The position numbers and the translations under genes were made by a program. DNA of 64,000 nucleotides, taken from positions 124,001 through 188,000 of the forward strand of contig JAPJBO010000179.1 of the NCBI GenBank assembly GCA_030068145.1, given 5' to 3'. The DNA is from Diplonema papillatum (taxonomy: Eukaryota > Euglenozoa > Diplonemea > Diplonemida > Diplonemidae). Below the pieces are notes generated by a model, which ran no database searches, had not been told where the DNA came from, and worked only from the letters and a program-made list of their open reading frames with translations. Shown here piece after piece: positions 1 to 64,000 of the stretch (positions within the stretch are counted from its first letter, which is position 1; each line of letters opens with the position of its first letter).

Positions 1-46
1 CGCTCTTCAAACCCAAGAAACATTTTCCCCCCGCCTCACCTTATGA

Positions 47-847
47 AGTTACATTGAAGGCTTAGACCGGTACGGGCTACATGTCAACCCCTGCTCAACA
101 ACGGGTGCCGCGAACACAACCGCGGCCCGTGCGAAGGGTGCCGCCAGCTGCCGACGCTCGCAGAGCGACGACCCGCCGCGTGCTGCGGCAAAGGGCACCA
201 CAGTGCCGACGAACCGAAGGCTACGAAGCCCGCCGCACCACCCAACACGAACACGCCGGCGCCCGCGGCCACGCCGCGCTCGCCTGCGGCTCGAGCAACT
301 GTCCGAGTCGCCCAGGAAGGGGCGGAAGCGTATCCTGCAGGAGACCCCGCGACCGACCACCCACCGGGGGCCGAAGAGCCCGGCCAAGAAAGCAGCGACG
401 CGGCAACGCACGCGAACGGCGCGGTGCCTCACCAGCTCACCAACCTCCCCGCCTTCATCACCGTCATCATCACCGTCGCCCAAGACGTCATCAACGGGGA
501 ACATCATCCCCATACAAACAACCCTTCCGCGCACGCCAACCGGCGAGCCCAAAGACGCGCCTCCCAGAAGGAGGCGGAAGCGACCCCTGCAGGAGTCCTC
601 GAAGCTCGCATCCCCGACAGGGAAGCCACGAAGATCGAAGCGATCGCGGCAGGCCGTGAACAACTCTACGCTCGATCACGAAATGGAATGCCTGACTTCT
701 TCCCCATCGTCGACCCGGAAACAGCCAAACCGGCCCGGAAAGTCCGCACCGCGAAAGCGAGCGGGAATTGAACTTGACTTGGAAATGACTAGTTTGACCA
801 CATCCTCATCATCGTTGACTCTCCCGACGGACGACGTCATAAAGTAA
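47..847 (+). CDS. Possible exon of a basic Ser/Pro/Arg-rich protein (reading frame uncertain)
   Basis: An open frame runs from after a stop near 46 to a TAA at 845-847. It encodes a Lys/Arg/Ser/Pro-rich sequence with internal echoes: a K-R-x-x-L-Q-E motif occurs twice and a C-L-T-S-S-P-like motif two to three times. Differences between those echoes fall partly at third positions, which supports this frame. A second frame in the same stretch (open through 424-771, TGA at 769-771) has very high G/C at third positions between 424 and 500 and ends in a natural-looking basic tail. I cannot decide between them. No start codon or splice acceptor is clear, so this may be a terminal exon of a gene that begins before the window. 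No domain is recognised. It resembles a nuclear basic protein in composition only. Confidence 0.3.
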   Translation, partial: SYIEGLDRYGLHVNPCSTTGAANTTAARAKGAASCRRSQSDDPPRAAAKGTTVPTNRRLRSPPHHPTRTRRRPRPRRARLRLEQLSESPRKGRKRILQETPRPTTHRGPKSPAKKAATRQRTRTARCLTSSPTSPPSSPSSSPSPKTSSTGNIIPIQTTLPRTPTGEPKDAPPRRRRKRPLQESSKLASPTGKPRRSKRSRQAVNNSTLDHEMECLTSSPSSTRKQPNRPGKSAPRKRAGIELDLEMTSLTTSSSSLTLPTDDVIK

Positions 848-1185
848 CGCTAGCCCGTGAACAGTGCTCGCCTGCCTTGATGGCACTTGCACCTTAAAGA
901 ACTCAATGCTCAACATGTAGAACGTGGGGGGCCCTTGATCACATTCATTACGGGTGTGGTCGTGGTATCGGTCGCAATAGTCGCTCTGCTAGCCATAGAG
1001 AGAGACGGAGAGAAAAAGAGCGCCAGAGAGAAAAGAAAAGATAACGTTATCTTCCGGAAAAGAAGGGTTACGCGAACCCCCGAAGAAATAATTACCAAGA
1101 AAATAAAAACAGAAAAGATAGAAACACAAACCGACGGTGACCCCCAAACCCTTTTTCAACCTTTCCAATTCCCTTCAAGCTAAAC
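848..1185. other. Non-coding spacer
   Basis: AT-richer sequence without codon bias. A short stretch near 893-920 (aaagaactcaatgct) matches a motif that recurs at 47631-47650 in the intron of the CLC gene, so a small dispersed repeat is present. Nothing else is recognised. Confidence 0.4.
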
Positions 1186-1442
1186 CATTATACAACGTTC
1201 CCCCCGCCTCACAAGTCAAACGGAGACTTCAAAAAAACCGACCGCTTACTACAAGAAGCAGTCTAAAAAACGACGCCAACCGTCACACAGGTATCAGTGC
1301 CGAATGCAGCAAGTGCCAGGTCGTGATGAGGGAGATGCCGTGGGTCAGGGGCGACCCGACCACCGGCCAGGCGACCTCGACTTGGGCGGGAAGATGGCTT
1401 CCGGGACCAGCGCCCGCGCGCCCGCCGGAAAGTATATTCGAC
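1186..1442 (+). pseudogene. Truncated upstream copy of an exon and its acceptor region
   Basis: This stretch matches 1571-1832 at an offset of 385 bases, with only a few substitutions. The match covers the intron tail, the cacacag acceptor and about 150 bases of exon. The copy lacks a 9-base segment near 1377 and diverges abruptly after about 1437, where the downstream copy runs on to a splice donor. It therefore cannot supply the whole exon. It could still be a mutually exclusive exon, but no donor is obvious at its end. Confidence 0.6.
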
Positions 1443-1675
1443 CTTGGTAGTGTCGCCAGTTCCGGAAAGCGACAGAGCCCGAAACCCCCGGACAAGAAAA
1501 TACGTATCCTGTTTGGTGGGTTTCGTCTCTGCCGGAGCTTTGCATGAAATTAGTTGGCATTAAATTCCCACATTATACAACGTTCCCCCCGCCTCACAAG
1601 TCAAGCGGAGACTTCAAAAAAACCGACCGCTTACTACAAGAAGCAGTCAAAAAAACGACGCCAACCGTCACACAG

Positions 1676-4600
1676 GTATCAGTGCCGAAGGCAGCAAGTG
1701 CCAGGTCGTGATGAGGGAGATGCCGTGGGTCAGGGGCGACCCGACCACCGGCCAGGCGTCCGCCGACGACCTCGACTTGGGCGGGAAGATGGCTTCCGGG
1801 ACCAGCGCCCGCGCGCCCGCCGGGGCGCGCCCAGCGACGACGGCTCCGTCATCCAGCGCATACAACCGCCCGGCACCCTCTGGCACGAAGCCGGCGGTTT
1901 CTGGTTCAATCAAGAGGATGCCTGCCCCGAGTATGCGCGCGGTTTCTTTCCTTTTTTAATGGCAGCAAGCTTGCTTGTCTATGTATCAAAAAAGTGTCGG
2001 ATGGCAGCGTGCTGTGTTAAATCACTCAAAACAGGGTTTACACACGTACGCACAAACAAGAAGTATGCCGGCTGTGCCTACCCTAAATGGACCTACCGAA
2101 CATAGATTGGGATACCATCCCAGTCGTACTATATCCGGCGAGCAGCCCGTCTGCTGTAGGACGAAGACAATGCGTTTTTCATGGTAACAAGCTTGCTTGT
2201 GTATCAAATAGTGTCGGATGACAGCGTGCTGTGCTAAATCACTCAAAACAGGGTTTACACACGTACGCACAAACAAGAAGTATGCCGGCTGTGCCTACCC
2301 TAAATGGACCTACCGAACATAGATTGGGATACCATCCCAGTCGTACTATATCCGGCGAGCAGCCCGTCTGCTGTAGGACGAAGACAATGCGTTTTTCATG
2401 GTAACAAGCTTGCTTGTGTATCAAAAAGTGTCGGATGGCAGCGTGCTGTGCTAAATCACTCAAAACAGGGTTTACACACGTACGCACAAACAATAAACCG
2501 CAATAGACGCTAAAAGAATATGCCGGCTGTCCCTTCCCTAGAACAAATGGACCTACCGAACATAGATTGGGATACCATCCTAGTTGTACTATACACGCAG
2601 TCGTACTATATCCGGCGAGCCGCCCGGCTGCTGTGGGGTGCGTTTTTCATGGTAACAAGCTTGCTTGTGTATCAAAAAGTGTCGGATGGCAGCGTGCTGT
2701 GCTAAATCACTCAAAACAGGGTTTACACACGTACGCACAAACAATAAACCACAATAAACGCTAAAAGAATATGCCGGCTGTCCCTTCCCTAGAACAAATG
2801 GACCTACCGAACATAGATTGGGATACCATCCTAGTTGTACTATATCCGGCGAGCCGCCCGGCTGCTGTGGGACGAAGGCAATGCGTCTTTGCTCCATCAT
2901 GCGACACCGCCCATGATGTCGCCAACAGACGACACTGTTCGCGTTGTGGCGGTGTTTGTACTGCCTCATGCCTGCGGTCCCGGCTCAGGGGCAGGGGCAA
3001 TCGTGGTCACCTGCTTTGTAGGACTTGAGGAGACTGCCGATTGCGAAATCTCGAAGGAGCATAGTGTGGTACTCATCTCCCCACTATCGCAACAATATTC
3101 CAATCACAGAGGAGATAAATGTGCTGTAGCCCACACGAAGCAGGTAAATCTGGGTTTAGTGGCGGGCGTAAGCGTTTAACAAGAGAGACCCACTTTGTTG
3201 TTGTATCACCCATTCCACGAAAAAGTGTCACAGATTTTCCGTCTGAAAAGCAGCCCGTTTTGGGTCAAAATTTTGGAATTTTTGGGAAATTTTTTTTTGG
3301 ATGGTAAGAGCTATCCCTGGCGATTATGGGGAAGCAATCAGCTCGCGTGGCGACCAAAATCTGGCGTGCAGATGGACAAAAGGTCGGTTTTGGGGTTGTT
3401 TCAAAAACAAAAAAAAAACGATTTCCGGCGGGAATCGAACCACCGACCCACAAACCCCTGTGTGGGTGTGGTAACCTCTGGACCATGGGCTAAAAAAACG
3501 GCGGAAATTTTTTTGTTCACTACCGAGTGAGAATTTTTGGACTCATTTTGAGTTCTTCGCAAACCGGGCGAAATAAGCTCTGAGAGAGCAGAAATACCGT
3601 CCTGGGACACTGGAAACGAGTAAATGACGATCTCGCACTTTCCGATAAGAATTCCAACTGAGCAGGCGCTAAAAGCGAATTTTGGCCCGAGGTTTGGCAA
3701 CATAGCCTAACGGTTACCGCACCCTCCTGGGCCCCTGTAGGCCATGGTTCGATTCCCCCGGTCCGATTTTTTTTTTTTGCGATTTTTCGGTGTGAAAAGC
3801 AGCCGTCTGGAAATTATTTTCGAGGTCTTTTTGGGAAATCTTTTGGTTTTCGAGTAGTTCTGGGATGCGCGATTATGGGCAAGCTGCCAGCTAGCCCAGC
3901 GATCAAAATCTGACCCCCTCCTGGATGCAGAGAGAAAAAAAACCGATCTCCAGGACCCCATTTTTTCGGGTGCCGACCTCCATTTCCGGGGGGGGGGTCG
4001 GTCAAAATTTTTATCCGACCAAATATTCGGAAAGCCCTGTCCTCAACGGATTCAAACGTGTCCTCAAAATCTCGAAACCGACCATTTTCGGACCTGCAGA
4101 TGAAAATTTTCGGCAGAAATCCGAAAAAAGCCGAAATCTGTGACACTTTTTCGTGGAATGGGTGGTATTGATTTTTCGTAGTAACAATGCATTGCAAACA
4201 CGAAAGAGAACGCTGGCAGCGTGTGTGCTAGCTTCAACCTGAGCATGAGAGGCAGTGCTCTGCCTAAACATTATACTAAGATTTCCCCCCCCCCTGATAC
4301 GAATTCGCTTTACGACGAAGGTCGCCCGGAGACTTTAAGATCCCGGATTCTCCAAAAAAAGCGAGCTATAGCTCTAAAAAAACTCGATTGCAGGCAGCAA
4401 GCCGTCTGGGTACACGGGCGGGCCGGACCCGGACAAGGCGATGACGCCAGCGGAGAGGAAGAAGGCGCTGCTGGGCAAGGTCATGCACAAGACGAAGGTG
4501 CAGCTGACGAAGATCGAAGCCGAGGCGCCGCACGTGCCCGCCTCGCACGAAGTCGCGCTGCGGAAGGAAGCGATCACAGCGGCCAACATCAAGCTGGCCC

Positions 4601-4978
4601 AGAAGCAGGGCGTTTCGAACGCCGCGAAGGAGCAGGCGAAGCTGAACCTGAAGCCTCCCTCGTCGTGGCTCGGCGCGCTCAGCAGAACCGAGAACGGTAG
4701 GAGGGTCATCGAGAACTTCGAGCTCAACATCGTCGACTTCGTGCGGGAGACCATGAGCTTGGTCGGCAGGGCCCGCATCCAAAGCGGCAAGATGGACGTC
4801 ACTTACCAAGCCAAAACGCGCGTCCTCGCCAAGGACAACGAGCTGGTCGTCGAAATCGGACTCGACTCCTCCGGAGTCTGCCGCGGCAGCTTCACCAAGC
4901 CCGGCCAGATCAGCGGCACCTTCCTGTTCCCGAACGGAAACGGGACGTTCAAGCTGATGGTATGCCCCGCCCCTTAGT
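1676..4978 (+). CDS. Two-exon gene of unknown function
   Basis: Exon 1676-1930 follows a cacacag acceptor and ends at donor GTATGC (1931). Exon 4394-4959 follows attgcag and ends at GTATGC (4960), or reads through to TAG at 4976-4978. The phases agree: one base is left at 1930 and two are supplied at 4394, making a Ser codon. Both exons have high GC3. The first encodes a Ser/Pro/Ala-rich linker. The second encodes a Lys/Ala-rich helical stretch (M-T-P-A-E-R-K-K onward) and then an alternating hydrophobic, probably beta-rich region with G-x-F-L-F-P-N-G-N-G near its end. I recognise no family. The 5' end is missing: exon 1676 needs an upstream exon, possibly the 47-847 region. The 2.46 kb intron carries the 1959-2890 satellite and the 3207-4164 element. 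A further 3' exon is possible but not seen. Confidence 0.6.
1959..2890. repeat. Intronic tandem satellite, four copies of about 220-245 bp (family R1)
   Basis: Four head-to-tail copies begin near 1959, 2180, 2399 and 2650. Each starts with atggtaacaagcttgcttg, continues through gtgtcggatggcagcgtgctgtg and a gtttacacacgtacgcacaaacaa tract, then a segment around cctaccgaacatagattggg. Copies are nearly identical apart from short indels. Shorter or diverged single copies occur at 36703-36785, 37550-37650, 51513-51625, and on the other strand at 35848-35915. The arrays sit inside an intron, so translated fragments in them are not genes. Confidence 0.85.
3418..3490 (-). other. tRNA-like sequence inside the TIR element
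   Basis: Read on the - strand it begins near tagcccatggtccagaggtta, resembling a D-arm, and carries ggttcgattccc, close to the pol III B-box consensus GGTTCGANTCC. The T-stem and acceptor stem do not pair properly, so it is not a functional tRNA gene. It may be a tRNA-derived promoter remnant. Confidence 0.45.
3703..3768 (+). other. tRNA-like sequence inside the TIR element
   Basis: The stretch catagcctaacggttacc resembles a D-arm, and ggttcgattccc near 3748-3760 resembles a B box. The T-stem has mismatches and no acceptor stem is found. A T-run follows at 3769-3778, which would suit pol III termination. It is a tRNA-derived remnant rather than a gene. Confidence 0.45.
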
Positions 4979-7656
4979 CCCTGCCACATACTCCAGTTTC
5001 CTGGAGTGCCCGTTCCCGGCGAGCTACGAGGGAACGAACCTGTAAGAGTGCCAACGCTACTCTTTCTACGTACATATAAAAGGTGTCACGGGAGAAGCCG
5101 GCAGCCGCTGCTTCACGGCTTATCACGTGGGCGGCCCTGAGATTACCCCCTCAGGTGACACCACTTTATCTTTAGCCATACTTCAACCCTCTTGCGAATG
5201 TGTTCGTGGTGTCGGCCGCAGGAGTCTTTTTTGGCTAGCCAAAGAGAGTAAAAGAGTGAAAGAGTACGCACAGTAGTGAGTAGAGAAGAGAACGAGTGTA
5301 AAAGAACGGAGGTAGCACAAACTACCAGACCGGCGGAGGCCACCGCAAAAAATATTTCTTACCTTTTCCTTATCCCTCAAAACCAGCACCAATTAACAAC
5401 GGCCCCCTAGTCCCTCGAGGTTTCACACCCCACTTTGGGAGCCGTACACTCCCCTTTTCACCTTTTTCTATTTTTTGCATCCCTTTTCTAGACAGCATCT
5501 TCCTCGATGAAGATTGATGCTAGCATCAACCACGCATGAGAGGCGGTGCTCTGCAAACATTGTAGCAGCTAACACTGCAAGATGAAAACAGAAGTCTCGG
5601 GCCGGATGGAGAGGCTGACAACCTCCCACGCTCTATCCGTCCCCCGAAGAGTCCCGCCAGACCCACCCTTCGGAGAGGTGTCAGGACCCAAACACATTGC
5701 GTCAAAAACTCAAAGCCGACTGGTGAACATGACAAGTAGGCTATACTTCGCTTCAGCCGATACCCACTTGAAGCCCTGAACTTAAACACATACACACAGC
5801 GCACGCACATGGACGAATGAGAGGCCCGCTGTTTCAAGCAGTTTTCCCCCCGCGGACTCGAGTAAACGAGAAAATGAGACCGCAATGTTCCAATAAGGCT
5901 GTTCCACAAATTGGCGTTCGTTTGCTTTCTTCTTTTTTTTTTTTTAAATACAAAGTTACGCACTTCTTCCTTGTGTCGTTTGAGCGTCTGATTGGACCCT
6001 AGGGGAGGGTGGCTAGAAGAAGGCTCTCATCTGTGAGTGCCTTCGCTCTGCGATAGCCCTTTTGTCCGTCTCTGTTTCGCTGTTCTTTCGATGAGTTCGT
6101 AATTGGGGGCAGTATCGCTGAGTCAAGTACCGTCTGGCTCCTCATTTATGTAGTTTTTATCTTAAGAATTACACAAAACAAAGGCCTGCAAAAAACAGAA
6201 GCGCGCCACACACTGATTATTAGCGGCCGATAAATTTTAAACCACGCATATTATTGGCCTATAAATTAGAGGCTGGTAACTCGGGCTCGTAACTGGCAAA
6301 GATGGTGGACTTTCCGCCGGATTTATTTACTTTGGCCACGGTTGACTGATGCTGCAGTTGCTTCCCTCGAAATCCAGTTCAGGTTATAAAACGCGACTTC
6401 TCTTCCGCCCCCGTGTCTCAAAAAGTCCACGATGCAGAAAGAAACCCCCCAAAATACCGTTGCGCAAAAATAAGCTGTCGACAGCACACGGTAAAAATAA
6501 GGCAGTGACTGCACACTTCTTCTCGCATTACGGCTGTGCTTTCGGCCTGGTTTCGCTTTTGGCCTGGCTGGCTTTCGTCTGAGCAGCAGAGAGCTGCTGC
6601 CTCCACGAACGTCAGTCAGGTCGAAACACCCGTTCTTTGTCTCTTTTCCCTCTTTCTCCAGCAACTACGGTCGTACTGCTGGACACGGACGCTTCCGGTT
6701 TCATGTCTGCACGTGAGGTAACAGGGGCCAGAAACGGCTTCGACGTAGTCGGTGCCAGGGCAAAGTGGTTCTCTCCGGAATGTATTGTCGGACGCCAGAT
6801 GCTGATTCCCTGAGTCCTGAACAAAAGGCTGCTGTCGGTCAGGCATGTGGAAAGGCCCTGTGCACGAGGTTGTCATCGTGTTCCATTTTGCGGGCTCAGT
6901 TCAGGCGTCAGGTATTGGCAAAGCCGGAAGCTTCCTGACCTAACAACACACCCCACACACGGTATTGTCTTGCGTTTGTTTCGTAGCCTTTCTTCCTCCC
7001 CTCTCCCCATCCCCTCTTAGGTCTGATGCCAAAGACTCACTCGATACCGTTTCCTCCGTTGGCTGTGACATGCGGAAATCTACCGAGAAACCACCAAGGT
7101 GACGGTCAACCACAGCTTGCAAAGCTTGAGTCGAATGCAGCAAAAGTCCCTGTCCGCTCTGCCCTGTGGCTGACCGTTTCTACGAGCTTGTGTTAAGCGC
7201 AAGCCCCAAGGGCGCGCCACACCTTGTTGCTTTAGTTTGGGAAGTCGGTAGCCACCTGACCTGTAGGCCCGTAGCTCAGTAGTACCGCCGAGCATGTGAA
7301 GCTTGGCTCTGTAGCAGGCTTTCCCCGGTATGCTTCCTGCTCGCCCGCTGGGGATAGCTTGTCCGGTAGGGTAAGGAGCGGCTTCAAAGCTGAAGTCGGT
7401 GGCAGAACCCGCTTAATTCCCTGTACGTGATCGGGCCCCTCCTGCACCCCTCTGCTCGCCTAAAATGGCAGGAGAGCGAGATCAGGTGCGTAACTTCCCC
7501 GTCTGACATCCTGCAAGCTGCCAAGGAAGCTCCGAAGTAACGACACGAGTGCAAGAGACAGCTGCCAAAGCCGCCGAGTAGACAAAACTGGCTGAGAAGT
7601 GAATTGAGCACTGTACGAGAGAGCGAGCTAGCTGTTGACACCAGCCGGCATATGGG
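4979..7656. other. Intergenic, no gene recognised
   Basis: No frame here shows the GC3 bias of the neighbouring exons. A short dispersed repeat sits at 5515-5560 (gatgctagcatcaaccacgcatgagaggcggtgctctg); related copies are at 4225-4290, 21755-21820 and 60478-60520. A T-run lies at 5932-5945. A tRNA-like A box near 7267-7280 has no matching B box. Confidence 0.5.
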
Positions 7657-8240
7657 CCCCTTTCAGTAGCTTGGAAAACGGAAACAGAAGCGCACACCTC
7701 CATCGACACTGACGACAACTATCGAAAGGAGATAATCTGCTGAAGTATCGGAACGGGGTCTGAAACGTCTTTCACACCATCTTCTGCTACTACCTTTCTT
7801 TGGTTGACTGAAGCGCGCCATGAAGGCTTGTAAATGTCCAACAAACAACAGGATAGAGCTTGGGATACTCGTACTGGGCAGGGTTAAGGTGTGGCCTCAA
7901 CGCTGAAGTCAAAGTGGTAAACACCGAGCCCAGTTGAGTGTCGAAGACACCCCAACCCAGTCCTTGTTGCATACGCTGTGCTCTTTCGCCCAAAAGCAAG
8001 GTCTTGAAGAGAGGGAGGGGTGGCTTCAGGTAGCGGTCGCTTCCCCCGTTCAACCCCCCCGTCCGGCAAGCTGCCCAGACGGCCCACACGGCCCCGCTGC
8101 GACGCGTCGCAGCGGGCGCCGTCACGGGCACTTGTGGCAGCAGCGCCGCGAAGGACAACCACAGCAGCAACAACAAGAAGAACCCGTGGGCGCCGACGAA
8201 GCCGCCCGTCAGCGGGTATCCCCCGCAGCGCAGGGAGAGC
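7657..8240 (+). pseudogene. Dead tandem copy of the promoter and first codons of the SecA-like fusion gene
   Basis: This block repeats at 8262-8834. From the start site onward, the indels between the copies (near 8135 and 8170) are multiples of three, so the copy once preserved a reading frame. The position equivalent to the ATG at 8715 is ACG at 8124-8126, and the frame runs into unrelated sequence after about 8240. The copy therefore cannot start the same protein. It might still act as a promoter, because its upstream part is intact. Confidence 0.75.
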
Positions 8241-8714
8241 GTGAAGAGTGAATTGACAAGACCCTTTCAGTAGCTTGGAAAACGAAAAACAGAAGTGCAC
8301 CTCTTCATCGGCAACTCTCCAACTAGCGAGGAAGTAGAGAATCTGCTGGAGCCGAACAACTTCCTAACAGAGGTCGCAAGACACCAATCTGATCATCCCT
8401 CGGGATCGACGGTGACACAATAAATGTCCAAAAACAAACAGGATAGGGCTTGGGATACTCGGAACTGGGGCAGGTTAAGGTGCGGCCTCAACACTGAAGT
8501 CAAAGTGGTAGACACCGAGCCCAGTTGAGTGTCGAAGACACCCCAACCCGGTCCTTGTATACGCTGTGCTCTTTCGCCAAAAGAAAGGGCTAGAAGAGAG
8601 GGAGGGGTGGCTTCAGGTAGCGGTCGCTTCCCCCGTTCAACCCCCCCGTCCGGCAAGCTGCCTAATAAGACGGCCCACACGGCCCCGCTGCGACGCGTCG
8701 CAGCGGGCGCCGTC

Positions 8715-11700
8715 ATGGGCACTTGCGGCAGCACCGCGAAGGACAACCACGGCAGCAACAACAAGAACCCGCGAGCGCCGACGAAGCCGCCTGTCAGCGG
8801 GTATCCCCCGCAGCGCCGGGAGAGCTTGAAGGCGGGGAGGGACGCGGCGCAGGTCGTCCAGTCGGCAGGCGCAGCGAAGCGGCGCACGTCGCTTGACAGC
8901 GGCAGCAGCGCCGCCGCCACCGGTAAGTCGGCGTACGTGCGCTCGCACACCCACCAGCCGACTCACACGCCGACGGACAATCAGCTCGACCCCGAGAACA
9001 CCCCTCCTCCCGTGTCTTACGCGGACATCCCGCCGTCCCCTCCACGGGAGCACGTCAGCCCTCGCCGGTTGTCCGTCCCACGGCCTTCTTCCCTGTCCCT
9101 CACCACCGAGCAAGACCTGCTGCATGTCCTCCGGCAACCAGACCCTGTCGCAGCGCATGCCGACGGGACTCCGAAGGACTTCCAATCCATCAAAACCAAG
9201 CCGCGGAAGCCCCCCGGCGCTGTGTCTCCCGCAGTTCCGTATCCGAAATCCCCTGCGTTCGATCCGCCAGCCCGCCCGCCGCGCAACCTGCCGAAGCGGT
9301 ACCGCCGCTGGGCGCCGGCGTGGACGTACGAGGAGGTGCCCCACGGGGCCGACTACACCGTGCGCAACGGGCTGTACTGGGTCGCGATTCCCGAGAAGAA
9401 GGCGGGGCTGCGCGACTTCCAGACGCGCCTCGGAAGATCGTCCAGCGGCCGGTCCCTGAACGTGTCCCGGATCGACACCGGCGGCACCCTCACCTCCAAA
9501 GTGTCGACCGACGGCACGAACACCTCCGACGAACCGGAAGACCGAAAAACCCCGGAGGACGAGGAATTCGCCCTAGACGACGACGACCCCCTCCTTTCGA
9601 AGTCGCTGACCCTCAAAACGACAGTGTCGTTCAGCAAGAGCTACCGCAACCTCGCCGCAGACCCGAGCATCCTCAAAAAGGACACGTTCACGCTGCCCAT
9701 CGTCCCGGTCGGCTCCGGATGGGTTTTCTACTACGTCCGCGAGAACCTGCCAGTCGGAACCGACGACGCGATGGTGGAAAAGTCCGGGTTCGGGCTCTGG
9801 CTGCAGACGACGAAGGAAGCGGCCGACCCGGCGGAGGAGTTCTTCGAGGGGAGGACGAAGCCCGCGGCCGAGGTGCTGGGGGTGAAGGGGCTGCCCTCGA
9901 ACATCCCGAGGCTCCGGAAGAAGAATTTCGTGTGGGTGCCGTACAAGGAAGGCGTCGTCGACGTGCCGTTTCACAAGGACACCACGGTGACAGCCGGCGT
10001 ATTCAAAGACAAGGCGACCGGCCTCGTGTGGCAGAGCTACCGGAAGGACTGCGTCCCGGCCGGAGAACTGTCGTTTTCGACCGAGCCCCCTCAGGACCTG
10101 AACGCCAGCGACCCCCACTTGTCAGCGACGGCCCCCGTGCCTCGCGCATCCGACAACGGCAAGCTCGCCGACCAGCCCGAGCAGACGCGGCTCTTCACGA
10201 AGCACCCCCGTCTGCACCTCAAGTCCGAACCGACCGCCCAAGGCTCCCCTGGGTCGCAAGCCTCGCAGGCTTCATCCTCCTCGTTTTGGGACAACTCCAC
10301 CCACGGTCCGTCCGAGTCCCACCGGAATAGCTGGACGCGGGAGTCCGACATGTTGAAGCCGCCCGGGAACCTGCCGAAGGTGAAGTACTCGGGCATGTTC
10401 TGGTACCCCTTCCTCATCCTCGACCACGTGCCGGAAGGCACGCAGTACGCGGCTTGCACCGAGGACGAGTTTCCCGTTTACTGGGCGAACTTGAACCGGA
10501 TCCAGGCGGCGCGGTACAATTTCGGGAAGAAGTACCCTGCGGAGTACCAGTCGTTCGCTACGATCGACCGGCTCAACTTCGGCATGCTGTCTGAGCGGAT
10601 GTTCCCGAAGGTGCTGCCTGGGGAAGGTTGGGTGTACTATGGGCTGCAGGCCGAGAGGCTGCCGCCGAACGTGGGGAAGGAGGGCGAAGGGGAGAGGAGC
10701 TGGATGGTGCTGCACGTCACGAACGGGGTCCATTGGGTGAAGTGCGCGAAGGACGCGGCAGAGCCGGGGGAACCGTGGGTCGCGGGGATCGTGGCCGAGG
10801 CAGGGGATGCGCAGGAGGCGGTGCGGCAGGCCGACGAGCAGTTTCGGCAGGCGCGGAGGAAGCCGCCGTCGCCGCTGCGGTTCACCAGCGGGCAGCAGGC
10901 GGTCCCTGGCGGCGGGGGCTACCCGGTCAGCGTCGTGGTCAACGTTCAGCGGATCAGCACCGGCTCCGTCTGGGTCGCGCACGTCGAGCAAGATGAGGTG
11001 GAAAACAGGTTTTTACGCTTCCCCGAGATCAACAACGGGGACCCTGTCTTCCGGCGCGGCGCCATCCGCTGGGTCGCGTACAACCTCTCCTGCGCGCCGG
11101 CGGGGAAGCCGAAATACGCCGGCCGCACGCAGCCCCACGCGGAGCTCCTCGGCATCAAAACGGTCCGCCAAGCCTTCCTCCCGCACCCGCCGCCTGACTC
11201 CCTTGGGGAGGCCAGCGTGTGGATCCCGTTCCCGTCGGAGGACCACATTCCGCCGGCGGCGGAGCTCGCGATCGTCGCGGCGTTCGACTGCAACCTGACC
11301 GAGACCGGCGACCTCGAGTGGATCGACGAGGACGAAGAAGCGCTCGTCGCGGAGTTCTCGTCCGCCAACCGGAAGCACGCATCGCCCGGTGCGAAAAGCG
11401 ACTCCGGCAGCGGCGACGATGGAAGCCCGCCGGCATCACCGACGGGCGGCCTCGACGAGACCATCAAAAAGTGGTCCGCGCAGAAGTTGGCCGACGGGAA
11501 GCGGCGGGTGCTCTGGCGGCTTGCGAAGGGGTCGTACGGCGAAGGATTCCTGCCGTCTCGGAAGTCGTACGCCGAGGAGCTCAACGTGACGAAGATCCCG
11601 GATTCCCTGCCGAAGACCGCGAAGGGGCTGTTTTGGATCCCGTTTCCGGCCAACGCGCAGCTGATCCCGGAGCACCTGCGGGAGAGCGAGCGGGTGCTGA

Positions 11701-14700
11701 CGAACGGCGTGTTCTACGTCCTCGCGGACGAGGTGCCGAAGCCGGAGAAGGGGTTTCCCGCGACTGCGCTGCCGGACCTGCCGCGGGAGCTGCGGGCCCG
11801 GTGGGCCTACGACGAAGAGATCGAGCAGCTGGTTCGCAAGAACCGCGGCAACGGGCTGCTGGTGCGCGCGGTCGCGAAGGCGAAGGCGCAGGGACTCGGC
11901 AAGAGGGACCTGCTGCAGCTCTGCCACCACGTGCTCGCCGCCGGGGCGCACAACGAGCGGTCCGAGGCCGTCGAGGCGATCTTGAAGGCCCCGCAGGTCA
12001 GACTTCCCTTTTTACCTTTTTTACATAAGCGCCAGCTTCCCGAAGAAAATGCTCGACGAAGCTGCCAGGCAAAGAACCGAAGGGATTCGTAACTACCGAA
12101 CCGCGTGTTGAACGGACGTGAGGTGATGCGGGTCTACCCGCCCGTGACAAGACACACAAACTCAGGTCAAAAGTCCTGAGTGAAAAAATACTCGAGGGGC
12201 TGCCTTGTGCTTACTTCGAAGGAGGCTAAAGGGGGAGAAACAATACAACTACAAAATGGGTCTTTTTTGTTAAACGCTTACGCCCGCCACTAAACCCAGA
12301 TTCACCTGTGTTTCGTGTGGGCTGCAGCACATTTACCTCCTTTGATCTTTTGCAGCTGGCAGCCTCCTCAAGTATTTCCTACAAAGCAGGTGCCTATACA
12401 AAAAAAACTTGTAGTTGTAGTGTTTCTCCGAGCACAAGGGAGCCCCTCGAGTATTGTGAACTAGCCGCATGCAGTGAGTGTGCAGGCTGTTCAACGAAAA
12501 CAACTCTCTCTTCACATCATCATCAGCATTGTCATTTGGGGGGAAACGGTCAATATTTCCCGGGGGAGAAAGTAGCTGTTTTTCAGGGGACTTTGGAAAC
12601 CCGGCTTCCCGGTTTCAGAAACCGGGGGTTTTCCGGTTTCGGTTTTTCAAAACCTCTCACCACCCCCCTCCGCCCCCTTGTTTGCGTGCGCGGGGCGACG
12701 GTTCCAGGCACTCAGACACCCACAGGCACCGCAGAGCCCCAAAACCGGGGTTTTGGCTGAAACCGGCTTTTTTGCTCAGTCAGACAAAGAGCTAAAGGCC
12801 CCTGTGTTTTTGCCACCAGTGGCTTATATATGGGTCTGGTGCTCGGACCAAGTCCGAGCAACCAAAAAAAAAAAAAGCACAGAATGATGCCCCGGCTGAG
12901 GGGCCCAGTAGTAGTGCTGCAGTACAGCAGTCACACTAGCAGTACACAGCACCGGTTACTGCACCGTTGGATCATCGTTGAAGCAACGTACAGCCTCAAA
13001 TTTGTAACCTGCGGCTGGCCCAATAGCTTGAAAAAAATTTCCGCGCCTGCGGCGCTGGTATTTCTGGCTTGAGTATTGGTTCATGACGTGTTGCCAAGAA
13101 AGCGAAGACCGCGGCTGTCCGCCCTTGCAGATTACTGCCAAGTGTTCTTGAATGATCCCGGCACACTGCTACAGTACCCCAACACTCGCCGTCTTCGCAT
13201 GGCTCTTTTGCTTCCCGAAGGACAGTCTCTGTGGTGGACAGTAGTGACAACCACAAAAGAGGTGCACCCTGTCGGGTACATAAACGTGCAGTTGTGCCGC
13301 AACTGGGATTTTTAGCGTTATTTGTGGATTAGAAAAAAAAAAAAGACCGGTTCGGGTGGTGTTAGCATTTGTTATACGTAGCTAGTTCTACGATGCCTCC
13401 GCTTTTTCCTTATCGGGAGCATTGATGCATGATGCACTCTGACCCGCACCGCAACCCGCAGGTGAGAGGCTCGAGGCAGTGGGCGCAGACTGTGATCGAA
13501 GCCATGGCGCCCGACACGCACCGCCAGGCGAAGTTCGCGGACTCCGCCCTCGAAGCCTTCGTGAAGACGAACACGCGGCGGTTCCAGCAGCCGTTCCCGA
13601 ACATCCAGCGCGACTACACCGACCTCCAGAAGCTGCTCACCCGCAAGCGCGAGCCGGCGGCGCCCGACGCCGCCGCCCCCGGGATCACGGCCCAGCAGCA
13701 CCAGGCATCGCGCGTGTCCGCGTCGGTCTACGGCCGGAAGCGACTGATAAAAAACGTCCGCACGACGATGGCCGACGCCGGCGGCGGCAAGCCGGCACTA
13801 CCGGCCCTGCCGCCGCCGGGCGAAATCGCGACCAAGCGCGGCTTCGAGAAGCTGCTGTGGGAGACGCTAGCCATCAACGTGTCGAGTACTTCGAACGAGA
13901 AGCGTGTGCGGCTCCTGTACCTGATCTTCGAAGCCGTGTTCCTTGTCCACCACTTCCGACCGACTTGCGCGCAGGTGCTCGCTGTCTTGTGCATGACGGA
14001 TCGGTCGTCCTTCGGGTCTGGAGGTGGCATTGGAGAGATGAAGACGGGCGAGGGGAAAACGATCACGATCGCCATGGCTGCCGCGTATGAAGTGCTGATC
14101 AGAGGCTGCCAGGTTGACGTCGTGACGTCGTCCGAGATTTTGGCGCGCAGAGACGCGGAGAAGGCGCGGATCTTCTTCGACTTCTTCAACATCTCCGTCG
14201 ACCACAACTGCCACCGCATGAACGAGGACTCAGGCGCGCCGATGAAGAACAACACGGAGGTGTACAAGGCGGACGTCGTCTACGGCACCGCGGCCGAGTT
14301 CCAGTTCTCGTTCATCCGCGACGTGTATCTCAACAACAACGAGCGGGGATCCCGCGGGTACCACGTCGCGATCGTCGACGAAGTCGACAACATGCTCATC
14401 GACGAGAGCGGCCGGCACGCGCGGCTGTCGTCCGCAATCGCCGGCATGGACCAAGTGCACTGGATCTACTACTTGATCGCGAAGCGGATAGGAGAGTGGG
14501 ACGAAGTCAACCGCGACGAGGTGAAAAAACAGGTCCTCGAGCACCCGTCAGTCAAGAACGTGTCGCCTGCGCTGCTCACCCCGCTGATCGACGCCCATTT
14601 GGACAGCTGGATCAAGAGCGCGGATCGGGCGAAAACGTACGCGAAGAAGAAGGAATACGTCGTCGCCGACGACCAAGTCGTCAACGTCGACTGCGACAAC

Positions 14701-16611
14701 ACAGGGGTCATCCAGCGGTCTACCGTGCTGTCCCACGGGGTCCACCAGTTCTTGCAAGTGAGGGAACGGGTCCCGGTTTCGGACGAGTCGATGACGGGCG
14801 GGTTTTGTTCTGTCCTCGCGTTCTTCCAACTCTACGGGTACAAGACCGGGCTGACGGGGACGCTCGGTGAGGACGAGGAGCAGCGGGAGTTCCACGCGTG
14901 CTACCAACTGGGGTTCTTCCAAATCCTGCCGAATTTCCCGGTCACGCGGGAGGAGGTGTTCGACGTGGTCGTCGGCGAGGCGGCGTGGCTGGGGAAGATT
15001 CGGCGCGCCGTGCAGAAGCAAGCGGTCAACGGCGACCGCCCGGTGCTGATCATCTCGGAGAACATCCAGCAGTCCGAGACGATCTACGCGCACCTCCAGG
15101 CCGAGCTGTTCGACGCCGCGAAGCAGCCGCCCGACGCCGCCGCGCCCGCCGGCAAACCAGCAGGCAGCGCCGCGGGGCCTCCTGCCGGGCAGGAGCGGCG
15201 ACGGAGCTCGCTGCAGATGCACCGACACGCGCTCGAGGCGCAGGTGAAAAAACGGCAGGACGAGCAGACCAGCGCCCGGCGCCCGCCGGCCGCCGCGGCG
15301 AAGGGCGGGGAGCGGACGGCTCCGTCGGGGGTGCAGTCATACACGGGGATCCAAGCGGACAAAACGGAGCAGGACATCCTCGACGAGGCGGGTCACCCCG
15401 GCGTGGTCACGTGCTCGACGAACCTCGCCGGGCGGGGGATGGACATCGTGACGACCGAAGCTTCCGAAGCCCGCGGCGGGCTCTACGTCATCTGCTCGTT
15501 CCTCCCAAAGAACAGCAGGGTCGAGCTGCAAGCCGCCGGCCGGACCTGCCGGCAGGGGAAGAAGGGCACGTTCCACCTAATAACAGAGTCGCCCGTCGAA
15601 GCGAACATCGACGACCTCAAAAAGCACCGCAAAACACACAGCCAGCGGCGCGCGGAGCACAAGCTGAGCGTCGTGGTTCCAGTCGGGAAGTTCACAGCCG
15701 ACCTTTTCAGCGAGTTCTGCGCCCTCAAAAACGCGTCGTTCGACCACCGTGACCCGGCGAAAACCCCGAACGGAGGACGCCTGAGCGAGAGCACGAAGCG
15801 GGTGGCGCTGTCGACGAACCTGCCGATGCACGGCAAGTACGAGAAGCGGTCGTGGCGCGAGCAGTGGATGGGGTTCATGCAGCGGTTCCAGCAGGACCAC
15901 GACGGCGCGCAAACCGCCGACCAGGCGGCGGCGTTCGTCGAGCGGCAGCAGAAGTACTTCAACAGCTTCACGAAGTCGCTTACGTCGGACCTCCGCACCG
16001 GCCGCACGATCCGCAACCCGATTCAACTCGCCCGCCGAGCGTCTGAATACATCTTAGACGGCAGATACTTCCTCGCACGCTCCGACATCACCCACGCCCT
16101 TGAACTGCCCACCGGCCAACACGCCACGGTCTACCTCCTGCAGGCCATCGTCGCCAGCAAGCTCTCTTCGTCTCCCCGCGATCTTCCGTCGGTGGTCCGG
16201 CCTTTGGAGCAGGCGTGCGCGCTGTACAAAAAGTGGCTCTCGCACGTCGAGACGACGCGCCTGCTGATCCCGCAGGCGTCCCGGAGCCTCGTCATCACCG
16301 AGGTTCTTCAAGAGCAGGTCAAGCACTGCGAACTCGCCCTGCACGACCTGCGAGCCTGGGGCAACAACCAAGAAGGCGTCGACAAGCTGAAGGATCTCAT
16401 CGATCTCGAGCCGAACGGCGGGAAGGTGTACACGTCCGAGGCGGCCCCGGGGACGGCGGGGAACAACGCGGTGCGCTTGAAGAGGCTCGGGATCGTCGGC
16501 AAAATCGTGTCGTCGTTCCACGCCGCGAAGCTGAAGACCATGCGGGCCCACCTGTTCAGCCGCGAGAACGTCGTCATGCCCTCGTCCCCCGAGCGCGTCG
16601 CAGCTGAGTGA
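8715..16611 (+). CDS. W-x-P-F repeat protein fused to a SecA-like ATPase, predicted N-myristoylated
   Basis: Two exons, 8715-11996 and 13462-16611, both phase 0 at the junction, give about 2,143 residues. The ATG at 8715 starts M-G-T-C-G-S, which fits N-myristoylation with a nearby palmitoylatable Cys. Residues about 195-1020 hold some eight modules with W-V/I-P/A-F/Y and a following V/I-P (near 197, 333, 403, 560, 636, 784, 833, 971). The second exon is SecA-like: Walker A G-E-M-K-T-G-E-G-K-T near 1286, Walker B V-D-E-V-D near 1397, a G-L-T-G-T motif, L-A-G-R-G-M-D near 1748 and G-R-T-C-R-Q-G near 1788. A shortened preprotein-crosslinking-like segment lies between. The usual SecA C-terminal scaffold is replaced by a helical, TPR-like region from about 1950. 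The donor GTCAGA at 11997 is atypical. If it is not used, the first part would end at 12092 and the ATPase would be a separate gene. Confidence 0.75.
11997..13461. other. Intron of the SecA-like fusion gene, filled with repeats
   Basis: A 1,465-base phase-0 intron. The donor is CAG|GTCAGACTTCCC and the acceptor CCCGCAG|GTGAGA. It contains an R3 repeat at about 12170-12425. A purine/pyrimidine-skewed region at 12535-12770 has several aaccggggtttt / ggtttcagaaacc inverted motifs. The rest shows no coding bias. Confidence 0.6.
12170..12425 (+). repeat. Dispersed repeat, family R3
   Basis: It contains gaaaaaatactcgaggggctgccttgtgcttacttcg, then ggcggagaaacaatacaactacaa, then ccgccactaaacccagattcacctgtgtttcgtgtgggctgcagcac, and ends near acaaagcaggtgcctat. 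Other copies: 20550-20800 (+), 46675-46815 (-), 58285-58510 (-). Diverged or partial copies: 3085-3206 (-), 35350-35500 (+), 51960-52070 (-). Confidence 0.8.
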
Positions 16612-16800
16612 CCGACCAAACAGACTCACACCGCTGTCCTGTCTGCAAACCCTCAGGTTCCGTGCTGATAGTGGTCCGCCTCAAGTGTGTCGGTGGCTTG
16701 AAGGACCGAAACACGGCCAGACGGGGCCAGAGCGGTGTTGAGCACATATCCATTTCAAGTACGTTCTTGCGATTCTCCTCCCCAAGAGACGGAGACGCCG
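16612..16800 (+). repeat. Dispersed repeat, family R2
   Basis: The unit reads approximately ctgacaaaccagactcacaccgctgtcctgtctgcagacactcaggttccg, then a ggtccgcct segment, then gaccgaaacacggc, then gttgagcacatatccattccaagcacgttc. Copies: 22644-22845, 50563-50725, 50985-51175 and 52845-53045 (all +), with fragments at 17140-17215 and 22850-22950. This copy abuts the stop codon of the SecA-like gene and may form part of its 3' untranslated region. Confidence 0.8.
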
Positions 16801-16804
16801 CCAT

Positions 16805-17125
16805 CATCGTGGTTCTCCAAGAGCAGGTCAAGCACTGCGAACTCGCCCTGCACGACCTGCGAGCCTTGGGGCAACAACCAAGAAGGCGTCGACAAGCTGA
16901 AGGATCTCATCGATCTCGAGCCGAACGGCGGGAAGGTGTATACGTCCAAGGCGGCCCCGGGGACGGCGGGGAACAACGCGGTGCGCTTGAAGAGGCTCGG
17001 GATCGTCGGCAAAAAATCGTGTTGTCGTTCCACGCCGCGAAGCTGAAGACCATGCGGGCCCACCTGTTCAGCCGCGAAAACGGCGTCATGCCCTCGTCCC
17101 CCGACAGCTGCGACGCGGCTGAGTG
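16805..17125 (+). pseudogene. Broken duplicate of the 3' end of the SecA-like gene
   Basis: It matches 16300-16611 closely. An extra T near 16866 and a lengthened A-run near 17012 shift the frame, so the copy no longer encodes the C-terminal helical segment. It still ends at the equivalent of the authentic stop (about 17125). An R2 repeat separates it from the parent gene. Confidence 0.85.
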
Positions 17126-17215
17126 AGTAGGCCGACTCTCAACCCCCCCTACCCGAGACTGCGCCTGACAAACCAGACTCAGACGACTGTACTGTCCTGT
17201 CTGCAGACACTCTGG

Positions 17216-17285
17216 AAGAGGGTGGCGCTGTCGACGAACCTGCCGATGCACGGCAAGTACGAGAAGCGGTCCTGGCGCGAGCGGG
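17216..17285 (+). pseudogene. Displaced internal fragment of the SecA-like gene
   Basis: About 68 bases match 15798-15865 (gggtggcgctgtcgacgaacctgccgatgc and following) with one or two changes. In the parent this lies upstream of the segment copied at 16805-17125, so the order is inverted in the duplicated material. Unrelated sequence follows. Confidence 0.8.
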
Positions 17286-17572
17286 ATACGGTAACAACGT
17301 ATAGGGTCAGCTAAAGGGTCAGAGGCGGGGGGCCGATATATCCGGGCACTTTGTGGAACAGTGCACGGGGGTGTTTTTTATTGTATAAATCCCTGGCGAT
17401 GAAGTGTGCAAAAAAAGGAAAAAAAGCGCAGGTTGTCAGTGTCATTTTTCGGAAGCGTGCGAACACAGCAGGGAACAGTTGACTCTTGAGTTTGCGTTGC
17501 TCACGTGCGGGTAAATTGGCTAGGGGTGTGCTTCCGCGTTCTTGGAAAGTACCGTAATTGGATTAATGTTGA

Positions 17573-17637
17573 GCCGGGTAAAACCTGGGGCACCCCCCAA
17601 AATAGGGCTGGGTGTCCCAGGTTTTACCCGGTTCGGC
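17573..17637. repeat. Long hairpin (gccgggtaaaacctggg... / ...cccaggttttacccggttcggc)
   Basis: Arms at 17573-17594 and 17610-17637 are inverted copies around a loop of about 15 bases. A related palindrome at 18502-18530 shares acctgggacaccc and is also followed by tttaccc-gttc, so both appear to be members of one small foldback family. Confidence 0.7.
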
Positions 17638-17654
17638 ATTTTTTTTTTTTTTTT

Positions 17655-18238
17655 GTGTTAACAATGCTGTGTGTCAGGTCAAGTAGCGAGATCTGAGGCC
17701 CTGTGATGGCTGAGTGCACACCTAAGCAGGGCTGCATCCTCGTGTTGTAGCCGTGTTGTGTATAAGGCTTCGTGGGGGCCTGGTCAACCACCTCATCACT
17801 ATAGGGCACAAACCTTTCTCGACAGTGATTGGACAGTCTGGATTGCCGGGGGCGGGTCTCCATGAAGGAGAGAATTGTAAAGCAAGACCTGCCCCCTGCG
17901 CCTGCTGTCTCCGGTTGCTTCGGCAGACGACACATACTACTACTACTACTACTGTTAACAATGCTGTGTCAGGTCAAGTAGCGAGATCTGAGGCCCTGTG
18001 ATGGCTGAGTGCACACCTAAGCAGGGCTGCATCCTCGTGTTGTAGCCGTGTTGTGTATAAGGCTTCGTGGGGGCCTGGTCAACCACCTCATCACTATAGG
18101 GCACAAACCTTTCTCGACAGTCGGGATTGCCGGGGGCGCGTCTCCATGAAGAGAATTGTAAAGCAAGACCTGCCCCCTGCGCCTGCTGTCTCCGGCTGCT
18201 TCGGCAGACGACACATACTACTACTACTACTACTGTTA
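17655..18238. repeat. Tandem duplication of a 280-300-bp unit ending in (TAC)n
   Basis: Copy 1 spans about 17655-17957 and copy 2 about 17956-18238. Both begin gttaacaatgctgtgtcaggtcaagtagcgagatc (the first with minor changes) and end in cggcagacgacacata followed by TAC repeats. A diverged third member lies at about 61255-61317, just ahead of a candidate exon. Confidence 0.85.
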
Positions 18239-18501
18239 ACAATGCATTGTTGGTACTAAAAATTAGTAGTTGGCAGCGTACTACATGAAACATACCAAAG
18301 CAGGTGAGTTCCGCTAGTGCGCACAAACAACAGAAAGCGCCATACTAATTTTTTCGGGGTTTGCGACTTTGCGTACTTCGCGGAATATCACGACCCTGGT
18401 GCTTGCCCGCGCCTTCGGGGGCTCAATACTCAGCTCGACCCCTAGATGCCGCTGTCGTAGGAGGCTGCAGGACCATCACTGGTGCAGTCACGCAGGTGAC
18501 T

Positions 18502-18530
18502 ACCTGGGACACCCCCCGGGTGTCCCAGGT
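18502..18530. repeat. Near-perfect palindrome
   Basis: acctgggacaccc, a three-base centre, then gggtgtcccaggt. Arms of 13 bases match exactly. It is related to the hairpin at 17573-17637. Confidence 0.8.
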
Positions 18531-19119
18531 TTGTCATTTACCCGTTCCAGCTTTAGTCCAGTTCAACATTATTCCAATTACGGTAACAAAGAGTTCCCCC
18601 TCCGAGGCCCCCCTACTTTCGCGAGAAGAAGCGAAAGATAATAACCGCGTAGTAGTCCCCGCTTGAAACCGCCAGGATCTTGAGGCTGAACTATTCTCTG
18701 GTTGTTCCTTTGCATCTTTCAGGCTTCCTTCAGCAGTTGCGCCTGTGCGCCTCGTGGTGCTTACTTCGTTGCTTCTCCGTTCGTAAGATTCGTTTCACGC
18801 CCCTCCTCCCTCCCCGTTGTCACTCGAGACAACACGGAAACAACAAACTTGCAATTATGAGCAGGCTTCTCTCGCCCACCCAGGGCTTACGCTCCACGTG
18901 TGGAACGTGTGGATTTCCACACGTTATTGTTTTTGGATTTTTCCCCCCACGTGTGCTTCCACGTCTGGACCCGCAGGTAGGTCCACATGCAGGGGAGTCT
19001 GCGCCCGGCCATCCGGTCGGTCTGACAAGTCGCCAGCCAAGTGTCGCTACGCACAGCAGGGGTGCAACTTCTTTTGCCCGCCGCACATAGGGAGAAAATG
19101 TTTTTCATGTATCGGTCCA

Positions 19120-19370
19120 TAGTTCCCGGGATGGTAAAAAATGCTTTCCGGGGAAAAAAGTACATTTTGGTACTTTTTTCCCCGGCAAAAAAGCACGATT
19201 TCCCGGATATTCTTAAAGGAAAATTACAGCCAATAGGTGTCCTTCGCCCTCGGGGAAAACATTCTTTCCGGCCAACTTTTCCCCCGAGGGCTGTTTTCGC
19301 CCTCGGGCTGACGCCCTCGGGGGAAAAAGCACTCTTGTTTTCCGGTAAAAAACAGTTATTTTCCCCCTCG
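19120..19370. repeat. Cluster of nested hairpins rich in ccctcgggggaaaa motifs
   Basis: A long stem forms from gctttccggggaaaaaagtac (about 19143-19163) with gtacttttttccccggcaaaaaagc (about 19170-19194). Further on, ccctcgggg-aaaa and ttttccccc-gaggg motifs alternate several times to 19335. The region looks like a foldback sequence; no coding bias is seen. Confidence 0.65.
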
Positions 19371-20034
19371 AACCTTCAGCATCCACCATGTGGACCACAC
19401 GCATTTTCTCTGAGACCGAAAAAAACGGAGCGTATGCCCTGCACCCACCGCCATGTTGCGTTCGTGTTGCTGGCGACCACCAGCCCCCGTGATCCTTTAG
19501 TGCATTCGTGTGGCGCGCTCGATGGGGGCATCACTGCAGGGGCAGGAGGGGAGGCCTGACCCTGGGCAAAAACCCTGAGACATGGCACGTTTGGCTTGCT
19601 TTCCCCGAGAAGATCGGAGATCGGTCGTGTGCTCATTTTTGCCAGCCGTGACCACATTACCTTCAGTCAACTTTGACTTCTGTAGTAAGTAAGGGCGAGC
19701 TTCCGTGTTTTTCCGGGAATTAGCCATACGCGCCGTGTGCTGACAGCATTATCAGCCAGGGCAAGGCGTCTACAATAGATGTGCGATGATCCTTCTATAT
19801 GCGCGACTGCTTCGCGATGAGAGCAACAAGTCAAAAAGGAAAAGAAATCAAACAAAAAATACCGCAAATAGCGCTATTAAAGGTAGAGACCTACCCGGAC
19901 GGAATAAGCCACCCCTGGGTAAGGCTAGTCTGGCAACACAAGTTGTCGTCGGTAAAAAGAAAAGCCAACTCAAGCAACTTTCGGAGGAAGAGAACCCTCG
20001 CTTGAAGAAAATCAATTACCTTCGGGCGGGCTAG

Positions 20035-20150
20035 TGAGACACTTGCTGTCGTTGGGGTCTTATTATTATTGGTGAGGAGACCAGAAACTCTCCGGAGAGA
20101 TGGTCCCTGCACTCTAACTCGTCGCTCTCTCTCTCTCTCTTTTTCGCTAT
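20035..20150 (+). repeat. Dispersed repeat, family R4, ending in a CT microsatellite
   Basis: The segment gtgaggagaccagaaactctccggagagatggtccctgcactctaactcgtc followed by CT repeats recurs at 49358-49425 with few changes. There it interrupts a small tandem repeat in the last intron of the CLC gene. Confidence 0.75.
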
Positions 20151-20549
20151 CTTTGCCATTGAAAACACACTTACGTACATGTAGATACAGAAACGCAAGC
20201 ACAGCAGAACACAAACGTTGCCGTGCACACAAGCTGAACCTCGCAAACTTACAAAAGGTTGGGCTCTTGGAGTCATTTGCGTGCAAATGAGTAGCACACA
20301 AATGTCGAAACACACCATTCGTACGCCCGCTGGTGATCGACGGAAACATAAAAATCCAGATTGGCCCTGAAGACCCCTTTTACACAAAAAGGAGAGGGCC
20401 TACCGTAAGTAAGGTATGTGGACAATGGCCGAAACCACCAATGACCAACGACCAAGGTACCCACCGATCCTCTTACCTCGTGTAACCACCACTCGTACGA
20501 CACTCAGAGCACAAAGAATATCTTCCCATAGCGACGAAGGTCACCCGGA

Positions 20550-20800
20550 GACTTTAAAACCCCGGAGTTTCAAGCGAACTTTCACTCTAAAAAAATACTC
20601 GAGGGGCTGCCTTGTGCTTACTTCGGAGGCTAGAGGGGGGAGAAACAATACAACTACAAAGTGGGTCTTTTTTGTTGAACGCTTGCGCCCGCCACTGAAC
20701 CCAGATTCACCTGTGTTTCGTGTGTGCTACAGCACATTTACCTCCTTTGATCTTTTGCAGCTGGCAGCCTCCTCAAGTATTCCCTACAAAGCAGGTGCTT
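20550..20800 (+). repeat. Dispersed repeat, family R3
   Basis: Very close to the copy at 12170-12425 over most of its length, including ctcgaggggctgccttgtgcttacttcgg, the acaactacaaagtgggtctttt stretch and cagctggcagcctcctcaagtattccctacaaagcaggtgc. Confidence 0.85.
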
Positions 20801-21087
20801 ATCATGCAGGGTCAAAACCTTGTGTCTTTTTGGTAACTGCTGCCGCGGGGCCGACAGAGCCCAAGGAAAAAAATTGGATTTTTTTTTTTGCTCAACTTCA
20901 TCAAAAAATCACCGCAGTTTTTGTTCCAAATTTATTTTTCGAGACTGGAGGTCCTATGAACATGCAATGTGAATAGCCTCTATTCGAGCCAACCCGCGTA
21001 CCCGGCTTTTCTAAGTTGCGAAAAGTGTATTGTTTTTTTGGACTAGATACTAGTGCGGAGATAGCTTTTTCCTTCCCTGCCAAAAGG

Positions 21088-21158
21088 CAAGGGGGTGGTA
21101 GAGTGAGCGGGCGTCGGCCTTCAGGCCGGTAGGCCCGGGTTCGAAGCCCGCCCATCAC
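21088..21158 (+). other. tRNA-like sequence
   Basis: It has a D-arm-like ggtggtagagtgagcgg, an anticodon-like stem tcggc/gccgg with a six-base loop cttcag, and gggttcgaagccc as a T-arm (GGTTCGAAGCC fits a B box). The acceptor stem does not close and the anticodon loop is one base short, so this is a degenerate or tRNA-derived sequence. Confidence 0.45.
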
Positions 21159-21344
21159 ACTTTTTCGGTCGAAGATTGTTTTCGAGGGTTTGTTGCGTTT
21201 CGGGGTCTAATGTGCCCGAAATTTGCGTTTTTCGCGGAGTTTCTCAGTATCTCGCGTTGGGCACCACGGGAAACGGAGTCGGGGGGGTCTTCCCCCCGGG
21301 TACTGGCGCTAAACTTGCCACCACACGCCGAACTCATCACACCT

Positions 21345-21510
21345 GCGCCCGAACTTTGCTTCACTGGAACTTAGCTTCGCCCGAACTTTGCTTCACCAGA
21401 ACGGACTTAGCTTCACCCGAACTTTGCTTCGCCCGAACTCAGCTGCGCCCCGAACTTTGCTTCGCCCGAACTTTGGTTCACCAGAAATTTGCATCACCCA
21501 CGCCCGAACT
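21345..21510. repeat. Short tandem repeat of cccgaactttgcttc
   Basis: Roughly 15-17-base units (cccgaactttgcttcg / accagaacttagcttc) are repeated about nine times with small variations. A translated frame through it is repetitive and has no support as a gene. Confidence 0.75.
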
Positions 21511-22643
21511 TAGTTGTTCCCGAACTTCAACAGCTGCGTCCAGTCTCGCCCCGCGCCGGCCTTTAGCCGAGCGCACGTACTTTTCAAAACCCCAATTTTT
21601 TTCCAGAAAAAATGGGTGGCCATTTTTTTTTTTTTTTTGGGTCTGAATCCCTCTTACCAAAAAGACACAAAGTTTTGACCCTGCATGTTCTACAAAAAAA
21701 GAAGAACCAGTAGAGAGCAGCGAGCAGCTGAAGCTACCGCTTACACTGTCCCGACTTGATGCTAGCATCAACCTTGTATGAGAGGCTCTGTTCGGTCAAA
21801 ACACTGCTAAGATTTCCCCCCTACCCTGCTGTGAAAGTCCTATAAGGTTGAGTAGAGTTAAGAGTGAATCCAGTGCTCCGGCAACAAACAAAAATTAGGC
21901 CGACTCTGAGAAGGGGCATCGTTCATCTACCTAAACTCCTTGTTCACCATCAGAGGTAGCTTTTTGAAACAAGGTATTCGAATGGGCCGTGAGGGCAAAG
22001 TATGGACCTGGAGAAAAGTGGGTAACCCTCTGCAGTTTTTAAGCTGGTCCGTCCCCTCCTGATTGACCGTGATATGCCTGCCGAAGAATCCAGCTCCAAG
22101 AATCCAGCTCCAGGCAAGTATGCAGCTCTCTCTATGGGCTAGAGATGGACCTGACAGCCACCGTGGTGGACCGTGATTCACTGTGATGAACAGCGGCAGG
22201 CACTTCAGTCCAGTTCCAGGAGATGTGAGGGGACCGGATTAGTTTTTTGTTTACAGACTACGTTTTGTCTTCGTGCGTGGGTGCTCCTTCCCTCTTCCGA
22301 CCTCACATCAGTCAGTTCTGCCTAGCGAGTCGCAGTCACAATCAGGGCGAGTGCCCTGAGTTTTTTTTCTTAATAGTACATCTGTACTGACGGGAACATT
22401 TCCGGAACAACGGTTGCACATGAAAGAGAAAACGAAGCCAACGAAAAAAAGCTGGTAAATACAGGATAACCCCCCCCCAGAGAGTTTCATACCCTGTACA
22501 CGCGAAGCACAAGAAACGTTTGCCTTATCATTTTCATCACCTTTGGTCAGTGCAAGCCCCAACTCCGGAAATGTTCTGATTGCTCAGACACGGTTGTAGG
22601 GGCCTTCTCCCCGTGACGGATTCGCCTGTGCTCTAGAACGGGT

Positions 22644-22950
22644 GGTCCTGGCTGTGACGAGCTACGAACAGCCGCCTGACATACCAGACTCACACCGCTG
22701 TCCTGTCTGCAGACACTCAGGTTCCGCGCTGGTGATGGTCCGCCTTATGTGTCCGCGGCTTAAAGGACCGAAACACGGCGCAGACGGGACCAGTGCGGTG
22801 TTGAGCACATATACCCATTCCAAGCACGTTCATGCAATTCCCCCCCTTCCGACCTCACATCGCTGTCCTGTCGCGATGATGCCAGTCTGCCTGTGTCCCT
22901 GCTCCAAGGGATCCGAACACGGCGCAGATAGACGTGGTGTTGAGCACAAA
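22644..22950 (+). repeat. Dispersed repeat, family R2, with a second partial unit
   Basis: A full unit spans 22644-22845. A partial unit follows, from about 22846 to 22950 (cctcacatcgctgtcctgtcgcgatgatgcc to gttgagcacaaacgcgg). The tandem arrangement resembles that at 50985-51200. Confidence 0.75.
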
Positions 22951-24900
22951 CGCGGTGAAGTCCAGCCTCAGAGGGCAGGAGTCAAAAAAAGCTCGAGTCA
23001 AAAAGCAGCAAAACCGCTTCTTGGGTGTGTCTCGGGCGAATAGTCTTTTGTATAAGCCACCTGCTTTACAAGAAATACTAGAGGAGACGTCGACCATTCT
23101 TTGGTCTCTCACCCGCGAACTTGACACCCGCGAACTTTCTTGAATAAACTACCGCCACAGTGGGGGGTTGTTCGTCCTGAAGTGTTAAGCACGTTTTTGC
23201 ACTCCCCCCCTCTTCAGCGGCCCCAGTCCTGCCTACTTTTCTCCTACTATGACCCCGCACTATGACGGACGATCACGAGACAGACAACTGAGTATTTAAC
23301 GGCTCTAGAGTCGTGGAGCCACCTTCTGCGCCAGGTTGGCGTTCACAGTTAAGTCTCCCGCATAACCCAACCAAGGTCAAATTCCAAGACGTCACCACAC
23401 AACCTCCGGACGTGTGACGATGCTGGTCGCAAGCAGCTTCTCGCCCGCTTTCGCCTGCTCAGCCGTCTCCCATGGACCCTTATCGAGAGCAGCGTGTCTG
23501 CAAGAGGGGCTTGCGGCTAGTTTTCCTACAATCTCAACCCCCCTCGCAGCTTGGAAGCGGAAAATATCGCTTCCACGTGGCCGGTGCTGGTTGTGAGCAT
23601 CTTCTTGCCTGCTGGAAAAGGTTGCCATCGGTCCTGATGACGCTGCGCGAAGCCGTGCTCCAGCGCCGAGAGTCTCAGGTTCTACTATGAGCTGCAATCG
23701 GGGTTTCTGTCGATTCTGGCGATGATCTTTCCTGCAGAAAAGGCGAGAACAGGCCCATCCTCCACCATCCTCGATGTTCTCGTTGAGCGATTAAAAATCG
23801 CGTGTCGGAATGACTCTCTCCTGGCCACCTTCTACGAGCGTGTGTATACTGGGCGGACCAATGCAACCTTCTTCGTTTTGTCGCAATGTGCAGCCCGGAC
23901 CGGTGTTGGCGGAAAGACGGCCACCGCGTGCGAGAAACCAAACCCGTTCAAGAAAGAAGAAACGCGCCCCCTCGTCACATCCCCCTCCCCCCAAACTACG
24001 GCAAACTGCGAACTTCACGAGGCTGAGGCGGTTGGGAAACCGTCAGTTGCTCTCCTTACAGATCCCTGTGCCGCTCCTTCTGGCCACCTTCTGCGAGCCT
24101 GTGTGTTTGTTATTTTGGATATCGAGATACGGTTAAGAAATCGCTGCTGCGGGGATCAAGCTGACGGGACGGAGAAGCTGACGGACACGAAGCGGATAAC
24201 GAAACCTCGTCGCGAAGCGGAAGCACGTATCTCGCCCCGCCCCCCATGGTCCCCCGGTGCGAACGATTAAAATCCCGAATGTCGCAGTTCTGGCCACCTT
24301 CTACAAGCCTTCCGTTCTGTTGTTTTCCTTCGAAAGTGTGCCATCCCTGCAGGACATAGTTGACTCGGGCTCTTGAGTGTGCTGCTTACGATTGCGGGAG
24401 TCGGAAAGCCTACCGTAAGCTAAAGCACAACCGACACACCCTTTCGTGAGACAAAAAAAAGAAGAATTAATTTGGTGTGATCAGATTTGGGGTTTGCCGG
24501 GTTTGTACCTGCTTCTTGCCGGGCTTGCGGGTTGTGGGACATGGGACCACACCAAATAGCTTCATTTTTCTGGCTGTTGTTGTCAAGAGCTGCGACTCAA
24601 CTATTCATGCGACAGTGTTCGTACTAAGAATTAGCAGTTGGCATACGTACTACATGCAACTTACCCTCCAAAACAGGTGAGTTTCGCCTACGCTTGGGAG
24701 ATTGTCTCTGCGGAAACGTTGAAATAATATTATGTGGTTGAACGAGATATTCGACTGTCTAGGAATGTTCTCACCGTAACACGCTTACGTCTTTACAGCT
24801 TCCCCAATACATTATGAGACAACCCGCAAGATTCAGAGATATCATAAATAGGCGGAAAGACGCGTAGATGGCCGGAGTGCTTCTCTACTTCTATCCCCAT
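22951..24900. other. Region with unrecognised open frames
   Basis: A frame at 23722-24270 is open for about 180 codons but has no domain, no clear GC3 bias and no flanking splice signals. The phrase ctggccaccttct recurs at about 23820, 24079 and 24291, suggesting a degenerate repeat. A diverged R1-like segment (ggtactaag-aattagcagttggcat) is at about 24615-24690, with a sister at 18250-18320. Confidence 0.35.
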
Positions 24901-25152
24901 CTTTGCCTTAACCGGATTCTACACAATTGTCAATAATCAAATCAAATGCTCGGCTCAGTATTTGTCCTTTTTGCAAAAAGACGTCCGCTCTCGACCCAAG
25001 TCGCGGCTGCGCACACGCGAATTCTACAGTCGAAACAGCACGAATTGGAAGGTGGGACCGGCCCGTCGAAGGTTGCATGTCATGTCGTGAGTGCCAGGGG
25101 ATGGTCGTCAATGACCGAAGGTTTTTGCCACCAGTGGCTGGACACCCGTCGC

Positions 25153-25450
25153 CAATGGGCGACGGGGGCTTACTAATTACCGAAGGGCCCGACACGTCGC
25201 TAGTAGGCGACGACAGTTCACGAAACAACCTACCAGTGACCGAACACGGTCAATGGGCGACGGGGGCTTACTAATTACCGAAGGGCCCGACGCGTCGCTA
25301 GTAGGCGACGACAGTTCACGAAACAACCTACCAGTGACCGAACACGGCCAATGGGCGACGGGGGCTTACTAATTACCGAAGGGCTCGACACGTCGCTAGT
25401 AGGCGACGACAGTTCACGAAACAACCTACCAGTGACCGAACACGCGTTGC
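25153..25450. repeat. Tandem repeat, 98-bp period, three copies
   Basis: The phrase caatgggcgacgggggcttactaattaccgaagg begins at 25153, 25251 and 25349. Each unit continues through cgacagttcacgaaacaacctaccagtgaccg. Copies differ at very few positions. A diverged fourth unit follows to about 25520. Confidence 0.9.
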
Positions 25451-25520
25451 CAATAAGCGACGGGGGAAAAAAAACTTGCTACCTGCAACCTGCGACCGAG
25501 CACGTCGCCAATAAGCGACG

Positions 25521-26867
25521 AAACTCACTACTGACGAGAGGCTGACCACCTGTGCACAGAACACACATCAAAGCAGCGACGGAAGCTCGCTATTGACCTG
25601 ATGACCGAAGGTTGAGCCAACCCGTGAATACCCAAGTCAACCACTTTCACATGAACGTGAACGTTTTGTGTATGCCTGCAGGCGTCGCCCGGCCGCTGAT
25701 GCTTCAGTGGTTGGTGTATGCTGTAGACTGATGGCTTCGCCAGCAGTTCTTTTTTCACCATCCGTTAAACCCTCCCTCATCCTCCCCCAACTTTCGGTTC
25801 CTTTAAGAATTCACAATCAGTACGAGAGAACATGTACAAGAGGTTATGACACGTGCGCGTGCGCCGAGGATCCTCAAGTGCGTGTGCGATCAAAACAAGA
25901 GAAGGGGTGGGGGTGGAGAAACTCAACCAATACCCGGCGGTGAAGAACCTGCGCGAGGAATCAACCACCAGCCCGACACCCGCTGTCGTGGGAGGAGAGA
26001 AGGAAAGTCAAAGAAACGGCTTTCACACGGGGAGCGAGGCATGGTGGACAAACGAACATCAAGGACAAAAAAAAGAGAGAGAAAATATACCCGAGAGACG
26101 GCTTCCCGGCTCTTATTCGAATTATCGTTCCCCTTCGCCCGGCTGCCGTTACTTCTCAAGCGTGCCCAGCAAATTCGCAGCAGAATGTCGGTTTACCATC
26201 ATCCCGTGACCGAAATCGAGTTTTGTCAGAGGCGGGTTCGACGGGTTTTCTACTTTACCAGCACTGCGAGGCAGGTCAAGCCAAGTCTGGTGGTTGTTCG
26301 GCAGCAGCCCATGTGCATGCGCAACGCGACCAGGAAAAAGACATGACGATTTTCAACGTACATGAAACGTTGAAGGAAGTGAAAAGCTCGATGGGTTCAC
26401 TGGCGGCGTGAATATAGTGCCTTCGGAGAACAAAAACGAAGTACGCAAAAGCTGCGCTCAAACTAGGCACTAACTAAGCAATACGGTTATACTCTATATG
26501 TTGGGGGCTGACTGTGTGTCCAAACAGTCCTGACAGGGCGTAGGGTCCAGGAACAGATGTAGGCGGCTTGCGACGCGTCATAGAAACTCGGTCGTGAACA
26601 TCGGCCACGTGAAACTGCGAAGGCGTTACGCTCAAAGAGGAAGACTTTGGCCTCACGGGGAGCGCAGTCAAGAATGCTGAATCTGTTCCGCAAGCGCCAG
26701 ATTCGTTTACCCAAAGTGAAGCACATGTTACGCAATTCCGCAAAAAAAGGCTAAGAAAGCTGCCTGAGATGGCACCGATGCCTTCAAGCCCCCCCGGCAT
26801 ATAACAAAGGCCGCTCCGGAGCGTGCCCAACCGAGCCCTTCGCCCCTCTCGACTGTCTCTACTACAG
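25521..26867. other. Region without a recognised gene
   Basis: Several + strand frames here are open (for example 25846-26346) but lack a domain or consistent codon bias. A stretch at about 26635-26807 reads as charged, plausible coding sequence ending in TAA, without clear splice signals. I cannot assign it. Confidence 0.3.
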
Positions 26868-26928
26868 GCGCTGGTTTCGCGCAAAGGCAGAGCCTGACGA
26901 GTTGCGACGCCTCGCCGCGCTCCTTTAA
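26868..26928 (+). CDS. Possible short terminal exon
   Basis: After a good acceptor (tctctactacag) a 61-base stretch with high GC3 encodes an Arg/Ala/Leu-rich helical tail ending at TAA (26926-26928). It would need an upstream exon that leaves two bases. No parent gene is identified. Confidence 0.25.
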
Positions 26929-27004
26929 GACTAGGTTACCACTAAGCTAGCCGCTTGACATGAAGCCCGCGGCCGTGCAGCACCACCGTCGATACTTGCC
27001 ACAG

Positions 27005-27421
27005 CGGCGAAAAAGTCCGGCTCACTTAACAAATGCAGCGTTTCACCCGCAAGCAAGAAGCACCCACAAGCTACGCAGGAACTGCGCGAGGAGATCCAGA
27101 CAGCACAGCAGGACGCCCGAGCTGAGGCGGCCGACGGACCACAGAGGCGAAAGGCAGAACAGGAAAGGCAGGCGCGGTCGGTACGAGAAGCGGCAATCGC
27201 GGATAAGGCAACGAGTACAGAGCAGCCGTCGCGCAGAAAAGCAGTAAAGCGACCCGCGTCGCAGGTGGCACAAAACGTAGGAACCCGTGCGGCAGGGAGT
27301 GGAGACGAGGTGATGCAAGACGAAGGGGAAGCGCGAAGCCCCAGCCCGGACGGATCAACAAGCCGCAGGACCAGGCGACCAAAAGAAGGAGGGGGACGCG
27401 ACCCAGAGACCCGGGCTAAGT
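27005..27421 (+). CDS. Possible terminal exon of a charged, helical protein
   Basis: It follows acceptor ttgccacag and stays open to TAG at 27419-27421. The encoded sequence is rich in Glu, Gln, Arg and Ala, likely helical in its first half (a Q-E-L-R-E-E-I-Q run), with a Ser/Arg/Gly-rich basic tail. Codon choice resembles the accepted exons. The opposite strand is also open through this stretch, but its translation is Ser/Cys/Ala-rich without domain features, so I treat it as a shadow. The 5' exons and function are unknown. Confidence 0.35.
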
Positions 27422-28484
27422 AGCTTGGAACTAGTGTGATGGACCTTTCTTCGGAGGGGCTCACGCACTCAAAGATCGACTTATACGCACGAACTGCGCA
27501 GTAAGTAAGAGATCGAGACTTGGGCACGTGCCTCGTGTGTGGCAGGCGGGCCTGTGACCCGCTTTGAGAACCCTGGAGTCCGGCACGTGTGCCGTTTAAG
27601 GGATGACATGTCGGCTTCCTACTCATGGGGGACCAGGACAGGCCCTCTCGCACCTCAAACACCGGACAAAACAACTACGTAAGTAATTGTCCGTCGAACT
27701 CGCACAGCAACGGCTGATATTAATGCCGTATTGTAATAGTGCGTTGCTCAGGGTAGTCGAAGGCCTGCCAATCACACTAATGCAATAATTTGCACTACTT
27801 ACGTAGTTGAATACCACCCCATACCCTCTCATACCTACACGGTGTATGGGTATATGGTATGTGGTGCACAGCTACTACGTGCTGTGCATCTACGTGCTGT
27901 GCTCTCCACACACTGTGTGTACTGCGTGGTATGTGGTACCTCCCCCCCCCCCAGGGGTGGCCCTAAGCGGCCAGATTGCGGAGTCGTTGGCAGAATCTGA
28001 CCTGACCCCCCCCCCCCCCCCCCCCCCCCCCGGGGGCTGTTTTTGGGGTGTTTGCCAGACCCCCCGGTGCCGAGTGGGTACTCCGTTTCCTCCAGATGAT
28101 TCCGTTCTCCTCGTTTTCGAAATCGAAACCCACTTTTGCGGAAAAAAAGGTCTTTCCCCACCAAAATGTTTTCCTGCACTTTTTTGGCAGGGAAATGTAC
28201 TTAGCAACTTTTGAGCAAAGTCAGTTTCCCCGAAAACCAAGATTCCGACCACTTTCCCTGCAGCCGGCCTTGGCGAAGGCGGGGAGGGGGCTACGCTATT
28301 ATGGCCCTACCTTGCGCAGAGCGGTCCCGTGTTTGGCTACGCCCCGAAGACGAAGATAGGGGCTGAGAAGGAAGGACAGACTGGGAGGTACAGGTTGGCA
28401 CGGTTTGACACAGGTAGCGACAGGATCCGCTGCGGCAAGGAGAGCAGGAACTGTTCCACCAGAGGTCGTGCGGGTACAGAGACA
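27422..28484. other. Intergenic, with palindromic and C-run sequence
   Basis: At 27820-27950 several overlapping inverted motifs occur (gcacagctactacgtgctgtgc; ggtatgtggtacc). Poly-C runs lie at 27942-27952 and 28006-28031. No supported gene. Confidence 0.5.
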
Positions 28485-28970
28485 ATGCTCGTCCTCGAGT
28501 CGCAGCTGGGGACGAACAGGCACGCCTTCAATGATGAGGTCTGGGGGATGGACGTATTTTCCACGTATGGGCGGACGTGCTGGTGGGACGCCTTCGAAGA
28601 CGGCACCTCCGGCAAGAAGGGGCAGAAGAGGGTAAATTTAGTGGGCGGCGGAGACCCAGTGCATGGAGGTAGGCGTGCCCAGGCCACCACCAAGGACGAG
28701 AGAGTGTGCACGAGACATCCGGACGGCCTCGCCGTGACGTATTGCGAGAAGCACAGGATGACGCAGTGCGGGACGTGCAAGACGATCGCGGAATGCTGCA
28801 GGAACTCACACCGCGGATGCCTGCCTGCAGCACGATATGCCGATGTGCGGAGTCGGCGGCAAAGAGACGGAAGCGCGGGTCTCGCTTGCCAATTGTTTTT
28901 ACGTTTTACGCACCACGACCAACCGACCCACCTCCTGTTGGAGTGGTCCGGTTTTGAATACGAGCACTGA
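28485..28970 (+). CDS. B-box-type zinc-finger protein (candidate)
   Basis: An ATG at 28485 opens a frame with good GC3. Residues about 75-115 show a C-x2-H-x8-C-x2-H-x4-C-x2-C-x5-C-x4-H-x2-C pattern, which fits a B-box zinc-binding module (the fold found in TRIM proteins, used for protein contacts or self-assembly). A 51-base segment at 28632-28682 has intron-like ends (GTAAAT ... gcccag) and is a multiple of three, so it may or may not be spliced. The 3' part after about 28840 loses codon bias, so the true end may be a donor near GTGCGG (28842) and further exons may be missing. No RING or coiled coil is visible. Upstream exons are also possible. Confidence 0.4.
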   Translation: MLVLESQLGTNRHAFNDEVWGMDVFSTYGRTCWWDAFEDGTSGKKGQKRVNLVGGGDPVHGGRRAQATTKDERVCTRHPDGLAVTYCEKHRMTQCGTCKTIAECCRNSHRGCLPAARYADVRSRRQRDGSAGLACQLFLRFTHHDQPTHLLLEWSGFEYEH

Positions 28971-29069
28971 TGATGCCAATTCTGTCGATTCATCGTGGGA
29001 ATGCTAAGCGCGTAACGAACCACTCTCCAGGAAAGTGTTGGGCACTGGATTCAAAGGAATCGGACAACA

Positions 29070-29190
29070 AAACTGCAATGGTTACAGCGGTTACATCCCG
29101 GTTATAGACTGGTTACACTCGGTTACAGTGGTTACATGCTGGTTACAAGTGGTTACACAGCGCACTAGTTAAACTCGGTTACAGGTCTCG
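29070..29190. repeat. GGTTACA minisatellite
   Basis: Units of 10-17 bases built on ggttaca (ggttacagc, ggttacatccc, ggttacactc, and so on) are repeated about nine times. The core gttac is the reverse complement of the gtaac core of the array at 29815-30655, so the two may share an origin. Confidence 0.75.
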
Positions 29191-29814
29191 TTGGTGGGGG
29201 ACTCGAAACTAAGAAATACGAGTGTGAGAAGGTTCGTAAAGCTTCACAGATTCCCTCGGAAATCCGTGAAGCTTGAGGTTTTTCACCGCACGATCTGTGT
29301 CGCTGTACCGTACCGTTCGGCCGGGGGGCGGTGCCCCCCGGATCCCCCCCTCTTTTTTGGAAGGATTGGTGCAAAGAAAAGCCGGGCTTCGCCCGTTTAG
29401 ATTCGGATGTGTGTATATAAGATCGGGAAAAAGGACCAGCCGCCCAGTAGTGGCTGGCCACCAAATACTAGGTGTCTGGTTGCCTTGGGTTTTATGTTTC
29501 CATCTATGGGGGGCAGTGCTGACACTACCCCAACGACTTTGCAAGGGACCCCCCCCCCCTCCACCCCCCCCTTAAGCAATAGAGGGAAGTGGGGGGGGGG
29601 GGCAGCCTGGAACTTTGCTTGGCCCTTGACCCCCGCCTACGGTGAGGTCCTTTTTGGGGGTTTTTTTTGGTGGCCTTACCAGCCTCACGACAATGGGGGG
29701 GGTCCGGGGGGCTTCGCCCCCCGGCGAACGGTACGGTACATGAGTTTGCTCGAAATGAGCGGTCCCGGGGCCACACCACTCGGCGACCCGTTCCAGCAGG
29801 TACTTTACGGTCGA

Positions 29815-30655
29815 ATTGGGCAGATAACGCTCGTGTAACGCTAGTTTACAGCCATACTTGGTATGTCACGCTCATGGAACGCTACGTTACAGTCAAATTT
29901 GACATGTCACGCTCGTGTCACGCTACTTTGGAGTCGAATTCGACATGTAACGCTCGTGTCACGCTACGAATTGGGCAGGTAACGCTCGGGTAACGCTAGT
30001 TTACAGCCATACGTGGTATGTCACGCTCATGTAACGCTACGTTACAGTCGAATTTGACATGTCACGCTCGTGTCACGCTACTTTGGAGTCGAATTCGACA
30101 TGTAACGCTCGTGTCACGCTACTTTACGGTCGAATTTGGCAGGTAACGCTCGGGTAACGCTAATTTACAGTCAAATTAGATGTCACGCTCGTGTAACGCT
30201 ACGTTACAGTCAAATTTGACATGTCACGCTCGTGTCACGCTACTTTGGAGTCGAATTCGACATGTAACGCTCGTGTCACGCTACTTTACGGTCGAATTGG
30301 GCAGGTAACGCTCGGGTAACGCTAATTTACAGTCATATTTGGTATGTCACGCTCATGTAACGCTACGTTACAGTCAAATTTGACATGTCACGCTCGTGTC
30401 ACGCTACTTTGGAGTCGAATTCGACATGTAACGCTCGTGTCACGCTACTTTACGGTCGAATTGGGCAGGTAACGCTCGGGTAACGCTAATTTACAGTCAA
30501 ATTAGATGTCACGCTCGTGTAACGCTACGTTACAGTCAAATTTGACATGTCACGCTCGTGTCACGCTACTTTGGAGTCGAATTCGACATGTAACGCTCGT
30601 GTCACGCTACTTTACGGTCGAATTGGGCAGGTAACGCTCGGGTAACGCTAAGTTA
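29815..30655. repeat. Satellite array of gtaacgctcgtgtcacgcta units
   Basis: About 30-35-base units alternate: gtaacgctcgtgtcacgctactt, acagtcaaatttgacatgtcacgctc, and ggagtcgaattcgacatgtaacgctc. They form a higher-order repeat of roughly 160-180 bases present about five times. Several units contain their own palindrome (gtcgaattcgac, caaatttg). Confidence 0.9.
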
Positions 30656-30710
30656 GGGGAGGCACCAGAATTCGTGGCGCGGACAATGTCCGGCCGTTCC
30701 CCCCAAAATA

Positions 30711-30746
30711 CCCCCCCCCCCCCCCCGAATTTCCCCCCCCCCCCCC

Positions 30747-30790
<44 letters not shown>

Positions 30791-30836
30791 ACCCCCCCCA
30801 AACACCCCCCCCCCACCCCCCCCCCCCCCATAGATG
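30711..30836. repeat. Poly-C tract of more than 100 bases
   Basis: Almost uninterrupted C with a few A, T and G. Glycine- or proline-only translations through it are artefacts. Its exact length is likely unreliable. Confidence 0.85.
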
Positions 30837-31075
30837 GAAACATAAAACCCAAAACCCAAGGCCACCAGACACCTAGTATTTGGTGGCCAGCCACTACTGG
30901 GCGGCTGGTCCTTTTTCCCGATCGAATATACACACCTCCGAATCTAAACGGGCGAAGCCCGGCTTTTCTTTGCACCCCCCCATTGAACTAAGTTTTATCC
31001 CCCTTGACACTACCTCACCCATCCAGCCTACTCCTCCCCAAAAAAGAGGAGGGAGAGAAGAATTGGCGCCGAGCG

Positions 31076-34000
31076 ATGCCGTTGGGTTTGTCGCCCGCGT
31101 CGTTCAGCATCGCGAGACCGGCCGTCAGCGACGTGGGGTGGCTCGCCGACTCGAACGCCGCGAGAACCACCCAGCAGGGCGGCTTCCGCGCGGGGCAGCC
31201 GTGGGCGGGTGTGAGGCCTGCGGCGGAGCGAGCGCAGGTGTACCTGCTGACGGTCGAAAATGCTGAGGAGCTCACCCTTCCTGACACCAACGACGGGAGC
31301 CACATCTTCATCGAAGTGACGTCCGAGGATTCCGCGGAGACTGACGGGCCAACGACTCATTTTGCAACGACGGCGCGGGCGGAGTCCGTGGATCCGTCGT
31401 GGCATGAATCGTTCCCGGTGCTCCTGCCCTCAGACAACACGCTGCTCATCTTGTCGTTCACGCTCAAGCAGCACGTCGCGTCGCCTTGCGGCACCCGGGA
31501 ACCCCGTACCCTCGCCAGCGCCTCGCTTCCGCTATCCGTGTCGATGATCTCGGCCAAGATCCCGTGGCGATCGAGCCTCTTCCTCGGCACCGGCGCGTTG
31601 TTCCTCTCCATCCAGCACGGCCCCCTCCACAAACCGACACCCCCGCCCGTCGCGACACCCGTCCGCGTGGCGTCGGCGCCCCTGCTGTGCGAGCCCAACC
31701 GGGCCTTCACCGACGCTGAGGTCCGGGCGCAGCGCCCGCACTTCCAAGGAGGCATCCCGCGGGCGTACGCGAGCTGTCCGTCCGGGAGGAAGAGGCCCCC
31801 GGTCGGCTCGGACGGCGGGGTTAGCATGCCGAGCGTCAACTGCTCCGCAGCGAGGCTGCAGACCGAAAGCAATCCAGTGTCAGGAGGGTCCCTCAGACGC
31901 ACCGCGGAGCCGGGCCTGTCGGCATGCTCGGAAGGCGGGGTTAGCGTGTCAGGAGGGTCCTCCAGGCGCGGCATTGCAGAGCCGGGCCTGCCGGCACGCT
32001 CGGAAGGCGGGGTTAGCATGCCGAGCGTCAACTGCGCCGCAGCGAGGCTGCAGACCGAATGCAATCCAGTGTCAGGAGGGTCCCTCAGACGCACCGCGGA
32101 GCCGGGCCTGTCGGCACGCTGGGAAGGCGGGGTTAGCGTGTCAGGAGGGTCCTCCAGGCGCGGCATTGCAGAGCCGGGCCTGCCGGCACGCTCGGAAGGC
32201 GGGGTTAGCATGCCGAGCGTCAACTGCGCCGCAGCGAGGCTGCAGACCGAATGCAATCCAGTGTCAGGAGGGTCCCTCAGACGCACCGCGGAGCCGGGCC
32301 TGTCGGCACGCTCGGAAGGCGGGGTTAGCGTGTCAGGAGGGTCCTCCAGGCGCGGCATTGCAGAGCCGGGCCCTTCGGCACGCGGCGGCCGCGAACGAAA
32401 CAGCGGCGGCGGCGTTCTCGAGCCGCGCCGCAGCGACCCAGCCTCTCTGCCCGCAAAACCCGCGGCGGGGCCGAGCCCCGGCGGCGCGCCGTCTGAGGAA
32501 GGAAGCATCGGCGTCTCACCGGAGTCCGCGGAAACGCCGCCGCCGCTCGGACAGGGCACTCGCGCAGGCTTGGACGCCGGGGGCGCGGCCCGGCGGGCTG
32601 AGGCGAAGGTCTCCGTCGACGGTGGGGGATCGGAGCCGACAAGCGACAAGCCGAGGTCCGTTCGGTCGGACGCAGCAGGTCCCTCCATCGCGCGCGGCGG
32701 GCATGCCGCCGGGAGCGTCGCATCGGGTCTCGAGAGTGAGAGGCTGCGGGCCACACCCCCCGTCCAGCCCGGACCCGGGGGCGAGGAGAGCGTGCGGCCC
32801 CACGCGAACGCCAACGCGCAGGCTTCGCGCGCCGAGTCGCCGTCGCCCAGCCTCCCCGTCTCCCGCGCCGCGAGTGCGGCAAGCGGCGGTTCCGCCGCGA
32901 AGCGGCAGGCTCCGGCCGCCGCCATCGAACCCAGCGGCTTCGCGCCTGTGAAGCACGGCGGCTCCGCCGCGGCGGCACGGAGGGCCTCCGTCAACGACGG
33001 TTGCTCGGAGCCTAAAAGCGACAAGCCGAGGTCCGTTCGGTCGAACCCAGCAGGTTCCTCGATCGCGCGCAGCGGGTGCGACGACGCCGAGAGCGAGCAG
33101 CTGCGGTCCACGTCTCCCGCCCAGCCCAGACCCGGGAGCGAAGAAAGCGTGCGGCCCCACGCGAACGCCAACGCGCAGGCTTCGCGCGCAGAGTCGCCGT
33201 CGCCCAGCCCCGTCTCCCGCGCCGCGAGCGCGGCGAGCGGGGCCTCCGGCCCGAAGCGGCAGCTATCCGAGGCGTCGGGCCCCATCGAGCGCCGCCGCAG
33301 CTCCGGCCCGAACCCGCAGACACAGCCCTCCGCCATCGAACCCCGCGGCTACGCATCGGCTCCCAGCGGCTTCGCGCCTGTGACCGCAAGCACGGGCAGC
33401 AGGGTGGCACGGAAGGCTTCCGTCAACAACGACGGGTGCTCAAGCGAGAAGCCGAGGTCCGTTCGGTCGAACCCAGCCGGTTCCTTGATCGCGCGCAGCG
33501 GGCTCGACGACGCCGAGAGTGTCGCATCGAGCGAGCAGCCGCGGTCCACATCTCCTGTCCAGCCCGGACCCGGGAGCGAAGAAAGCGTGCGGCCCCACGC
33601 GAACGCCAACGCGCAGGCTTCGCGCGCCGAGTCGCCGTCGCCCAGCCTCCCCGTCTCCCGCGCCGCGAGTGCGGCGAGCGGCGGCTGGCAGCTGTCCGAG
33701 GCGCGGGCCGACCTCCAGCACCGTCGCAGCTCCGGCCCGAACCAGCAGGCTCCGGCCGCCGCCATCGAACCCCGCGGCTATGCATCGGCACCCAGCGGCT
33801 TCGCGCCTGTGACGGCAAGCACGGGCAACAGGGTGGTTCGGAAGGCCTCCGTCAACGACAGTTGCTCGGAGCCAAACAGCGACAAGCCGAGGTCCACGAC
33901 GCCCCCCTTGCAGCCCGGGAGTGAGGAGAGCGTGCGACCCCACGCGAACGCGGACGCGCAGACTTCGCGCGCCGCGTCGCCGTCGCCCAGCCTCCCCGTC

Positions 34001-37000
34001 TCCCGCGCCGCGAGTGCGGCAAGCGGCGGCTCCGGCGCGAAGCGGCAGCTGTCCGGGGCGCTCGGCCCCGGCCCGAACCCGCAGGCCCCGCCCGCCGCCG
34101 CCGACGCTTGCACCTACACGTCGGCGCCCGCGGAACACGGCCGAAAAGAAGCCGGTGACAGACATGCCGCCGCCGCCGAGAGACGCCGCAGCGGAGATCC
34201 CGGTGCGGATGCCGGCCGCACCTCCTCCGGCGAACTGGACACGAAGAGCCGGCAAAGCGGCGCTTCCGGCTCCGACGGCCGGAGGCGGCGCAGCGATGTC
34301 TTCGCGCACAGCGTGCGCGACGGCGACGCGAGCTCCGACGCCGGAACCGTCGCCGTCGACTCCGCCGCCGGGAGCCGCCGGAAGAGCGCCGGCTCCGGCG
34401 CGAACGGCGGCGTTTTTGCTCCCCCCGCGGCTCCGGCGCCGCGGCCGGCTTCGCTGGGCAGCACGCCGGCGTCGCTCTCGCTGACGATGCCGTCCGAAAC
34501 CCCGTCGCGCTCGCCGGGCTTCTCCGCGTTTCAACCGCTCGCGAAGCTGCAGTCGGCGACCAAGGGCAAGCCCGGGGGGCGTACCGCCGACCGGGAGCCG
34601 GCCAGCGGCGCGGCCGGCCGGCCGAGCTTCCAGGAGTGGGGCAAACCCGGCGGCGGGAGCCCGCCTGTAGCGACGAGCGAAAGCCCGTCTTTCGTGTCTT
34701 TCAGCCAGTCCGGCGATGCGAGTCTACCCGTCATGGACCTGCTCGGCCCGCTTCCCGTTGCGGCCGGGACCCAGCCGGATCTTCCCATCATGGACTTCAT
34801 CCCACCCTCAGCGAGCCAGTTGGATCTCGTTCCGCCTCCCTGCACAGCAAATAGCCAGCAGGATGTACCAGCCATAGACTTCATCCCGCCTTCAATCAGT
34901 CAGTTGGACCTACCACCCATGGACTCACTCGCCTTACGTCCGTTCAGCAGCCAGTCTGGCAAGTCGAGCCCGCTCGTGATGGACTCACTCTTCCTCTTTC
35001 CCCGTGCGGCAGAGCGCCGAGAGTCGGACCCCGCGATGGGACGAGTCACCCCGATTCCGGGTGCCGCCGGCGGGCGCGTCTCCGACGGAGACGAATCCGC
35101 GCCGTTGCCGTCGCTCCCCGCGGAGCCCCAGCCGTCGACCTCGTCGTGCAAGGACCCGTTCTCGCCCCACGCCACGCTTGCGGCCCCGCTGTCCGAAGTC
35201 TTCCTGCAGATCCCTGCGCCTGCGCTCCCCGCCCAGCCTGAGCATAAGCAGCGGCAGGATCCCGCCGACCTCCCCCCTCGTGGCAACCCTCCGCAGCGGG
35301 ACTCGACCATGTTGGAGCCCACCGATGTGACAGGTGCGCTCTTCCGTTGTCTTCTACAGAGGGGAGAGAAGCAACCCAACTCCAACTCCAAAAAAGGGGG
35401 TCTTTTCTTTGTGGAACGCTCACGCCCGGCACTATTCGCAGATTTACCTGGGTGGGCTTCGTGTGGGCCGCCTTTGAAGCTTTGCACCCGGCAGCCTCTC
35501 ACAGTTTCACCACGAAAGTCGATAACAGTTTTGGGTTGGAATGCAAAGAATATGTAGCGATGATCTGCATCGATATGAGAATTTCACACACACCTTCGGG
35601 TGTGGTTGGTTGAAACAAAAATCAAGCGAACTTTAACTCTAAAAGGAAAGTTTTCCCGAACCTCCGGTGACCTCGCCCCCCATCTGGGTTCCTCGGGTTA
35701 AGGCAGTCAACATTTTCTTGCGTTAGCGATATCAGTTACGAAGACGTGGTCTTACTTATCCTTTCTTCAAGGGCAGTTCTCGGCAGACAATACAAAGAGG
35801 AAAAACACCTCCAACGAGTTTGTTTCTGCGCACTTCCTTTAAACCTGTTTTGTGCATATAGTACGCTGCCATCGATCTGTTTTTGTTCTTGACAAATTGC
35901 ATTTGTTAGACACAAAAATCAGATGTTTACTCGACCACACATGCACACAGGCCGACGGGACATCGACCAAAGGGTTGCAGACTTGGAAAGCCAGCTGCAG
36001 CGCGCGCGAGAAGCGGTCGCCGAGAAGGCGCAGTTGCAGGAGCGGTTGGAAGAGAGCCTGCGCGGCGCGGCGGCCGCGCGGAAGCTCGCGGAGAGCGAGC
36101 GGGACGCGATGGCCAGCGAAGCGGCGGTGGCGCGGGAGCGCGTCGACCGCACCGGCGAAGACTACGCGGCGCTGCTGCGCGAGACGGCCGGGGCAACGGA
36201 GGCGTGGCAGCTCCGTGCGCAGGCGTCGGAGACGCAGCTGCGGCGGACGGTCGACTCGCTCGACGAGCAGCTCCGCGAGAAGAACGGCGCCCTCGCCCGC
36301 GAGACCGAGCTTGTCGCCCTGGCTGCGAGCCTCGCCGCCGTCACGGAGTCGGTGTCGGCGGTGGACGCGAAGGCGTTCGAGGCCGAACTGGAGCGCGACG
36401 CCGCCTTGCAAGAGCTCGCCGTCCTCCAGACCAGCGCCAGCGCCCGGGAAGACCGGCTCGCCCAAACGGGCCGCGCCGAGCTTCGCACGGAAGAGGAGTC
36501 CGCTCGCAACGCGGTGGAACTCGCTTACTGGAGAACGGCGGTGGACCTGCTGCAGGTGTGGCGTTTTCATCTGAAACCCGTGTTACTTTTACTCCTTCTT
36601 TCCTTGCCTACTTTGTTCTGTCGGCCGGAGGTTTTTAGGGTAGGGGACCTATTGCGGTTAACGGTACGGCCCGGTGCATGAGAACGAGATCTCCCCTGTT
36701 TTCTTATGGTAACAAGCTTGCTCAAAAAGTGTCGGATGGCAGCGTGCTAAATCTCCCAAAACAGGGTTTACACACTTTTCCACGAACGCGGGCAAACGGG
36801 AGTTTTCTGCACTTCTCGTTTTCCGCCGTTCTCCGTGCCTCTGACTGCTCAACAACTGCCACAGGTGCGAGAAACATCCTCAAAGTGCGAGGCCGAAGCG
36901 GAACAGCTTCTTCTGCAACGTCAACTGAGTGATCAAGCAAAGAGCTTTCAGGTATGCAATTGTGAAGCGCGAAAGTGCGGCTGAAATCCGAGGTTGCCTG

Positions 37001-40000
37001 AGGGAACTGCGGAGAGTTAGTCCGCGCGTTCCAGCTCGTCTCTCTCCCACTCTCTCTTTTTCCTTTTCGAGAAAGCGTGCGAGTCGTGCTGGAAATATGT
37101 GACCAGCCCGCTTGAAGTCTGTGAGCGTCAGATTTCCAAGTCCCTGCCGACAGTCACCCGGGTACTCTCACTCAAAAAATAAGCAACGATCGCTTGTGGG
37201 CGACTTCTCCAACGCACTTTGCAGTACCTGTCCATGGCGCTACGTAAACACAGTATGAATGTAGGTACATGATGGAGAGAGCCCTAAATTTAACACCACA
37301 GAGCACGCTCGACAAACACACCGCCGCCATTTCTCGCCACAAAGAGGTGGCAGACACCCTGCAGTTCGTCGTTGGATACTACAAGATCGAGAACAGCCTC
37401 GTTCTCTACAAACGGAGCGCACTAACTCTCTCGAGGATGTACTGGGACAAAGTATGCAGTTTTCTGTGTTCCTTTTTTGTAGTGAGGAAGCTTCCCTCAG
37501 AGATAGTCTCAGCACTCCAATTTGTCTCTCTCCTTTCCATTTTGTGCCTAGCAAATGCAATTTGTCAAGCACAAAAACCGATCGATGGCAGCGTGCTATC
37601 CTCACTCCCGTTAGATGGACAAAACAGGTTTGAAGGAAATGCGCACAAACAAAAGTGTAAATGCCTGCCGTTCATCGCGACGACATTGATCTTTCTACTT
37701 TGAAGTGGAGGACGTGGCCGCGGTTGAGTGGCCCGCGGAGGAGACGAAAGCTGATGAAAGAACAAGTTGTGCAAGTTGTCGGGGAACGACCAGACCACTT
37801 GCGCCGACGTCGGACTGAACAAATGGGTTCACAGGCTCATGTTCAGCGCAGATACCAAGTCCCAAGATAGGTTAGGAAATCGGTAGCCACTTGAGCATGA
37901 ACACGTCAGGGAGACTCACTGAAACCGCTGTCGAAGGTCACAAATGGTTCATGAAATCGGTAGCCACTTGAGCATGAACACGTCAGGGAGACTTTCACTG
38001 GAACCGTTGTCAAAGGTTACAAATGGTTTATGAAATCGGTAGCCACTTGAGCATGAACACGTCAGGGAGACTTTCACTGGCACCGTTGTCAAAGGTCACA
38101 AAGCCAGGCGTGCGTAGGAGTGCGTGGTCCACGCCGCGAAGTCGTTGGCGTGCGCCTCGATGGAGCGTCGATGAGTGCAGATCTTGGTTGTAGTAGCGAA
38201 TATTCAATGGAGAACATTGAAGGCCGAAGTGGAGAGGGTTTCCGTGTCAACAGCAATTGGACATGGGTCAGTCGGCCCCAAGGCAAGGTGTAATTGCTCG
38301 CCTCAAAGCTGCACCACTGAGCTTGCTCGGACGTGCAGGATTGCCGAAAGGGACTGCGTGAACATTCCGCATTTGCTGCACACCCGCACATGCACTGCTA
38401 CTACCACTAATAAGAAATGCATGCTTGTATACAATACCGTTAAGGAACCCTTTCGACGAATCACCCGGTGACTTTAACCCCCGGATCTTCAAAGCACACA
38501 CTCTAAACCCCCGGAATCAATAAACCCTCGAAACCCGCAAACCCGCAAACCCGCAAACGCCGCAGCGCAATGATTCCGGGCCGAGCTCGGGGGTGCCACC
38601 CGAGCCGTCCAGCACGCGGCGGTGACCTCGTCGAGGGCGGACCACGCGCGCGCCCTGGCGACCCGGTACTAACGGAAGCTCCGCGCGTTCGCCGCCGAGC
38701 GGGAGCTCGAGGCGCAGCGGCGGGCCAACCGCGACCTGCGGGCGGAGCTGCGCCGGCAAAAGGAGCTCGCCATCGCCATGGCGACGGTCGAACGAAGGCC
38801 GACGCCGCCAAAAACGAGGCGTGGCCTGGCCATGGGGTGTCATTTGCACGCCATTGCGTACCACACATGACTTGCTGCACACACGCACATGCACTGCTAC
38901 CACTAAAATGAGAAATGTATACCTGTATAGACAAAGAACCCTTTCGACGGATGGTCACCCGAGACTCGAAACCTCAGGATCTTCAAGCGAACATTCACTC
39001 TTAAAAAGCCCCGGAGTTTCAAGCGAACTTTCACGTGTAAAACCCCACGCGCAGCTCCGTCGCCACGCCGCAGCGCAATGCTTCCGGGCCGAGCTCGGGG
39101 GTGCCACCCGAGCCGTCCAGCACGCGGCGGTGACCTCGTCGAGGGCGGACCACGCGCGCGCCCTGGCGACCCGGTACTACCGGAAGCTCCGCGCGTTCAC
39201 CGCCGAGCGGGAGCTCGAGGCGCAGCGGCGGGCCAACGACGACCTGCGGGCGGAGCTGCGCCGATCCGAGCTCGCCAGCGCGCAGGCAAGGCCGGGAGGG
39301 CGCCCCGCCGAAAACGAGGCGGAAAGCGCTCGGCTCCCCCTCCTGCTCGATGAGGTCGACGGCGAGCGGGCACCACGGGCGAGCGCGGCGGAGCGGCGGT
39401 TGCGCGACAGCCTCGCTGCCCTCGACCGGGAGAAGGCGGCCGCGGCGCGCCTGCAGCAGCGGCTCGACGAACTGCAGGAGCTGGAAACCCAGCGCCAGCA
39501 CGGCGTCCAGCACGGCGTCCAGCACGGCGTCCAGCACGGCGTCCAGCACGGCGTCCAGCACGGGAAGGCAGCGGCAGGCCGCCTAAAAGAAGTGGACATC
39601 GTGAAATTCGCCGTCGAAGACGCCGGGTCCCGCGGGGAACGCGGGACTCGCGGTTCCATCCACCAAGCGGAGCTTCTCGAGGCGAACCGGCTCCTTTTCG
39701 AAGCCGAGCGCAGAGCATGCCGCCTCGCCGAAGAGCTCAAGCTCGCGCGCCAGGGAAACGACGAAGAACCACAGGCCGGCCGCTCGCCGCCGTCGGACAT
39801 CGGCGCGCTGCAGGAACGGCTGGGAGAGTGCCAGGCGGAGCTGCTCGAGACAAATCAGCTCCTTTTCGAGGCCGAACGCGAAGCCAAACGCCTCGCCAAC
39901 GAGCTGAAACACGCGCGGCAGCGAAGCGACGAAGAAACCCCGGCCGGCGGCTCGCTGCCGTCGGACGTGAGGCTGGAAGAGTGCCAGGCGGAGCTCCTCG

Positions 40001-42975
40001 AGGCAAGTCGGCTCCTTCTCGAGGCCAAACGCGAAGCCAAACGCCTCGCCAGCGAGCTGAAGCACGCGCGGCAGCGGAGCGACTCCGAAGCCCCGGCCGG
40101 CGGCTCGCTGCCGTCGGAAGTGAGCGCGCTGCAGGAGCGGCTGGAAGAGTGCCAGGCGGAGCTCGACGACGCCGAGCTGCGCGGGCAGCGCGACCACCGC
40201 GAGCTCTCCGCCCTGCGGAAGCAGACCGTCCGCGCCGAAGTCGCGGAACGGCTGGCCTCCGCCGAGAAGGCGGCGCTGCAGGCGCGGCTGGAGGAGGAAG
40301 AGGCGCAGTACGACGCGATGGCCGCCGAGCTGAAGGCGGCGAGCCTCCGGTCCCAGCAGCGCCGCCGCTGCGCGGAGCCGCTGGAGGACGAGCTGGACTC
40401 GCTGAGGGACCACGCTGCCCGCGCAGAGGCAGCGGAACGGCTGGCGGCTGCCGACAGCGCCGCGTTGCAGGCCCGGCTGGAAGAAGCCGGGGCCTGCATC
40501 GACGCGTTGCGCTCCGAGTTGGCGACAGCCGACGACCTGGCGCAGCAGCGCCTGCGGGAACTGGTGGACTTGGGCAACAAGTTCGACGTGCGGAGCAACG
40601 AAGCCGCAGAGCTGCACGCCCGTTTGAACGAGCGCGAGGCGCAATTCTCCGCGTTGCAAGCCGAGAAGAAGGCGGCCGACAACCTGGCACGGCAGCGGGA
40701 ACACGAGCTCGCTAACTTGGAGACTGAGCTTGACTCGCTTCGGAACGGGGCTTCGGTCCTGCAAACCAGTTTTGGCGAAGGCGAAGCGCCAATCGAAGCA
40801 TCACACGACGTCGAGCAGAAGGTGGCCAACCCAACGAAGCAGCGAGACGGAGCCCCCGCTGAGGAAGAGGCACGATCGGAATCATCCCTTAGGGCCGAGC
40901 TGCAGGCAGCAAACCGCCTGGCAGAGCAGCGGAGGCGCGAGGTCATCCAATTGAGGGATGAACTCGACTCGCTGAGGGACGAAGCCTCCGCCGAGAAAGC
41001 GGCGCAGGAGACCGGTTCCGATGGGGACGGGGCGCAGTCCGGAGCATCGCTGGAGGCTGAGCTGCAGGCGGCGACCAACCTGGCGGAGCAGCGGAAGCGC
41101 GAGCTGATTCGCTTGGGGGAAGAGTTTGACTCGCTGAGGGGCGCAGCCTCCGCCGAGGAGGCAGCACGGGAGACCCGTTTGAACGAAGACGAGATGCAGT
41201 CCGAGTTGTCGCTCGAGGCGGAGCTACAAGCGGCAAACCAGCTGGCGGAGCAGCGAAAGCACGAGCTGGTTGAATTAAGAGACGAACTCGACTCGCTGAA
41301 GGACGAAGCCTCCGCCGAGAAAGCCGCGCTCGAGACCCGTTTGAACGAAGACAAGGCGCGATTCGAAGCATCGCTGGGGGCCGAGCGGGAGGCGGGGGAG
41401 CAGCGGAAGCGCGAGCTGGCTCAATTAAGGGGCGAACTCGACTCGCAGCGGGACAAAGCCGCCGCCGAGAAAGCGGCGCTCGAGGCCCGTTTGAATGAAG
41501 ACGGGGCATCGCTGGGCGCCGAGCTCCGGGCGGCAACCCGCCTGGCGGAGCAGCGGAAGCGCGAGCTGGTCCGCTTGGGGGAAGAGCTCGAGGCGCTGCG
41601 GGAGGAGGCCGCCCGGTCTGCCTCCAACGAGCGGCGGCTGCTGGCGGAGAAGGCGGAGCTGCGCCGCCTGGGGGAGAAGGACGGCGCGCGGTCGCGGGGG
41701 GCCGAGCTCGAAGAGGACGTCGGCAAAGCGAGGACGAAGGAGGCCGAAACGTGGCGGGAGGGCATGCGCCAGCGCTGCCAGGTCGGCGCGGCGCGGCATC
41801 AAGGAGACGAGGCTTGGACGGGTAAATTGGACCCACCAACCCGTTCGGAAGAGGACGTCGGCATAGCGAGAACCAACGAGGCTGAAACGCGGCAGCTAGG
41901 CATGCACCAGCGCTGCCCACATCCGGGAGACGAGGCGTGGACGGGTAAATCGGACCCGCCAACCCGTTCGGAAGAAGCCGCGCCCCGGACGAGCTTTCCC
42001 GCAGCCTCTCCTCCGCATCGGGTCGACCGCGCCATCGAGGACACCGACATCGACTCGCCGCCGATCATCACCGTAGTTTCCGAACGCCGGCTCTCGCCGT
42101 CGGAGGCAGTCGATGACGCTGGAAGCGGGCGGCCGCCGGGAGATGCCCTGCTGCGGGAACGGCTCCGGGGCGTGATGGAAGAGCTCGGCGACGTTCGGGC
42201 GCAGAAGTGCGGGCTCGAGGCAGAGCTCGAAATAGAGCGCGAGGCGGCTTGCGGCCTGCAGCGGCAGCTCCAGCTCGCGAAGGAGGAGCGGCGGCGCGCG
42301 GAGGCCGCCCTCCACGAAGACGTGCGCGCCGGCGCGGAACAGCTGCAGTCAGCCGAATCCGAAGCTCGCAGGCTCGGGCATGACCTCGAAGACGAGGAAG
42401 AGCGCGCCCGGTACCTGGAGCGCGAGTTGAAGTGCGAACAGAGCGAGACCCACAGGCTCGCGAAGCTCGTCGCGTCGAGCCCAAACACACAACACGGCAG
42501 CTTCCGCCGCGCCCAAAAGCTCAACCGCAGCAACTCCGCTGACTTTTCAAGCCCGAAAACACCCGAGACAGAACCTGGGACTGCGAACGAGGTGTGCGTC
42601 GTCTCAACGGCGCATCGGTCACCCGGCTTCGACTCGCCAGCAAGTGATGAGTCGTCGATGAGTTCCCCCGAGCGGCCGCGTCACCGTCAGCGTCTCACCG
42701 GAGAGCCGGAGGATGCATCAACCAGCGAGCGCCAGCGGCACGAGGAGAACTACGGCAAGATTGCGGCGTGCTTGCAGCCGGTCGTCCGGCGCGTCGACGA
42801 CGCGGGCGCAGCGGCCGACCTCGCCTCGTTCGCGGTGCTGCTCGCCGCCGCCGCCGCGCGCGACCTCTCGTCGGCGCGCCACCTCCTGCAGCAGCACCAA
42901 GCCGAGTCGCAGACGCGCCGCGAGTCGCTCTTGGACCTGCGCTCCGCCATGCGCGAGCAGCGGATGTGGCCGTAG
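31076..42975 (+). CDS. Giant C2-domain / coiled-coil protein, five exons
   Basis: Exons 31076-35333, 35951-36555, 36865-36951, 37302-37451 and 39055-42975 join with matching phases, total 9,021 bases and encode about 3,006 residues. Residues about 50-175 look like a C2 domain: beta-strand pattern, and S-V-D-P-S-W-H-E-S-F at the place of the usual N-P-x-W-N-E-x-F. Acidic loop residues are few, so calcium binding is doubtful. Residues about 245-440 contain three 64-residue tandem repeats. About 500-1010 holds further Ser/Pro/Ala-rich repeats, and the rest to 1419 is disordered. From 1420 to about 2990 the sequence is Glu/Ala/Leu/Arg-rich coiled coil with a run of H-G-V-Q repeats (39494-39562). 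This suggests a membrane-contacting cytoskeletal or organelle-linking scaffold. If exon 4 joins differently, a small exon near 37697-37800 with high GC3 might belong, but its phase does not fit. Confidence 0.75.
31814..32389 (+). repeat. Three in-frame 192-bp coding repeats
   Basis: Units start at 31814, 32006 and 32198 and are almost identical. 192 is a multiple of three, so each adds exactly 64 residues containing P-S-V-N-C-A-A-A-R-L-Q and R-R-G-I-A-E-P-G. A looser set of repeats (E-E-S-V-R-P-H-A-N-A-N-A-Q and K-P-R-S-V-R-S) follows in the same exon to about 34030, four copies of roughly 270-400 bases. Confidence 0.9.
35334..35950. other. Intron 1 of the C2 / coiled-coil gene
   Basis: Donor GTGCGCTCTTCC, acceptor catgcacacag, one base before and two after (Gly codon). 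A diverged R3 repeat fills 35350-35500, and an inverted R1-type segment lies at 35848-35915. Confidence 0.65.
37875..38110. repeat. Tandem repeat, 78-79-bp period, three copies
   Basis: gaaatcggtagccacttgagcatgaacacgtcagggagact starts at 37875, 37953 and 38032, each followed by accgytgtcaaaggt-type sequence. Confidence 0.9.
38385..38820 (+). pseudogene. Dead duplicate of the 5' part of coiled-coil exon 5 and its upstream intron
   Basis: 38561-38765 matches 39068-39270 at an offset of 507 with few differences, and the intron flank 38385-38525 matches 38880-39015. In the copy the codon equivalent to TAC is TAA at 38670-38672, closing the frame, and the downstream part is diverged. The intact copy is the one used by the gene. 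Confidence 0.8.
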
Positions 42976-45268
42976 CCACAGTGCAAGCCATCCTGACCTC
43001 AAAGGTCCCAAATATCTTGTGTTGACCACGACCGTACCGTCCGGCTCCTCGTATTCGAAGGATTGACTCGTGTAATACATCCCACGGAAGTTGCTGTCAA
43101 CAAATGATGAGTCATAGAACCGACGCGGGAAGATCTTATTCTCTTCGCCATCCGACAAGAAAACAACATTCACCTACCGTACCGGTCCGTGTGTTCGAGA
43201 ATAGAACCGACTATTCCCATGGGGAAACAAGTCTAGAAAGGAACGGCCTGGCCGTGTGCCCCCCAAAACCAGGAAGGGCGTCCGACGCCGTTTCGAAAGC
43301 ATCAGCTCAACCAACAGTAAACTTCAGTTGATCCTTGGCCGGAGTGAAAGGAGCAGCTTGCGGGCCTGTGCCCCAACAACAACCAAGTAGTGAGTCGTGG
43401 CGTCATCTACGCCGGCTAGACTACACACGGCCGATTATGTGCTGGTTGTGGGCAGTGTCGCACCACTTGCCCGCGTAGAAAAGTGCCGCAATCCTGTGGG
43501 TCATCTCGCGGTTGTTTGAGCCGCAAAGACCTTCTCAAGACAGACTTGCCGTCAGACCGGTAAACTGACCGGTCAAACGTTGCGGTCGTGGCCATCGCCA
43601 CCAGTCCGATCCGCCGTGTAAGCCTTTCACCCAACACACAACCACCAAGCAGCTGTCGGCGCCGACAACTGTGTCGCCGAATCGCCGCCTCGACCGAAAA
43701 AAGGAATTAGACATTCCACCAAAACCTGTGTTCATAGAAGAAATATTTGTGCGCTAGAGAGGCGGGAAAGAGCCTTTAGACTTGGGGGGGGAGGGGTGCG
43801 ATGAAGACAGCCGAGCGCACAAGCCGCTCGAGCTTGTGCAACAATTGCTCTTCCAGAAGGCATACAGGGTACTCTCGGTTGGTGGTAATGCGCTGCAACC
43901 TGGTAGCTGCCAAATATACCGTTCTCATCGGAGTTACCGAAGTCCGGAGTTTAGCTTTTTGCTCTGCAGTTGTTCGTGTTCTGTGACCTGACAACTGCGA
44001 TCAAACCCGATGAGGGCCTCGCCAAGCAATAAGTGAAGAGAACATCCCTTCAATGCGGCGGCTACAACAAAATGAAGTTTGGGGGAGGCCCTGCCCCCTG
44101 CCCTACCCCGCTGTTAGATCTGCTAGAAGCTTCCAAGATCCAGCGATTCCCAAAAAAGTCCTTTTCTCACGGAACTCTCGTTCCTTGTTTGAGAAGGCGG
44201 GTCGTAAATTAGCATTCCTGTGTGTAACTTCCTTCCACGCGTTTCTTTATATCCGATGCCAGCATACGCGAGCAAGAAAACGGCGGCCCACCGCGTCTGA
44301 CATTCATGAATCTCCGGTCCACGTCCACGCTGCTGAGGCCCCGCAGGCCCCGCAGGTGTTACGATACTAAAAGACGCCAGCTTTCGACGGACGGATTCTC
44401 TCTCACCCACTCAGTTGCAATCGCGAGGAAGCTCGAACACACTCTCTCGCAGCTGCTACGCCACACTGAAAGATGTGCGACCGTAGTTAGTCGTTTTCCT
44501 GGGTTACGTGCAAAGTGGCAACAGAGACACGATCGCGGCCTGCGCATTGATCATGGAGTTGCCATTTGAACGCCAACCAAGCGTGAAAGGCACGTCCCCG
44601 CGTAGATTGCGACCGGCTAAACGATGCCGATCACTTGCAATCGTAGCTCAATACTTGCACGGTTTCATCCATCATCCATTTGAATCGAGCAACGTCGGCG
44701 GGCACTCAAAACCCTCTGGCACTCCGAAGGGAGCTCACAGCGTGGTTGACCAGTTCGCACAACATACAGGCGGGGGGGGGTCAAGCTGGGGGCAAAACCA
44801 AGGAGGGGGCCTCGCGCTGGCAAGCGCGAGCAAAGCCCCCTTCCCCACCTTCCTGCCCACGCAGGTGGGGGTGCTTGGCGCTTTGTGTGCTCTCGCATCG
44901 CCGGGTGCGTCGATCTGCAACGGTGCCATCCCTGCAGCCCGAGGGAAAGAGCCCGCAAGTGAGAGCGCGATCCGCCACTCGCAAGGTAGCCCCTCCGGTA
45001 TTGTTTCTGGACACGTGCAATTCTGGGCACTCACACCTTCGCTCAGAAGTCCTCAGAAGCCGGGTCCCTTGCAGTTCACCACCCGCCGAAACTGAGACGC
45101 TTACACAGGCGTTGACCTGCAGAAGTGCCGATATTTGATTGGCCGTTCACACTGCGACTGGCAGACCTTCGCATACACAGTCGTTGTCTCTGTAGAGGTC
45201 TCTGTAGAGGTCTCTGTAGAGGTCTCTAAGTGTCGTGCTGGGTTTGAGCCCCCGGCAGAGACAAAAGG
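42976..45268. other. Intergenic, no gene recognised
   Basis: No frame shows the coding bias of the neighbours. A 12-base tandem repeat (tctctgtagagg, about four copies) lies at 45185-45232, within 40-85 bases of the CLC start codon. G- and C-runs occur near 43788 and 44771. Confidence 0.5.
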
Positions 45269-48200
45269 ATGCCCGACAAAGTACTTGAACCCGACAACGA
45301 CGAGCAGCCGCTGAACCGATGCTCGCCGCAGCCCACTGATTGGGATACGATAGACTGGACGTACGAGAATGAGGCGCACACGCAGTTCGTCGTCCAGCGG
45401 CGGGAGAAGAACACCTCGCATTCAGGAGCTGTGTCGCAGTACGTGTACAAGGTAACCGAGCACATCATGAGCTGGTGCTCCGTGCTGTTGATTGGCTGTT
45501 TGACCGGCGTGATCGCAGGCGCGGTGGACTTCTCCAGCGCGTTGCTAAGCGGATGGCGAGTCGGGTACTGCTCTGACATTTGGTGGCTGAGCAGGGACAC
45601 GTGCTGCCCGATGCCGGAAGAAACCTGCGACAAATGGGTCACTTGGCAGCAAGCGTTTCAAGAGTCGATCCCGATGGTCGATTTCCTGTCCTTCTTCACC
45701 ACGTCCGTCTTCTACGGCCTCCTCTGCGCCTGGTTAGTCACCACGTTCGCGCCGTACGCCGCTGGGTCCGGAATCCCTGAAATCAAGACCATTTTGTCCG
45801 GAATTCGGATAAACCGCTACCTGGGCGGCTGGACGCTGCTCATCAAATGCACGGGCCTCGCCCTCTCCGTCGGCGCCGGCTTGTCGCTCGGCAAGGAAGG
45901 TCCCTTTGTCCACGTCGCCACGTGCGTCGGAAACCTCGTCACGAACTTCATTCCGAAATACAAGTATGCGCTTTCCACCCTCGTTCTCACCTTGGCCCGG
46001 GGGGGGTCATCCTGGGGTGTGGGATTCGAGTGTGGGTCGGAGGGTTAGGCATCATTCATCGCTCGTTCAACGATTGTGTTCACGGACAGGGATACAATTA
46101 AGCTAACTAGACACAGGGTTAGACGTTCTGAAGCACGTCGAGGCTATTTCTCATCGCTGTCTCAGGAGTGTTGCCAGTACCTCCGATTCTCTTAGCTGCC
46201 GAAGAGAAACAACAACCCTCTCCGGCTCCAGACCAGGGCTAGTATCTGTGCACGCTCACGGAGAATCAGAAGGAAACATTTCCCCCTTATCCTTGTCAGA
46301 AGTAGTAGTCAAAAACGAAGTTCACGGCGGTTCTCTTTAGAGCTTTGGTGGAAGGCCTCGCAGCTGGACCCCAGACCCGAGCCTGAACCCGTATCGACGA
46401 CATCCCGTGTCCTTAAACCCAATCGTTTTCCTTGTCGGCATCCGGTCTGCCGACTTCCCAAGCCTACATTGCTGTGTCGACCCGAGGCTGTAACCAGTAA
46501 AAGGTACGAAGCACACTTTCTGTGACGCTGAGAAGGTTCCCCGTTGCAAAAGCGCCCAACGAGATCTCCCCGCGCTCCAGGGATTGTGATCGAAATACCG
46601 TACCTCTAAATAAGTTGTCCTGAAAGAAATCCGCCGTTCCCCACAAAGAAGTTTTGCCGGTAGTGTGGCGCTTTCTTTTGTTGTATAAGCACCTGCTTTG
46701 TAGGAAATACTTGAGGAAGCTGCCAGCTGCAAAAGATCAAAGGAGGTAAATGTGCTGTAGCCCACACGACACACAGGTGAATCTGGGTTTAGTGGCGGGC
46801 GTAAGCGTTCAACAAACCTCACACGGACTCAGCAGGCAGCGGAACTCACCTGCTTTGGAACGATTCTGCAGTACGCTGCTAACTAATTCTTAGCTCCAAC
46901 AATGCATCGTTGATACAAAAAACCGCTGTACCCCAGGCCAGGGGGGCGGGCCAGGTCCTTGTTCAAACAATGTGGGCCAATATTAATTGCCATTGTTAGA
47001 AATACGGTATTCTACGAAATCTGGTATCAGAGACGATGTGCAACGCGAGTTCTTCCCACCCCCGTCTGCCGCGAGAGCGCGGGGGGGGACCAAGAAGGAA
47101 AAGAAAATTAGCCACATGCAATGTGTGAGGAAACCGAACCCAAGTAGGACCTTCTGATCATGATCATTTGCCAAATTTGCCACCTGAAACCACGTCCAGG
47201 ATTTGGGCTCAGGGTCGTGCGGTCAACGAAAAACTCTAGTTTCCCCTTTCTACTTTCCCCCCGTCTCTTTTCCATTCCTGCATATCAGGCCTGCATGCCC
47301 CATCAAAAGCAATCGAAAAGAAAACAAAAGAGCGTTTTACCACCTTGCGCGGTGTCACGGGATGTTTGGCAGCCGCTGCTAAACAGTGCATGTTAATCCG
47401 TGTGGTTCATGTACTTACAGAAAAACTGAATGCTAAACAAACATAACGCGGGCGGCGCCGCGTTATGTTTGTGTAGCATCGTACTCGCCGACTCAGTCTC
47501 TGGAATCGCAAGAAAGCCAAACCCCGCTAGCTCCACAAATGCTCGACCTTGACGACGCAATGGCAGGTGACGACGTCATCCGATAACCTGGCTATCGAGG
47601 CAGTGCATGCTAATCCATGTGGTTCATGTACTTAAAAGAACTCAATGCTAAACAAACATAACGCGGGCGGCGCCGAAGCTTTACCAGCTTCGGCTGACAC
47701 CATTTGCACACTTAACCATGGTAAGACGACTGAAAGCATAGACACAAAGATAGCTCAAAGCATCTGCAGAATAACACGAAAAGCCTCTAGGCAAAACCCC
47801 GTTTTCACATTTCTCCTACCCTCGCGGTGTACGGTTTCCATTTTGAACAACCGCACTAGGTACCACGAGTCGAAGCGGCGGGAGATCCTCTCCGCGTCGT
47901 GCGCAGCCGGGGTCGCGGTGGCGTTCGCCGCCCCCATCGGCGGGGTGCTGTTCTCCCTCGAAGAGGCCAGCTACTACTTCCCGCACAAGACGATGTGGCA
48001 CGCGTTTTTCTGCGCCGTCGCGGCGGCCCTGACACTCAAAAGCATCGACCCCACCAGCTCCGGCTCCCTCGTCATGTTCAAGCTTGACTACGACCACCCG
48101 TGGCATTGGTTCGAGTTGATCCCGCACGCTATGCTTGGCGTGATAGGCGGCATCGTCGGGGCCGTGTTCAACTCGTTGAATGTGAAGTGGATTCGGTACA

Positions 48201-49804
48201 AGCGGAGCGGCCCCATCAAGAACTCCCCGTTGCTCGAAGTCTTCATCGTGACGGCGATCACCGCTCTGTTCAACTACAACGTCGGGTTTCTGAAGCCGTC
48301 AGCCACCGACTTCCTCAAGCAGCTCTTCAAGCAGTGCCCGGCAAACTCCGACGAGGAACTTTGCCAATTCAACAACCCGGATCTCCAGGTAAACCTCTTC
48401 CTCGCCGGCGTGTTGAAGTTCGCCCTCACTGTGTTCACCTTCGGCATCAAGGTTCCGGCGGGGATCTTCATCCCTTCGCTGTACAGCGGCGCCTGCTTCG
48501 GTCGACTCATCGGCACATGGGTCAAGCGCATCCAGTACGAGCACAGCAAGTCGTACTTGTTCTCCGAGTGCTCCGGGACGCCCGAAAGCCTGTGCGTGAT
48601 CCCGGGGATTTACGCCATCGTCGGCGCCGCGTCCGTCCTCGGCGGGGTGACTCGGATGACGCTGTCGCTGGCGGTCATTGTGTTCGAGTTGACGGGGGGG
48701 CTCGAGTACTTGGTCCCGGTTATGCTCGCGGTCATCATCTCGAAGTGGGTCGGGGAATGGGTCGGCGGGAAGTTGAGCATATACGAGACGCACATCATCA
48801 TGAACGGATACCCCTACCTTGACCCGAAGATCGAAGTCAACAACGGGGACACCGTCCGAAAATTGCTCCCGGATCAAAACCTGCATGTCATACCCAGCGA
48901 GGGGATGCGGGTCGGCGAGCTAGCCGCGCTGTTGAGGGACGACACGTTCAAAGGCTTTCCCGTGGTCAGCAAGGAGAACAGCAAGCGGATAGTTGGGTGG
49001 GCCCTCCGGAAGAACTTGCTGTGCGTCCTCGCCATGGCGAAGAAGATGGACACCGTGTCAAACGCAACCGGGATCGTGTTTTCCGGCAACACGAAGAACA
49101 GGACGTGCGGCGACCTCCTAGACGCCAGCTGGTTCATCGACTCTACCCCGATGCAAATCAGCCCCGAAACCTCGGTATGCTATGCTTGTCTCGCGTGGTT
49201 CGAGGTTCAGAATACCAAAGCCCAGTCCCTTCAGAAAAGTTGGCCCACATCAAGGCTTCTGAAGCCCAGTCCCGAGAAAAGTTGGCCCACATCAAGACCG
49301 CAACCTGCAGCCCGCCTCCGGAGCGACTTACGCCCGCCGTAGCAGTGCGAAGAGAAGTGAGGAGACCGGAAACTCCCCGGAGAGATGGTCCCTGCACTCT
49401 AACTCGTCTCTCTCTCTCTCAAGGTTTCTAAAGCCCAGTCCCTTCAGAAAAGTTGGCAAGGCGGCATTTTACAGTCGCCAGTTGCCAATAGTGGGGAGTG
49501 GGGTGGAGACATTCGGGTGGTGAGGACGCTCAAAACAGTCCCCGAGGCTGTTCGAAATGAATTGACGGAAACACAAGAACCAATTTGAAAAAAACAGGTG
49601 AATCGGCTGCTGCAGCTGTTCAAGTCACTCGGCCTGCGCTCGATCCTTGTAACGCACCAGGCGGAGCTCGTGGGGATCCTCACGCGCAAGGACGTCCTCG
49701 AATATGTTGCCCAGGTGTGCGAGGATTACGACGAAGAACTGCAGTCGCCGCCGCCGCAAGAAGTGAGCAATCAATCGGTACTGCTTTCCCTTTTCGGTAC
49801 TTAA
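45269..49804 (+). CDS. CLC family chloride/proton exchanger (CLC-3/4/5-like)
   Basis: Exons 45269-45963, 47860-49174 and 49598-49804 join in phase to give 738 residues, the usual length. The N-terminus carries the T-I-D-W motif seen in the CLC-3/4/5 group. The signature loops are present: G-S-G-I-P-E near 166, G-K-E-G-P near 208 (gating Glu present) and P-A-G-I-F-I-P in exon 2. F-S-L-E-E near 265 retains the proton glutamate, so a 2Cl-/H+ exchanger rather than a channel is expected. The Ser in G-S-G-I-P favours chloride over nitrate. Two CBS domains follow, the first around 575-665 and the second mainly in exon 3. These proteins act in endosomal and lysosomal membranes to support acidification. 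Introns of 1,896 and 423 bases carry R3, R4 and other repeats. The start is the first ATG after a gcccccggcag sequence that could be a splice acceptor. Confidence 0.92.
45964..47859. other. Intron 1 of the CLC gene
   Basis: Donor GTATGCGCTTTCC, acceptor ccgcactag. It splits the Lys codon in the F-I-P-K-Y-K-Y region. It holds an inverted R3 copy (46675-46815), a related short segment (46840-46920), a direct repeat of about 60 bases (47399-47460 and 47608-47676) and a perfect hairpin aaacataacgcgg/ccgcgttatgttt at 47440-47471. Confidence 0.7.
46675..46815 (-). repeat. Dispersed repeat, family R3 (reverse orientation)
   Basis: From ttgtataagcacctgctttgtagg through ggaggtaaatgtgctgtagcccacacg to gtggcgggcgtaagcgttcaac; the reverse complement of part of 12280-12420. 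Confidence 0.8.
49175..49597. other. Intron 2 of the CLC gene
   Basis: Donor GTATGCTATGC, acceptor aaaaaaacag, phase 0. The phrase agcccagtccc-ttcagaaaagttggc is present three times (about 49221, 49263, 49434). The R4 repeat (49358-49425) lies between the second and third, as if inserted into the tandem repeat. Confidence 0.65.
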
Positions 49805-50562
49805 CGTAGTAACAATCTTGCGACTTGTCCCACAATGCATGAAGGCTGAAAAGACGTAGGCAGCGTGTTTTGGTGGTTGACCATCCGAACCTGAGCAATG
49901 GAACACAAGTGCAATGTGTGAGGAAATTGAACCGCCCGAGTAAAATCCAATTTGCCATGAAGCATCTTGAAGCCACGTTCTGACGAAGCCCCCTCTCCCC
50001 TACCGACCACAACACACCTCACCACAGTTCGGCTGACGTGAGCCGCAGCAACATTGTGTTGCTGAAGGCATGACTCGTGTCGTATCTTGTTGCCGTTCCT
50101 GCAGAAGACCCCGAGGCGAACCTTCACTCAAAAAGGGGGGATTTTCGCGTGTTTGCACTCTCAAATCCGAGACGAACCAAAGCCAGTCGTGACTCAATGG
50201 ATACGATGCGCCGTGCGCATTTTCTGGACCGGTTCTGGCTTAGAGTTCAATTAGATTTCATCGTAGTAGCATCAAGCATTGTTCGATATCACAAGCCAGG
50301 AATTAGAAACTCAGAGTTTACCAAGCCGTTTTGCTGTAGTCAGTAACGAAAAAAGCTTTCTGGAATCCCGTCGTTTTTGGCTCTGGAAGCCTTCGTACAG
50401 GGCGACTTCTCAGGGTAAGAGGCCCTATTTCGGCAGAATGACTCTTTGTCAGACAAGAAGACTGTTGGAGAGCATATAGTATCATAGCAATCACAGTTCC
50501 TAGGCGCACGAGCAACGGTTTTTTGTAACTCGCAAGAACCGAGGCTTCGAAAATAGCGCGGC

Positions 50563-50725
50563 TACGAACAGCCGCCTGACAAACCAGACTCACGTCGCTG
50601 TCGTGTCCGCAGTCACTCAGATTCCGCGCTGATGTTCCGCCCAACGCGGCCGTAGGCTAAAAATAGCTTAAAAATACAACACATGGCGGTGTTGGGCACT
50701 TGCCATTAATCACACGCAGTTCCCC
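50563..50725 (+). repeat. Dispersed repeat, family R2
   Basis: It matches 16640-16790 and 22660-22840 (ctacgaacagccgcctgacaaaccagactcac and following) with several differences. Confidence 0.75.
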
Positions 50726-50984
50726 CCTTCCAGTACGTACTTCGTGTAACGCGACATGCCGCCCTCAGCTCGCAGGATAACTTCCTCACACTCTCTTCCC
50801 TTTGGTACTTCTACCTTTGGTGCTGCGCACGGCAACCCCATGCCACTGTGCTCTGCAGAGTTTACTTCGCAGATTGCCACCGAAAACGAAGAAAAGGCAG
50901 TGCGTTTTAGCGAGTCGCAGTCACAACAGTAGGGCTGGCGCCCTGAGTTTTCAACCGATCATTTCCGAACACGGTTTTAGAGGC

Positions 50985-51175
50985 CTTCTCCCTGAGACGG
51001 GCTTTGCCTGTGGTCTCGTAGCATGTGGTCCTGGCTGTGACGAGCTAGAACCAGCCGCTTGATAAATCAGACTCGCGTCGCTGTCCTGTCCGCGTTGATG
51101 ATGGTCCGCCGTTGCTTAAAGGACCGAAACATAGTGCAGGTGGGACGCGGCGCGGTGTTTGAGCATGTATCCGTC
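50985..51175 (+). repeat. Dispersed repeat, family R2, diverged
   Basis: gtcctggctgtgacgagctagaaccagcc to ggaccgaaacatagtgcagg. It shares an upstream flank (ggccttctcc-tgagacgg) with the copy at 22600-22640, so the full repeat may extend about 50-100 bases further 5' than the core. Confidence 0.7.
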
Positions 51176-51512
51176 CTTGCACGGTGAGGTCCAGCCTCAG
51201 AGCTGGAGTTAAAGAGGGCGTGCCCGAGTCACACCCGTGTGCAACCTAAACGCGTGTAAATCCACACTCGAAAAGCGAAAGAAAAGGTGACTCCCGCTTC
51301 TTGAACTCCAGCTTTAACTCCAGCTTCTGGGGCCGGACTCCGCCGTGTGCGCATTTCTTTGTACCCCCCTCCCCGGGCCCTCCCGACATGTTTGCGTCCG
51401 GCCGCTGCGTGCCCGCGCGTTGTTTAATTGAAGCTGGTCCAACCCTATCTCACCTCTCTTTCGCGAAGGGCGGTGGCGATGCTCGCCGCGACGACCCTCG
51501 CTTTTCTTTTTT

Positions 51513-51625
51513 ATGGTAACAAGCTTGCTTGTCTAAATCAAAAAGTGTCGGATGGCAGCGTGCTGTGTTAAATCACTCAAAACAGGGTTTACACACGTAC
51601 GCACAAGCAGAAAGTATGCCGGCAC
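51513..51625 (+). repeat. Dispersed repeat, family R1, single copy
   Basis: atggtaacaagcttgcttg through cacgtacgcacaagcagaaagtatgccgg; very close to the units at 1959-2890 although more than 49 kb away. Confidence 0.85.
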
Positions 51626-52844
51626 CCCGTTTGTTGTAGGAAGAAATCGCTCGAGGAGGCCGCCCGCCAGATGTCAAAACCACAATGGAGAAAAAAATGT
51701 GACCTCGCGAAACACGGGTCCAGTGCCGGGCGCGTAAGCGTTTGACAAGCACCTGCTTTGGTTACGTATTTACTCGAGAAAAGGCCCCGAATTGCAAGGG
51801 ACGATGAAGCGGGGATTCGAATTCCAGTTCCGGTGGCCAGCCAGTAAATGATTGCAGCCTGCCATGGGTCGCACCACGACAAAAGAGTCACCCCGTCACG
51901 TTAAGTTCCGAAAGACCGGCAACGTTGGCCTGCCGATGACTCCAACAAAACCAACAGGATCCCACACGAAACAGTGTACCTCGGTTTAGTGCTAAGCGGA
52001 CGTTTGTCGTTGTATTCTTTCTCCCCTCTAGCCTCCGTCGATATTGGGTAGCCCCTCGAGTATAAGAAAAGTATCCTGCATACCCCCCCCATGAACATGT
52101 CACCCCCAAGGCCTGGGTAGGGGACGTCAAGGTCTGGAAGTTAACCTCCCCTGCGCAGCGGATTCTTATGGCTGTGCTTTCTGAGAGGAGGGTCTATGGC
52201 TATGGAATGTGCATCATCAATGGATGTCGTAGAAGGAGTCATTGTCGACACAAAAATCTACGTTCCGTCGATGCACGGCCAAAGAGCTGAGACGGTTCTG
52301 TCGTCACTATCATCACGTTCGTGCCGCTGTGCATTATCTGTGACAGCTTTGTCATATAATTTGTCACGCGCTGCTTTCTGTGCAACTCTAGAAACTCCCC
52401 TCTGGGAAGAAAAAGTGTTGTGTGTGGTGAAATGTGTGGCCATTCTGCAAAAGGTTGAGTGCATTGCCAGGGGATTTCTTTGTTGCACATTTCGACTTTC
52501 ATACTCTGAGCAACTCCTGCAGCGAGACCTAAAGTGTCTTCCTGTCTGAAGCCATCATGTAAGTGGCCGCTGCCCTCACTCCGAAGTTCCCTCCGGATAG
52601 CGAAATAACAAAAAGTGGCCTACGACCTGTTCCCTACGCTTTTGAATGAGCGTGAGCTCGGGTTCAATGAACCCCGACGTAGAATCCTGGTTGCTACGGG
52701 AACCACTGGAGAGCAGGGTTCTGGGAATATACGACAACTCGCCGACCGGACTGAAAAGCCTGCTGCACGCCAAGCTTCACATATTCACTGAAGAAGCATT
52801 GTGAACCGACACGCTTCCCCTAGATTCCGCCCCCTACTAACGGC

Positions 52845-53045
52845 TATGGCTGTGACGAGCTACGAACAGCCACCTGACAAACCAGACTCACACCGCGGTC
52901 CTGTCTGCAGACACTCAGGTTCCGCGCTGGTGAGGGTCCGCCTTATGTGTCCGTGGCCTAAAGGACCGAAACACGGCGCAGACGGACCAGTGCCGGTGTT
53001 GAGCACATACCCATTCCAAGCACGTTCTTGCAATTCCCCCTTCTA
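52845..53045 (+). repeat. Dispersed repeat, family R2
   Basis: Closest to the copy at 22644-22845, with the same order of blocks and the same end (cattccaagcacgttcttgcaattccccc). Confidence 0.85.
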
Positions 53046-53196
53046 CTAACCTCCAAAGCCAACAAGCCGAAGAGCGCTTCTTCTGGAAAGACTGTGGGGC
53101 ACACGGCCCGTGCATGGCTTTCGCGTCTGTTCTGTTTCACCGCGCTCTCTATTCTCCTCTGGTTTCATCGCTGTCGGTCAGAGCAGAGGTTAGCTG

Positions 53197-53238
53197 AGAA
53201 GGCTTCCGTCAACAACGACGGTTGCTCGGAGCCGAAGA
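53197..53238 (+). pseudogene. Displaced 40-base fragment of the C2 / coiled-coil gene
   Basis: gaaggcttccgtcaacaacgacggttgctcggagccgaag matches the repeated coding segment at 33411-33450, 33838-33875 and 32985-33015. Flanks are unrelated. Confidence 0.65.
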
Positions 53239-53384
53239 TTCCCTCGAAGAAGACTCGGCGCTGGCATCAAGAATACATGAGAGGCAGGTTTCTGCCCAAT
53301 CTAGGCGGTGCATTTCAGGCAAGAACACACGCACTGAAAAGAAGTGGTAGAGATGGTAGATGGTTTGCTGACAGAACGGTGTTT

Positions 53385-53610
53385 GAATGACCACAAATGC
53401 CCAAGAAGTGGCACCAGATTGACATTGAACGGCCACACATGGGCGCTCGACCGACTGCGAATGGCCAAAAACCGACGTTTGAATGACACCAAACGCCCAA
53501 GTACTGGCGCCAGGGAGTCAACGAACGGCCAAAGAGCGGCCCTCGACCGACTGCAAATGACCAAAGAACGGCGCTAGAATAACAACAAACGCCCAAAGAT
53601 CGGCGCCACA
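53385..53610. repeat. Tandem repeat, about 95-bp period
   Basis: ttgaatgacacc-aaacgcccaag-tggcgcc occurs near 53382, 53479 and 53573, with intervening aacggccaaagagcg... ctcgaccgactgcaaatg blocks. About two and a half copies. Confidence 0.75.
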
Positions 53611-54226
53611 ACGCTTCATCATGTCCGAAGGACGGACCCAGAAAAACAGGGGGCGGGTTGGTAGCTTAGTAGCTCTGTGCCCACAACATGTGTGCACACC
53701 TCGGCTAGGCCGGCTTCTACGGGCATGCGCGGTAGCCCATTTTTTAAGCGAATCCCGAGCAAAGCCCCGTCAGGAGCCCGGGGACGCCACCAAACGGTGG
53801 ATCAGTCATGCGTTTGTCAGTGTGGGACGAAAGAAACTGAATGTCAAGTTGGCGAAGGGACAAAGCACGATAGCACCGAGTGCCCCTCCAGGAGGCGACT
53901 GAACCGAGGCTGAGCTCAGGGCGCGCTGAAGAAAAGGAGACGGCACCCAGTCCTTCTAGTCCTTGAGGGCACAGCCCAGCACCCATTTACTGAACGGACG
54001 GCGGACTTCCGCACGGAGCCGCGGGGTAACCCAGAACGCGTTTGTGCAGGATTACGCGTAGAACTCATTGCACTATATAGGCGTACGGGAGGGTGAAGAG
54101 AACCCCCCCCCCCCCCCCGGCCCCCCCCCCCTCTCCACTGAACCCACGCCCGTGAGAAGTTCGGCGCGAGTATCGCAGCACCAAGGGGAAGAAGAGCGGC
54201 ACGCGGGCGCTCGAGGAGGGGAAGCC

Positions 54227-55578
54227 ATGTCTTTCAAATCAGCGGAGATGTCGAGGTACGTGTCGCAGACTAAGAAAGATCTCTTCGCGGATGCGGAGTG
54301 GCTGCTGGAAGACTGCGTCGCGACGCAAGAAGCGATGGACGCCGAAGTCAAGCGCACGACCGAACTGCACGAGGCGTGGCGAAAGGAGCAGAAGTACAAC
54401 ATCGGCGGCCCGCGACTTGGTCTGTCCGGCCTCTACGGGCACACCTTCACCGAAGCAATCGAGGCTGGGCTCCCATTCGACGACCTGAAGGTCATCCCGA
54501 AGCCCCCGTTCCGCCGGCCGGAGGCCCCGGAACAGAAGCCGCCCGTCCCGCTGTGCCGCGAGCTCACGCGGGAACTCGCCCGGCTTGCCAACGAGGTGTC
54601 GAAGTACGAAAGGCGCGTCACCCACTTCAGGTACGTGTTGCCTTTTTTACCAGCCAACATAGAATGTTGGAGGAAAAATGAGAAGCTCGTCGCAGCAAAC
54701 CGTGGCGTTTTCACATTTGCGCTCTGAGTCCAGCTTTACGTAAAAAACGATCAGGCACTGCGTTCAACGAAAACAACTCTCTCTTCCCATCATCATCCAT
54801 AGTTTTGTATCAGCCGCGGTTGTGGGAGTGACGAGCTCTTATTTCTGTCCCCTCCGCGAGCATACAAGGGTTCGTATCTCTATATTTCTGTCCCCTCCGC
54901 GAGCATACAAGGGTTAGGACAAAAACAGTCTAAGAACTGCCGATCGCTGCTACGCTTCACGTAAGGTCAGCGCGGTAGCGATGACCACAAGGTCACATAC
55001 AGGTGAGGGGAAAGAGGCCCGGATGCTAAGACGAGACTAACCCCGTCCCTGTCCCTCCCAGGGAGCCACTCCGAATCAGCCTGGCCCACCTGACGGTAGA
55101 GGCCCACACCCTTTGACATGGCTCGCTATCTCTCTCACACACACAGTGTGATCGTACTTCCGTGGAGGAAGGCACGACGTAAAAAGGGTTCGACAACACA
55201 CACAGGAACTGTTTGATGGTGGCGGAGCCGGTGGCGAAAGAGGGCGAAGCGCCGCCGGAGGGATTCATCTCCCTCACAAACGAAATCGAAGGAGCGATCC
55301 CGTCCCTGCGTGCGATCTGCACGGCCGAGGAGCAGTACTTCAAGCTCCGGCTGGCAAACTTGCAGACCTACTACGGCGACTTCCTGGTCTCGCAGACTGA
55401 GGAGATCATGCAGCAGATCGACGAAGACGCGTGGAAGCGCGTTGTGCAAGCTCATCGCCAGCTGCGGACGCTGAAGCTGACCATTTCCCACGGCATACGG
55501 AAGCACGAGGAAAAGCTCAACGAGCTCCGCACGTACGACGAGGAGTCTAAAAGAAAAGAAGGCATCCTCGTCAGCTGA
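54227..55578 (+). CDS. PA28 / 11S-type proteasome activator
   Basis: Exons 54227-54630 and 55206-55578 join in phase (an Arg codon) to give 258 residues, close to the 230-260 usual for PA28 and the trypanosome PA26. The fold is mostly helical. Residues about 10-45 match the first helix pattern (K-K-D-L-F-A-D-A-E-W-L-L). A Pro-rich loop follows, and the second exon contains the four-helix bundle pattern. Most telling is E-I-M-Q-Q-I-D-E-D-A-W-K-R, which aligns with the conserved E-I-D-E-x-E-Y segment, and a C-terminal H-G-I-R-K-H-E-E-K-L resembling D-x-I-L-K-N-x-E-K. The family forms heptameric rings that open the 20S proteasome gate. The assignment rests on remembered family patterns, not on a search. 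The C-terminus (I-L-V-S) ends soon after the last helix. Intron donor GTACGTG, acceptor acacacacag. Confidence 0.6.
54631..55205. other. Intron of the PA28-like gene
   Basis: 575 bases. It holds a 32-base direct repeat (atttctgtcccctccgcgagcatacaagggtt at about 54840 and 54882) and an R5 repeat at 54965-55140. Confidence 0.65.
54965..55140 (+). repeat. Dispersed repeat, family R5
   Basis: ggtcagcgcggtagcgatgacc through ctcccagggagccactccgaatc to ctgacggtagaggcccacacc and a CT/CA microsatellite. It recurs at 61608-61775 with about 85-90 percent similarity by eye. Confidence 0.8.
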
Positions 55579-57704
55579 GGAACGCACGCCCCGATCTCTC
55601 TTTTCCTCCGAGCGACGAGAGAGAACAGTGAGAGAGGTTCTCACCGTGTGAACAGCATCTTAGGCGTCTCATGACGACGACGACCTTCTGTTTCTCGCGA
55701 CGGCGTGCCGCAGTTTTGAAGGTGGTGGTCACTAATGAATTACCTCCCTCGAGATGGGTCACTCGGAACCGCGGTTCCCTTCTCATTCCGCAGTTTAACG
55801 TGTGTTTAATGCGCACTTCCGACAACAGTTCTCTAGCGGTTACGGCCCTTAACTGGCCCACCAAGCTATGGGACAGAGCCGCCCGGCGTCTCCCTGCGAG
55901 GCTGCGCGTGCGAGCCGTGGCCAACGGTCAACACCCACGACAGTTGTCCGACACTCTAAGGACCGGCGGGCGGAACAGCTTGCGAAATTCTGGCCGTCGG
56001 GGCCGTTCACCTCGCATATCTAGTGGCGCATAACAAGTGCCAAGCTACTCGACCACGAATCACGTCAGGCGACGTTAACAAAAATTCCGCAAGTAAACGA
56101 CGCCCTGAAAGGCGAGGACAGCGGAACTACGGAAGCAGCAAGCCCATTGCCAGTGCATGGAAACAAAAAGAAATCTGCATGCAGAGGACTTTGCGTCAAT
56201 CTACGCCCGTGCCCCGCAATCTCTCTTCTCCGAGTGAGGTGAGTGACCTCTCCTACATGGAAAAGTGTGCGGTTGCGTGCTGCGTCCCATTCGATCAGCA
56301 CAGTATTTGCATCTCAAAGTCTTACTCGGTCGCACGATAAGAGGCTCATGGACCGTTTTGCGGATCACGCAATCCGGAAGTAAAGGCCCACGACTTCTGC
56401 GCGGTATTCGAAGGCGTATCGTAAGCAGCAAATGTGGATCCATAGCCTACCCCTAGAGACGCATCTCAGGCGTCGCTAGTTCACTCCCCCAGCAGTGGTA
56501 TCGTGTTCGCTTCGTGATCAAGCACTGAAACCGCACAGGCAGAACTGTCTGAGTTGTGTTCCCGTTGTCCCTTGTCCGCTATCGTTTTGCTTGATCATGA
56601 GTTGAGGCGAAGTTGGTATCGTGATGTGAAACGTGCGCAAATCCGGGAGCGCAACCCCATCCTGATTTGAGGTCAAATACGCTTTCGAAACCCGAGAACT
56701 ATGGATTGACCCGCAGCGTACGCACTCTTCCATTACGTCTCATCGTGGCATCGTCTTCTTGATTTTCTTTTCCTCGACGCCATTTGGTAGAAGGTCTCTC
56801 CTCCGCTCTCTTCTTTCACCCAGTCTCGCCGATAGTTGGGCTTTGCGCCACGTTTGGTCGGAATGAAGGTTTTGAGCCAACTTCCTTAGTGTTTGACCCT
56901 CAGTGATCAAAGCCCTGCGACGTGTGAAGAAACCCCCTCCGGGCTCCGGCCAAGTACGTGTCAGGTCATGTTCACTGACAGTGAACTCACACATGCTGAA
57001 GTCCAGGTCCAAGTGTGTGTAGAGGCAGAAAACTTGTACCAATTTCAGTGTGTTTAAGTCTCGTTGCAACACCAAATGCTAGTCTGCCTGAACACACTGG
57101 ATTTCAGCCGTCTGAGTTCATCGCCCAAGGTGGCTACCGTCGTACCCCATATTCCTGGGCATGTCGGGTGGCGGCAAGGGGAACAGTACGAACGAGCTCA
57201 GTTGGACCCAGTTGGACCTTCTATTGGTGAAGGAACACCCCTTCCGGGCACGTTCGCAAGCTTCTTTCTCGCACAATACCCCCGCCACGCTGGCAAACCT
57301 GGCCGAGGCTTTTGCCCTCCGGTTGTCTGGGTCTCATTAGTGGTTGCCAATGCAGATGCTTCTCTTCGGAGCTCGAAACTCTCAGCATGGTTCAGGCCAA
57401 GACCGTCTGCCAGTCGGTCGGACGGCCGCGTATGAGCAGAGAAAGAAAACCATTGAAGCTCGAGTAGAAGCTGTCGATGATGACGCCACCTCCACCACGC
57501 CTGTTTCTGTATTCCTGGCCGTAGGATGTATACGAGGTCTTGGGATGAAGCCGCGCGGTTGACGCTGGCTGGTGCTGCTTTTAAAAAAAAAAAGAAACTT
57601 GCTCTGCGTCTAAAAAAACAACCCACAGCAAAGCACCAACCAGGAGCGGGTCACCACCGCAGCATTCATCGAGGTTGGCAGGCGGGGGGGGGGGGGGGGC
57701 GGAG
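55579..57704. other. Intergenic, one weak retroelement trace
   Basis: No accepted gene. The frame around 57120-57200 contains I-P-G-H-V-G-W-R-x-G-E, reminiscent of the conserved P-G-H-x-G-x-x-G-N-E of retroelement RNase H, but without a supporting reverse transcriptase. A poly-G run (57682-57699) lies directly before the next start codon. Confidence 0.35.
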
Positions 57705-59807
57705 ATGCAATGCGTCCCGCCAGGGACCGGTGCGTCGACGGGGAAGGCCCACGCGAAGCTCGCGGAGAGCTCGGTCGCGCAGCTGCGGGAGATGAACTCG
57801 TCGCGCGCTGGCACCGTGCGCGTGCAGCTGATGGAAGTGCGGCAAGTGCGGGGCTCCGACGTCCGCGTGTCGGTCGAAGTCAACTCGCTGAAGAAGGAAG
57901 CGTCGCCGCCAACCGTGCATGCGACCGGTTGGCTCGACGACGGCTCGGCCCCCGTGCTCACTTGGAAGGACGAGACGCTAGTGTTCCCCATGCAGTCCGC
58001 CCTGGGCAGCGTCTACGTTAAAGTAGCGGGCGAGCGACCGAGAAGCCTCCTGTGGTCCGGCGTCGACCTGATCTTCGGGACATCACGAGCCCACGAGGTC
58101 TTGGGCAGGGCGTGCATCCCCCTCAACGAGATCCGCAAGACCACGAAGCACACTGAGGTCCTCGACCTCTGGCTCGAGCTCCTCCCGCCGGCCATCAACG
58201 AAAGCCCGCACGACTCGCTGGTCCGATACCAAGCCATCTCCCCGGTTGTTTACAGGTGCGCCTTCCCTTCCGGATTTCTTTTTTGTAAAAGCACCTGCTT
58301 TGTAGGAAATGCTTGAGGAGACTGCCAGTTTGCGATAGATCAAAGGAGGTAAATGTGCTGTAGCCCACACGAAACACAGGTGAATCTGGGTTTAGTGGCG
58401 AGCGTAAGCGTTCAACGAAAAAGACCCACTTTGTAGTTGTATTGTTTTCTCCCCTCTAGCCTCCTTCGAAATGAGCATAAGGCAGTCCCTCGAGTATTTT
58501 CTGTATTAGCACCTGCAGTGTTTGTTCCCGCTAGCGGTCTTTTTTCAAAATGGCTCCTGGACATATTTGTTTTTCGTGCGCTGGGCCGTGGCTGGGGGTT
58601 CCTCCTTTCTATGTGGTTCAAGGGGGAAGAGCTGTACCGTTCGGATTGAACGCACCAAGACTAGCACAAAATGCTGACCATCGTGCGCCTGGTACTGAAT
58701 GCCGGACAGGAGCAACAGTTGCTTGAGCGCCTTCGGCGCGTCAAGTTGGAATCCTTACGTTTCCGAGCGAACTCCTCATATCCACTCTCCAAAAGCGAGG
58801 TTGGAGGGGTAAGCAAAAACTGACAGACGCAGCCCCACCGTTTGACTCCCTTTTTGTACTCCCCAGGAGTAGCGAAGAAACAGAAGGGATTCGCCCCCTT
58901 CAAACCCGCACACGAAAAACACCCACGCCGCAGGTTCGGGCTTCCGAGGACGATGGCAAAGAAACCTGACCGAGAGCTCGGGTGGATCCACGTGAAGATC
59001 TCGTGGTGCGACCGACCCTCGTTCCTGAAGCTGGTGACCACGCGATGGCGGCCAGAGCTCGACCCGCACCACAATGGCTACTTCGACGAGTCGCTCGACT
59101 GGTACGGCAACCTGTTCGTGCACTACGGCCACCGCATCGCGTGCTTTTTCGCGGTGCCCGCCCTCCTCCTCCAGGCACGCGCCCTCCCGGCGCTCGAGAA
59201 GACCACGGTCGGGTTCGGGTGGACGGCGTTTTGCTGCCTGTGCCCCGTGTACTTGCTTCCTGTTGTTCTTGCCCTGTTCTTCTTCGCGAACGGCGCGTTT
59301 CACCGGCGGTGCGTCGAGTCGACGACGGCGGCCGACCTGATCATATTTGAAGAGGACAACACCTATGATCCGCCTACCATCCTCGAGACCCTCAACGAGT
59401 GCCGCAAGATCTGCGGCGGGCTGCAGCAGGCGCAAGCCATCCTGGGCAGCGCCGCGTCCGCGCTCGAAAAGGTCGGGAACGCGTTCGCGCCGAGGGACTC
59501 CGTCTCGCTTGCCTTCGCGTCGATCATCTTCCTCTCGGCGTGCGTTCTGTCCGCCGTCCTCAGCGTCCTGCCCGCCATCCTCCCCGTTGTGGCCTCCGGC
59601 TGGGCTTTCCTCTTCTGCTCCCTCGATACTCGGTCGCAAGAAGTCAAGAAGAAGGAAGCGGAGGAGCCTCCAGACGCGGTGACTTCCTTCTTCCTGAACC
59701 TGTGGGCATCGACGCCAGACAAAGAGGAATACGTTCACCGAAGGGTGAGCGCGCGGCAGCGCATGAAGACAGTGCCGAAGGCGGGTCACTCACCGCCAGC
59801 AGAGTAG
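57705..59807 (+). CDS. C2 plus PRT_C membrane protein, MCTP-like
   Basis: Exons 57705-58255 and 58934-59807 join in phase (the Arg of V-V-Y-R) to give 474 residues. Residues about 30-170 form a C2-type beta pattern with G-R-A-C-I-P-L-N-E-I near the end and D-L-W-L-E-L. The second exon matches the C-terminal region of multiple-C2 and transmembrane proteins (PRT_C): a hydrophobic pair around 215-275, a helical spacer, a second hydrophobic hairpin (about 385-420) and a terminal F-F-L-N-L. MCTPs tether the ER to other membranes. This one has a single recognisable C2 against three or four in most relatives, so 5' exons may be missing. The ATG at 57705 follows a G-run, and the frame is open a little further upstream. 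A possible donor GTGAGC at 59743 raises the alternative that the C-terminus is spliced to a later exon (60694 or 61318). Confidence 0.7.
58256..58933. other. Intron of the C2 / PRT_C gene
   Basis: 678 bases, donor GTGCGCCTTCCC, acceptor ccacgccgcag. An inverted R3 copy occupies 58285-58510. Confidence 0.7.
58285..58510 (-). repeat. Dispersed repeat, family R3 (reverse orientation)
   Basis: From tttgtaaaagcacctgctttgtagg through aggaggtaaatgtgctgtagcccacacgaaacacagg to ctcccctctagcctccttcg and the ctcgagtattt end. Confidence 0.85.
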
Positions 59808-60155
59808 AAAAAGGTTGTTCGGGAGGGGCTTCGTTCCCGCCTACCGTCTCCTTGCGACCCTGCACGAGTGCTGTGAGATCTGCGGTAGGCATCCTAGGCT
59901 GTCTGCCTCCGCTTGAAACGGGTGTGATGACTTCGTGCTCAGAGGGTTGTCATTGTCTAACCGTTGCGGCCGGGCTTGCCATCCTTCGGGAGAAAGCAGC
60001 AAAGGAGCCTCCTGACGCGGCAAGCTCCTTTTCCCTGCAAGGCAACACAGTAGGCCTGCAGACGCGGTGACTTCCTTTTTCTTGAACCTGTGGGAATCGA
60101 ACGTTCACAGAGTAGAAAAAGGATGTTCGGGGGGGGCTTTCGTTCCCGCCTGCGT
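59808..60155 (+). pseudogene. Decayed tandem copies of the 3' end of the C2 / PRT_C gene
   Basis: Around 59862-59895 tgcacgagtgctgtgagatctgcgg echoes the coding segment at about 59394-59420. 59990-60045 echoes 59647-59702 (ggagcctcc-gacgcgg...ttcc). 60055-60105 repeats gacgcggtgacttcctt-ttcttgaacctgtggg. 60112-60152 repeats the sequence around the stop codon (gagtagaaaaagg-tgttcggg). All have indels and stops, so none is functional. Confidence 0.7.
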
Positions 60156-60693
60156 CACAAGGTCTGGGGTGAGCTGCGGCAGGCCATGCTGTTTCTGCGC
60201 TTGAAACGGGGACTTCTCATAACATCCGACAGAGTTGGAGGTACTTCGAAGCGGGATCAGCAGTAATCCTGCTTCGGCCGTATGCAAGAGAACGAGAGTT
60301 TTCTGTCATGCGTGCACAAGATACAGTACCGCCGACGGTTCACTCTCCATCAATGCAGTCCCCCCGGCGAGCTGCCGTCAACGATGGCACCCAGCGGCAC
60401 TCGCCCAATGGTGAACGCCCAGCAAGACGCACTTCAGCGACCCGAATTGTCTGGTCGTACTCATTTGCTACTTGTGGAGGCAGTGTTCTGCCTAAACAGT
60501 AAACTAAGATTTTCTCCCCTAGCTTCCGTTCGCAGCGTGTACAGGTGGCGCCTCTAAGAGTCTTTTGAAACGTTTTTACGAACAAGCGAGCGATCTCCGT
60601 CTGTTTGATGTCCTAGCCTTGCGTGCATAAGACGAAATTCAAGCTTTGCCGCTGTCAGCACGGCAAAAAAGATGCTGCGAGACGTGTTACCAC
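60156..60693. other. Intergenic, no gene recognised
   Basis: Mostly unstructured. A short piece at 60478-60520 (ggcagtgttctgcctaaacagtaaactaagattttctcccc) belongs to the dispersed repeat also found at 4240-4290 and 21780-21820. Confidence 0.45.
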
Positions 60694-60887
60694 AGGCCCC
60701 ACATCGCCACGGAACACACAAGCCATGCCCATCCCTGCATGCTACGGACCCAATCTCCACGAGAGTCCCGCTCCCTCGTTTCGAAAACGACCCGCCGATG
60801 ACCCAACAGACGCCGTCGTCTCGGGAACGGAATTTTCGACGAATTTTTGCGGAGATCAGCTCCGATGAAGAGAACGGCGCAAAATAG
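60694..60887 (+). CDS. Possible terminal exon, hydrophilic acidic tail
   Basis: Acceptor ttaccacag is followed by a phase-0 frame ending at TAG (60885-60887). The product is Pro/Arg-rich and ends in an I-S-S-D-E-E-N-G tail, which reads as genuine protein. The parent gene is unknown; splicing from the donor-like GTGAGC at 59743 in the C2 / PRT_C gene would be in phase. Confidence 0.3.
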
Positions 60888-61317
60888 ACCTGAGGACCAA
60901 AAAGTACGGGCTTGGTTCGTGGGTATTTATATACTGCAGGACACCGGAGGATACCGGGCGGGGAGACCACTAGGTTTCAGTGGGAATACAGAAATGGATC
61001 AAAAACAGTTGTATTCCAAGGCAGTTGTTTTCGAAGACCACCTTCTGGCCGCGAACCTGCATTTGTTGTTGTTGTTGAGCTTGATGCTTTAGATACAACG
61101 GGCGCTCGTTATATTTAGCTTGGCGGGAGCATGGTCCCGCCAAGTCTTTAAAAGTCGGCTGGAAGGATGTACTATCGCCCAGGCAACCGTTACGCCGGTC
61201 TGCAGGGCAACCGGCATTTCCTCCTTTTTCGGCACACAAGCGAAGCCGGTCGTAGCTGATAGGGCCCTGCGCCTGCTTTCTCCGGCTGCTTCGGCGGACG
61301 ACACATACTACTACCAG

Positions 61318-61485
61318 GCGGAAGAAGCCGAGGCCGCAGCGTCGAGATCTCGGCCGCGGGGACAACTCGCGAGGGAGGAAAGGAAGTGCGCCGAATCATC
61401 TGGTGATTTCCTCGAGCTCGTCGTCAAACTGCACATCGGACGTGAAGCGCGCAAGTACGCGGAGCAAGAAGCGACCGAAGCATAA
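61318..61485 (+). CDS. Possible terminal exon, helical charged tail
   Basis: Acceptor actaccag precedes a phase-0 frame with high GC3 ending at TAA. It is rich in Ala, Glu, Arg and contains an amphipathic stretch around D-F-L-E-L-V-V-K-L. The acceptor lies directly at the end of the (TAC)n repeat described at 17655-18238. The parent gene is unknown. Confidence 0.35.
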   Translation, partial: AEEAEAAASRSRPRGQLAREERKCAESSGDFLELVVKLHIGREARKYAEQEATEA

Positions 61486-61607
61486 CACGACGCGTGCAAA
61501 GAGGTAGTCTGTTGCGGCTTGTTCAGTCTATCGTCACAGATTGTTGCTGCACATCAAGTTCAAACTACTACTACCTGTGTTCTCTCTCTCTCTCGTACGG
61601 TCAGCGC

Positions 61608-61775
61608 GGTAACAATGACAACGAACACATATTAGGTGGGTGGGAGCGGCCCTAGGCCTGCTAAGGCGTGACTAGACCCGCCCCTGTACCTCCCAAGGAG
61701 CCACTCCGAATCTAGCCCACCTGACGGTGGGGCCACCTTTTGACTTGTTTTACGTCTCTCTCTCTCCCTCCTATG
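61608..61775 (+). repeat. Dispersed repeat, family R5
   Basis: ggtcagcgcggtaacaatgac through cctcccaaggagccactccgaatc to gacggtggggcc, ending in a CT microsatellite. Sister of 54965-55140. It lies about 90 bases before the start of the next gene. Confidence 0.8.
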
Positions 61776-61864
61776 AACATCCTGCATAGGGCCGAAAAGG
61801 AAAGAGGTGACTCGGTGCGGGACATACGCGCTCGAGTCTATGTTGTTGGAGCGCGTTGCGGAGC

Positions 61865-63592
61865 ATGAGCATGATAGGGCGGTGCACTCCGTGTCTCAGC
61901 TTCCTGAAGCGCGAGGGCGATGACATGTTTGAGGTGTGGAGGAAAAATGCTTTGTTCGTGTTTCTGCTGCTAACCGTCTTGATGGCTTTCCTCGGCTTCA
62001 TCAACTCGGGAAGGCCATACTTGGGGGTCTCCTTCGGCGTCGTCGCAGGCCTGCTGGCGTATCTTACAATATGGAGAAGAGTCACGGACGTATTTCTCGG
62101 CGTGGTAGGCTTTTCGATAGTGATTCTCGTTGTTGCCATGGACTTCAACAGCGCGCTGGCTCAGGCCACGCGATCGTGGGCATTCATGGTGGTGGTGCTG
62201 GACGTTTTGCTTGTTTCCCGCTGTCCCCGGCGACTTTCAACGTGCATCGTGGCAACGGGAACGCTGGGCATCTTGGTCATTGAGTTGGAACTGGCCTATA
62301 GGTTCGGTCTCATGGACATCTCTGGGTTGCCTTCGTATGCGTCAAGAACAGAAAACTTTTGCGCTGATCCCCATAAACCGGCTTGTCCCGAGCCACCGTG
62401 TCCGTCTAAAAGCTTAGGTTCGAGCCTGTTGGGGATTGTCGTCTTCGTTAGTGATTTCTTGTTGACTCGAGCGTTTTCGGAGAAGGTCGAAGTCGAAAAG
62501 CAGAAGATCAAACGGTCCATTGATGTTGCGCACAACGTCGCCCTGCAGCTGGCGGACTTTAACCTCGAGGCCGCGTCTGCCGACCTTGTCTCTCTTGTGG
62601 ACTGCGACGACGTGCCAGCAGGGTTGTTGGCTGCTTTCCGGCAGTTGGTCGAGAACCTGGATTCGTACCGTCCGTACCTTCCCCAATCATGTCTGCAGAC
62701 TGCTTGTGCAGACAACGTAGAAAACGGCAGTGAGGGATGTGAGGGATACCCCCGGGCAAGTATGAAATCTGCGAGCTCAGTTGTCTTGAGTTGTTGCTTG
62801 GAAACGTTAGCGAACAAGCCCTCCACTACCCTCGCACAGTACCCGATTGCTATGCTTGCAAGCAATTTTGTCGACTCTGAGCGACTTCTTAAAGAGTCGC
62901 CCACAGAGTACCTTGACAAATTCGATACGTACCTCACGTCCATTGTCGCAGTGGTGTCCCGTTGCAGAGGGATCGTTGACCTTTTGATTGCTGACAAAGC
63001 GTATTCCGTGTTCAACTCTGTGGTTCGATGCCCTTCGTACTCGCTGGCCGCAGTCCGAGCGGGACTTGAACTGAAGTCGGAGCATCCGGGCGTGATGAAC
63101 TTTGGTGTTTCGACAAGTGTCGCGATGTGTGGCGTGCTTGGGTGTGCTTCGATGAAAAGGTTCATCGTTATCGGCCCTGCTATACGGATTGCGCCACACT
63201 TCGAACACTGCGGACGAGCGCTCGGCAAGTGCATTGTCGTTGATGCGAGGACGGAATCTGACGCTTCCGTTTTCTGCCACTTCCGCTTAGTTCCCATGCG
63301 CTTTATGTTCCGCACTTTCATCTTTGACGCCAATCCGAAACTGATGCTGATGTACGAAGCCATGTCGCTCATCGAGGAAGAGACGGTAGCCGACGAGTGG
63401 ATGTACTCACTGCAATCTAGCACCAACCCAGCCGCCAGCTACAATCGCTTGGCGCTCGCGTATCTCCAGCACAACTTCAACGAAGCCGAATTCCCTCTGC
63501 CAATACCAGACGGCAAAGTTAATCCAGTTCTCGGCGAGCTTATTTCGGATATCAAAGCCAGGACACCCCCGAAAGAGGTGACAGTTGCATAG
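61865..63592 (+). CDS. Multi-spanning membrane protein with degenerate class III cyclase domain
   Basis: A single exon of 575 residues from the ATG at 61865; a shorter start at 61925 is also possible. About six hydrophobic segments lie within the first 205 residues (near 29-47, 53-70, 75-92, 105-120, 128-147, 183-200). Then comes a helical linker containing Y-R-P-Y-L-P-Q-S, a motif I associate with cyclase-containing protist proteins. The cyclase-homology region covers about 310-475, with I-A-D-K-A-Y-S-V-F-N and M-K-R-F-I-V-I-G-P-A near 430. The first metal-binding Asp, expected in the strand before N-F, is replaced (I-A-M-L-A-S-N-F), while the second Asp (I-A-D-K) is kept. Cyclase activity is therefore doubtful, and a regulatory or sensor role is more likely. 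A helical tail follows. Codon bias is weaker than in the other genes. Confidence 0.7.
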   Translation: MSMIGRCTPCLSFLKREGDDMFEVWRKNALFVFLLLTVLMAFLGFINSGRPYLGVSFGVVAGLLAYLTIWRRVTDVFLGVVGFSIVILVVAMDFNSALAQATRSWAFMVVVLDVLLVSRCPRRLSTCIVATGTLGILVIELELAYRFGLMDISGLPSYASRTENFCADPHKPACPEPPCPSKSLGSSLLGIVVFVSDFLLTRAFSEKVEVEKQKIKRSIDVAHNVALQLADFNLEAASADLVSLVDCDDVPAGLLAAFRQLVENLDSYRPYLPQSCLQTACADNVENGSEGCEGYPRASMKSASSVVLSCCLETLANKPSTTLAQYPIAMLASNFVDSERLLKESPTEYLDKFDTYLTSIVAVVSRCRGIVDLLIADKAYSVFNSVVRCPSYSLAAVRAGLELKSEHPGVMNFGVSTSVAMCGVLGCASMKRFIVIGPAIRIAPHFEHCGRALGKCIVVDARTESDASVFCHFRLVPMRFMFRTFIFDANPKLMLMYEAMSLIEEETVADEWMYSLQSSTNPAASYNRLALAYLQHNFNEAEFPLPIPDGKVNPVLGELISDIKARTPPKEVTVA

Positions 63593-64000
63593 GATTCACG
63601 TCGCGGGACTCGCAACTTCGCGGTTGTTCCAGTTTGCGTTGTTGATGGCTTGCCGTGGTCGCTACCCGGAGTAAGCCGCTCTGTACTACTCATACCAGAC
63701 CTGCCTAACGATCATGGTCACCGCTATCGGCCGGCACGTACAAAAAAGTCTGTGAAAGTGAAAAGAGAGAGGCGTTCCGCCACCTGCTGTGTCGATAAAA
63801 GGGACAGCTTCGGTTCAATCTGGCATGCCGTTCTGTGGCCTGCCGTCGTACCCGTGTTAAAAACATGTTGGCTTTCAAGTACTGACGGAGTGCGACGTCA
63901 TTTTTCTGAATGACACCTCAATACAAAAAAGTTGTCGACAACTAACAAGTAAAAGAATAAAACAAAACTACGCATTTCTTTCAGTCTTCATTGCATGGGT
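63593..64000. other. 3' flank, no gene recognised
   Basis: AT-richer sequence with no supported frame. A run of A-rich sequence towards 63945-63970 could belong to a 3' untranslated region. Confidence 0.4.

Follow-up and report, generated by a model that had tools for sequence, protein, structure and literature searches.

The 64,000-nucleotide stretch of Diplonema papillatum DNA analyzed here (the window) carries what we hold, at even confidence, to be a single nuclear eukaryotic gene encoding a 2143-residue lipid-anchored, repeat-bearing, polypeptide-remodelling motor with a non-canonical SecA-type ATPase. SecA is textbook bacterial secretion machinery and moves polypeptide. In the proposed mechanism, myristate and palmitate on G2 and C4 would hold the protein at the cytosolic face of a membrane, beta repeats would bind a partner, and two nucleotide-binding domains, opening and closing on ATP, would grip and pull a polypeptide, a substrate suggested by the fold; the motor would remodel or thread protein at the membrane, neither serving the SecYEG channel nor unwinding nucleic acid. 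By sequence, the ATPase combines complete motor motifs with a short clamp region and a closer likeness to the kind found in bacterial giant proteins than to canonical SecA. Coordinates are window positions on the + strand, except for two elements inside the intron, which have no strand assigned.

The motor lies in exon 2 and has the SecA fold, with both nucleotide-binding domains above their Pfam cut-offs. SecA_DEAD (PF07517; NBD1 and part of the clamp region) spans 13891–14892 (E = 1.2e-40; 140.1 bits, cut-off 24.6), and a part of NBD2 with motif V (GRGMD) and motif VI (QAAGRTCRQG) spans 15358–15558 (PF21090, E = 1.1e-11; 45.2 bits, cut-off 27). Walker A (TGEGKT, 14044–14061) and motif II (DEVD, 14377–14388) are placed by alignment; TGEGKT, DEVD, TGT, GRGMD and QxxGRTxRQG align with E. 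coli SecA Q87, K108, D209/E210, R509, D512, R574 and R577, bearing out the claim of the first-pass annotation that two nucleotide-binding domains are kept with Walker A, DEVD and the arginine-finger region. Within NBD2, the stretch 15112–15354 contains an Ala/Pro/charged insert of about 70 residues that is absent from nine aligned relatives (one, L013, ends upstream of the insert position). The preprotein cross-linking domain is reduced to a remnant at 14617–14754, where SecA_PP_bind (PF01043, E = 0.0018) stays under its 23.5-bit cut-off at 19.3 bits and covers 46 of 110 positions, short of a complete domain; the HMM search proposed as a check on the annotation thus places SecA_DEAD above and SecA_PP_bind below cut-off. 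The distance from DEVD to TGT is 159 residues, as against 164–192 in 13 canonical-type and 190–227 in 16 effector-type proteins measured, which together with the 46-residue remnant partly confirms the suggested shortening of the preprotein-binding part. The cut-offs of the canonical SecA equivalogs are missed (TIGR00963, 206.5 bits versus 800; NF009538, 216.9 versus 814).

Matches to the motor core also include helicases, of the DEAD-box and other types, as they would if the protein were a nucleic-acid helicase merely descended from SecA, a reading that we consider unlikely: SecA structures match at far lower E-values, the phmmer matches listed are exclusively SecA entries, and the protein keeps both a remnant of the clamp and, behind NBD2, a long helix. 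Since SecA structures lead helicases by E-value and SecA moves polypeptide, "helicase-like" describes the fold only; what stands of the earlier proposal of a non-secretory, helicase-like motor is a SecA-type ATPase unlike secretory SecA.

The frame that carries this motor appears to be one half of a larger gene. Exon 1 (8715–11996, an open frame of 1094 codons) encodes the lipidation-type N-terminus, a low-complexity stretch, eight degenerate W/P repeats and the start of a helical-looking linker, and exon 2 (13462–16611, 1049 codons and a TGA) encodes the SecA-type motor and a helical C-terminus; 8715–11996 and 13462–16608, joined in phase 0 as first annotated, read as 2143 stop-free codons, with codon bias stopping at 11996 and restarting at 13462. 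Position 8715 is the first in-frame ATG downstream of a stop at 8526, and GC at third codon positions (GC3) rises there from 0.58 over 62 codons (8529–8714) to 0.87 over the first 30 codons of the gene. GC3 is 0.91 in 11100–11996, 0.42 in 11997–12089, 0.58 in 13363–13461 and again 0.91 in 13462–13800. The absence of coding bias, the repeat-derived DNA and an end repeat point to a GT-AG intron of 1465 nt (11997–13461). It holds a high-copy mobile element (12817–13315) with at least 40 other genomic places, one at 90% and 39 at 93–97% identity (40 of 5702 first-look candidates scored), and a hairpin-type stretch (12187–12455) with one inverted repeat of 25 nt (96% complementary) and one of 21 nt (95%). 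The intron ends share a 13-nt direct repeat, CCCGCAG|GT[C/G]AGA (11990–12002 and 13455–13467), identical at 12 of 13 positions, a level reached by 6 of 200,000 random GT/AG pairs of the window.

Alternatively, the two halves might be genes in their own right: one for a repeat protein, terminating near 12092, and one for an ATPase whose start would be the in-frame ATG at 13429. The 11 codons from this ATG to the acceptor have a GC3 of 0.91, so that codon bias alone is compatible with a second start there, and searches of the same genome and of plasmids returned no relative of the N-terminal half that would confirm the fusion. On the other side, GC3 drops straight after 11996 despite a frame open to 12092, which makes exon 1 look spliced at 11996 in phase 0, and the gap contains mobile DNA and is bounded by the rarely matched end repeat. 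We accordingly give two genes a small probability and infer one spliced gene that would join the repeat half and the ATPase half.

At the N-terminus, the predicted M-G-x-C is present at the sequence level: the protein starts MGTCGS (8715–8732, read directly), which by motif rule we take to be a lipidation-type signal, a candidate site for N-myristoylation (G2, S6) and palmitoylation (C4). About eight W-x-P-F repeats had been proposed to follow. When each unit was held out in turn and compared with 1000 shuffles (895–980 scored), six of the eight beat all shuffles or all but one: units 2 (9702–9908), 3 (9903–10100), 4 (10371–10592, WYPF), 5 (10593–10817), 7 (11199–11390, WIPF) and 8 (11595–11810, WIPF). 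The weak unit 1 (9285–9435) and unit 6 (10950–11195) do not, being matched by 10 of 978 and 44 of 921 scored shuffles, respectively; the literal W-x-P-F occurs in three of the eight units. The proposal is partly confirmed. Units 2 and 6 carry a GRTxPxAExLG motif, and a model of units 2 and 3 is built of beta strands (pLDDT 73.5). Exon 1 has no Pfam, NCBIfam or plasmid match; neither whole nor in pieces does it match DM9 (PF11901), and the repeat profile scores the one DM9 frame of the genome no better than shuffles. In the same genome, the only other match to the N-terminal half is a 65-residue upstream fragment. The MGTCGS start and the eight degenerate repeats look new by sequence, no family or fold tested here having matched.

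The C-terminus was first described as a scaffold replaced by TPR-like helices, which is not simply so. In a structure model, whose quality is middling (mean pLDDT 55.9), NBD2 is followed after a short distance by a helix of 45 residues, and the alignment with full-length SecA chains extends to residue 839–880 of the model. The helical module at 15832–16044 (EQW...IRNPxxL) resembles that of the bacterial giants: the helical tail matches theirs weakly, at 12 bits, and this stretch by itself at 11.6, where the best of 2045 scored shuffles (3000 made) reaches 5.8; the tail need not, then, be a new replacement. Further helices at 16045–16608, seen in the model and alignment, are TPR-like by eye, and the tail helices have no Pfam match of note and no Pfam TPR match. 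In the alignment, the frame ends about where several bacterial proteins continue into a hydrophobic segment and variable C-termini.

The nearest counterparts of the motor, by profile as well as by diagnostic residues, are the motors in giant proteins from Rickettsiales, Legionella-type bacteria and Cytophagales. The motor scores 364 bits on the giant-protein profile versus 228 on the canonical SecA profile, with 20 of 32 diagnostic columns of the giant-protein kind and 7 of the canonical kind; these sequence comparisons, and the trees, cover canonical SecA and this kind as otherwise sampled in giant proteins of intracellular bacteria. The phylogeny proposed at the outset was run against bacterial proteins, and its placements conflict. 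The first tree puts the gene with the bacterial giants at 69/61, a clade with canonical SecA not being rejected (p-AU 0.375); the second puts it on the canonical side at 81/41 and does not recover a clade with the giants. The branch is long in both (1.78 and 1.64) and lies outside the sampled bacterial set. The conflicting trees and long branch, the weak C-terminal match, the modest mean pLDDT, the seven canonical columns and a clamp shorter than in either kind were all counted against the preferred reading.

Members of the family have passed from bacteria to eukaryotes or the other way, and the earlier suggestion of acquisition by transfer holds insofar as the family is prone to it, while the trees fix neither direction nor date. 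Endosymbionts of ciliates and arthropods are among the nearest named relatives, which would suit a Rickettsiales-type endosymbiont having recently passed the gene to the host nucleus; identity of about 35% at best (34–36%), the long branch, host-like codon bias, the intron and an N-terminal domain of its own make such an event quite improbable, and the last three make the copy look old in its lineage. A comparably low probability attaches to a decaying or rearranged locus. A diverged, stop-interrupted partial copy of the 5' end (7831–8246, with a TAG inside) lies upstream, and partial copies of the 3' end of exon 2 (16799–17104) and, more briefly, of exon 2 sequence (17215–17282) lie downstream, on account of which the gene may be seen as a pseudogene or mis-assembly; the main copy, however, has 2143 open codons, strong codon bias and intact motifs. 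A diverged canonical or plastid SecA is already disfavoured and very improbable: the p-AU value and the second tree are in its favor, whereas the profile scores and diagnostic residues (plastid SecA being outside that comparison) oppose it, as does the lack of any light-harvesting match in the genome.

A SecA-like ATPase in a eukaryotic gene, as first annotated, is thus borne out, and it is not alone. A "eukaryotic secA" clade that moves horizontally has already been published, comprising wBol1_1092 of Wolbachia and homologues in ants, Daphnia, other insects, Tetrahymena and Polysphondylium (PMC3639933), and the presence of SecA in a eukaryote is therefore no novelty. As in the Diplonema protein, the SecA domain of this clade sits in long eukaryotic proteins that are distinct from bacterial SecA, and it has been exchanged with bacteria living inside cells; compared by description, in the parts consulted, a lipid anchor and W/P repeats are not mentioned (PMC3639933). 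Intracellular bacteria, Amoebophilus among them, likewise have SecA-like domains in giant proteins that resemble toxins (PMC3482391). The bacterial giants compared here (Ca. Megaera L006, Ca. Bandiella L011, Cytophagales L015 and IMG/VR contig L027) share motor motifs, diagnostic residues and a weakly resembling helical tail, and the Megaera protein also signatures such as IAGMDQ and HQFLQ. They have N-termini that look HEAT-like by eye and, where scanned, peptidase or nuclease domains, whereas the Diplonema protein has a lipidation-type N-terminus and W/P repeats and is without a C-terminal peptidase or nuclease domain. With canonical SecA and SecA2 it shares fold and catalytic motifs, but has other diagnostic residues, an incomplete clamp and, by eye, no cysteine-rich zinc tail.

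Eukaryotic SecA-type motors are known, and the build with a repeat domain and possible membrane anchor seems new. It is conceivable, if rather improbable, that the motor module of bacterial toxin-like giants has been turned into a host protein with a two-lipid cytosolic anchor and its own recognition repeats, which would pull polypeptides at the membrane it is fixed to, e.g., on vacuoles or endosymbionts, as a Sec-channel-free SecA-type translocase or disassembly motor. Among the literature listed, genome reports note this motor both in eukaryotes and in the toxin-like proteins that intracellular bacteria carry, and in the parts seen they describe no functional test; a compact eukaryotic version that lacks the toxin parts and may be anchored to a membrane offers a tractable handle on the role of the motor outside secretion.

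Four further SecA_DEAD frames in the same genome (L002–L005) belong to the same superfamily and are of another kind; grouping them with the gene is weakly rejected (p-AU 0.04). Pfam vWA has no match in L002, a piece cut at its tail, and by eye a D-[AG]-T-x-S stretch suggests a vWA-like tail in these proteins, which, unlike the gene described here, run in one open frame of 845–1499 codons.

The gene assembled from exons 8715-11996 and 13462-16608 very probably encodes a non-canonical SecA-type motor within a single eukaryotic transcription unit. As the first-pass annotation had proposed, the SecA-type ATPase core keeps its motifs intact in the sequence, and the exons, both open, join in phase 0. 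The joined frame has 2143 codons. The surrounding DNA, part of contig C179 in a genome assembly of 271 Mb and 2910 contigs, is eukaryotic because it carries a eukaryotic large-subunit rRNA fragment (38190-38425; 72.6 bits) and its genes are interrupted; the searched genome yielded no light-harvesting match.

Third-position GC is 0.91 until 11996 and 0.42 across the next 31 codons, which are still open; later stretches measured up to 13461 give values of 0.48-0.58, and from exon 2 onward the figure is 0.91 again. The gene start at 8715 has a similar step (0.58 to 0.87), with a later dip to 0.67 at 9075-9254. Within the 1465-nt gap, some 500 nt (12817-13315) belong to a mobile element present at at least 40 other genomic places (40 of 5702 first-look candidates were scored; 39 of those listed are 93-97% identical), and nested inverted repeats occur there too. 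A direct repeat, CCCGCAG-GT[C/G]AGA (hyphen at the junction), lies over both splice junctions (11990-12002 and 13455-13467; 12/13 matching) and is equalled by 6 of 200000 random GT/AG pairs drawn from the window. Such features are the trace that an intron inserted into a formerly continuous frame would leave, and from them we infer the splice. It is improbable that two genes are present instead, the ATPase starting on its own at the in-frame ATG 13429. Two results count against the join: the 11 codons of this start are GC3-rich, and searches of the genome itself and of plasmids returned no relative that shares the N-terminal half.

Against a profile of bacterial giants, the non-canonical SecA-like motors within giant toxin-like proteins of intracellular bacteria, the window motor reaches 364 bits, versus 228 on the canonical SecA profile; at 32 columns separating the kinds it has the bacterial-giant residue in 20, the canonical in 7 and neither in 5. 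Four other SecA_DEAD frames, 845-1499 codons long, occur in the genome (L002-L005; contigs C215, C919 and C835), with the same leaning in L002 (136 versus 71 bits) and L004 (91 versus 43); all four have a D-[AG]-T-x-S stretch, noted by eye and putatively vWA-like, and L004 and L005, about 13 kb apart, are nearly identical. A 29-row tree places the window motor with the bacterial giants (support 69/61), its topology test not rejecting a grouping with canonical SecA (p-AU 0.375) and weakly rejecting one with the genome's other SecA frames (p-AU 0.04); a 30-row tree, which includes plasmid frame L040, places it beside the long canonical stem (81/41). Its branch is long in both. The profile and diagnostic-residue tests are the sole clear signals of affinity, and the trees do not settle it.

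Among plasmids, the top tblastn match (E 8e-35) is in Ca. Megaera polyxenophila, in a gene of 5225 codons, from which onward searches led to Ca. Bandiella and Legionella geestiana. L040, a second frame of this motor kind, lies near that gene on the plasmid (CP113870.1, 39338-40138). A single pattern scan across the genome collection picked up 14 loci: seven are of the bacterial-giant kind (two in one Rickettsiales MAG, the others in a Rickettsia endosymbiont, Cytophagales, Orientia, Bandiella and Legionellaceae), six group with canonical SecA, and L022 was left out of placement. Among 174 genomes from the order to which genome G002 belongs, 11 carry the bacterial-giant kind (E <= 1e-40). A separate, weaker SecA match, in frames of 885-986 residues, is additionally found in four of six genomes or records searched; the three entered in the 30-row tree all fall with canonical SecA. 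Domain scans of two giants found a C-terminal WHH/colicin-DNase domain in L027, an IMG/VR contig, and an OTU peptidase domain plus a TPR match under the cut-off in L015, from Cytophagales. The window frame ends about where several giants continue with a hydrophobic segment followed by variable C-termini (alignment, by eye). SecA-like helicase-related domains are noted among Amoebophilus effectors in a published survey (PMC3482391).

The N-terminal MGTCGS matches a lipidation pattern, a candidate site for myristate on G2 with a palmitoylatable C4. Eight repeat units of 50-82 residues follow; in leave-one-out scoring, six of the eight had at most one scored shuffle that did as well, and a two-unit model predicts beta strands (mean pLDDT 73.5). 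Pfam, PDB-sequence and PDB-fold searches with the exon 1 half gave no match of note. The genome's sole match to the DM9 repeat family (PF11901) is L035 on contig C1158, a 771-codon frame running on, by eye, into a glycosidase-like part; against it, a profile of the W/P units scores no better than shuffles.

SecA in a eukaryote is already known: a 2013 paper describes eukaryotic SecA-domain genes, distinct from bacterial SecA, traded with Wolbachia and Amoebophilus (PMC3639933), and another reports two SecA homologues in phage WO (PMC5062602). The version with a lipidation-type N-terminus and W/P repeats looks new; among the papers listed in literature searches, titles and abstract openings mention no eukaryotic SecA-domain protein with either. 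Such a protein would be tethered to a membrane, its repeats may bind a partner, and its small clamp could grip a polypeptide in an ATP-driven manner. This tethered polypeptide-remodelling role is tentative, and its combination with a non-canonical motor in one eukaryotic gene has about an even chance of being right.

Partial copies of the gene's two ends lie upstream and downstream (7831-8246, 16799-17104 and 17215-17282). Elsewhere in the window, an interrupted voltage-gated chloride channel gene occupies 45269-49342, with Voltage_CLC matched in two open frames. Two more open frames, 1517 and 1384 codons long and lacking a confident Pfam match, span 31004-35557 and 38821-42975.
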